Assembly (NCBI GenBank): GCA_026388735.1
Contig: JAPLJG010000058.1
Coordinates: 1-33,084, forward strand
From: Deltaproteobacteria bacterium
GTDB taxonomy: Bacteria > Desulfobacterota > Desulfobulbia > Desulfobulbales > Desulfurivibrionaceae
Direction: 5' to 3'
DNA length: 33,084 bases
The position numbers and the translations under genes were made by a program. Shown here piece after piece: positions 1 to 33,084 of this stretch. Numbering within the stretch: the stretch's first letter is position 1; the number at the start of each line of letters is the position of its first letter. The notes beneath the pieces were generated by a model that did not search any database, was not told where the DNA came from, and saw only the letters and a list, made by a program, of their open reading frames with translations.

Positions 1-25
1 GAGTGTTTTGGATCAAAGTTTCCAC

Positions 26-94
26 AAGCATGAGTCTCCTCCCAGATACCTAGTAAGTTTCGCACCTTCTAAGTAACTGATGAGGCTCATGCTT
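26..94. repeat. Imperfect 16-bp inverted repeat beside the hicA-like remnant
   Basis: The arms at 26-41 and 79-94 match at 14 of 16 positions and enclose 37 bases. The element lies just beyond the 3' end of the truncated hicA-like gene on the minus strand. It could be a hairpin terminator without a clear U-tract, or the scar or end of a small mobile repeat. No supported gene was seen in bases 1-103. Confidence 0.4.
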
Positions 95-103
95 TTCAAC
101 TAT

Positions 104-283
104 TCAACAAAATTCCTCGCACCGATTCCCGAAAGGAACCTCAAAAGTGACCGTGGAACCGCTTCCCTCCAAAACCCGGCAGCCAATGGCTACCAGCAAG
201 GATTCGATTTCGCGCCATTCCATATTGCCGTTTACCGGATCGGCGAATATGGCCATCAATGTCTTCCGGTATTTGCGGTTCAT
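104..283 (-). CDS. HicA-like toxin, C-terminally truncated
   Basis: The first 45 or so residues read like a HicA mRNA interferase (the small dsRBD-fold toxin of HicAB systems): the start MNRKYRKTLMAIFADPVNG, then EWREIESLL and a GSGSTVTFE strand. In the family this strand is followed by a catalytic His in an HRPHP-like segment and a closing helix. Here the frame instead runs VPFGNRCEEFC and stops, giving about 59 residues against the usual 75-85, so the active-site His is missing. ATG 283 is preferred because family members begin this way; an in-frame GTG at 289 is possible. No clear ribosome binding site and no HicB antitoxin gene were seen. It is probably a decayed, inactive remnant. The fold assignment is fairly secure and the loss of function is inferred. 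Confidence 0.55.
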   Translation of the reverse strand: MNRKYRKTLMAIFADPVNGNMEWREIESLLVAIGCRVLEGSGSTVTFEVPFGNRCEEFC

Positions 284-370
284 GCCCACAATATGATAGC
301 AAAATGTGATAGCACTGTCAAAGTAAAACCGCCGTGGAAAAGTTTTACGTACGTGCCCGAGATGTTCCCC

Positions 371-613
371 TCAGCCGAGGATAGACAGAACGACAAAAGG
401 CGCCAGATTGAACAGAATGATTCCTATTTTGAAGATGCTCATCCCGGCGTAGTGAATGGCGTCGAACTGGTCACGGGACAGATGAAACCATTTGCCATGG
501 ATGCGCTGAATCCAATCATGCGCGAACACGAAGACCAGGAACCACACCAGCAATACTCCGTAATTGATGGCCGTACACCATAAAAGAAAATTTCGGATAG
601 CTTCTATGTTCAT
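371..613 (-). CDS. DUF6868 family small membrane protein
   Basis: An 80-residue protein with two hydrophobic segments (about residues 14-31 and 57-78) separated by a short polar stretch containing HDWIQRIHGKWF. The layout (FLxWCTxINYGVL near the N terminus, an RIHGKWF-like centre, then YK/FKI..LFNLxP) matches my memory of the DUF6868 family of inner-membrane proteins, whose function is unknown. It starts at ATG 613 behind a GGGAGA ribosome binding site. It sits alone between the hicA remnant and a lipoprotein gene on the same strand, so context gives no role. Confidence 0.7.
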   Translation of the reverse strand: MNIEAIRNFLLWCTAINYGVLLVWFLVFVFAHDWIQRIHGKWFHLSRDQFDAIHYAGMSIFKIGIILFNLAPFVVLSILG

Positions 614-648
614 CTTCTTCTCCCTTCGGCATCTAACGTGGAGTGAAG

Positions 649-672
649 AAACCAGGGATACTTCCCTGGTTT
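649..672. terminator. Perfect 10-bp stem-loop, probable terminator
   Basis: Perfect 10-bp arms at 649-658 and 663-672 enclose a TACT loop. On the plus strand the stem runs into five T; on the minus strand it is followed by TTTCTTC. It lies between the lipoprotein gene and the DUF6868 gene, both on the minus strand, so it most likely ends lipoprotein transcription. Confidence 0.5.
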
Positions 673-682
673 TTAGTCAACT

Positions 683-747
683 AATCAACAACGTCCCCTT
701 TGCCTTTCCTTTGCGCTTTGCGCCCAAATCAACAACGTCCCCTTTGC
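683..747. repeat. Two copies of a 21-bp direct repeat (REP-like)
   Basis: The 21 bases at 683-703 recur exactly at 727-747, a 44-base period. On the minus strand each copy carries GGGGACGTTGTTGAT. From memory, similar GGGGACGTTGTTGA strings occur near REP-associated tyrosine transposase genes in other proteobacteria, but no transposase lies here. These are probably relics of a dispersed repeat. Confidence 0.5.
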
Positions 748-752
748 GCCCA

Positions 753-1253
753 CTATTGTGCGCCACAGACAACCTCATATTTGCCGCCTAGTGAATTACA
801 GAGAAATTGTGCGTCATAGACTAAACCTTGAATATCTGGGTTTCCCTTGAAGCACATGATTGTATTGGTTGTGCTTGGCTTGGCAATATGAATGGTTTGT
901 CCGCCATAAGTTGTAGTCTGGGCTGTGCCGTAAGCTGAATTGCCATAAACAGTTGCGTTCGCAGTTGTGTAAGACTGAGTGGGAGTTGTATAAGAACCAT
1001 GCCTTTCGCGTGATTGGCTATCAATAACGGCGAAATGGGTGAATCCATTTTTGAGCGTCAGCTCGGCGCTGCGAAGCAGTGCTAATTCTTCTGCTCGTTC
1101 TGCACGGGTCTTACCGTTGCCACGAAATGAAACACGGAAAACATTTGTATCAAGTTGTGTTTCACTGAACCCGCCCGAGAATCCCTCTGGTTGGTAGGTG
1201 GTGGCACAGCCACTGAGAAAAACTGTGAAAAAAACTGCAATAAGTGTCCTCAT
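753..1253 (-). CDS. CC0125/CC1285-type lipoprotein
   Basis: A 166-residue exported lipoprotein. The N terminus has a short hydrophobic signal ending in the lipobox LSGC (Cys16), so it should be diacylglycerol-modified and anchored in the envelope. The mature part begins ATTYQPEG...GGFSETQLDTNVFRVSF, then GNGKTRAERAEELALLRSAEL and a Ser/Thr/Tyr-rich region; this is the pattern of the CC0125/CC1285 family, whose function is unknown. A Cys pair near the C terminus may form a disulfide. It starts at ATG 1253 with AGGAG about 9 bases upstream. It appears monocistronic, with a stem-loop at 649-672 downstream. Confidence 0.75.
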   Translation of the reverse strand: MRTLIAVFFTVFLSGCATTYQPEGFSGGFSETQLDTNVFRVSFRGNGKTRAERAEELALLRSAELTLKNGFTHFAVIDSQSRERHGSYTTPTQSYTTANATVYGNSAYGTAQTTTYGGQTIHIAKPSTTNTIMCFKGNPDIQGLVYDAQFLCNSLGGKYEVVCGAQ

Positions 1254-1389
1254 GAGTAATAGCTCCTAACCATCGATTATCAGGTAAATTTGCCTTGATA
1301 AGCTGATAATTGCCGCCAAATCTGGCATTATTGCTCGGTGCAGTTATCGCCTCAATTCTAAAAGAAAAGCGAGGACATCCATCCTCAGG

Positions 1390-3246
1390 CTATGTCTCTG
1401 TCGAAAAATTCACCTTACATTTTTCATGGACATAGGTGAACAACGAACTCGCCCCTTCCTCGGCCCCCAGCAGATCACTGCGCAAGGCGGCAAAAATCTG
1501 CCTGCCCACACCGTAGCGCTGCTCCCCAAGCTCAGCCTCGGCATACTCCCGCTTGGCAAGCTCCGCCGCATCCACCAGCAATTCCAGGCTCCCGGACCCC
1601 ACATCGATGCGGATCAAATCCCCGTCCTGCACCTTGGCCAGCAGCCCGCCGCACAGCGCCTCCGGGGTCACATGGATGGCGGCGGGCACCTTGCCGGATG
1701 CCCCTGAGAGCCTGCCGTCGGTGACCATGGCCACCCGATAGCCCCTGCCCATGACCACGGCCAGCGGGGTGATCAGTTTGTGCAATTCGGGCATGCCCGT
1801 GGCCTGCGGGCCCTGAAAACGGATGACCGCGACGAGGTCCCGGTCCAGCTTGCCTGCCCTAAAGGCCTCTTCCAGTCCGGTCTGGGTATGAAAAACCATG
1901 GCCGGGGCCTCGATGCAGGTGGCCGCGCCGTCTGCCAGGGAGGAGACCTTGATCACCGCCCTGCCGAGATTGCCGTCCAGCACCTTGAGCCCGCCGGTGG
2001 GGGAAAACGGCTGGGTCACCGAGGCGATAACCTCGGGTTCCAACGATTTTCCCGGCCCATCGGACCATTGGGCCTTGCCAGCCACCAAGGCCGGAACCTG
2101 AGCATACCGCTCCAGCCCCTCCCCGGCCACGGTCATCACCTCGTTGTGCAGAAACCCGCCAGCCAGCAGCTCACCGATCAGCACCGCCATGCCGCCCGCA
2201 TCCTGGAAGCTGTTGATGTCGCCGGGGCCGTTGGGGTAGATCCGCACCAGCATCGGCACCACTTCGGAAAGATCGGAAAAATCATCCCAGTTGATTCGGA
2301 TGCCTGCGGCTCGGGCAATAGCAACCAGATGCATGGTCTGGTTGGTGGAGCCGCCCGTGGCCAGCAGCCCGACGATGCCGTTGACCACCGACCGTTCGCT
2401 GACCACATGGCCGATGGGGGTATAATTTTCACCCAGATGGGTCAGCTCGCACACCCTTGCCGAGGCGGCATTGGTGAGGGCCTCGCGCAGCGGGTCATCC
2501 GGGTTGACAAAGGAAGCGCCAGGCAGGTGCAGACCCATGATCTCGGCGATCAACTGGTTGCTGTTGGCCGTGCCGTAAAAGGTGCAGGTTCCGGCCCCGT
2601 GGTAGGAGGCGCACTCCACGGCTAGCATCTCCTCCTTGCTGATCTTGCCCTGAGCAAACTGCTCCCTGGCCTGGGCCTTTTCCCGATTGGAAAGCCCGGA
2701 GCGCATGGGCCCGCCCGGTACGAAAATCATGGGCAGATGCCCGAACTGCAAGGCCCCCATCAGGAGCCCGGGCAGGATCTTGTCACAGATTCCCAGGAGC
2801 AGAGCGCCATCGAACACGTTATGGGAGAGGCCGATCACCGTGGACATGGCGATGACATCCCGGCTTATCAGGCTGAGATCCATGCCCGCCTCGCCCTGCG
2901 TGACCCCATCGCACATGGCTGGTACTCCGGCCGCCACCTGAGCCGTACCGCCCGCAGCAGCCACCGCCTTCTTGATCATGGCCGGGTAGTGCTCGTAGGT
3001 ATGGTGGGCCGAAAGCATGTCGTTGTACGAGGTGATGATCCCGATGTTGGGGGCCAACCCGCCGCGCAGGGCCTGGCATTCCCCGCCCTGACAAACCGCC
3101 AGACCATTGGCCAGATTGCTGCTCGGCAACCGGTGGCGAAACGGCCCGACCACCATGGATTCCTCCATATGGCGCAGATAGCTTGCCCGATGGGCCATAC
3201 TGCGATTGATGATCCGATCGGTGACTTTTTCGACGGTGCTGTTCAT
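1390..3246 (-). CDS. edd: Phosphogluconate dehydratase (Entner-Doudoroff)
   Basis: Converts 6-phosphogluconate to 2-keto-3-deoxy-6-phosphogluconate in the cytoplasm. The 618-residue protein has the IlvD/Edd layout and usual Edd length. Visible motifs include [15 protein letters not shown] (about 71-85), [13 protein letters not shown] (111-123), GICDKILPG with Cys154, [13 protein letters not shown] with Cys221, and [16 protein letters not shown] in the C-terminal domain. The cysteines are placed where the family binds its Fe-S cluster. ATG 3246 is chosen because GGAGC lies 5 bases upstream and family members start [12 protein letters not shown]; a 46-residue upstream extension of the frame reads antisense-like sequence and is rejected. 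It is the last gene of the zwf-pgl-edd operon, 13 bases after pgl. The aldolase gene eda is not in the window. Confidence 0.95.
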
Positions 3247-3259
3247 GGTTGCTCCTTGT

Positions 3260-3955
3260 TCATGGTGCCCAAAAAACTGTAACCGGCGCGGTGGTCTGAC
3301 CCAGCACCGCCCGGATGGGCATCTCCGCCACCGGCCCGCTGGCCAGCGCCCGTTCGTACACCGCCCGCTTGTCCGCCCCGACAAGGTGCAAAATAATCTG
3401 GCTGCTTTGCAACAGGGCAGGCAGGGTGAGGGTCATCCGTTCATGGGGGGCAACCGGCGGGGTGATGGCCAGGCAGAGCTTGCCGGAATCCAGGGCAAGC
3501 GCCTCGCCAAGCCGCGTTGCCTGGGGAAACAACGAGGCAGTGTGGCCGTCGTTGCCCATGCCCAGGATCAGCACATCAAAGGGCCTTGGCAGTTGAGCAA
3601 GACGATCGGCGCACTCTTTTTCGCCCTGCACGGCAGTGAGGGCTCCGGTTTTGAGGCCCACGAAACTGGCCAGGGCCGCCCGATTTTGCAAAAGGTGCTG
3701 CCGGACCAACCGCTCGTTGCTGTCCGCAGTGGTAGGGTCCACCCAGCGTTCATCCGCCAGGGTGATCGTGACCTTTCCCCAGTCAAGCACCAATTCGGAG
3801 AGGGCCGCAAAAAACGGCACCGGGGTGGAGCCGCCGGACACCACCAGGCTGGCCCTGCCCCGCGCTTTGATGCCGACCCGCAGCAGTTCGGCAACCTGGG
3901 CGGCCAGGACCGCCACCAGGGTGGAGGAATCCTTGAACTCTTTGAATGCAGACAT
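3260..3955 (-). CDS. pgl: 6-phosphogluconolactonase (DevB/SOL type)
   Basis: Hydrolyses 6-phosphogluconolactone, the product of Zwf, to 6-phosphogluconate. The 231-residue length fits the DevB/SOL family. Family signatures are clear: LVVSGGSTPVPFF (about 37-49, phosphate loop), LADERWVDP (66-74), and ILGMGNDGHTASLFPQA (about 129-145), which carries the conserved Asp-Gly-His of the active site. It starts at ATG 3955 with a purine-rich GGGAACGGAC just upstream. It lies between zwf and edd on the same strand: edd follows 13 bases later, while a 206-base gap carrying an inverted-repeat element separates it from zwf, so its level may be set separately from zwf. Confidence 0.93.
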   Translation of the reverse strand: MSAFKEFKDSSTLVAVLAAQVAELLRVGIKARGRASLVVSGGSTPVPFFAALSELVLDWGKVTITLADERWVDPTTADSNERLVRQHLLQNRAALASFVGLKTGALTAVQGEKECADRLAQLPRPFDVLILGMGNDGHTASLFPQATRLGEALALDSGKLCLAITPPVAPHERMTLTLPALLQSSQIILHLVGADKRAVYERALASGPVAEMPIRAVLGQTTAPVTVFWAP

Positions 3956-4020
3956 GGTCCGTTCCCTTATTTATTGTAATCGTCACCAGGAACAAAAAAA
4001 CGTATCTCAGTCTCTGATTT

Positions 4021-4165
4021 GTAAACGTTCAGCAGCGCCGCTTCGCTGCTGCCGCAGATGCGCGAAAGAGGCCTGCGAAGTGTGCTGTTGCACACGAGCC
4101 GGCCGATGACAGCTAAGCGAGCGCAGCGAGACTGCGAAGCAGATGCGGTGCTGCTGGGCGTTTAC
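4021..4165. repeat. 145-bp element with 21-bp inverted ends, zwf-pgl gap
   Basis: The ends 4021-4041 and 4145-4165 are inverted copies matching at 18 of 21 positions; the three differences would be G-U pairs in a plus-strand RNA but A-C mismatches in the operon (minus-strand) RNA. Inside are two perfect hairpins: 4030-4037 with 4044-4051 (8 bp), and 4080-4085 with 4090-4095 (6 bp, TGTT loop) close to the centre. The right arm includes the zwf stop codon and its last base pairs. It could be a MITE-like palindromic repeat or a structured RNA that affects zwf mRNA stability or passage into pgl. No target-site duplication was obvious. Confidence 0.6.
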
Positions 4166-5613
4166 TCATCCCAAGCCCGGCCATCCCGCGCCATAAGCGC
4201 CACCGAGGCCACCGGTCCCCAGGTTCCTGCCGGATACGGCATGGGCGCCTCGTTACTGGCCTGCCAGGCATCTTGGATGGAGTCAATCCAGGTCCAGGCC
4301 TGCTCCACCTCATCCCGCCGGATAAAGAGGGACTGGCTCCCCTCCAGGGCCGCCAGCAGCAACCGCTCGTAGGCGTCGGCAACATGCTCCGCCTGAAAGG
4401 CCTCGGAAAAACTCAAATCCAGGGTAGTGCGCTGCAGCTTTACCCCAGAGGCAATACCCGGCACCTTGTTCAGCATCTCGATCTCCACCCCCTCGTTGGG
4501 CTGGAGACGGATGATCAATTTGTTGGAAGGGAGATTCTTGTAACTTTCCCGGAAGATATTGTGGGGCAGCCGCTTGAAATAGATCACCACCTCGGAGAGC
4601 TTTTGGGTCATGCGCTTGCCGGTGCGCAGATAGAAAGGCACCCCGGCCCAACGCCAGTTGTCGATATCCACCCGGAGGGCGACAAAGGTTTCCGTGAAAC
4701 TCCGGGGGTTGCCCGCCTCCTCCTCGTGGTAGCCCGGCACCGGCCCGCCCTTGAGAAACCCGGCGCTGTACTGGCCCCGGACGGTTTTTTCCTCGACATT
4801 GTCGCGGGTGATGGGACGCAACGCCTTGAGAACTTTAAGCTTTTCGTTACGGATGCTTTCGCTGCCCAAGGTGACCGGCGGCTCCATGGCCACCAGGGTG
4901 AGGATCTGCAAGAGGTGATTCTGCACCATGTCGCGGAGCTGGCCGGACTTGTCGAAATAGCCCCAACGGCCTTCGATTCCCACCTCCTCGGCCACGGTGA
5001 TCTGCACATGGTCGATGGTGGTGTTATCCCAGTTGGTGGTGAAGATGGAGTTGGCAAAGCGGAGGGCCACCAGGTTGAGCACCGTTTCCTTGCCCAAGTA
5101 ATGGTCGATCCGGTAGACCTGTTTTTCCTGAAAAAACTCGGCCACCGCATCGTTGATGACCTTTGAGGAGGCCAGATCAGTGCCCAGGGGTTTTTCCAGC
5201 ACCACTCGGGTCTGTTCGGTGATCAACCCGGCCTGGGCCAAGCCCTTGCAGATGTCGCCATAGATGGAGGGCGGCACGGCGCAGTAGTTGACCATCACCC
5301 GTTGGGCGGGATCGATAATCTCGCAGAGCTTGCTGTACTGATCATGACTGGCAAGATCGATCTGCACATAGCGCAGACGCTTGGCAAACCGCTGCCATAC
5401 CTGGGCATCCACCTCCTCCTTCATGAAGGTGGCAAGACTTTCCCTGGCCATGGTGACATACTCGTCGGCAGCCATCTCCTTGCGCGCCACCCCGACAATC
5501 CGCAAGCCCGGTTCAAGGAGCCCGGCCTTATCCAGCTGGTACAACGAAGGCAGCAGCTTGCGGGTGGCCAGATCGCCATGGGCTCCGAACACGACAAAAT
5601 CACATGGTTGCAT
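4162..5613 (-). CDS. zwf: Glucose-6-phosphate 1-dehydrogenase
   Basis: Oxidises glucose 6-phosphate to 6-phosphogluconolactone with NAD(P)+, the entry step of the Entner-Doudoroff and oxidative pentose phosphate routes. The protein has 483 residues, normal for Zwf. It shows the N-terminal dinucleotide-binding loop GAHGDLATRKLLPSLY (10-25), EKPLGTDL (140-147), the substrate/catalytic signature RIDHYLGKE (168-176) and the DMVQNHLLQ and YLRTGKRM segments. ATG 5613 is chosen because GGGAGA lies upstream and the Rossmann strand starts at once; the frame is open 22 codons further without family similarity. First gene of the zwf-pgl-edd operon. A weak minus-strand promoter candidate (TTGACT at 5710-5705, poor -10) lies about 95 bases upstream. 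The 5614-5886 gap to the divergent phosphatase holds only T-rich sequence and no further gene. Confidence 0.95.
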   Translation of the reverse strand: MQPCDFVVFGAHGDLATRKLLPSLYQLDKAGLLEPGLRIVGVARKEMAADEYVTMARESLATFMKEEVDAQVWQRFAKRLRYVQIDLASHDQYSKLCEIIDPAQRVMVNYCAVPPSIYGDICKGLAQAGLITEQTRVVLEKPLGTDLASSKVINDAVAEFFQEKQVYRIDHYLGKETVLNLVALRFANSIFTTNWDNTTIDHVQITVAEEVGIEGRWGYFDKSGQLRDMVQNHLLQILTLVAMEPPVTLGSESIRNEKLKVLKALRPITRDNVEEKTVRGQYSAGFLKGGPVPGYHEEEAGNPRSFTETFVALRVDIDNWRWAGVPFYLRTGKRMTQKLSEVVIYFKRLPHNIFRESYKNLPSNKLIIRLQPNEGVEIEMLNKVPGIASGVKLQRTTLDLSFSEAFQAEHVADAYERLLLAALEGSQSLFIRRDEVEQAWTWIDSIQDAWQASNEAPMPYPAGTWGPVASVALMARDGRAWDE

Positions 5614-5886
5614 TTTTTTCTCCCTGAGCTTCTCGGCGCTTTTCAATGGAACAACCCGGCAGACGCCAGCTTCTCTCAAAAGCCTACGGCTGTTTCAAAA
5701 ATGAAGTCAAGGAAAATATGGGCGAACCCCGCACAACCTGCGCTTAAGATAAGCAACTACAGCCAGCCATAAAATAATCCATCTTTTTTCGTCCTCTTCA
5801 TTTTTTCTTCATTTTCCTACTGTAAGTTCCTGTGACCATCCCGAATGATCAGGGCGAATTGAATGAGAGGAGCCACTACAAAAAAT

Positions 5887-6603
5887 ATGAGACAAGCAAC
5901 GCGCTATACACCTGCACCATTTTCTGAACAGGCGGAGTTTTTCGTAACCATCGATTTTGACGGCACCATCAACGAGTTGGATGTAACGGACGCCGTCATT
6001 AAAAAATTCGCCCGGCCTGGCTGGCAGGAGGCGGAAAAACTCTGGGAAGAGGGGCGCATAGGCTCAAGGGAGTGCCTCGCGCGCCAAATGGCGCTTATAG
6101 ATGTGCCTCTGGAACACCTTGTAGAGTACGCCTGCACGCACCCGATAGATCCCGCCTTCCCTGATTTCATGAGATTGCTCCGGGAGGCCGGCATACCCTT
6201 CGCCATAATAAGTGATGGGTTCAAGCCAATCATCAATGGAATCCTGGCAGAAGCCGGGTTTTCAGATTTACCGGTCTATGCCAACGATCTGCTTGAGGAT
6301 GCAAGCGGACTCAAAACAATCTTCCCCAACACCAGCGGTGTGTGTCAATCAGGCACCTGCAAATGCAAGACTGCCGATCTGCTGGCCGAAGGGCTTCCCA
6401 TCGTGCATATCGGCGATGGCCGCAGCGATTTTTGTATCTCGAGAATGGCGATGCATGTCTTCTGCCGAGGCAAACTCACCGGCTACTGCGTTGAAAACGA
6501 GATCCCGCACTCGACGTTCACGGATTTTCAGGGGGTGCAAAAAGCCCTCGAAACTTTTTTAAACGGCGAGGCACTCTTGTCCCTGAAGCAAAATGCAGCA
6601 TAG
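5887..6603 (+). CDS. MtnX-like HAD-IB phosphatase
   Basis: A 238-residue haloacid-dehalogenase phosphatase. Motif I is TIDFDGTI (nucleophile Asp23 and acid/base Asp25), motif II is AIISDG, a Lys occurs in CKCKTADLL (motif III position), and motif IV is HIGDGRSDFCIS. The subfamily resembles MtnX (the methylthioribulose salvage phosphatase) and SerB/ThrH-type HAD-IB enzymes. True MtnX function is doubtful because no other methionine-salvage gene lies nearby. ATG 5887 is taken because AGAGGAG precedes it, although the 14-base spacing is long; in-frame ATG 5863 has a poorer ribosome binding site. The next gene, 146 bases on, is a class III aminotransferase, suggesting a pathway where an amino compound and a phosphate ester are handled together. 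The substrate is unknown. Confidence 0.8.
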   Translation: MRQATRYTPAPFSEQAEFFVTIDFDGTINELDVTDAVIKKFARPGWQEAEKLWEEGRIGSRECLARQMALIDVPLEHLVEYACTHPIDPAFPDFMRLLREAGIPFAIISDGFKPIINGILAEAGFSDLPVYANDLLEDASGLKTIFPNTSGVCQSGTCKCKTADLLAEGLPIVHIGDGRSDFCISRMAMHVFCRGKLTGYCVENEIPHSTFTDFQGVQKALETFLNGEALLSLKQNAA

Positions 6604-6749
6604 GGCAGTCACGTTCTTTCGTCAACCAACACCCCAGGGGCTTGGCTGCATGACCTATGACTGATCACCTCCGCTGTCACGACACCCAGTAATCAATAAA
6701 CTTGTTAGCCTATCGCTCTGAATTAATACCTTAAAAAGGAAAACCTCTC

Positions 6750-8132
6750 ATGGAACATGACGAACTCACCACAAAAGAACTTCTGGAACTTGAGGCCGAG
6801 TACTGCTCCTACGGCGATACAGTTCACTATCTCAAAGATCCCATCATCTTTAAACGCTGTGATGGTTCTTGGATGTTCGACCTTGATGAACGGCCGTATC
6901 TGGACATGCAGATGTGGTACTCCGCAGTCAATTTCGGCTACCGGAACCGGGAGATTGAAGAGGCCCACAACAAACAGATGGCCATGCTCCCGCAGGTGGC
7001 TTCCCAGTACCTGCATAAGGAAAAAATCCTTCTTTCCGCCACCATCGCCAAAGAAACCGAAAAACGATTCGGGGAAAAAGGACGGGTGCATTTCAATGTC
7101 GGCGGGGCCCAGGCCATCGAAGACAGCATTAAGGTCGTCAGAAACTTCAAGCACGGCAAATCGTTGATGTTCGCCTTCATGGGCGGCTATCATGGGCGGA
7201 CACTTGCCGCCACCGAGATCACCAGCAGCTTCAGGTATAGAAAACGATTCGGTCATTTCGCCAATAGAGCGACATTTATACCCTTCCCCTACTGTTACAG
7301 GTGTTTTTACGAAAAGGACCGCAAAACCTGCGACTATTACTGCGTCAAGGAGTTCGAGCGTCTTTTCGAGACCGAATACTACGGGGTTATAGACACCAAG
7401 GACAATGAGGTCGAATACGCCGCCTTCTTTGTGGAACCCCTGCAGGCCACAGGCGGATATATCGTGCCGCCGCCCGAATATTTCAAACGATTGGAGCAGG
7501 TGCTGAAAAAGTACAATATCCTTCTGGTGGACGACGAAATACAGATGGGTTTTTACCGAACCGGCAAGCTCTGGGCAATGGAGCACTTCGGTGCCACACC
7601 CGATGTGGTCGCCTTTGCCAAGTCCCTGACCAATGGCCTTAATCCGCTCTCCGGCCTCTGGGCACGGGAGGAACTGATAACACCCCAGATGTTCCCCCCC
7701 GGCTCAACGCATTCCACCTTTTCCAGCAATCCTCTGGGAACAGCGGCGGGTCTTGCTGCAATGAAATACATGAAAACCGCCAACCTTGAGGAGACCGTGC
7801 CTGAAAAGGGGGCATATCTCCTCTCCCGCCTGCGGGAGCTGCAAAAGAAATACCCCGTCATCGGGGATGTGGATGGACTGGGTCTCGCCATCAGGGTGGA
7901 AATGACCAAGGCGGACGGCTTTACCCCGAACCGGGAGCTGACCGATGCCATCTTCCAAGAAGGTATGGCGGGCAACATACGACTCAATGGCCAGGAATAC
8001 GGCCTTGTTCTGGATGTAGGAGGGTACCACAAAAATGCCTTTACCCTGGCGCCAGCCCTGACCATCAGCTACGAGGAAATGGACCTTTTTATCGGACTTT
8101 TTGAAACCCTGATTAAAAGATGCAACGCGTGA
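6750..8132 (+). CDS. Class III PLP aminotransferase with four-Cys insert
   Basis: A 460-residue fold-type I class III (ornithine/GABA-like) aminotransferase. Key features: NVGGAQAIEDSIK (about 116-128), GGYHGRTLAA (145-154) for PLP ring and phosphate contacts, DDEIQMGFYRTGK (261-273) with the Asp that pairs with PLP nitrogen, and AFAKSLTNGL, where Lys291 should form the Schiff base. An unusual insert has cysteines at 182, 185, 194 and 198 (C-x2-C-x8-C-x3-C), suggestive of a metal site or disulfides; I recall related Cys patterns in some archaeal-type class III enzymes. It starts at ATG 6750 behind an AAAAAGG purine stretch. It is probably functionally linked to the HAD phosphatase upstream. 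Donor and acceptor cannot be told from sequence. Confidence 0.88.
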   Translation: MEHDELTTKELLELEAEYCSYGDTVHYLKDPIIFKRCDGSWMFDLDERPYLDMQMWYSAVNFGYRNREIEEAHNKQMAMLPQVASQYLHKEKILLSATIAKETEKRFGEKGRVHFNVGGAQAIEDSIKVVRNFKHGKSLMFAFMGGYHGRTLAATEITSSFRYRKRFGHFANRATFIPFPYCYRCFYEKDRKTCDYYCVKEFERLFETEYYGVIDTKDNEVEYAAFFVEPLQATGGYIVPPPEYFKRLEQVLKKYNILLVDDEIQMGFYRTGKLWAMEHFGATPDVVAFAKSLTNGLNPLSGLWAREELITPQMFPPGSTHSTFSSNPLGTAAGLAAMKYMKTANLEETVPEKGAYLLSRLRELQKKYPVIGDVDGLGLAIRVEMTKADGFTPNRELTDAIFQEGMAGNIRLNGQEYGLVLDVGGYHKNAFTLAPALTISYEEMDLFIGLFETLIKRCNA

Positions 8133-8141
8133 GCGGCGATT

Positions 8142-8230
8142 GAGCCTCTTGCAAAAGCAAGCAGGAAGGCAGAATTGGGACTGCCCCATCATTTTCTGAG
8201 GCTGTCCCAATTCCATTTTACAAGAGCCTC
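8142..8230. repeat. 89-bp MITE-like imperfect palindrome
   Basis: The outer arms 8142-8156 and 8216-8230 are inverted with 13 of 15 matches, and the inner arms 8172-8181 and 8204-8213 are a perfect 10-bp inverted pair around a 22-base loop. The two sides are unequal, with 15 extra bases on the left. It lies between the aminotransferase and cfa. It looks like a small non-autonomous transposon or REP element, and could also end aminotransferase transcription. Confidence 0.55.
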
Positions 8231-8279
8231 GGTATGGCATTTTTTTTAATTTGATCCAAAATATGAGGAGAAAATAATC

Positions 8280-9509
8280 ATGTTATGGGGATGGGGTTTA
8301 AAGACGCTGATTAAGCGCGGCCACTTGACTGTGACAGACGCCAATAACCGGGTTCACCATTACGGTGTTTCAGATGGCGCTCCGGCGGTGTCCATTCGTC
8401 TGCGCGACCGCGCGCTGCACTGGAAGCTGGCGCTTAATCCGGGCTTATATTTCGGCGAAGCTTACATGGATGAGACCTTGCTCATTGAATCCGGCAGCCT
8501 CCATGATCTGCTCACCTTGTTTGCCATCAATCTTTCCCAAGCCAATCCATCCAGGCTTGATTCTCTGGTAGAGGGCGTGGATTTTCTTACCAGGAACTGG
8601 CAGCAGTATAATCCAATTGCGCGAGCCTCGGCAAATGTCCGTCATCATTACGATCTCTCTGATGAACTTTACAATCTGTTTCTTGATGCAGATATGCAAT
8701 ATTCCTGCGCCTACTTCCCCGACGGGGATACAAGCCTGGAGGAAGCGCAATATCTGAAAAAACGCCATATAGCAGCCAAGCTCCGTCTTGAGCCAGGCAT
8801 GCGTGTCCTCGACATTGGTTGTGGCTGGGGCGGGATGGCGATCTATCTGGCCAGAGAAACCGGGGTGGAAGTGACCGGGCTTACCCTTTCAGTCGCGCAG
8901 GCGGAAAAAGCCCGCGAGCGGGTGAAAAAAGCCGGGCTGGAAAAACAGGTGAAGATTTGCCTGCAGGATTACCGCGAAGAAAAAGGCGTCTACGACCGCA
9001 TCGTGTCAGTCGGCATGTTCGAGCATGTTGGCATTGGGCATTACCCAGAATTTTTTGCTAAACTCAGATCGCTGCTCAAACCTGACGGCGTAGCGCTGCT
9101 GCACTCCATCGGTCGTGTTGACGAACCGGGGACGGCCAATCCCTGGCTGCGCAAATATATCTTCCCGGGCGCATATGCGCCGTCGTTGTCGGAAGTCTTG
9201 CCGGTCATCGAGCTTGGCAAATTGTGGGTAACGGATATTGAAATCCTACGTCAACATTACGCACGCACCCTCAGCGAATGGCATAAGCGCTTTAATGCCA
9301 GGCGCAAGGAAGTCGCGGCCATGTACGACGAACGCTTCTGCCGTATGTGGGAATTTTATCTGCTCAGCGCGGAGATGGAATTCAGCTATATGGGAACAAT
9401 GGTCTTTCAGATTCAGCTTACGCGTGATATCGACGCCTTGCCTGTGACCCGTGATTACATGCTGGATTGGGAGCGCTCGCGGGATTGCCCGACCGGTAAG
9501 CAGGAGTAG
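8280..9509 (+). CDS. cfa: Cyclopropane-fatty-acyl-phospholipid synthase family
   Basis: An S-adenosylmethionine-dependent methyltransferase that adds a methylene group across cis double bonds of membrane phospholipid acyl chains. The 409-residue protein has the Cfa plan: an N-terminal lipid-binding region (LHWKLALNPGLYFGEAYMD), then RHHYDLSDELYNLFLD and YSCAYF (141-146), and the SAM-binding loop VLDIGCGWGG (about 176-185) followed by TGLTLSVAQ. The C-terminal part has HYARTLSEWHKRF and the MWEFYLLSAEMEF region with the conserved Glu. It starts at ATG 8280 behind GAGGAG. A hydrolase gene follows 8 bases after the stop, so the two are co-transcribed. Other mycolic-acid-type Cfa relatives use different lipids, so the exact substrate is inferred. 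Confidence 0.9.
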   Translation: MLWGWGLKTLIKRGHLTVTDANNRVHHYGVSDGAPAVSIRLRDRALHWKLALNPGLYFGEAYMDETLLIESGSLHDLLTLFAINLSQANPSRLDSLVEGVDFLTRNWQQYNPIARASANVRHHYDLSDELYNLFLDADMQYSCAYFPDGDTSLEEAQYLKKRHIAAKLRLEPGMRVLDIGCGWGGMAIYLARETGVEVTGLTLSVAQAEKARERVKKAGLEKQVKICLQDYREEKGVYDRIVSVGMFEHVGIGHYPEFFAKLRSLLKPDGVALLHSIGRVDEPGTANPWLRKYIFPGAYAPSLSEVLPVIELGKLWVTDIEILRQHYARTLSEWHKRFNARRKEVAAMYDERFCRMWEFYLLSAEMEFSYMGTMVFQIQLTRDIDALPVTRDYMLDWERSRDCPTGKQE

Positions 9510-9517
9510 GCAGTCTG

Positions 9518-10327
9518 ATGCAGGATAACAAGTATAGCTTTTTCTATCCCGGCTCACTGAACAAGAGCGTATTGCTGATCCATGGGCTGACCGGCAGTCC
9601 GGCGGAGATGAAATATCTGGGCAAGCAGCTGCACAAGCTCGGCTTCACGGTTTACGCGCCTGTCCTTGCCGGGCATTGCCGGGATATAGACCGGCTGCTA
9701 GCCACCTCCTGGGAGGACTGGTACACCTCAATAGAGACCGCATACCAGGATTTGCGCAGCCGCAACCCATTGCACGAAATCTATACTGCGGGCATTTGCG
9801 CTGGCGGTGCACTTGGTCTGATCCTGGCGGCGAATCATCCTGAACTGGCTGGAGTGGCGACCTATTCTCTAGCCTTTCGTTATGATGGCTGGAATATGTC
9901 GCAGCTTCTTCATAGAATTACCACGCCATTATCCCTGGTTGCGGGGCTGCCTTTGATAAAACGGATCCAGTTCGCCGAGAAAGAACCCTTTGGTCTGAAA
10001 GACGAAAGATTGCGGGCCAGGGTGAAAACCGGAGAGATACGGATCGAGGGCGCGCTGGATTATTTCCCTATGGGGGCGCTGTATCAGATGTACCTCATGA
10101 ATGAGCAGCTCAAGCGGCTATTGCCGCAAATTCATACCCCTGTGCTCTTGTTGCACGCGCTTGAGGACGATATGAGCCACTGGCGCAATTCCGACTATGT
10201 GGCAAAACATATCGGTGGCAAATGCCGGATGCATCTGCTCGAAGACAGCTATCATATGATCCATGTAGATAAGGAACGCAAAAAAGTTGCTGAATTAACG
10301 GCGGAGTTTTTTATTGCACCTTCGTAA
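9518..10327 (+). CDS. Alpha/beta hydrolase with cysteine nucleophile
   Basis: A 269-residue serine-hydrolase-fold protein of the carboxylesterase/monoacylglycerol lipase type. The oxyanion-hole segment is LLIHGLTGSPAEM (19-31). The nucleophile elbow reads GICAGG, so Cys94 replaces the usual Ser of GxSxG. The rest of the triad is likely Asp217 or Asp218 (HALEDDMSH) and His246 (SYHMIHVD). Cys nucleophiles in this fold are known from dienelactone hydrolase and PHA synthases. It has no signal peptide and starts 8 bases after cfa in the same operon, which points to action on a lipid-related ester or thioester. The 10328-10445 gap before glmS holds a hairpin. Confidence 0.8.
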   Translation: MQDNKYSFFYPGSLNKSVLLIHGLTGSPAEMKYLGKQLHKLGFTVYAPVLAGHCRDIDRLLATSWEDWYTSIETAYQDLRSRNPLHEIYTAGICAGGALGLILAANHPELAGVATYSLAFRYDGWNMSQLLHRITTPLSLVAGLPLIKRIQFAEKEPFGLKDERLRARVKTGEIRIEGALDYFPMGALYQMYLMNEQLKRLLPQIHTPVLLLHALEDDMSHWRNSDYVAKHIGGKCRMHLLEDSYHMIHVDKERKKVAELTAEFFIAPS

Positions 10328-10400
10328 GGGTACAATTTAGTCTGCCAAGTTTTATATCACCCGCCTTTTGGGGCGAAAACCATAAAAATGACCTCTTCAT

Positions 10401-10424
10401 CTGCTCAGCAACGCTGCTGAGCAG
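10401..10424 (+). other. Perfect 10-bp hairpin in the glmS leader
   Basis: Arms 10401-10410 and 10415-10424 are perfectly complementary with an ACGC loop. The hairpin ends 11 bases before the GGAGC ribosome binding site of glmS. No T-tract follows, so it is not a standard terminator. It may affect glmS translation or be an sRNA target, but it could be incidental. Confidence 0.5.
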
Positions 10425-10445
10425 CTACAGTAAACGGAGCGCCGT

Positions 10446-12290
10446 ATGTGCGGAATAGTCGGTTATGTGGGGCAGCGGCATGTGCTGCCCATTCTGTTGG
10501 AAGGAATGAAGCGCCTGGAGTACCGGGGCTATGATTCAGCCGGAGTGGTGTATGTGCACGGCGGCAAGCTCCAGAAGCACCGGGCCGCAGGCAAGCTCGG
10601 CAAGCTGGAAGAGTTGCTGGAGACGGTGCGGGACCGCGACAGCCATATCGGGTTGGGCCATACCCGCTGGGCCACGCATGGTGCGCCCTCTGAGCTCAAT
10701 GCCCACCCGCACTGCGATTGCAGCGGCGATCTGGTTGTGGTCCATAACGGCATCATCGAGAATTATCACACCCTTCGGGAGGAGTTGCAATCCCGCGGGC
10801 ATGTCTTTCGCTCGGAAACCGACACCGAGGTTCTCGCCCATCTTATTGAAGAACAGCTTCCCGGTGGTGATCTGGTCAAGGCGGTGCGCCAGGCCCTGAA
10901 AAAGGTTCAAGGCTCCTACGCCATCGGGGTTTTGTGGGCTGGTCAGCCGGACAGGCTAGTGGCGGTGCGGAACCAAAGCCCCCTGGTTCTGGGGCTTGCC
11001 GAGGGGGGCGGCTGCCTGCTGGCCTCGGATATCCCGGCCCTGCTCCCCTATACCAACCAGGTGGTTTTTCTGGAGGATGGGGAGCTTGCCGTCCTGAAAC
11101 AGGGGGACTGGCAGGTGATGGGTCTGGCCAATGGCAGAAAGATTGCCAAGAAGATCAAGACCATCGAGTGGAACGCGGCCATGGCCGAGAAGGGCGGGTA
11201 CCGGCATTTCATGCTCAAGGAGATCTTTGAGCAGCCTCAGGCCATCCTCAACACCTTCCGGGGGCGGCTCGATCCGGAAACCGGCAGGGTGCAGCTGCCG
11301 GAAATAGGCCTGAGCCCTGCGGAGCTGAAAAAAATCAGCCGCATCTCCCTGGTGGCCTGCGGCACCTCCTGGCATGCGGCCCTGGTGGCCAAATACTGGC
11401 TGGAAAAATGGGTGGGCATCCCTGTTGAGGTGGATATCGCCTCGGAGTTCCGTTATCGCCGATTGCTGCTGGACGAAACCGTGATGGTGGTGCCCATCTC
11501 CCAGTCCGGGGAAACCGCCGACACCCTGGCGGGCCTCAGGTTGGCCAAGAAGATGGGAGCCAAGGTCATCGCCATCTGCAACGTGCTGGGCAGCACCATC
11601 ACCCGGGAAGCGCACGGTACGATTTACACCCATGCCGGGCCGGAGATCGGGGTGGCCTCCACCAAGGCCTTTACCTGCCAGCTCACGGCTCTGCTGCTGC
11701 TCACCCTTTTCTTAAGCGAAATCCGCAAAGGTATGCCCGCCAAAGCGCGGAAAGCTCTGGCCCATGCCCTCGTTGAACTGCCTGCTCTGATTGAACAAGA
11801 ACTGCCCCGGTTGCAAGAGGAAACAGCCCGCATTGCCGAAGCCTTTGCCCAGAGCCAGGATTTCGTCTACCTGGGCAGGGGGAGCAATTTCCCCATTGCT
11901 CTGGAAGGGGCGTTGAAGCTCAAGGAGATATCGTACATCCATGCCGAAGGCTATGCGGCCGGGGAACTCAAGCACGGCCCCATCGCCCTTATCGACCGGG
12001 ACATGCCGGTTCTGGCCCTGGCCCCCAAGGACAGCGTCTATGAAAAGGTCATTTCCAATGTGGAGGAGGTAAAGGCTAGAAACGGCAGAATCATTCTCGT
12101 CGCCAATGTGGGCGACACAAACTGCCAGCGCATCGCCGAGCAAGTGATCACGGTGCCGGTCTGCCACGAGGAGTTGAATCCGATTCTCTTTGTCCTGCCC
12201 TTGCAGTTGTTGGCCTATGAGATCGCCATCCTGCGCGGCTGCGATGTGGACCAGCCTCGAAATCTTGCCAAAAGCGTTACGGTGGAGTAG
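10446..12290 (+). CDS. glmS: Glutamine-fructose-6-phosphate aminotransferase (isomerizing)
   Basis: Makes glucosamine 6-phosphate from fructose 6-phosphate and glutamine, the first step to UDP-GlcNAc, peptidoglycan and LPS. The 614-residue length is typical. The start MCGIVGYVG places Cys2 as the N-terminal nucleophile after Met removal; RWATHG and HNGIIENY complete the class II glutaminase domain (about 1-220). Two SIS domains follow, with ISQSGETADT, GVASTKAFT, and EGYAAGELKHGPIALI near the active-site loop, and the normal C terminus NLAKSVTVE. The start is fixed by the nucleophile rule and by GGAGC at 10436. tatC follows 43 bases later. Its product could also supply UDP-GlcNAc to the GT2 fusion encoded at 16840-20283. 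Confidence 0.97.
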   Translation: MCGIVGYVGQRHVLPILLEGMKRLEYRGYDSAGVVYVHGGKLQKHRAAGKLGKLEELLETVRDRDSHIGLGHTRWATHGAPSELNAHPHCDCSGDLVVVHNGIIENYHTLREELQSRGHVFRSETDTEVLAHLIEEQLPGGDLVKAVRQALKKVQGSYAIGVLWAGQPDRLVAVRNQSPLVLGLAEGGGCLLASDIPALLPYTNQVVFLEDGELAVLKQGDWQVMGLANGRKIAKKIKTIEWNAAMAEKGGYRHFMLKEIFEQPQAILNTFRGRLDPETGRVQLPEIGLSPAELKKISRISLVACGTSWHAALVAKYWLEKWVGIPVEVDIASEFRYRRLLLDETVMVVPISQSGETADTLAGLRLAKKMGAKVIAICNVLGSTITREAHGTIYTHAGPEIGVASTKAFTCQLTALLLLTLFLSEIRKGMPAKARKALAHALVELPALIEQELPRLQEETARIAEAFAQSQDFVYLGRGSNFPIALEGALKLKEISYIHAEGYAAGELKHGPIALIDRDMPVLALAPKDSVYEKVISNVEEVKARNGRIILVANVGDTNCQRIAEQVITVPVCHEELNPILFVLPLQLLAYEIAILRGCDVDQPRNLAKSVTVE

Positions 12291-12333
12291 TCTTTTGGCT
12301 TTATTCACAGGCCCACATGAGGACATTTAGCCA

Positions 12334-13164
12334 ATGACTACGCAACACCCTATTTCCTTGACCGAACATCTTGCCGAATTACGAAGGCGGCTGATTGTGT
12401 CCCTCGTCGCCGTTGTCATCGGCATGGGGATTACCTGGAATTTTTCTACCGACCTGCTGAAGTTTGTAGAAAAACCGTTAACCGGAAAAACCTATCTGAC
12501 CGAGCTGAAAAAGCTGGTCTATGATGAGGTAAAAACACAGTACCCAGAAATCTACACCCACTACAAGCTGGAGCAGGAAACCGCAATCCCGGTGAAGGCC
12601 AGGATGCTGAACTACACTGCCCCCCTGGAGCCTTTTTTCGTACAATGCAAGATATCCATGCTTGCCGGGTTTATCCTTGCTCTGCCGGTGGTATTTTTTC
12701 AAATCTGGCAATTCATCGCGCCCGGACTGACCCGGAAAGAAAAGCGAATGGCGCTCCCTTTTATCTCGGCCAGCTTCATAAGCTTTTGTCTCGGGGCGAT
12801 TTTTTTTCTCATAATCATCTGGCCGGTTATTATAAATTTTTCTCTTTCCTATGAAGCGGAAGGGTTGCAAAGCTGGTTCAATCTCAGTCTCTATATCAAT
12901 TTCTGTCTGCGGCTTATTCTTATCTTCGGACTGATCTTTGAACTGCCGATTATTATCCTGCTGCTCTCCCGTTTGCGCATCGTCAATTATCGCTTTCTGG
13001 CAAAGAACCGCAAATATGCGCTGCTGGCCAGCTCCATTGTCGCAGCATTCCACGCCGATCTGATCACGATGTTTGTTGTCATGATCCCCATTTACTTGAT
13101 GTATGAAATAAGCGTCTGGGTGGTGTTTCTTTTTGGCCCGAAAAAGACTGCCCACGCAGTTTGA
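12334..13164 (+). CDS. tatC: Sec-independent translocase subunit TatC, divergent
   Basis: Core receptor of the twin-arginine translocation system in the inner membrane, which exports folded proteins. The 276-residue protein has six predicted membrane spans and the cytoplasmic N-terminal signature LTEHLAELRRRL, in which Glu15 corresponds to the signal-peptide-binding Glu of E. coli TatC, plus FIAPGLTRKEKR in the first cytoplasmic loop. Two oddities: the first periplasmic loop (about 40-105) is some 35 residues longer than in E. coli, and the usual PPD before the last span pair reads HAD. No tatA or tatB lies nearby. It sits between glmS and emrE, all on one strand with gaps of about 43 bases. 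It is probably functional but from a divergent subfamily. Confidence 0.88.
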   Translation: MTTQHPISLTEHLAELRRRLIVSLVAVVIGMGITWNFSTDLLKFVEKPLTGKTYLTELKKLVYDEVKTQYPEIYTHYKLEQETAIPVKARMLNYTAPLEPFFVQCKISMLAGFILALPVVFFQIWQFIAPGLTRKEKRMALPFISASFISFCLGAIFFLIIIWPVIINFSLSYEAEGLQSWFNLSLYINFCLRLILIFGLIFELPIIILLLSRLRIVNYRFLAKNRKYALLASSIVAAFHADLITMFVVMIPIYLMYEISVWVVFLFGPKKTAHAV

Positions 13165-13207
13165 AAAAAACCGACAGAGGTGTCTGCGCTGTAAGGAGGT
13201 CCGGTAC

Positions 13208-13540
13208 ATGCAGCAATGGATTTTTCTTTCGATCGCCATCGTAAGCGAGGTTATTGCCACCACCTCCCTTAAGGCATCTGAGGGGTTTTCTCGCTTGTGG
13301 CCATCGCTTATCGTTGTGATCGGATACTCAATCGCTTTGTGTTTTCTCTCGCTTACCCTCAAAACGATTCCGGTTGGAGTGGTTTACGCCATTTGGTCTG
13401 GTGCTGGCATTGCGCTGGTCGCTCTGGTTGCCTGGATCTTTCTCGGGCAATCTCTGGATCTCCCTGCCATTATGGGCTTGCTGCTTATCGTGGCGGGCGT
13501 GGCTGTCCTCAATATCTTTTCCAAGACGGTTTCCAACTAA
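13208..13540 (+). CDS. emrE: EmrE-like small multidrug resistance transporter
   Basis: A 110-residue small multidrug resistance (SMR) protein, a proton-coupled exporter of quaternary cations working as a dimer in the inner membrane. Four membrane spans are visible. The proton/substrate-binding Glu is at position 14 (SIAIVSEVIATT), exactly as in EmrE, and the family signatures ASEGFSRLWPS, GVVYAIWSGAGIALV and LDLPAIMGLLLI are present. This pattern favours the drug-exporting EmrE/QacE branch over the guanidinium exporter Gdx/SugE. ATG 13208 has a strong AAGGAGGT at 13194-13201; the frame is open further upstream but that region overlaps tatC and is not membrane-like. The downstream two-component genes start about 47 bases later and might regulate it. 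Confidence 0.92.
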   Translation: MQQWIFLSIAIVSEVIATTSLKASEGFSRLWPSLIVVIGYSIALCFLSLTLKTIPVGVVYAIWSGAGIALVALVAWIFLGQSLDLPAIMGLLLIVAGVAVLNIFSKTVSN

Positions 13541-13587
13541 CACAAGTGTACTGTTAAAATTAAACCGAGGTGAGGACAGAAACCGCC

Positions 13588-14268
13588 GTGAGAATCCTTA
13601 TAGTAGATGACGATCCCGATATTCGCGACCAACTTGTCAGGCTACTTACCGGACAAAAATACATCGTTGAAATTGCCGCGGATGGGGAGAAGGCTCTAGA
13701 CAGGATTTTCAACCAGCCCTTCGACCTAATCATCCTCGATATCATGATGCCCATAAAAGACGGGCTGTCCGTGTTACAAGAAATCCGCCAAGACAAGATC
13801 GGCACTCCGGTCCTCCTGCTGTCCGCCAAGAGCGAGATCAATGACAAGATCAAAGGGCTCGACCAAGGAGCGGACGATTACCTGGCCAAGCCGTTTTCTG
13901 CCTCCGAACTGCTGGCGCGGATGCGTGCTCTGCTCAGGAGAGGCTCAGAACACGCCGCTCCCACCCTGGATATCAAAGACATCCACCTCAACACGGTTAC
14001 CCGCGAGGTAACAGTCGGTAGCAATATCGTCCTGCTAACGCCCAAAGAATTCGCCATTCTCGAGTTTCTCTTCTACAACAAAAACCGAACCATATCGCGC
14101 TTCAGCCTCGCCGAGCACGTCTGGGGGGAAGATTTTGATCCCTTCACCATGTCCAATTACATCGATGTACACATCAAGAATTTGCGACGAAAAATCGGCG
14201 ATACCGATGGCAGCATTGTCCGGACGATTCGGGGGGTCGGCTACATCGTCACGGGAGAGGGCCAATGA
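13588..14268 (+). CDS. OmpR/PhoB-family response regulator
   Basis: A 226-residue DNA-binding response regulator. The receiver domain (1-115) has the acidic pocket VDDDP, phospho-acceptor Asp51 in LIILDIMMP, and Lys101 in YLAKPFS. The C-terminal winged helix (about 130-224) has LTPKEFAILEFLF and the recognition helix region NYIDVHIKNLRRKI, ending RTIRGVGYIV. GTG 13588 is preferred because the receiver core begins at once and a GGTGAGG element lies 12-18 bases upstream; GTG 13570 is in frame but would overlap that site. The kinase gene begins inside the last codon (ATGA overlap at 14265-14268), so the two are translationally coupled. Target genes are unknown; emrE immediately upstream is one candidate. 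Confidence 0.93.
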   Translation: MRILIVDDDPDIRDQLVRLLTGQKYIVEIAADGEKALDRIFNQPFDLIILDIMMPIKDGLSVLQEIRQDKIGTPVLLLSAKSEINDKIKGLDQGADDYLAKPFSASELLARMRALLRRGSEHAAPTLDIKDIHLNTVTREVTVGSNIVLLTPKEFAILEFLFYNKNRTISRFSLAEHVWGEDFDPFTMSNYIDVHIKNLRRKIGDTDGSIVRTIRGVGYIVTGEGQ

Positions 14269-15782
14269 AAATTCGCCACAGGATCACCCTTTGGGTTGCA
14301 GGCGCTGGGCTGTTTACCAGCCTTGTCTTCTCCTTGGTGATCTTGTGGGAAATGCACGATCAGCCTCTGGCGATTCTGGATTCACAATTGAATACCGTGG
14401 CGCATACACTGAGCAAGCGACTGTCCACGCTACGAAAACCAGTGGAAGATGCGCAGGCACACATGCTGCTTGTTTCTTCAGAGCGCTACTGGGTCAAGAT
14501 TTACGACCAGGATCAGCGCGTGGTTTTTCAATCCGACCTATCCAGGGCCGCCAACCTCCCCTTGAAAAAAGACCATATGGGAGAGCCCTATATGGTCGAC
14601 ACACACATCCCGAAAGAAGTTAGCTACCTCTATCAGGATGATGACGGCGAGGTCACGTTCAGAACTTTGGTAATTGCTGAAAACATCGCAGGGACGCCTT
14701 ATCTGATCCAAGTCGCAAGGCCAATAGCAGATTTTGAAGAAGAGGTTTTTGATTGGCTGGAAGCGATCGATATCGGCCTGATCATCTCGAGCATTATTTT
14801 GATGTGCGTGAGTTATATTCTGGCCGGTCGAATCGTGCGACCCATCGCCGCCATCAACCAGCTTGCCCGCGAAATCAACGAAAACACCCTGGAAAAAAGA
14901 ATCCCCCTGGGGAAAAGCCGCGACGAAATTTTTGAGCTGAGCGAATGCCTGAACCAAATGTTCAATCGGTTGCAGTTCTCTTTTTCCCGCCAGAAGAAAT
15001 ATCTTGCCGACGCTTCCCACGAGTTGAGAAGCCCCCTCACCACCCTGAGACTTTTTTTTGAGGAAGCCTCCCAGCGCACGGATTTACCTGCCGCCTTTCT
15101 GGAGCAGATCAAAGCCCAGGAACACAATGTGTTGCGAATGGATCGCCTGGTCAAAACACTTCTCAATCTGTCGATCCTAGAGATCAAGGCTTCTCTGCCC
15201 ATGGAACCATTCAGCCTAACGGATCTGGCCAAGGTAGTATTGGAAGATTTTACGCCGATTATAGAAAAAGCGAAAATCCATCTTAAAGCCGCTCTTCTCC
15301 CACATCTGAATATGAGGGGTGATGAGGACATGATCCGCCGGACACTGATCAATATTCTTGACAATGCGGTTAAATACAATAGGGCAGGAGGCGAAATAGA
15401 GCTTACGGTTGCCGAGAAAAATAATGATATCTGTATATCCGTGTACAATACCGGACCGGGCATCCCCAAGGACGAGCTAGAAAAAGTGTTCGAGCAGTTC
15501 TACCGGGTGGAAAAATCCCGTGCCGTCATAAATGGTGGGGTAGGGCTTGGGCTGGCTATTGTCAAAGAGATCGTCCGGCTGCATAACGGCAAGATTTCCA
15601 TTGACAGTGTCCTTGGCTCGTGGACACGGATCGATATGACCTTTTCGCAGAAGTGGGCAGAAAGCCCTGCCCTCAGGGGGAGGCTAGGGCTTTCTGCCGC
15701 AGGCGAAATTGCGGGCGGTCGAGCCAGTACGCGGCAGCCACCCCGCTGCGGTAGGCATCAAGGGCCTCGGGGGAGGAATTGA
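14265..15782 (+). CDS. HAMP sensor histidine kinase with abnormal C-terminal tail
   Basis: Membrane sensor kinase partner of the preceding regulator. It has an N-terminal span (about 8-28), a periplasmic sensor domain of roughly 135 residues (ERYWVKIYDQDQRVVFQSD), a second span (about 166-187), a HAMP linker, and the phospho-acceptor His252 in DASHELRSPLTTLR. The ATPase domain has an N box (INILDNAVKYN), G1 (NTGPGIP), F box and G2 (GGVGLGLAIV). The domain naturally ends near residue 464 (RIDMTFSQKW). The frame then continues 41 residues without a stop, through a 12-bp stem-loop that starts at 15657 and antisense into the GH26 gene. That tail (Arg/Gly/Pro-rich) looks like read-through after loss of the original stop codon. 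The kinase core seems intact. Confidence 0.9.
   Translation: MKIRHRITLWVAGAGLFTSLVFSLVILWEMHDQPLAILDSQLNTVAHTLSKRLSTLRKPVEDAQAHMLLVSSERYWVKIYDQDQRVVFQSDLSRAANLPLKKDHMGEPYMVDTHIPKEVSYLYQDDDGEVTFRTLVIAENIAGTPYLIQVARPIADFEEEVFDWLEAIDIGLIISSIILMCVSYILAGRIVRPIAAINQLAREINENTLEKRIPLGKSRDEIFELSECLNQMFNRLQFSFSRQKKYLADASHELRSPLTTLRLFFEEASQRTDLPAAFLEQIKAQEHNVLRMDRLVKTLLNLSILEIKASLPMEPFSLTDLAKVVLEDFTPIIEKAKIHLKAALLPHLNMRGDEDMIRRTLINILDNAVKYNRAGGEIELTVAEKNNDICISVYNTGPGIPKDELEKVFEQFYRVEKSRAVINGGVGLGLAIVKEIVRLHNGKISIDSVLGSWTRIDMTFSQKWAESPALRGRLGLSAAGEIAGGRASTRQPPRCGRHQGPRGRN
15657..15697. terminator. 12-bp stem-loop between convergent genes
   Basis: Perfect arms 15657-15668 and 15686-15697, with a further GCC/GGC pairing inside. 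The left arm begins exactly where the kinase catalytic domain ends, and the right arm covers the last codons and stop of the convergent GH26 gene. It looks like a shared bidirectional terminator, though no long U-tract follows on either strand. It lies inside the open frame of the kinase. Confidence 0.6.
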
Positions 15783-16824
15783 CCCGGAGATTGCTGTAGC
15801 TCCCGTCCGTGTTTTCCCAGCGTTCATGCCAATAGACCGCAGCCTTGACCCTGGGGTATTTCGTCTGTAAATCAGAGAAAGCCTTGGCGATAAATTCTGC
15901 CTTGTTGGCGGGGGGGGATTCAGCAACGCCCCATTCCGCCAGGATCAGAGGTTTTTTCGGGTCCAGCTTACAGATTTCCTGATAGGGGGCATCCATCACA
16001 TGAGCAAAAGAGTTCCAATCCTCGGATTTGAGCATCTTGCCATACACGCTCAGGCCCAGCCAGTCCACATAGTCCGCACCAGGGTAGTAATGGGCCATCA
16101 TGTTCCAGGGCGCATGGGGCATGGTGTAATGGTTGGCCTGAAAACCCCAGAGGATATTGTCCGCCTTCCGCGCCCTTGCCCGGTCAACCACATAGCGATA
16201 GGCCTGTTTCACCAACTCAGGCCCGGCGTAGAGGGGCTGGCCGTCTTTCTGACCAATAATCGTGCCTCCCCCATAATAGACGCCTGACCAAGGAAACCAG
16301 GTGCCGTTCATTTCCACCCCCCAGGCCACCAGCATGGGCTTGCCGTAGCTCCGGGCCGCGTCGGCCCATTGATCGATATAGGTGTCCCACTTGCCCGCCA
16401 GGATATCGGGCAGGTTGAAGCGATCCGGCCCGCGGTCTTCGGCGTAGGGCCGGTCCCAGGGCGACCAGTAGATCAGCGGGATCGCCCCATAGCTCGAAAC
16501 GATGCGCACCGTTTTGGCGGGAAAGGCCTGTTCCCCCCAGAAATTGCCAAAGGCCACCACGGCAAGATGCTTGCCGGTCATCTTCTCAAAGGCGGTTATG
16601 GCATCGTAGGTGACGTTGTCCTCACCCTCGCCGAAATCCACATATGCCCCGGTGTAGGCCCCTTTACTGGGCATCACGAGTTCTTGCGGACCTTGGTCCT
16701 TGGCCCGGACAGTTTCCCCTGGTTTACAGCCAGCGCCCAGAGCCAAACAAAAGAGCACCACCGCAACACAGCCAAGCACTGTTTTCGTTCTGGCGGTTGA
16801 ACCTCTCGTAAGCATTGCCTTCAT
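15673..16824 (-). CDS. GH26-like glycoside hydrolase lipoprotein
   Basis: A 383-residue exported lipoprotein: signal peptide with lipobox ALGAGC (Cys33), then a single catalytic domain resembling glycoside hydrolase family 26 (beta-mannanase and related). The acid/base Glu is seen in WGVEMNGTWFPW (Glu171, the family HEMNG-type site with Val for His), and the nucleophile in LILAEWGVAE (Glu297). WGFQANHYTM and YYPGADYVDWLGLSVYG are also GH26-like. It follows the synthase-deacetylase fusion by 15 bases on the same strand, so the two form an operon. It probably trims or releases the polysaccharide made by the neighbour, outside the cytoplasm. GH26 also includes endo-mannanases and lichenases, so the substrate is unknown. 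Confidence 0.83.
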   Translation of the reverse strand: MKAMLTRGSTARTKTVLGCVAVVLFCLALGAGCKPGETVRAKDQGPQELVMPSKGAYTGAYVDFGEGEDNVTYDAITAFEKMTGKHLAVVAFGNFWGEQAFPAKTVRIVSSYGAIPLIYWSPWDRPYAEDRGPDRFNLPDILAGKWDTYIDQWADAARSYGKPMLVAWGVEMNGTWFPWSGVYYGGGTIIGQKDGQPLYAGPELVKQAYRYVVDRARARKADNILWGFQANHYTMPHAPWNMMAHYYPGADYVDWLGLSVYGKMLKSEDWNSFAHVMDAPYQEICKLDPKKPLILAEWGVAESPPANKAEFIAKAFSDLQTKYPRVKAAVYWHERWENTDGSYSNLRVNSSPEALDAYRSGVAAAYWLDRPQFRLRQKALASP

Positions 16825-16839
16825 GATCCCTGCCTTTCC

Positions 16840-19800
16840 TCAAGCTTTATAAGTGACCGAGGCGGTACGGTCGAGTTTGCCCCAGCCGACCAACACCCCT
16901 TTGCTCGCTTTGATAATAGACTTCAGCACCGCATAACTTAACACCGGTCGATAGATGAACCGCATGGGCAGAACCAGCCAGATTTGAGACAAAGGCTCCC
17001 TTTCGATGAGGCAGGCAACTGCAGCCAGCAACAAGTCGGCCCCGAGAAAAACCAGAAAATAAAAATAGAGAATACTGTTGGCCGGGCTCAGCAGCAGCGA
17101 TAAAAGCAGAATAGCATCGATAATCGGCCCGAGCGCCACCAGCAGGATATTGAAAAACCAGGCACTCGGCAGACTGAACCAACCCAGCGCCCTGTATTTT
17201 CTATCGAAAAGCAGATCCCGGTGTTTCCACAGACACTGCAAGGTGCCGTACGCCCAACGGAACCGCTGCTTGGCAAAGGTTCTCACGGTTTCAGGGGCCT
17301 CGGTCCAGGCCACAGCCCTGGGGGCATAGCAAATTTTATGACCATACCTGTGCAGACTCAAGGTAAGGTCGGTATCCTCCGCCAGGGTCTCGGTACTGAT
17401 CCCGCCGGCCGCGAAAACCGCGCTCTTTTTGAAGGCGCTGACCGCCCCCGGCACCACCGTAATGCAGTTGAGCAAATGATAGGCCCGCCGATCCAGATTA
17501 AAGCCGCATGTATATTCAAGGGACTGGAACATGGCGACAAGCGTCTTGGGATTGCCAACCCTGGCCCGCCCTGAAACCGCAGCCACGGCAGGATCAGCAA
17601 ATGGCCGGACCAACTCCGCAATGGTGTCGGACGCAAATTGGGTGTCAGCATCCAGACTGATGACAATCTCGTGGCTCACCGCGTCAAATCCGGTCTTCAA
17701 GGCCATGGCCTTGCCCATATTGATCTGCCTGAGGAGATGGATGCGCTCCTCGCTTTGCGCCATCCCGGCCACGATCTGAGCAGTTGTGTCCTTTGAACCG
17801 TCATCGACCACCACCACCTCGATCTCGCCGGGGTAGGTGCTGTCCAATAATGCCCGTAATGTTTGGCCGATAACCTTTTCTTCGTTATAAGCGGCAATCA
17901 GGATGCTTACCGGCGGCCAGACGCCAGAAGCCGGAAGCCAGCCCGGCAATCCGGCATCGCCAGCCCTTCGGCTCCGAATCGCCAGCCAGGCCACGCTTAG
18001 CGTCCTTGCCACAACCAGAGCGGTGGCCACGATCATAAAGGCCCAGAAGAATTGCGCCACCGCATGGATGGCCGCGAAGCCGGCTTCGCTCACCGCCCTG
18101 GACATGGACCGCTGGCTCTGGGGCACCGGCGGCATCAATTGCTCCAGCGGAATCCCAAGCAGCGCGGAGAGGGAAAGGATGTTGTCTCCCCTGGCCTGTA
18201 GGTAATCGATGATCTTGGGCAACGCCTCGATGGTCTGGCTCCGATCCCCGCCCGCATCATGGAGCAACACGATATTCCCGCCCTGCTGGCGGCCCCTTTT
18301 TATGTTTTCAACCATGGCCGCAACCCCTGGCTGCGACCAGTCCTCCGGGTCGATATCCTCGGTAACGGTGATGTAGCCAAGTTTCTGGGCAAGCTTGATG
18401 GGGACCAGCTCTTCCGGATCATGGGGGTTGGTGTCGGCGTTATAGGGCGGCCTGAAAAGAATGGTAGAATGCTTGGTGATGGCCTCGATCAACCGCTGGG
18501 TCGCATTGAATTCCAGGTAGGCCCGCTCCTCGGAGACCAGGGCGATATTCGGGTGGGTATAAGTGTGGACGCCAACCGTATGCCCCTCGCGGACGATGCG
18601 CCGGACAAGGTCGGGATATTTCTCCATGTTCGTGCCAACCATGAAGAAGGTGGCGCTCACCCCCTTGGCTTTAAGAATATCGAGAATCTTCGGGGTCCAC
18701 TTGGGATCAGGGCCGTCATCAAAGGTGATGGCCACGGAGTCCTTTGCTCCCTTCCCCTGATGCACGATGGTGAGATAGCTGGGAAATTTCTCATAGCGTT
18801 CGCTCACCGGATCCTCAGGGTCACCGTCTTTATCGCGCATAATCCGCCGCGCCCCATCGGCGCGCTCGTCCGCCATGGTGATGAAATTTCCCCTGCCGAT
18901 ATGGGCTATTGTCCCGCCGGGGCTGATGGTCTCCAAGGTCGCAAGATTTTCCCGGGTAAGGAGTTTGGCAGTATCCAGCTTCAGGGCTTGCCAGATTCCA
19001 GGGTCTTCCGTGCCAAGCCGCGATATGGCGATACCGCCGACATGATACGCCCTTCCGGCCTTGAGCTGGTTCAAGAAGGTAACCGCATCCAGGAACCAGA
19101 GGGTATGGGGTGCGCCGGAGTCCTCATAATCGAAATGCGGATTGTAGGTGGGCGCGTCAAACTCACAGGAAGTGAGCGAGGACCTGCCAGCCCGGCTCAT
19201 CACGTCCTGAAAACGAACGGTCTCCGCCTCATTTTCCCCCTCGGTCCAATCGTAGCCATAGGCACCAAGGGCCAGTACCCACTGCGACGATTCCCCGTAT
19301 TCAATAATGGTATCGAGCCAGCCATTGAACCATTCTGCTGAGGCAATCGGGCCTGGCGGGTCGGACTCGGAATTCTCGTCATGGAGCATGGCGACGAAAT
19401 GATCGACATGCTCGGCAAGGTTGTCCAGATCGAGGACTTTCAACTCCCTGCCCATGGGGACGCAAAGCCACAATTCCATTCCCTCGGCATGAAGCACCGA
19501 AGCAAGCTTGTTCAACAAGGCGGTCATGGCGCCCCGATAAGACGGGTCAACCTGTTCCCAGTCGATGACAACCCCGCCCGCGCCCATCCCCTTCAGGCGC
19601 CCCTTGAGGTCGACGACAAACTGATCCTGTCTGGTAGCTGGCCCGTTGATAAGTCCCTCAACCACCTCGGGCCGCCAGACCCCTTCCCCGCCCATGTTGC
19701 GGAGAAGCGGCATAAGAACGAGGCCCCGATCCTTGACCAGATCAAGAACCTTCTGCTCCGTGACGGCTTTGACACCACCGCGGCCATCCTCAACGGTGAG

Positions 19801-20283
19801 CCAGTCCGGGCAGAGATGGGTCAATTTATCGGCATTGGCCTTGAGGGAATCAAAGCTGCCTGGGTCCCAACTTTCATAAAAACCAAGCCGGACCTCCTGA
19901 ACATAGGCGAGTTGAGGCCTCGGCTCTTTTCTCAAGGACGAGACCACGCCCGATTGATTGGCAAGGAATGGGAAAATCGCCGGGCCGCCGCTATTGCCCT
20001 TGGCAAAATTCAGCCACAACGGCTTGGTCGCCAGTTGCCTGGCCTGATGTTCCTTTTTCTGAAGGGTCTTGAGTCGGGACTTGAGTTGCTGCACCCCAGG
20101 CGGGAGGGTAAGCTGCGAAGGGAGAAATAGGGTCTGCGTGAAGAGAATCACCCCGATAAAAAAAAGAAGCCCCGCGACAAACATGACCAGACGGAGCCTG
20201 GGCCAACGTTTTCCAGGTGGCAGTTCATTTTTTGGCAAGCCGATGTGTGCAAGGGGCTGAAGATATTCCATGCCGCAAATCAT
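16840..20283 (-). CDS. GH18-like / NodB deacetylase / GT2 synthase fusion
   Basis: A 1147-residue membrane protein with three enzyme domains. After a cytoplasmic N terminus and a span (30-53) comes a GH18-like domain (about 120-460) with GGVVIDWEQVD (Asp241, Glu243). A CE4 polysaccharide deacetylase (about 510-705) has ITFDDGPDP (Asp522, Asp523), HTYTHP (His573, His577), RPPY and a C-terminal LLHDAGGDRSQT. After another span (about 737-767) a processive GT2 domain (790-1020) carries VVVDDGS, SLDADT, ETLAEDTDL and QRFRW, followed by C-terminal spans. This equals PgaB (deacetylase plus hydrolase) and PgaC (synthase) of poly-GlcNAc export joined in one chain, so a partly deacetylated beta-linked HexNAc polymer is likely. 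The start is uncertain: ATG 20283 and ATG 20271 both lack a clear ribosome binding site. First gene of the operon with GH26. Confidence 0.9.
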   Translation of the reverse strand: MICGMEYLQPLAHIGLPKNELPPGKRWPRLRLVMFVAGLLFFIGVILFTQTLFLPSQLTLPPGVQQLKSRLKTLQKKEHQARQLATKPLWLNFAKGNSGGPAIFPFLANQSGVVSSLRKEPRPQLAYVQEVRLGFYESWDPGSFDSLKANADKLTHLCPDWLTVEDGRGGVKAVTEQKVLDLVKDRGLVLMPLLRNMGGEGVWRPEVVEGLINGPATRQDQFVVDLKGRLKGMGAGGVVIDWEQVDPSYRGAMTALLNKLASVLHAEGMELWLCVPMGRELKVLDLDNLAEHVDHFVAMLHDENSESDPPGPIASAEWFNGWLDTIIEYGESSQWVLALGAYGYDWTEGENEAETVRFQDVMSRAGRSSLTSCEFDAPTYNPHFDYEDSGAPHTLWFLDAVTFLNQLKAGRAYHVGGIAISRLGTEDPGIWQALKLDTAKLLTRENLATLETISPGGTIAHIGRGNFITMADERADGARRIMRDKDGDPEDPVSERYEKFPSYLTIVHQGKGAKDSVAITFDDGPDPKWTPKILDILKAKGVSATFFMVGTNMEKYPDLVRRIVREGHTVGVHTYTHPNIALVSEERAYLEFNATQRLIEAITKHSTILFRPPYNADTNPHDPEELVPIKLAQKLGYITVTEDIDPEDWSQPGVAAMVENIKRGRQQGGNIVLLHDAGGDRSQTIEALPKIIDYLQARGDNILSLSALLGIPLEQLMPPVPQSQRSMSRAVSEAGFAAIHAVAQFFWAFMIVATALVVARTLSVAWLAIRSRRAGDAGLPGWLPASGVWPPVSILIAAYNEEKVIGQTLRALLDSTYPGEIEVVVVDDGSKDTTAQIVAGMAQSEERIHLLRQINMGKAMALKTGFDAVSHEIVISLDADTQFASDTIAELVRPFADPAVAAVSGRARVGNPKTLVAMFQSLEYTCGFNLDRRAYHLLNCITVVPGAVSAFKKSAVFAAGGISTETLAEDTDLTLSLHRYGHKICYAPRAVAWTEAPETVRTFAKQRFRWAYGTLQCLWKHRDLLFDRKYRALGWFSLPSAWFFNILLVALGPIIDAILLLSLLLSPANSILYFYFLVFLGADLLLAAVACLIEREPLSQIWLVLPMRFIYRPVLSYAVLKSIIKASKGVLVGWGKLDRTASVTYKA

Positions 20284-20320
20284 ACGCCAATCACCAAGGA
20301 AAAGCTAGCTGCCTGAGAGC

Positions 20321-20374
20321 GGGAATCGTTGCCGAGAAGGGAATAAAATCCTTCCCAAACCAGCAATGGTTCCC
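20321..20374. repeat. Nested inverted repeat in the divergent intergenic region
   Basis: Outer arms 20321-20332 and 20363-20374 match at 10 of 12 positions; an inner 5-bp pair (20336-20340 with 20350-20354) lies within. It is located between the divergent fusion gene and exonuclease gene, 14 bases before the exonuclease ATG. It could be a 5'-UTR structure or a symmetrical operator, or be incidental. Confidence 0.35.
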
Positions 20375-20387
20375 GTATATAGACTCC

Positions 20388-21002
20388 ATGCACACCACCG
20401 ACCCTCGCCCTGGCTTTGCCCAGCGGATGACCAAAGAAGAAATAAACACCTGCCCCGTGCGGAGATGGGAGGGGGTGGTCCACGTAGTCCGCACCCCTGC
20501 CGAGTTGAGCCAGGCTGTCCGCGCCCTGGCTACGGAGACCATCCTCGGCTTTGACACGGAAACCCGGCCCGCCTACCACAAGGGCGAGAGCTACCTGCCT
20601 TCGCTCCTGCAACTGGCCGGGGAAAAAGAGGTCTTTCTTTTTCAGCTGAAACCGCTCGGCCTGCCCGGCCCTTTGCGGGAAATCCTTGCCAACCCCAAGG
20701 TGATCAAAGCGGGAGTCTCCTTGGCCTATGATCTCCAGGAACTGCACCATCTGGCCCCGTTCAAACCGGCAGGCTTTGTGGATCTGGGCAATCTCGCCAA
20801 AAAGGCCGAAATAAAAAACCACGGCCTGCGTGGGCTGGCCGCGGTTTTGCTGGGCTTTCGCATCGCCAAGGGGGCGCAGACCTCGAACTGGGCCAGGGAT
20901 ATTCTCGCCCCGACCCAGATCCAGTATGCAGCCACCGACGCCTGGGTGGGAAGGGAGTTGTATCTGAAATTACAGCAGGATGGAGAGGAGACAAGCCGCT
21001 GA
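20388..21002 (+). CDS. DEDDy 3'-5' exonuclease (RNase D-like)
   Basis: A 204-residue single-domain nuclease of the DnaQ-like/RNase D fold. Exo I is GFDTETRP (Asp56, Glu58), Exo II is AGVSLAYDLQEL (Asp115), and Exo III is YAATDAWVGREL (Tyr180, Asp184; Y-x3-D, hence DEDDy). The N-terminal TKEEIN..PVRRWEGVVHVV pattern is typical of bacterial 3'-5' exonuclease-domain proteins without an HRDC domain, so it is not full-length RNase D. ATG 20388 is chosen from homologous-looking N-terminal sequence; ATG 20427 is an alternative, and neither has a good ribosome binding site. It is divergent from the polysaccharide fusion gene and apparently monocistronic. Substrate (RNA or DNA) unknown. Confidence 0.88.
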   Translation: MHTTDPRPGFAQRMTKEEINTCPVRRWEGVVHVVRTPAELSQAVRALATETILGFDTETRPAYHKGESYLPSLLQLAGEKEVFLFQLKPLGLPGPLREILANPKVIKAGVSLAYDLQELHHLAPFKPAGFVDLGNLAKKAEIKNHGLRGLAAVLLGFRIAKGAQTSNWARDILAPTQIQYAATDAWVGRELYLKLQQDGEETSR

Positions 21003-21021
21003 GGTCATTCCGAGCTACAGG

Positions 21022-21288
21022 TTAGAAATCGAACAACTCACCCAGCAACCCCTTATGCTTTTTCTTTTTATGATCGTCGTGGCCATGGTGCTCCTGGAAC
21101 GGCGACCGGGCCCCGTGTTCTTCCTGACGCTGGGGTTGGGGTTGGGCCTGGACGCCTGAGCGCTCGATGATCTTATCCAGTTCCCCCCGATCCAGCCACA
21201 CCCCGCGACATTCCGGGCAATAATCGATCTCCACTCCCTGCCGTTCAGCCATAACCAAATTTACCGTCGTGCATACCGGACATTTCAC
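21022..21288 (-). CDS. zf-TFIIB-type zinc-ribbon protein
   Basis: An 88-residue protein with a TFIIB-like zinc ribbon: MKCPVC (Cys3, Cys6) and YCPECRGVWLDRGELDKI (Cys24, Cys27). The WLDRGEL motif after the second knuckle is the hallmark of the bacterial zf-TFIIB domain family. The remainder is a polar tail rich in Gln, His and Lys (QPQPQRQEEH, HHGHDDHKKKKH), which could bind metal. The function of this family is not established. It is the last gene of the dus-ATPase-lipoprotein-zinc-ribbon run on the minus strand, 17 bases after the lipoprotein stop; the His-rich tail may be relevant next to a cation pump. Confidence 0.82.
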   Translation of the reverse strand: MKCPVCTTVNLVMAERQGVEIDYCPECRGVWLDRGELDKIIERSGVQAQPQPQRQEEHGARSPFQEHHGHDDHKKKKHKGLLGELFDF

Positions 21289-21305
21289 TGCCTATCTCCG
21301 TGGGA

Positions 21306-21536
21306 TTATTTTTTTTCGTCTTCTTTTTTATCTGCGTCCTTGCTCGACTCGGCATCCGTTTTTTTATCTGTATCCTTATTCTCACTTGCGTTGACGGCCT
21401 TGGCAATCTCTGCAACAACGTCCTTCTTTACTTTATCCACCTCCTGGATTGCCAATTCTTTTACCTGATCGCAACCGATCAGGCCCATGGCCGATACAAG
21501 CAGCAGGGCGGTGATTGCCTGGACATACTTCTTCAT
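21306..21536 (-). CDS. Small charged lipoprotein
   Basis: A 76-residue protein with a signal peptide (MKKYVQAITALLLVSAMG) and lipobox LIGC, so a lipoprotein. The mature part starts DQVKELAIQEVDKVKKDVVAEIAKA, an amphipathic helix likely to form a coiled coil, and ends in a highly charged Lys/Asp/Glu tail. No family is recognised. ATG 21536 is chosen because GGGGA lies upstream and the signal peptide begins there; the frame is open 23 codons more, into the end of the ATPase gene. It lies between the P-type ATPase (38 bases upstream) and the zinc-ribbon gene. Confidence 0.75.
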   Translation of the reverse strand: MKKYVQAITALLLVSAMGLIGCDQVKELAIQEVDKVKKDVVAEIAKAVNASENKDTDKKTDAESSKDADKKEDEKK

Positions 21537-21574
21537 TGTTGCATTCCCCTTTTTGTTTTTTGAGTAATAAGCCA

Positions 21575-24307
21575 TCAGACACGCGCCCCGACCTTTTTGT
21601 TCCACAACTTCTTTTCAATCTCGACAATCACAAAAACCACCAGCCCTGCCACCAGGGTCTTACCCCAGACAGCAAGAGTAATCGGCGCGCTCTGGAACAG
21701 GCGGTTCATCATGGGCAGGTGGGTGTAGGCCACTTGCAGCAGGAACATGGCGACCACCCCGCCCATCACCCAGAGGTTTGAGAAAAAGCCGAGTTGGAAA
21801 ACGGATTTTTCCAGGGAGCGGCAGTTGAACAGGTAGAACAGCTCCACCATGACAAAGGCGTTGACCGCAGCGGTGCGCGCCTCGGCAAGGGTGGCGCCGT
21901 CGGAGAGTTCCCAGGCAAAAAGCCAGAAGGCGGCGCCCAGCATCAGAAAACTCACCAGGGTGATCCGGAAAATCACGCTTCTGCTCAGGATCGGCGCATT
22001 GGGCTGCCTGGGGAGCCGCAGCATGATGCCCCGCTCCTTGGGTTCAAAGGCCAGGGTCAGGCCGAGGATTCCGGCGGTGGTCATGTTGATCCAGAGGATC
22101 TGCACCGGCAGGATGGGCAAGGTGACGCCGAGAAAAACAGCGGTGATGATGACCAGACCCTCGCCAAGATTGGCAGGCAACGCCCAGGCAATGAACTTGA
22201 CCAGATTGTCGAACACGCCCCGTCCCTCTTCCACTGCCGCCTCGATGGAGCTGAAATTATCATCGGTGAGCACCATGTCCGCCGCTTCCTTGGCCACTTC
22301 GGTTCCGGTGATGCCCATGGCCACGCCGATATCCGCCCGTTTCAGGGCCGGGGCGTCGTTGACCCCGTCGCCGGTCATGGCCACCACCTGCCCCCTGGCC
22401 TGGAGGGCCTCCACCAGCCGGAGCTTCTGCTCCGGGCTCACCCTTGCAAAGACCACGGTGTTTTCGGCCCTGGTGATGAGCTCGCTGTCCGAAAGTTTTT
22501 CCAGTTCCGGGCCGGTGAGCACCAGCCCCCCCTGCCCGGCAGTCTGCACTGCGGCCTGGCTATAAAGCCCGACCTGCCTGGCAATGGCCGCAGCGGTCAC
22601 CGGATGATCGCCGGTGATCATCTTGACCCGGATGCCTGCGGCCTGGCAGGTTGCGACTGCAGCCACCGCTTCCGGCCTTGGTGGGTCGATCATCCCCTGC
22701 AGGCCGAGAAAGATCAGGCCGTCGGTCAGATCGGCATGGTGGATGGTCGAAATTTCCGGGCCCACCTTCTTGCCAGCCATGGCCAGTACCCTTAAACCCT
22801 TGGCAGCCATGGCCTCCACCGCGCCATGAATTTCGTCGGCCCGCAATGGCGCAGGATTGCCCTGCCCGTCAAGCTGGCTTGCGCATCTGCTCACAACCGC
22901 CTCCACCGCGCCCTTGAGATAGATGCGCCGGGTCGACGCGCCGGGCCCGGCCTCGTGCAGGGTGGCCATATATTGATGTTCCGACTCAAAGGGTACCGTG
23001 TCCAGACGGGAGCTTGCGGCCACAGTTTCCGGGCCGAGGCCGCCTTTGCGGGCCGAGGTCAGCAACGCCCCCTCGGTGGGGTCGCCGTGCACCTGCCAGA
23101 CCCCGTTTTCTTCCACAAGCTGGCTGTCGTTGCAAAGCAGCCCGGCCCGCAGGCATTCCAGCAGCGCCGCAGAGGTGCTGGAAGCCGCTTCCGGGCCGTC
23201 GATCCTTCCTTGCATTGGATTGTAGCCGGTGCCGCCCACCGTGTACTCGATGCCGTCTACCACGATCTCCTGCACGGTCATCTGGTTTTCAGTGAGGGTG
23301 CCGGTTTTATCGGTGCAAATCACCGTGGTGCTGCCCAGGGTTTCCACTGCGGGCAGTTTGCGGATAATGGCCCGTTTCTTGGCCATGCGCGAGACACCGA
23401 TGGCCAGAGTAATCGTTACCGCCGCAGGCAGACCTTCGGGGATGGCGCCCACAGCCAGGGCCACCGCGGCCATGAACATCTCAACAAAGCTCTGGCCCCG
23501 CAAAATCCCGACCACAATGGTCAGCGCGGACAGGCCCAAAATCACGTAGAGCAGAACATTGCTGAACTCGCTGATCTTGCGGGTGAGCGGGGTCTCCAAC
23601 GCCTTGGCCGCCGAAATCAACTGGGAGATGCGCCCCACCTCGGTTGCATCCCCGGTGGCCGTGACCATGCCGGTCCCCTGCCCGTAGGTGACTAGGGTCG
23701 AGGCGTAGGCCATGTTCCGCCGGTCCGCCAGGGCGGTCGCGCGGCCATGCTGCTCGTGATCCTTGCCAACCGGGGCTGACTCGCCGGTGAGGGCCGCTTC
23801 GGCGATCTGCAGGTCGCGCACCTGAAACAGCCGCAGATCCGCAGGGACCTTGTCGCCGCTTTGCAGAAAAACGATATCGCCGGGCACCAGCTCCGTGGCC
23901 GCAAGACGCCGCTTCTCCCCCTGCCGCAAAACCGTGGCCTCGGTGGTCATGGTCCGGGCCAAGGCAGCTAGGGCGTTGACCGCCTTGGCCTCCTGGAGGT
24001 AACCGACAACGGCGTTGACCAGCACCACCCCGAAGATGACCCCGGAATCCACCCACTCCTGTAAGAAAGCGGTGATCACCCCGGAAGCGATCAGGATATA
24101 GATCAGGGGCTGGTGGAACTGGAGCAGAAACCGAATCAGCGGCCCCTGTCCCTTTTGGGCGGTGATGGCATTGGGACCAAACTCCGCAAGGCGGTGCTCC
24201 ACCACGAACCGGTCAAGCCCTTGCTCCCGGTTTGATTCCAGCAGATTCGTGACCTCGTCGATGGGCAGGTGGTGCCAGTGCCTGGCAATCAAATTCACAT
24301 CTTCCAT
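21575..24307 (-). CDS. P2-type cation-transporting ATPase
   Basis: A 910-residue inner-membrane pump. An N-terminal cation-ATPase domain is followed by TGES (174-177) in the actuator, IPEGLPAA in M4 (289-296), phosphorylated Asp333 in DKTGTLT, and a TGDGVNDAPALK hinge; about ten spans are visible. This is the plan of P2A (SERCA/PMR1-like) ATPases. Cation-site residues: M4 Glu in IPEGLP is present, M5 has ANLGEG (Asn and Glu present), but M6 reads NMTTAG where calcium pumps have N-x-x-T-D, so the shared Asp is replaced by Ala. Calcium specificity is therefore doubtful. ATG 24307 has AGGAG 8 bases upstream. It is 36 bases after dus and followed by a lipoprotein gene on the same strand. Confidence 0.92.
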   Translation of the reverse strand: MEDVNLIARHWHHLPIDEVTNLLESNREQGLDRFVVEHRLAEFGPNAITAQKGQGPLIRFLLQFHQPLIYILIASGVITAFLQEWVDSGVIFGVVLVNAVVGYLQEAKAVNALAALARTMTTEATVLRQGEKRRLAATELVPGDIVFLQSGDKVPADLRLFQVRDLQIAEAALTGESAPVGKDHEQHGRATALADRRNMAYASTLVTYGQGTGMVTATGDATEVGRISQLISAAKALETPLTRKISEFSNVLLYVILGLSALTIVVGILRGQSFVEMFMAAVALAVGAIPEGLPAAVTITLAIGVSRMAKKRAIIRKLPAVETLGSTTVICTDKTGTLTENQMTVQEIVVDGIEYTVGGTGYNPMQGRIDGPEAASSTSAALLECLRAGLLCNDSQLVEENGVWQVHGDPTEGALLTSARKGGLGPETVAASSRLDTVPFESEHQYMATLHEAGPGASTRRIYLKGAVEAVVSRCASQLDGQGNPAPLRADEIHGAVEAMAAKGLRVLAMAGKKVGPEISTIHHADLTDGLIFLGLQGMIDPPRPEAVAAVATCQAAGIRVKMITGDHPVTAAAIARQVGLYSQAAVQTAGQGGLVLTGPELEKLSDSELITRAENTVVFARVSPEQKLRLVEALQARGQVVAMTGDGVNDAPALKRADIGVAMGITGTEVAKEAADMVLTDDNFSSIEAAVEEGRGVFDNLVKFIAWALPANLGEGLVIITAVFLGVTLPILPVQILWINMTTAGILGLTLAFEPKERGIMLRLPRQPNAPILSRSVIFRITLVSFLMLGAAFWLFAWELSDGATLAEARTAAVNAFVMVELFYLFNCRSLEKSVFQLGFFSNLWVMGGVVAMFLLQVAYTHLPMMNRLFQSAPITLAVWGKTLVAGLVVFVIVEIEKKLWNKKVGARV

Positions 24308-24343
24308 GGGTGTCTCCTGTGTCTTCCGGCGGTTCGGCAACTA

Positions 24344-25315
24344 TCAGCCATCCGCGGTCAGATCCTTAAAATGGGCAAGGCTCTTGCTGCGCTTGAGCTG
24401 CCTGGCCAGGGGCAACACCTCTGGGTCATGGACATGGCAGAGCACCTCCTTCATCTTGCAGAGGATCTGGTGCTCGCCGCAGAACAGCGCCTGATAGCGG
24501 ACCAACAGCTCTTGCAGATATTTGCGCAGCTCAGCGATCTTGGTGGCGGACGCCGATTCGCTGGGGCATTTGCCCCGCAACCGTTCAAACAGCAGGGGGT
24601 CGGCAATGGCCCCTCGGCCCAGCATCAACCCGGCCACCCCGGTCTCGGCCAGAACCCGCTGCCCGGTGGCCGCGCTGAAGATATCCCCGTTGGCGATCAC
24701 CGGCAGAGAGGTTTGGAGCACCACCTCAGCGGTGACCCCGTGGTCCGCCGCCCCGCTGTACATCTGCTTCACGGTGCGCGGGTGGACCACGAGAAAATCG
24801 ATGCCGCTGTCGGCAAAGAGCGTCAGCAGGGAAAAAATCTGGGCCGGGTCGTCAAAGCCGGAGCGCACCTTGACGGAGAAACTGCCCCGAATCTCCTGGC
24901 GCAACCGGGCAAGCAGCCGCCCCAGAGCCACCGGTGCACGCAGCAGGGCACCGCCTGCGGTCTGGCTGGTCATCCGGCCATAGGGGCAGCCGAGATTGAT
25001 GTTGAGATGTTCGGCCCCCAGCTCCTGCACGGTGTTGGCCGCAGCCACCAGGGCCTCGGTGTCGGTACCGATAAGTTGCACCACCAGCGGCACCCCGCCA
25101 ACCGTGCTGACCACCTCCTGCCGGTCATTTTCGGTGATATTCTTTTTGGTGCTCGCCTTGACCCGGACAAACTCGGTAAAAACCACATCGGGCCGGACCC
25201 GCTCGATGAACAGACCGCGCAGGGCCCGGTTGGTAAGGCCTTGCATCGGTGCCAGCATCAGGGGCAGACTCCCAGCTGCCCAAGGCAGTTTGGCGTTATG
25301 GTGTTGCTCATGCAT
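24344..25315 (-). CDS. tRNA-dihydrouridine synthase family protein
   Basis: An FMN-dependent enzyme that reduces uridines in tRNA loops to dihydrouridine. The 323-residue TIM-barrel protein begins with LMLAPMQGLTNRALR (FMN contacts) and TEFVRV (as in DusC), and has the catalytic Cys110 in INLGCPYGRMT, then KVRSGFDD, HPRTVKQMYSG, IANGDIF and GLMLGRGA (phosphate binding). TEFVRV favours the DusC branch, but the subtype and target position cannot be fixed by eye. It starts at ATG 25315 with GGAG 10 bases upstream and a plausible promoter further up. It leads the minus-strand operon with the P-type ATPase; the link between the two functions is not obvious. Confidence 0.88.
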   Translation of the reverse strand: MHEQHHNAKLPWAAGSLPLMLAPMQGLTNRALRGLFIERVRPDVVFTEFVRVKASTKKNITENDRQEVVSTVGGVPLVVQLIGTDTEALVAAANTVQELGAEHLNINLGCPYGRMTSQTAGGALLRAPVALGRLLARLRQEIRGSFSVKVRSGFDDPAQIFSLLTLFADSGIDFLVVHPRTVKQMYSGAADHGVTAEVVLQTSLPVIANGDIFSAATGQRVLAETGVAGLMLGRGAIADPLLFERLRGKCPSESASATKIAELRKYLQELLVRYQALFCGEHQILCKMKEVLCHVHDPEVLPLARQLKRSKSLAHFKDLTADG

Positions 25316-25359
25316 CAGCGAAGAACTCCAAAGAGTAAAAATCCACGAATCAATGTCGG

Positions 25360-25389
25360 TGAATACCCTGTCGGTGGTCTGGCCGTCAA
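25360..25389 (-). promoter_or_regulatory. Candidate sigma-70 promoter for the dus operon
   Basis: On the minus strand TTGACG (25389-25384) is followed after 18 bases by TATTCA (25365-25360). The predicted start point would be roughly 40 bases before the dus ATG. The -10 match is moderate. Confidence 0.3.
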
Positions 25390-25450
25390 GAGCTGCCTTG
25401 CGCGACGATCAAAGGGGCTTAGCCCGTCCACTTTTTTTAACCCACAACGG

Positions 25451-25487
25451 CCCCTGACATGTCAGGAATTTCCTGACATGTCAGGGG
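25451..25487. promoter_or_regulatory. Paired 14-bp palindromes, candidate activator site
   Basis: Two identical perfect palindromes, CCTGACATGTCAGG, lie at 25453-25466 and 25472-25485, 19 bases centre to centre. Together with flanking C and G they form a perfect 16-bp inverted repeat around AATTT. They lie about 120-160 bases upstream of the start point predicted from the sigma-54 promoter at 25583, the usual place for enhancer-binding-protein sites. A transcriptional terminator is less likely, as no U-tract follows on either side. The rest of the 365-base stretch 25316-25680 holds the two promoters and no gene. Confidence 0.55.
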
Positions 25488-25582
25488 CTGCCCTTCTGCC
25501 AAGTATTCATTCCCATCGTAGCACCCACTTAAGTTTCAATTATTCCAGCACCATGGAACTTCTGTCCTGGCGGCAACACTTC

Positions 25583-25598
25583 TGGCACACATTCTGCT
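25583..25598 (+). promoter_or_regulatory. Sigma-54 promoter upstream of csbD-like gene
   Basis: TGGCAC (25583-25588) with CTGCT (25594-25598) matches the RpoN consensus TGGCAC-N5-TTGCW at 10 of 11 fixed positions, and the GG and GC pairs have the required spacing. The predicted start point is near 25609, about 70 bases before the csbD-like ATG. The csbD-spy-BON genes follow on this strand with gaps of 25-30 bases. Confidence 0.7.
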
Positions 25599-25680
25599 AC
25601 CTAAAATCAAGAGCAACTACCAAGGCATGTTTCCTTTTAGATGCGATTTATCCATCCAAAAATATGGCAGGAGAAATACC

Positions 25681-25860
25681 ATGAAATCAGGCACGAAGGA
25701 CCAGGCGGAAGGCACGTTTCATCAACTAGCGGGTAAGGCCAAGGAAATTGCCGGGAAGCTCAGCGAGAATCCAAGGTTGGAAGCCGAAGGTTCCGATGAA
25801 AAAATAATCGGCACAGTTCAGAAAAAGATCGGTCAGATCAAAAAGGTTTTTGAGAAGTAA
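25681..25860 (+). CDS. CsbD-like stress protein
   Basis: A 59-residue, very hydrophilic protein. The sequence KDQAEGTFHQLAGKAKEIAGKL and the later GSDEKIIGTVQKKIGQIKKVFEK follow the repeated K.G...K..G pattern of the CsbD family, small general-stress proteins known in Bacillus (SigB regulon) and as YjbJ in E. coli; their molecular role is unclear. ATG 25681 is chosen because GGAG lies 9 bases upstream and the family similarity begins there; the frame is open 18 codons earlier without similarity. First gene behind the sigma-54 promoter, followed after 30 bases by the Spy-like gene. Confidence 0.85.
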   Translation: MKSGTKDQAEGTFHQLAGKAKEIAGKLSENPRLEAEGSDEKIIGTVQKKIGQIKKVFEK

Positions 25861-25890
25861 ACAAGAACAACACTCAAAGGAGAGCATGCC

Positions 25891-26403
25891 ATGAAAACAC
25901 TATTAAAGCTGGTAGCAGTAACCCTGTTGGCGCTTAGCGTACAGATGCCCGCATTTGCACAGATGGCGGATATGCCCATGCAGCCGCAGATGGGAGGGCG
26001 TGGGCAGATGATGGGAATGGGCAATATGGACAGGATGGGCGATATGATGGGCATGTGCCTCGCGCAAGCAGGCACTATGGGGCTTACCGATGACCAACTC
26101 GCAAAAATGAAGCCTATACACAGCGAAATGCAAAAAAATCATGCCCGCTTCGGAGCGGACCTGAAGATCGCCGAGATCGAGCTCATGGATATCATGGACG
26201 TGAAAGATTTTGACCTCGAGAAGGCCAGCGCTGCCGTTAAAAAAATTGAGGAGATAAAGACCGCCCATCATTTGGAAATGCTGAAAGCCATGAAAGAAAT
26301 GCGGGCTATTTTTACGGACGAACAATTTAAGAAAATGAAGAAGATGATGCCCATGAAGATGGGTGGGGGAAAACCGACAAAGATGATGATGAAGAAACAG
26401 TAA
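25891..26403 (+). CDS. Spy/CpxP-family periplasmic protein, Met-rich
   Basis: A 170-residue exported protein. The signal peptide ends at AFA-Q (about residue 23). The mature N-terminal part is strikingly Met- and Gly-rich (MGGRGQMMGMGNMDRMGDMMGM), followed by the LTxxQ motif GLTDDQLAKMKPI (64-76), a long helical region and a second copy-like FTDEQFKKMKKM near the end, then a Lys/Met tail. The two LTxxQ-type motifs mark the Spy/CpxP/ZraP group, cradle-shaped dimeric chaperones or metal-responsive proteins of the periplasm. The Met clusters suggest Cu(I) or Ag(I) binding, which is inferred. It sits between csbD-like and BON genes, so an envelope-stress role fits; E. coli zraP is likewise sigma-54-dependent. 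Confidence 0.86.
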   Translation: MKTLLKLVAVTLLALSVQMPAFAQMADMPMQPQMGGRGQMMGMGNMDRMGDMMGMCLAQAGTMGLTDDQLAKMKPIHSEMQKNHARFGADLKIAEIELMDIMDVKDFDLEKASAAVKKIEEIKTAHHLEMLKAMKEMRAIFTDEQFKKMKKMMPMKMGGGKPTKMMMKKQ

Positions 26404-26428
26404 GACTCAACACAAGTCAGGAGGTTTC

Positions 26429-27184
26429 ATGAAAGCAATAAATTCTATAGCTATACTGGTGGCAGCTGTGGCTATGCTGTCGCTCAGCATGCCTGTGCAT
26501 GCTGAAAATATGGACAGCCGCATCGAATCATCTGCCAAGCAATCGTATGTTTTCAAAACCTACCTTCGGGATGCTGATGTCAAAATCGAGTCCAAGGGCG
26601 GTGCCGTCACCTTGATAGGGGTCGTCTCCGACAACTTTCTCAAATCCTTGGCCGAGGAGACCGTGGCAGGCCTGCCTGGTGTAAAGAGTGTTGACAACAG
26701 GCTGGAAGTCAAAGGCGCAGCCCCCACCGCAGATTCGGATGCCTGGCTCCGTGACAAGGTGAAAATCACGCTCTTGTTTCATCGTAGCGTGAGCGCCGCC
26801 ACAACCGAAGTTGACGTCAAAGACGGCTTCGTTACCCTGCGCGGAGATGCTGCCAGTCAGGCGCAAAAAGAGTTGACGGCGGAATACGTCAAGGACGTCG
26901 AAGGGGTTCTCGGCTTAAACAATGAGATAATCGTGGCAAAGTCCTTGAAAAAAACACAAACAGTGGGCGAAAAAATTGATGATGCTTCCATCACCGCCCA
27001 AGTCAAGATGACCTTGCTGTATCACCGCTCGACCAGCGCCATCAATACCAAAGTGGAGACAAAACGCGGCATGGTCACCTTGTATGGCAAAGCCAGCAAC
27101 GCAGCCGAATTAAACCTGGCCACCAAACTTGCCTTCGATGTAAATGGTGTGAATGGTGTGAAAAACCGGATGACCATCGAGTAG
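26429..27184 (+). CDS. Exported triple-BON-domain protein (OsmY-like)
   Basis: A 251-residue exported protein. The signal peptide ends at VHA-E (about residue 25). Three BON domains follow, about 33-95, 104-172 and 183-250; each has the helix-strand pattern ending in a GxVxLxGxV-type turn (GAVTLIGVVSDN, GFVTLRGDAASQ, GMVTLYGKASNA) and a V.GV..V.N. closing strand. BON domains are thought to bind phospholipid membranes; OsmY has two. It starts at ATG 26429 behind AGGAGG. Third gene of the sigma-54-associated cluster, with a stem-loop at 27226-27260 as its probable end. Confidence 0.9.
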   Translation: MKAINSIAILVAAVAMLSLSMPVHAENMDSRIESSAKQSYVFKTYLRDADVKIESKGGAVTLIGVVSDNFLKSLAEETVAGLPGVKSVDNRLEVKGAAPTADSDAWLRDKVKITLLFHRSVSAATTEVDVKDGFVTLRGDAASQAQKELTAEYVKDVEGVLGLNNEIIVAKSLKKTQTVGEKIDDASITAQVKMTLLYHRSTSAINTKVETKRGMVTLYGKASNAAELNLATKLAFDVNGVNGVKNRMTIE

Positions 27185-27225
27185 TTCACGTCCAAGAGCA
27201 AAGCGCCCGAATAATTCCTCCCCCC

Positions 27226-27260
27226 GCAGGCTGTTGAAAACTCGTTTTTCGACAGCCTGC
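27226..27260 (+). terminator. Stem-loop terminator after the BON gene
   Basis: Arms 27226-27240 and 27246-27260 pair at 14 of 15 positions, with A-rich and T-rich inner parts. No U-tract follows the outer stem, so it may be a REP-like repeat acting as a terminator or 3'-end stabiliser for the csbD-spy-BON transcript. Similar GGCTGTTGAAAA palindromes are common in related genomes, from memory. Confidence 0.5.
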
Positions 27261-27538
27261 GCTAGTCATTATTTAGCCTGCCCCGGATATCCGTTGCAAA
27301 TGGATCAACGTCACCCCTCCGCCAGCTTTTCCCGCTTAAAAAATACCTGATCCAACAAGCCGCCCTCTCAATACTTTTCAAGTATTGACAATCCATTAGG
27401 CGTATGGGATGTTTTTGGCAAATGCCTGGGGAGGGATCTGTTCCGGTTTTTCCCAAAAACAGGTATGCTCTCCCCCTCAACTTTTCGCTGGAATAATCAC
27501 GTTACCCAGGCCATTCCCTGCCTGGAAGCAAGGAAACC
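27261..27538 (+). promoter_or_regulatory. Gene-free stretch with hairpin and -35-like box
   Basis: No gene is supported here. A perfect 8-bp hairpin (27369-27376 with 27380-27387, TTC loop) overlaps a perfect TTGACA at 27385-27390. The best -10 at a 17-base spacing is poor (GATGTT at 27408-27413), so an activator or a different promoter may be needed. It would serve the membrane-protein gene at 27539. Confidence 0.25.
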
Positions 27539-27922
27539 ATGTACATCAATATCAGCCAAGACCCACCGACCGATGTCGTAGAGACCAAAAAAAAATATCT
27601 GCGCATCATCCCGTATCTCCTGGCCCTGGTGCTCTGCGGCATCCTGCTTGCTGTTTTCCAGATTGTTTTTGGCTCGGCCCATGGCGACCTCGTTGAAAAT
27701 ACCGCCCTGATTCTCTTCGTGGCTCCGGGCCTGGCGTTTTTCTATTTCGCCGAGAAGCTCCATGACCACAAAAAGCTTTCAGCGAAGCAGGAAAATGAGA
27801 TTGAGGAGTTCTGCCGGCAAGCCCCAGATATTGCCGCCTATTGCGCCAAGGTGGCGGGGCTAGAGAGAAAACTAATCAAGGCGGAATATGATGCCTTCAA
27901 AGCGCGGATTGAAGATTTGTAG
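27539..27922 (+). CDS. Two-span membrane protein of unknown family
   Basis: A 127-residue protein, not recognised. A polar N terminus (about 24 residues) is followed by two membrane spans, IPYLLALVLCGILLAVFQIVF (about 24-44) and NTALILFVAPGLAFFYFAE (about 54-72), and then a charged, helical cytoplasmic tail (HDHKKLSAKQENEIEEFC...AEYDAFKARIEDL) with coiled-coil character. The start ATG 27539 has AAGGAAA upstream. It lies 49 bases before the large exported protein on the same strand, so the two are probably co-transcribed. Function unknown. Confidence 0.65.
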   Translation: MYINISQDPPTDVVETKKKYLRIIPYLLALVLCGILLAVFQIVFGSAHGDLVENTALILFVAPGLAFFYFAEKLHDHKKLSAKQENEIEEFCRQAPDIAAYCAKVAGLERKLIKAEYDAFKARIEDL

Positions 27923-27971
27923 GCGCATAGAACCTAGCCCAGAAAGGCTCTGAGCAGCAGGAGGGGACACC

Positions 27972-30038
27972 ATGACCACAGCCAAATACATTTCCACCCA
28001 AACCAGCCACATTTCGCAGGCAAAGACGGTCGGTTCATGGGCACCCATGCGCACCGTGCTCTTGTGGAGCCAAGCCCTATTGCTCGGATTTCTGGCCCTG
28101 GCCATGCCGCACCCGGCCCAGGCTGGCAAGGAAATAACCTTCGGTGACTACACCGGCAGCCTCCAGGGCTTGCGCCTCGACAGCATGCCGGCCAACACCC
28201 GGGTCGATACCGATAACAAGAGCTACATCAACTTTTTCTGGGAGGTGAAGGACAAGGAAGGGTTGATCAACACCGCCTTGGTCCAATATCGGGTTTACGA
28301 CCGCAAGACCACCAACGGCTATTGTGGCACCACATATTCTCCCCAGGTCTGCGCCTTTGACCAGGCAGGCATCCGCTATGCCGCCGAACTCTATGTGCAT
28401 GAGTACGATTACAACCGGCGGGAAAAGGTGATCGACGCCAACACCACGGCGACCTACGCCTATGACATTATCAAAAACAACGTCAAACGGGAGGAACTGG
28501 GCCTGGTGGTCAAGGGTCCGACCCAATACGACCGCAGCCATGTCTTGCCGAAGATGATCGGCAACTACCATTACCTTGCCTTTATGAAGAAACGGGCCGT
28601 CCCGCCCGAGGACTGGTATGAAATCCACTCCTTTCTCCATGCCGGCAACGTGCACGTCAAAATCGAGGTCAGATGCAAAAATGGCCTGCTCGATGCCCTC
28701 CCCGACCGGCTTATGAACGAGATCATCGCCAAACTGCCGCGCACCGGCAAGGCTGAGGAGCCAGTCGCCGCGGTGGAGGTCGAAGAAAAAGCGCCCCCCG
28801 TCGAGAACCCCAACTTGATGGTTGAGGCCTACCCCGCGCCCTCTTCAGCCCAAATAGGGCGCACGGCCTACCTTCCCGCCTCGACCAAGCTGCCAGCCAA
28901 GCTGGTGGCCAAAACAAAGCCGGGTACCGCGACAACCTTTGAAATCGTTTCCGGCAAACAGGCGCAATTGCAGGCAGGCGCCAACAAAGGCACCCGCCTG
29001 ACGGTCAAGGCAGACAGCAACGGGGTGGCCGAGACCCTCTTTTTCTATACCGGCCCCAACATCAAGGCCCCACTGGCCTATGAGGTGCGGATCTCCACCC
29101 CGGGCCGCAGGGAGACGGTTACCGTGAATGTGGGCCTGGGGTTGGCCTTTGACCGCATCCAGGCCGTCAAAGGCGATATGCTTGACACCCATGCCTTCAC
29201 CCTTGGCGTCAAGAGCCGTTTTCATCCCAAGCTCAACCTCGGTGATCAAGCCTTTTTCGGCACCACGAAGATCGTCACGACCCCTGCGGGAGAAAGTGTG
29301 CTGGTGGTCGGCAAGAATGAGGCCCCTGGCGAACCGCAATACTATTTCGGCAAAAACCTCTATCCGGCTGTGGTGATGAAAAGCGACGGCAAGCATGCCT
29401 ACCAGATCAACGGCGGCATTGTCCTGCTCGACAGCAGCGATGCTTTCAGCGAATTCATCCAAGAGGGCATGCAGCAGGGCCAAGCCCTGGCCCTCGTCTC
29501 CCGCGACACCCCGGAACACTGGCTCACCAGCCTGGTCTGCTCCCTAGAGGCCCAGGATGAGGTGCAGTATGCCATGCTCGAAACCGCCAAGATGCTGCCC
29601 GGCGGCGATGTGGTGGACGCCCTGACCTCAGCCACCGGTCTGATGTGCAAGTTCGGCAAGGGCGAATATGAGTCGCTTTTCTATGATCTCGGGACTATCG
29701 TGGGCGGCAAGTACCTGGATCACCTCAACCAGCCGGAGGTTCTGACCAAGCTGACGCCAAAACAGCAGAGCGCGGCCAAGTTGGCCAAAAAAGCCTACGA
29801 CAAGCTTGACGAGCACAAAAAGGGCGAGGAGCGCGACAAGTGGATCGGCGCGGCTGGCGAACGGTTCAGAAACAGCCGGACGGAACAACCGGCAGCCAAA
29901 CAGCCACCGCCGCCTGCGCCTAGTTCGGCACCTGCCCCAACCCCTGCGCAGCCAGGCAATGACCTGAAGAAAAATGTCGAGGATCTACAGAAGTCGTTCG
30001 AGGAGTTGGGGAATACCTTCAAGGGTATCTTCAAGTAA
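27972..30038 (+). CDS. Large exported protein with Ig-like region, unknown function
   Basis: A 688-residue protein not recognised as a known family. The signal peptide core lies at about 27-50 and cleavage is expected at AQA-GK (residue 51), preceded by an unusually long 26-residue leader; Met26 would give a normal signal peptide, but the strong GGAGGGG ribosome binding site supports ATG 27972. After a globular N-terminal domain (about 52-245, with Cys pairs) comes a beta-rich region (about 277-390), with a LTVKADSNGVAETLF segment typical of bacterial Ig-like/invasin folds. A third domain (about 390-590) and a helical region follow (GGDVVDALTSATGLMCKFGKG..LGTIVGGKYLDHL) that faintly recalls pre-toxin linkers. 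The tail is Pro/Ala-rich and ends in a short helix. It lies upstream of yajD and yehS on the same strand. Confidence 0.7.
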   Translation: MTTAKYISTQTSHISQAKTVGSWAPMRTVLLWSQALLLGFLALAMPHPAQAGKEITFGDYTGSLQGLRLDSMPANTRVDTDNKSYINFFWEVKDKEGLINTALVQYRVYDRKTTNGYCGTTYSPQVCAFDQAGIRYAAELYVHEYDYNRREKVIDANTTATYAYDIIKNNVKREELGLVVKGPTQYDRSHVLPKMIGNYHYLAFMKKRAVPPEDWYEIHSFLHAGNVHVKIEVRCKNGLLDALPDRLMNEIIAKLPRTGKAEEPVAAVEVEEKAPPVENPNLMVEAYPAPSSAQIGRTAYLPASTKLPAKLVAKTKPGTATTFEIVSGKQAQLQAGANKGTRLTVKADSNGVAETLFFYTGPNIKAPLAYEVRISTPGRRETVTVNVGLGLAFDRIQAVKGDMLDTHAFTLGVKSRFHPKLNLGDQAFFGTTKIVTTPAGESVLVVGKNEAPGEPQYYFGKNLYPAVVMKSDGKHAYQINGGIVLLDSSDAFSEFIQEGMQQGQALALVSRDTPEHWLTSLVCSLEAQDEVQYAMLETAKMLPGGDVVDALTSATGLMCKFGKGEYESLFYDLGTIVGGKYLDHLNQPEVLTKLTPKQQSAAKLAKKAYDKLDEHKKGEERDKWIGAAGERFRNSRTEQPAAKQPPPPAPSSAPAPTPAQPGNDLKKNVEDLQKSFEELGNTFKGIFK

Positions 30039-30053
30039 ACAGAGGAGACACCC

Positions 30054-30416
30054 ATGGCCCCACCGCCCAAACCCGATATGCTTTCCGAGGCCCAGCGCGC
30101 GCAGGAGCTCCGGGCGCAGACCTATCGGGAAAAAGCGCTCAAGATCTATCCCTGGATCTGCGGCAGATGCGGCCGCGAATTCAACGGCAAAAAGTTGCGC
30201 GACCTCACGGTCCACCACAAGGACCACAACCACGAAAACAATCCGCCCGACGGCAGCAACTGGGAGTTGTTGTGCATCTACTGCCACGACAACGAGCACG
30301 ACCGGGAGAGCGTTGCCGATGCCTATGGCGCGCTGAAACCGGAAGGAAAACAGGAAGCGATTGCCACCTCGAATCCCTTTGCCGCGCTTGGGGCCTTACT
30401 GAAGGATAAAAAATGA
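30054..30416 (+). CDS. yajD: YajD-family HNH nuclease
   Basis: A 120-residue putative HNH nuclease close to E. coli YajD across its length. The signature YREKALKIYPWICGRCGREF carries Cys36 and Cys39, then LTVHHKDHNHENNPPDGSNW with the catalytic His54/His55 and Asn69, and LLCIYCHDNEH with Cys74, Cys77 and His82; these form the zinc-stabilised beta-beta-alpha-metal site. The closing NPFAAL segment also matches YajD (NPFADL). The biological role of YajD is not established. It has no signal peptide, starts 15 bases after the exported-protein gene and overlaps yehS by four bases (ATGA), so translation of the two is coupled. Confidence 0.9.
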   Translation: MAPPPKPDMLSEAQRAQELRAQTYREKALKIYPWICGRCGREFNGKKLRDLTVHHKDHNHENNPPDGSNWELLCIYCHDNEHDRESVADAYGALKPEGKQEAIATSNPFAALGALLKDKK

Positions 30417-30892
30417 CGAATAACGATGTGTTACGCGGAGTGCGCTATGCCCTGGCTCTCCCCACTGCGGCCATGGCTGAGATATTCAGCATCTCCGGAC
30501 AGACGCTTGCCCCGGACACAATCCTCCATCTCCTGAAAAAAGAAGAGGAAGAAGGCTTTGTCGCCTGCCCTGATGCGCTTATGGAAGATTTCTTGAGTGG
30601 CCTCATTATCTACAAACGAGGCAGGCAGGAAGGCAAACCGGAGCGGCCCGCACAATCAGCCGAACCACTGACCAATAACTCCATCCTGAAAAAACTCCGC
30701 ATCGCCCTGATACTCCAGGAAGCCGACATGCTCGACATTTTACAGCAGGCTGGCAATCCGGTCTCGAAATCCGAGCTGTCCGCCTTGTTCCGCAAGGCCG
30801 GGAATAAAAACTACAAGGAATGCGGCGACCAATTTCTGCGCAATTTCCTCAAAGGCTTGGCGCTGCGGTATCGAGAGGCTGGCCCCCGCTAA
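30413..30892 (+). CDS. yehS: DUF1456 protein YehS
   Basis: A 159-residue protein of the DUF1456 family. Two repeats are visible: NNDVLRGVRYAL (3-14) and NNSILKKLRIAL (about 87-98), each followed by a helical stretch and a closing segment (KKEEEEGFVACPDALMEDFLSGLI; KNYKECGDQFLRNFLKGLA). This matches the E. coli YehS layout, including NNN/NND starts, KxEEEGF and CGDQFLR. No biochemical function is established. It is cytoplasmic. Its start codon overlaps the yajD stop (ATGA), and its own last four bases overlap the convergent SprT-like gene. Confidence 0.9.
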   Translation: MTNNDVLRGVRYALALPTAAMAEIFSISGQTLAPDTILHLLKKEEEEGFVACPDALMEDFLSGLIIYKRGRQEGKPERPAQSAEPLTNNSILKKLRIALILQEADMLDILQQAGNPVSKSELSALFRKAGNKNYKECGDQFLRNFLKGLALRYREAGPR

Positions 30893-31989
30893 CCATCCGC
30901 CAGCAACAAACCCGTGTTGCCGCCGTCAGCCGCGACCCCCTTGTGGATCACCAGCTGTTTCCCCTCCTGCTGCCCGGCCTGATAGGTATCGGCATGCACC
31001 CGGGGCCCGTTATGCTGCACGGTGCGGAGGCGGGGATAGCGGGCCCGGTAGTAGCGGATCAGCCCCGGATCGGAGGCGCAGATCAGGCTGGAGGCCATGT
31101 TGTCGCCGGTGGAGCGCATGGCCTCCCGGTCTTGACGAATGAGCTTTTCCCGAAAGCCGTTGAGCACCCCGAGCCAATAGGAGTTTTTCTCTCGGCCCGT
31201 GGCCCCTGTGCTCTTGCGGTACTCCTGCCAAAGATACTCCAGCCGCCGGCTGAGAAAATGGTAGACGTGCCCGGCCACGGCCAGGTTTTCCTTGGCCCCG
31301 GTCAGCTCGATCACCCGCAGGGTTTCGCCGCTGGCCGCTTCGAACTGTCGGGCGATGACCACATTGACATAGAAAAAATCCTTGAGAATCGCGGCAATGA
31401 GCCGCTGGTGGGCGGCGATCCGCTTGCCGCCCGGCTTGATGATCAGGTAATCGTAGTCCGTTGCCGCCTGACGGTGGAGGCGTTCGAGGTTGTATCGGCG
31501 CAGGATGGCGTTGGCCTTCTGCATGGCCAGGGCGGCCTCATGCTCGTTGGCGCTCTGGGCCAGGGCAAAAAGCTTTTCCACCCTGGCCAGCATGGCCCCA
31601 GCCCCCTGGCCCTCCTTGCTGATCAGGCGCGGAATCGCCCCTTGGGCGGTGCGGAATTCGGGATGCACCCCCAGCCGATCGCAGGCCTCCTGAAAGGCCG
31701 GGCCGTGCGGCAGCTCATCCCCTCGGCCCAGAACCTGCTGGACGTACTGGTGGCTCATCTCGTGCTTCAGCACCTCCAGCACCACATCCCAGGAATGATC
31801 CCGGACCAGCCAGGAGGCTAGGCTGAGGGTGTCCAGCCCCGGCGACCAAGCCCCGGCCCGGCTCTGCCCATCGCGGATCTCAAAGAGCGGCAGCCTAAGC
31901 TGCACCCGGTACAGCCAGCAGAGATGGCGGTATTCCTGGGCCAACTGCCTGCGCCAGGCCTCCATGAGTCGGCTCTCTTTTTCGCTCAC
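30889..31989 (-). CDS. SprT-like / DUF2786 domain protein
   Basis: A 366-residue two-domain protein. The N-terminal part (about 1-110) is SprT-like, with the zinc-protease motif HEMSHQ (about 76-81) and HGPAFQEACDRLG, whose His should be the third ligand. It is followed by DUF2786 (about 132-170: KLFALAQSANEHEAALAMQKANAILRRYNL) and a C-terminal region usual in that family. SprT/Spartan-type proteases cut DNA-protein crosslinks in eukaryotes; bacterial roles are less clear, and DUF2786 proteins are frequent in phages and mobile DNA. GTG 31989 is chosen because GGAG lies 7 bases upstream; TTG 31995 is the alternative. It is convergent with yehS (4-base overlap) and downstream of rnhA. Confidence 0.85.
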   Translation of the reverse strand: MSEKESRLMEAWRRQLAQEYRHLCWLYRVQLRLPLFEIRDGQSRAGAWSPGLDTLSLASWLVRDHSWDVVLEVLKHEMSHQYVQQVLGRGDELPHGPAFQEACDRLGVHPEFRTAQGAIPRLISKEGQGAGAMLARVEKLFALAQSANEHEAALAMQKANAILRRYNLERLHRQAATDYDYLIIKPGGKRIAAHQRLIAAILKDFFYVNVVIARQFEAASGETLRVIELTGAKENLAVAGHVYHFLSRRLEYLWQEYRKSTGATGREKNSYWLGVLNGFREKLIRQDREAMRSTGDNMASSLICASDPGLIRYYRARYPRLRTVQHNGPRVHADTYQAGQQEGKQLVIHKGVAADGGNTGLLLADG

Positions 31990-32037
31990 CCGCAAGCTCC
32001 TTTCCCATCGTTATTCGGCTGTTTTTTTTTGCAGTAA

Positions 32038-32136
32038 CTCCCCCGCCCTTTACGGGAGGGGGGTGGGTGAAGATGCCGACCTGATTACTTCTGCCGACCT
32101 CCCCCCCTTCCTAGCCTTCCCCCGCCAGGGGGGAGG
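32038..32136. repeat. GC-rich palindromic repeat between rnhA and SprT-like gene
   Basis: Two C/G-rich hairpins (about 32038-32063, and a perfect 9-bp pair 32098-32106 with 32128-32136) flank two copies of TGCCGACCT (32074-32082 and 32092-32100). It looks like a dispersed palindromic repeat, and may act as the rnhA terminator. Confidence 0.5.
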
Positions 32137-32152
32137 AACTTTTTTGTACTCC

Positions 32153-32854
32153 TTAGCCCTTGTACCCGCTATCCACCGGCAGATCGTCCTGACGGGACGA
32201 AGCCACAGCCAGCTCATCGCAGCGCTCGTTAAAGGGATTGCCGTTATGGCCCTTGACCCAGTTGAAGGTGATATCCAGCCCCTCGACAAGCTCCAGCAAC
32301 TGGCCCCAGAGATCGGGATTGACCGCCGGCTGCCGGTCGGCCTTGACCCACCCCCGCTTCCGCCAACCCTTGGCCCAGCCCTTACTGATCCCGTTCACCA
32401 CATAGCTGGAATCGGAATAAAGCGCCACCGGTCGGTCCCGATGCTCCAACTCGCGCAGGGCCACGATGCAGCCCATCAGCTCCATCCGGTTATTGGTGGT
32501 CAGACGGAAGCCGCCGCACAGCTCCTTGCGCTGGCCGTTGTAAACCTGGACGATGCCGTAGCCGCCCGGCCCCGGATTGTAACGGGCGCCGCCGTCGGTG
32601 TAGATGCAGACTACGCCGTCCCTGGGGGAGGTGTCGCCTGCCTGCGGAGTGGCCTTCGCAGCACTTTTCCCGCTGCCCGGCACGCCCTGGCCCGAGGTGG
32701 GGTTCTGCATCCAGGCCTCGGCCTCGGCCCGGGTGGCAAAGCCCTTGAATCTGGCGCCCTGAAAACCGATGACCTGGGCTTGGGCCTTGGGCCAGTTGTC
32801 GTAGATGCCAGGCACCCGCCCAACCAGAATTGCGTAGAATTTCTTTGCTGCCAT
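32153..32854 (-). CDS. rnhA: Ribonuclease HI with N-terminal RNA-hybrid-binding domain
   Basis: Degrades the RNA strand of RNA-DNA hybrids. The 233-residue protein has an N-terminal RHBD/viroplasmin-like domain (about 4-50: KKFYAILVGRVPGIYDNW, ARFKGFATRAEAEAWM) that binds hybrids, a Gly/Ser/Ala linker, and a catalytic RNase H domain (about 80-220). The four acidic residues are present: Asp87 (IYTDGG), Glu125 (NRMELMG), Asp148 (YSDSSYV) and Asp213 (RCDELA), with His203 in KGHNGNPFNE. This is the eukaryote-like RNase H1 layout found in many bacteria; E. coli RnhA lacks the first domain. ATG 32854 has a weak GGAT about 8 bases upstream. Confidence 0.95.
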   Translation of the reverse strand: MAAKKFYAILVGRVPGIYDNWPKAQAQVIGFQGARFKGFATRAEAEAWMQNPTSGQGVPGSGKSAAKATPQAGDTSPRDGVVCIYTDGGARYNPGPGGYGIVQVYNGQRKELCGGFRLTTNNRMELMGCIVALRELEHRDRPVALYSDSSYVVNGISKGWAKGWRKRGWVKADRQPAVNPDLWGQLLELVEGLDITFNWVKGHNGNPFNERCDELAVASSRQDDLPVDSGYKG

Positions 32855-32932
32855 GTCTGGAATATCCTTGTTTGATTCCTCCGGTAATTCCGGGGAAGGT
32901 CAATAAGAAAGACTCTGGTTACTTTTGTTTCC

Positions 32933-32962
32933 TTTCTTCTTTTGCGTGCCCAAAAGAAGAAA
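32933..32962. repeat. 12-bp inverted repeat in the right-end repeat unit
   Basis: Arms 32933-32944 and 32951-32962 are perfect inverted copies around CGTGCC. This string resembles a dispersed intergenic repeat I recall from proteobacterial genomes, where such frames give spurious short proteins. It is probably part of the same element as the palindrome at 33023-33084. Confidence 0.45.
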
Positions 32963-33022
32963 CAAGAAAAAGGCACCCCAGCCAGTCCTGGCCCTGCGGG
33001 CTTCCCTTGCTTCTCGACGGGG

Positions 33023-33084
33023 GCGGAAAAAGACGCTGAAAAACTCGGGCTTCGCCCTCAGACAGTTTCAGCGTCTTTTTCCGC
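33023..33084. repeat. Perfect 19-bp palindrome arms at the window end
   Basis: Arms 33023-33041 and 33066-33084 are perfectly inverted, with a smaller GGGC-TTC-GCCC hairpin in the loop. The arms contain A5 and T5 stretches, so the structure could end transcription in both directions. The window ends exactly at the right arm, so the full extent of the element is unknown. Confidence 0.55.

Follow-up and report, generated by a model that had tools for sequence, protein, structure and literature searches.

In the PgaABCD system of E. coli, the synthase PgaC acts together with deacetylation and a hydrolase step that take place outside the inner membrane. MatB of Streptomyces lividans, according to the available portion of PMC5972031, is a CE4-GT2 fusion whose product was identified as PNAG with the antibody F598 and with dispersin B. 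As described there for S. lividans/coelicolor, an extracellular CE4 domain and an intracellular GT2 domain are joined by a membrane helix, the GT2 being PgaC-like and the CE4 PgdA/NodB-like; that portion names two functional domains, with no GH18, and gives the partner as MatA. The accessible part of PMC7112194 (2020) describes glycosyltransferase-deacetylase fusions in Gram-negatives without pgaA/pgaD, in which an inner-membrane GT is fused to the PgaB N-terminal deacetylase; these are classed with the PgaB/IcaB deacetylases and are devoid of the PgaB hydrolase domain, and what the hydrolase step does in PNAG-type secretion is left unsettled in that text. For PgaB itself, the part of PMC5933820 at hand aligns D474 with the Asp that is catalytic in related families, and it states that the second catalytic residue is absent from PgaB. 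In the retrieved portion of PMC4928363, GT2 and deacetylase domains are reported only among domains attached to GH proteins.

The locus studied here lies in a window of 33,084 nucleotides, by which we mean the whole stretch of DNA that was analyzed. The original prediction held that GH18-like, CE4 and GT2 domains occur in one chain of 1147 residues, with the strand unstated. Profiles and fold matches agree with this assignment, and the protein is encoded by a single uninterrupted open reading frame on the minus strand, with the following features:

16840–20283, minus strand: GH18-like/CE4/GT2 fusion, 1147 residues (open reading frame, profiles and model)
20125–20208, minus strand: first membrane helix, residues 26–53 (hydropathy and model helix)
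18964–19899, minus strand: GH18-like TIM-barrel domain, residues 129–440 (PF00704; 5jh8 fold match)
19555–19578, minus strand: remodelled GH18 active-site strand GGVVIDWE, residues 236–243 (Glu243 at the proton-donor position)
18760–18963, minus strand: small beta module separating GH18 from CE4, residues 441–508 (model strands, at 459–510)
18136–18759, minus strand: CE4 (NodB-type) deacetylase domain, residues 509–716, motifs all present (profiles and alignment)
17956–18108, minus strand: long helix including the second membrane span, residues 726–776 (hydropathy and model)
17224–17916, minus strand: GT2 processive synthase domain, residues 790–1020 (profiles, alignment and BLASTP)
16900–17190, minus strand: C-terminal membrane helices, residues 1032–1065, 1070–1093 and 1098–1128 (model; hyaluronan synthase fold together with GT2)

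The open reading frame is real; its parts are ordinary and their combination is unusual. The AlphaFold2 model of the fusion, built with 48 sequences, had a mean pLDDT of 87.3 and a pTM of 0.74. Residues 745–1147, membrane helices included, resemble the Chlorella virus hyaluronan synthase (Z 34.3, rmsd 2.9, 379 residues aligned). Hydropathy and the model place membrane spans at about 26–53 and 726–776, with K25, R26, R29 and R31 before the first span and RSRR after the second. Hydropathy, the flanking charges and the model helices support a predicted topology with the GH18-like and CE4 domains outside and GT2 inside, as had been proposed; a cytoplasmic CE4 domain, which would have contradicted that proposal, did not emerge. 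In its predicted layout, with a membrane helix connecting CE4 on the outside to GT2 on the inside, the protein agrees with MatB as described; at the sequence level, the comparison was with plasmid proteins of Streptomyces and Kocuria that correspond to this half.

The 5' end of the window's own copy differs from that of its close relatives at one place:

20214–20225, minus strand: junction lacking about 120 nucleotides found in close relatives (comparison with L006, L007 and L008)

The missing stretch contains the start region of the relatives' genes and their first ~30 codons, as well as a conserved N-terminal motif whose pattern is present in 68 of 89 full-length members and not in the window protein, and the first 23 residues of the latter have no counterpart in the relatives. 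One possible explanation is that this copy has been impaired by a deletion that took out its native start region. The frame, however, is still open and contains an in-frame ATG, so that a protein with a different N-terminus of 23 residues may still be produced; moreover, residues 24–1147 are 91% identical to the L006 protein, and the absence of the ~120 nucleotides could also be an assembly error. We therefore regard impairment of this copy as possible but doubtful.

In a Pfam scan of the whole protein, CE4 was detected by PF01522 (2.3e-35, residues 511–616) and GT2 by PF13641 (1.3e-31, residues 790–1013). We took as the CE4 signature five motifs that include the metal-binding Asp/His/His and the catalytic Asp and His, and all five are present (TFDDGP, HTYTH, RPPY, DPEDW and LLHD); the fold assignment of this domain is based on Foldseek rows, the VIA listing hardly covering CE4. 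Residue conservation was counted over 98 aligned family members, 93 of which cover the GH18 position. Residues D522, D523, H573, H577, R611, H675 and D676 of CE4 were kept in 97/97 members, which suggests that the domain is probably an active deacetylase. The processive GT2 motifs DD/DxD/ED/QxxRW are likewise present and kept in 98/98 or 97/97 members apart from D827, which is Asn in 11; D828, D878, D880, E969 and D970 were kept in all 98. Thus the claim that each domain carries its catalytic motifs held for CE4 and GT2, where they are near invariant, and failed for GH18, where the window protein has GGVVIDWE, His301 and Ser421.

The best NCBIfam model for GT2 was PgaC_IcaA (193 bits, compared with 88 for NodC and 72 for CelA), and GT2 is 36% identical to E. 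coli PgaC over 280 amino acids (3e-41); the score of 193.4 bits nevertheless falls below the cut-off of 422.3 for the PgaC/IcaA equivalog TIGR03937. CE4 scored best with PdaB/PgdA/NodB models, and neither a PgaB nor an IcaB model was among those that matched it. The original comparison with PgaB was not supported: the best BLASTP match to E. coli PgaB had an E value of 0.13, which is not significant, and hhalign found only a 47-column stretch around TFDDG. PgaA and PgaD homologues elsewhere in the genome, which the original prediction had suggested seeking, did not appear either. The PgaA, PgaB and PgaD models found nothing over cut-off in 19 genomes, including that of the window (a draft, 91.55% complete), and the E. 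coli control was positive; with the PgaB model TIGR03938 (cut-off 321.9 bits) there was no match in the window's own genome. By the PgaA model, no outer-membrane exporter was identified over cut-off in the 19 genomes. The TPR matches of that model were uninformative, being present in 19/19 genomes, all below cut-off, and in 12/14 controls. Unlike PgaABCD, the fusion has its deacetylase tethered to the synthase, and the system has hydrolase-type folds of GH18 and GH26, not GH153. It also departs from the GT-PgaB fusions by having a NodB/PgdA-type CE4 together with a GH18-like domain.

Because a PgaC/IcaA-like GT2 is paired with a PdaB/PgdA/NodB-like CE4, which is the pairing of MatB, a PNAG-like polymer is our leading guess for the product, ahead of a beta-1,4 chitosan-like polymer as the main alternative. 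One argument against PNAG is that the relatives of CE4 and GH18 act mostly on beta-1,4 linkages. A chitosan-like polymer or oligomer as the product, compatible with the rest of our interpretation, would accord with the preference of CE4 for PdaB, PgdA and NodB models and with the YaaH/SleL and chitinase fold of the GH18 domain. We think that this alternative is rather unlikely, given that GT2 fits PgaC/IcaA far better than NodC and that MatB, with the same mixed signature, makes PNAG according to the available part of PMC5972031.

The fusion is not confined to the window. Among 58 relatives, counting the window's genome, 17 carry it, and the best 80 matches of one scan of genome contigs bring the number of fusion loci to at least 80 in at least six phyla. 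Among the matches listed are Desulfobacterota, Verrucomicrobiota, Acidobacteriota, Bacillota, Armatimonadota and a few Gammaproteobacteria, the phyla being taken from record titles, several of which belong to bins and may be misnamed. Further fusions are found in plasmid records of Sphingobium, Sulfitobacter, Deinococcus and Prevotella, and plasmid-borne proteins from Streptomyces and Kocuria align in one piece (36.5%) with residues ~508–1147, the CE4-GT2 half only; the Kocuria protein is annotated as 'bifunctional polysaccharide deacetylase/glycosyltransferase family 2 protein'. The spread over relatives, phyla and plasmid records means that the architecture is widespread and already in databases. 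The original prediction was right that fusions of this kind occur in databases; the accompanying statement that no example is known to be characterized is contradicted by MatB for the CE4-GT2 part, and by the Gram-negative fusions of PMC7112194, and stands for the full layout, as no characterized GH18-CE4-GT2 fusion, or GH26 partner of one, was found among the papers listed from the open PMC subset of the literature. A tree of CE4 plus GT2 contained a well-supported clade of 71 rows comprising the window, Desulfobacterota and Verrucomicrobiota, and a group of 25 in which Bacillota, Acidobacteriota and Armatimonadota are joined by two Gammaproteobacteria. The window's genome has no second copy of the fusion, its other matches being GT2 only. 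The family-wide occurrence of the fusion and the adjacent GH26 gene described below had both been passed over in the original prediction.

The relationship of the first domain to GH18, on which that prediction had proposed a profile check, was confirmed, so that a first domain unrelated to GH18, the other result that would have contradicted the proposal, did not emerge either. Scanned alone, the domain scored 34.4 bits with PF00704 against a cut-off of 29.6 (the match was missing from the whole-protein Pfam scan at E 0.01); it matched the sequence of 5jh8 among solved GH18 proteins (E 5e-21), and its predicted fold (residues 129–439) superimposed on this chitinase with Z 35.9 and rmsd 1.8 over 304 residues. 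A fold search assigned residues 129–440 to the fold of YaaH/SleL and chitinases, and several chitinase-like lectins were in the list of matches. The domain thus resembles the YaaH/SleL/YdhD glycosidases in fold and overall sequence, whereas in the window's clade the active-site residues are replaced and the domain is membrane-anchored in a synthase. In the window protein, Asp241 and Glu243 are present, and the canonical Asp236, Asn/Asp239, Tyr301 and Trp421 are replaced by Gly, Val, His and Ser, respectively, so that the full DxxDxDxE-type motif with the Tyr and Trp of the −1 subsite, which we take residues 301 and 421 to be, is not found. Tyr301 presumably serves in N-acetyl recognition. The predicted fold of the domain is that of GH18, and its motif does not establish it as a GH18 enzyme. 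A free GH18 protein was not detected in the window's genome (no PF00704 match at 1e-5).

Glu243 aligns with the Glu of the DFE motif in 5jh8. Of the 93 members that cover this position, 60 have Glu, and the other 33 have Q, G, N, A, S, C, T, R or W; at least 11 changes are needed on the tree, which was built from CE4 and GT2 only. The canonical residues Asp241, Glu243, Tyr301 and Trp421 occur together in 1 of 68 members of the window's clade as opposed to 19 of 25 outside it. By a simple Nei-Gojobori estimate with few independent pairs, dN/dS for GH18, CE4 and GT2 was 0.140, 0.106 and 0.115 in the set of the window's genus, 0.061, 0.039 and 0.051 in the Verrucomicrobia set with Glu changed to Gln, and 0.192, 0.129 and 0.153 in the Desulfobacterota set without Glu; the small beta module had values above those of its neighboring domains in most sets. 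The GH18 domain is therefore under purifying selection and is not decaying. Because the barrel is retained while the acid is dispensable, the domain is best read as a binding module. Comparable barrels are used as binding modules in the chitinase-like lectins.

One could also envision that all three domains are active, so that synthesis, deacetylation and hydrolysis take place in one chain. The presence of Asp241 and Glu243 in the window, the position of Glu243 on the catalytic Glu of 5jh8 and the canonical residues of most members outside the clade are in its favor, but the four replacements in the window protein, and the loss of Glu243 in 29 of 68 clade members at no parallel cost to the CE4 and GT2 sites, make it improbable; the domain had originally been viewed as an intact hydrolase, and the same observations speak against that view. 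Least probable is a GH18-like hydrolase that dispenses with Glu and acts on deacetylated chains by means of one Asp, the mechanism suggested for Asp474 of PgaB (GH153): the loss of Tyr301 would fit a lost N-acetyl recognition, Asp or Glu is retained at 241 in 32 of the 33 members without Glu243, and PgaB, in the accessible part of PMC5933820, provides the precedent of one catalytic Asp, but the retention shows no excess of carboxylate complementarity at 241/243 over independence (Fisher p 0.25).

The binding-module reading leaves a cutting step to be assigned, for which the neighboring gene is a candidate:

15673–16824, minus strand: GH26-family secreted protein, possible lipoprotein, with Glu171 and Glu297 (PF02156, model and alignment)

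This gene lies 15 nucleotides downstream of the fusion on the same strand and is likely cotranscribed with it. The protein scored 43.3 bits with PF02156 (cut-off 20.2), matched the solved structures 2bv9/2cip with an E value of 1e-27 and gave an AlphaFold2 model with a pLDDT of 89.4. Its nearest solved structure is CtLic26, a beta-glucan lichenase, yet the identity is only ~31%; the catalytic-type Glu171 and Glu297 are both present in 35 of 35 covering sequences. A simple lipobox-like pattern was found in 20 of 36 GH26 sequences, some with mispredicted starts, and in the window protein it picks an unlikely Cys, so the partner might be a lipoprotein, which is a guess from sequence.

GH26 was present in 18 of the 58 relatives, including 17/17 fusion genomes, and in 16 of these 17 the two genes are directly adjacent. 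In the other (G056) they are at contig ends and not contiguous, and one genome (G048) has GH26 without the fusion. Across the window and the best 80 loci, GH26 was downstream on the same strand in 35 of 81; by ORF prediction, 28 of these were within 100 nucleotides or overlapping and 7 at 0.8–2.8 kb. Of the 41 genomes with no GH26 at the locus, 17 belong to the clade, and 16 of these have a close homologue (E < 1e-100); of the 24 outside it, one does. Four members outside the clade (L086, L087, L090 and L096) weigh against a link between GH26 and the remodelled GH18, having lost Glu243 with no GH26 found beside them, the genome of L096 having been left out of the search. On raw counts, the presence of GH26 is associated with the remodelled GH18 (Fisher p 8e-13), but a test of their coevolution offered 3 independent pairs only and was not significant; the link rests essentially on one deep branch, or about one evolutionary event. 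Conserved neighbors in Chthoniobacterales (glycerate kinase, GatB, chorismate synthase and others) were read as ordinary synteny. The GH26 gene in the available portion of PMC13390465 sits in a Wzx/Wzy cluster, which is not a fusion-type system.

Our preferred interpretation, held with moderate confidence, is that the fusion, like MatB, both synthesizes and deacetylates an exopolysaccharide of the poly-N-acetyl-aminosugar type, most likely a PNAG-like one, with GH18 binding the chain and GH26 cutting it. GT2 would polymerize UDP-GlcNAc at the cytoplasmic side and, judging from its fold, thread the chain through its own membrane helices as a single-chain hyaluronan synthase does. CE4, held outside by the second span and carrying all its motifs, would deacetylate the emerging chain. 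The GH18-like barrel, which is not a standard chitinase in the window's clade, would most likely bind and guide the chain, and the separate secreted GH26, to which co-occurrence and the catalytic residues point, may carry out cutting or length control. Relative to MatB-like CE4-GT2 synthases, the new points are the remodelled GH18 module and the obligate-looking GH26 partner.

More tentatively, in Desulfobacterota and Verrucomicrobiota the GH18 barrel might have been turned from a cleaver of GlcNAc chains into a chain-holding (or GlcN-specific, GH153-like) module, cutting having passed to a co-inherited GH26 with a new substrate, deacetylated poly-aminosugar. If this is true, the result would be a two-gene exopolysaccharide machine that operates without PgaA, PgaB or PgaD. 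The fusion is a candidate for a compact and widely distributed pathway by which little-studied lineages would produce a deacetylated aminosugar polymer, one that stands without pga genes over cut-off in the relatives searched, and its GH26 partner is a candidate biofilm-polymer-degrading enzyme. Since a single protein family ranges from members with an intact GH18 to members that lack the Glu, the role of the hydrolase in PNAG-type secretion can be tested by comparing its members.

The window copy of the fusion gene differs at its 5′ end from those of close relatives. Sequence comparison showed that about 120 nt present in these relatives are absent at window positions 20214-20225. The window copy lacks its native start region along with roughly its first 30 codons, and the reading frame remains open from an upstream ATG. 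Two features border the locus:

20217-21002, + strand, RNase D-like 3′-5′ exonuclease ORF, overlapping the 5′ end of the fusion gene head to head
13570-15782, + strand, OmpR-type response regulator together with a histidine kinase, both running toward the GH26 gene from the opposite strand

The start of the RNase D-like ORF, as called, is probably too far upstream. On the other side of the locus, the histidine kinase ORF and the end of the GH26 gene overlap by 110 nt. A few genes from the fusion lies glmS (10446-12290, + strand), the product of which is the first enzyme toward UDP-GlcNAc.

The gene beside the CE4-GT2 protein (the synthase-deacetylase half of the fusion family) differs by lineage, encoding a separate chitinase in Kocuria (locus L116, 5942-6925) and a DUF3131 protein in Sulfitobacter (locus L114, 8126-10543). 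One Verrucomicrobia locus (L054) carries two fusion genes with a GH26 gene in between:

311-3811, first fusion gene
4905-8327, second fusion gene

In the genome of Candidatus Contendobacter odensis (G100, containing locus L059), a profile search identified two long GH18-domain ORFs, scoring 91 and 47 bits. The canonical GH18 form, in which the active-site residues are kept, and the remodelled form, in which they are replaced, may thus exist side by side in this genome.

Follow-up and report, generated by a model that had tools for sequence, protein, structure and literature searches.

A predicted sigma-54 envelope/general-stress regulon, including a csbD-spy-BON operon, in one desulfobacterial genus and in Nitrospirota

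Transcription of E. coli zraP depends on sigma-54, and the ZraPSR system resembles the locus described here in putting an exported protein of the Spy family under the control of sigma-54 together with a response-regulator enhancer-binding protein (EBP). The Psp response shares the same sigma-54 envelope-stress logic, while the PEP-CTERM PrsK/PrsR system similarly couples a response-regulator EBP to dispersed envelope targets. Effector families overlapping with those reported below, such as CsbD and BON/OsmY, occur in the general-stress regulons of RpoS, sigma-B and EcfG. Such overlap also extends to the AlgU general-stress regulon (PMC10651043). The closest described system is that of DVU3305, a sigma-54 general-stress regulator of Desulfovibrio vulgaris. 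In the two reports on it (PMC3333781, PMC4641369), the likeness lies in an autoregulated sigma-54 response regulator and in its target genes (membrane, hypothetical and UspA), which several stresses induce, while a Lon-protease response-regulator partner, Kdp and transport targets and a GAFSGA loop are features of its own. Neither CsbD nor BON is named in the main text of these reports.

The present locus differs from each of these systems. No kinase gene adjoins csbD-spy-BON, the candidate sensor encoded on another contig (C106) is a PAS hybrid kinase rather than a ZraS-type protein, and the predicted regulon has a broad osmotic/general-stress target set. The candidate activators on C106 carry REC or PAS domains, and their targets differ from those of PspF. 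Assignment of the C106 activator as ZraR (NF007689 equivalog model, 329 bits versus a cut-off of 760), PspF (TIGR02974, 276 of 443.55 bits) or PrsR (TIGR02915, 314 of 502.6 bits) was rejected. Compared with the DVU3305 operon, the C106 cluster contains CheB-CheR, a hybrid kinase and two EBPs but no Lon-protease response regulator, and no Desulfovibrio record was among the matches to the module described below when about 85,000 species genomes were scanned. In contrast to the RpoS, sigma-B, EcfG and AlgU regulons, the effector families are here predicted to be under sigma-54 and EBPs. Literature searches at the level of main texts yielded no description joining CsbD or BON with RpoN, sigma-54 or an enhancer-binding protein, and CsbD is not mentioned in the main text of a Geobacter RpoN study (PMC2725144) or of the 2011 and 2025 sigma-54 surveys (PMC3162934, PMC12316311). 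The original prediction did not know the gene combination as a described unit, a view that is supported, no published description having been found.

The csbD-spy-BON operon and its upstream elements

The window, i.e. the whole stretch of 33,084 nucleotides analysed, contains csbD, spy and a triple-BON gene in the tight succession originally proposed, each now confirmed by its Pfam family (Table 1). The intergenic gaps are 30 bp (csbD/spy) and 25 bp (spy/BON), and a Shine-Dalgarno sequence precedes each gene. An N-terminal leader is visible in the Spy/CpxP protein, and the best PDB match of the triple-BON protein is OsmY (8rjx, E 1.2e-11). A strong inverted repeat lacking a T tract is located 3' of the BON gene (27227-27262) and is a possible terminator. 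Just downstream of the cluster, a 127-aa membrane protein (27539-27922) matches PspB below threshold (17.6 of 25.6 bits).

The near-consensus RpoN promoter claimed by the original prediction was confirmed, with GG at 25584-25585 and GC at 25596-25597, and it departs from the -24/-12 consensus only at 25594 (C for T). No other site in the window matches TGGCAYN5YTGCW. Taken alone the promoter is not significant, because the expectation from shuffles is 0.25 matches and at least one occurs in 21 of 100 shuffles of the window. The paired palindromes upstream were likewise confirmed, the pair being found in 0 of 100 shuffles; these predicted upstream activator sites (UAS) end 97 bp from the promoter. 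The significance of promoter and palindromes comes from their recurrence. The middle element and its equivalents at other sites form an imperfect inverted repeat between UAS and promoter. IHF was considered as its reader and is not supported (mean best mismatch 2.04 vs 2.24 in shuffled spacers).

Table 1. Features of the csbD-spy-BON locus, and regulon components elsewhere in the source genome (C, contig; contig C106 corresponds to locus L054)
Feature	Location	Strand	Basis or content
dus gene, divergent upstream neighbour	24344-25315	-	
UAS (predicted), two CCTGACATGTCAGG palindromes	25453-25466 and 25472-25485	+	19-bp register; recurrence
Middle element AAGTTTCAATTATTCCAGCACCATGGAACTT	25531-25561	+	equivalent stretch conserved in both phyla
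Sigma-54 (RpoN) promoter TGGCACACATTCTGCT	25583-25598	+	-24/-12 consensus match; kept in relatives
Predicted transcript start of csbD-spy-BON	about 25609	+	
csbD-like gene, 59 aa	25681-25860	+	PF05532, 59 bits (cut-off 40)
Met-rich exported Spy/CpxP (LTXXQ) gene, 170 aa	25891-26403	+	PF07813, 30 bits (cut-off 24.3)
Exported triple-BON protein, OsmY-like, 251 aa	26429-27184	+	PF04972, three stretches
CheB-CheR-PAS	C106 3561-6203		
Hybrid kinase	C106 6206-9955		PAS-HisKA-HATPase-REC-REC-Hpt
REC-AAA-HTH_8 candidate activator	C106 10152-11678		Sigma54_activat
PAS-AAA candidate activator	C106 from 11711		Sigma54_activat
Target 1	this window		csbD-spy-BON
Target 2	C106:2466 (palindromes 2336/2355, 19 bp apart)		DUF2141 protein, then regulator cluster
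Target 3	C106:13588 (palindromes 13456/13475, 19 bp apart)		two 21-residue hydrophobic peptides, lmo0937/DUF5670, small membrane protein, lipoprotein, sll1863-family, DUF1003
Target 4	C5 (palindromes 9395/9414, 19 bp apart)		very large protein; G016 homologue with GH94 and glucoamylase domains
Target 5	C66 (palindromes 17953/17972, 19 bp apart)		ShlB/POTRA two-partner transporter
Target 6	C42 (palindromes 2122/2141, 19 bp apart)		Big_5 repeats and Ice_binding domain

A recurring module and its targets

The full module consists of two CCTGAYATRTCAGG copies in 19-bp register, followed after 96-101 bp by TGGCAYRYATTCTGCW. Six copies are present in the source genome (G000), and in each a sigma-54 promoter follows the UAS at a distance of 97-100 bp, the weakest promoter being that on C66 (TGGCGCAAATTCTGCA). 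The 19-bp register, the promoter and a UAS-promoter gap of 96-101 bp are kept across 45 aligned sites. A search with the spaced pattern in 16 genomes, selected as carriers of the regulon, returned 39 matches versus 0 for the reversed control. Unpartnered palindrome matches with two mismatches (on C40, C61, C76, C87 and C101) were treated as chance. This recurrence lends support to the proposed sigma-54 control and to the palindromes as probable activator sites.

The regulon target families comprise DUF1003, sll1863, lmo0937, DUF2141, Ice_binding, ShlB, GH94 and VWA-OmpA. Within the C106:13588 operon, the lipoprotein, which has no library match, is read as DUF2959, and the small membrane protein, with only a sub-threshold DUF202 match, is tentatively read as DUF3185-like; the C5 target can be read as a putative cyclic beta-glucan synthase. 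The two peptides heading this operon (13814-13879 and 13914-13979) are almost wholly hydrophobic, have good Shine-Dalgarno sequences and are conserved in G004, G007 and G016.

Judged by family membership, the targets appear to favour envelope stress of a general or osmotic kind over soft metals. Hence, of the envelope or soft-metal stress first proposed, the envelope part stands, while soft metals as the main theme do not, the other targets being osmotic, desiccation and general-stress families. On these grounds osmotic, desiccation or general envelope stress is the probable signal, a view we hold with modest confidence, and metal stress is an unlikely one.

Four congeners (G004, G007, G014 and G016) share the module with the source genome. 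The original prediction had staked itself on conservation of the GG and GC elements in close relatives, and the csbD promoters of G007 and G014 keep both, together with the UAS. Gene order is kept less widely: the full trio is found only in the source genome and G007, and the G014 operon is csbD-BON without spy. The trio thus appears to be a local arrangement inside a larger regulon. In G014, a single UAS pair (L065, 9756-9788) lies midway between divergent sigma-54 promoters at 9656 (-) and 9888 (+), each 99 bp away, and is predicted to serve csbD-BON in one direction and a predicted lipoprotein plus a second exported protein in the other. Congeners G009, G010, G012 and G013 and some order-level genomes also gave pattern matches, which were set aside for want of the TGA/TCA arms. 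When 395 genomes were drawn evenly from the phylum, the source genome alone contained the module.

A candidate activator in two phyla and a sister system

The absence of an activator gene from the window, as originally noted, holds for the window itself; the candidate activator is encoded on C106 and is not ZraR. The C106 regulator cluster is flanked by modules, one before it (2336) and one directly after (13456). A run of 12 C at about 13279-13300 shifts the frame of the PAS-AAA gene, cutting off its HTH, and is either an assembly error or a slippage tract; the G004 homologue is open through the HTH. The source genome carries an RpoN gene on C40 and about 24 strong Sigma54_activat matches. 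The RpoS equivalog (TIGR02394) scored below cut-off in all ten regulon genomes searched.

Homologues of the regulator cluster in G007 and G004 also adjoin regulon modules, with matched proteins mostly at 70-93% identity. Within the genus, the activator occurs in G000, G004, G007, G014 and G016 (where a contig end cuts the gene), exactly the five genomes with genuine modules, and in 0 of the 12 genomes without the regulon. Fisher's test, calculated by hand, gives p = 1/6188 for this co-occurrence, although the five genomes are related and hence not independent.

Of the 34 stretches that the scan of about 85,000 species genomes brought up, nearly all belong to the genus of the window (Desulfobulbaceae/Desulfurivibrio MAGs) or to Nitrospirota MAGs. 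The matches in Prevotella, Verrucomicrobia and Alcaligenaceae, in which the paired palindrome is missing, were put down to chance, about two being expected by estimate. An activator ortholog at 57-77% identity is present in 8 of 11 Nitrospirota genomes searched (one match being partial), other EBPs in those genomes being mostly at 40-49%. Where readable, the ortholog typically stops just short of a UAS, by between a few and a few tens of bases, as on C106. No close ortholog was found in the remaining three genomes with modules (G440, G448 and G449), perhaps owing to incomplete MAGs. Encoded near Nitrospirota modules are CsbD (56-63%) and triple-BON orthologs (56-64%), as well as lmo0937-like, DUF1003 and LTXXQ proteins; L124, with Met-rich and YHS-domain proteins downstream, is the only Nitrospirota site hinting at metals. 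One Nitrospirota genome (L110, minus strand) has modules at 1020 and 5879 with near-identical UAS and spacer and diverged promoters, a pattern that suggests possible spread by duplication.

Family- and order-level relatives possess a parallel system, with EBPs at about 50% identity. A tree places the Nitrospirota EBPs and those of the window's genus in one clade (100/100), apart from those of these relatives, and transfer between phyla is likely. The recognition helix reads NPSTLRARM in the relatives vs NPKTLESRM, the operator is about CCGTCATATATGRCRGTTATGTTAAAYNTGACGGAT, and the promoter TGGCACGTTAGTTGC follows at a 93-95 bp gap (L168-L170, L172, L173, L175-L182). In this sister clade, recognition helix and operator have changed together. 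The targets nonetheless overlap, including CsbD (L177), triple BON at 69.5% (L180), and the lipoprotein family and lmo0937-like proteins (both L176 and L177); by eye, an ice-binding-like protein (L182) and a PAS protein resembling the hybrid kinase (L175, L179) can be added.

Proposed mechanism, alternatives and significance

We consider it highly probable that csbD-spy-BON is a sigma-54 operon of a dispersed envelope/general-stress regulon with the C106 phosphorelay and EBPs. The model builds on the module with its recurrence and fixed spacing, the target set, the linkage and co-occurrence of the activator and the RpoN gene, all read in the genomes, and from these we infer binding, phosphorelay, RpoN dependence, signal and protective role. 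The PAS-containing hybrid kinase and the CheB-CheR-PAS protein would sense the cue, and the kinase would phosphorylate the REC-AAA-HTH EBP via a phosphorelay, with the PAS-AAA paralogue probably acting alongside. Some 140 bp before the predicted start, EBP dimers would bind both palindromes; upon DNA looping the EBP would remodel the RpoN-holoenzyme at TGGCAC-N5-CTGC, leading to csbD-spy-BON transcription. The same module would drive the C106 regulator cluster (autoregulation) and other envelope/osmotic protection genes.

An ordinary sigma-70 promoter could instead be used; the sigma-54 match would then be fortuitous, and the palindromes would serve as a terminator or as an RNA hairpin. The inverted repeat at 25451-25487 could indeed form a hairpin, and for the promoter pattern by itself 0.25 matches per window are expected. 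However, no terminator is needed at this position because the neighbouring dus gene diverges, the scan found no plus-strand sigma-70-like site upstream of csbD, and palindromes and promoter recur jointly at 96-101 bp in many genomes, making this explanation highly improbable. Alternatively, the locus could be a metal-responsive sigma-54 unit, ZraSR-like or otherwise, built around the Met-rich Spy protein, with csbD and BON in an accessory role. This would be in keeping with the Spy family member, with the sigma-54 dependence of E. coli zraP and with the proteins downstream of L124. Set against this are an activator that is not ZraR (329 of 760 bits), a G014 operon that lacks spy and remaining targets that are not metal genes; we regard such a unit as improbable.

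It is also conceivable that another of the roughly 24 EBPs of the source genome binds the module and the C106 linkage is coincidental. That number of strong Sigma54_activat matches, and the three Nitrospirota MAGs that have modules without a close C106-type ortholog, would allow for this, but in two phyla the activator adjoins a module, within the genus activator and regulon occur in the same genomes, and the recognition helix and operator of the sister clade change together. We therefore judge control by a different EBP quite improbable and retain the C106 activator as the candidate regulator.

The predicted sigma-54 regulon is new and apparently undescribed. Its hosts are two unrelated groups of sediment and groundwater bacteria, and as predicted here it is unusual in its cross-phylum conservation and in having a sister system with a seemingly rewritten operator. 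More tentatively, a whole general-stress response may be run by sigma-54 and a dedicated phosphorelay-activator pair, as a unit passed between Nitrospirota and one desulfobacterial genus, with sister lineages in which the operator was rewritten along with the recognition helix while many targets stayed unchanged. The effector set in that reading is elsewhere run by RpoS, sigma-B, EcfG or AlgU. These uncultured desulfobacterial and Nitrospirota lineages show no RpoS equivalog above cut-off, and we found no literature on their general envelope-stress control. Taken together, activator, 33-bp operator, fixed spacing and promoter form an exact signature that can be searched for and from which co-regulated genes can be predicted; the function of many of these is unknown, as with those for CsbD, DUF1003, lmo0937 and ice-binding-like proteins. 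The existence of two operator types, each with its matching recognition helix, furthermore amounts to a natural experiment in how activator and regulon jointly shift their specificity.
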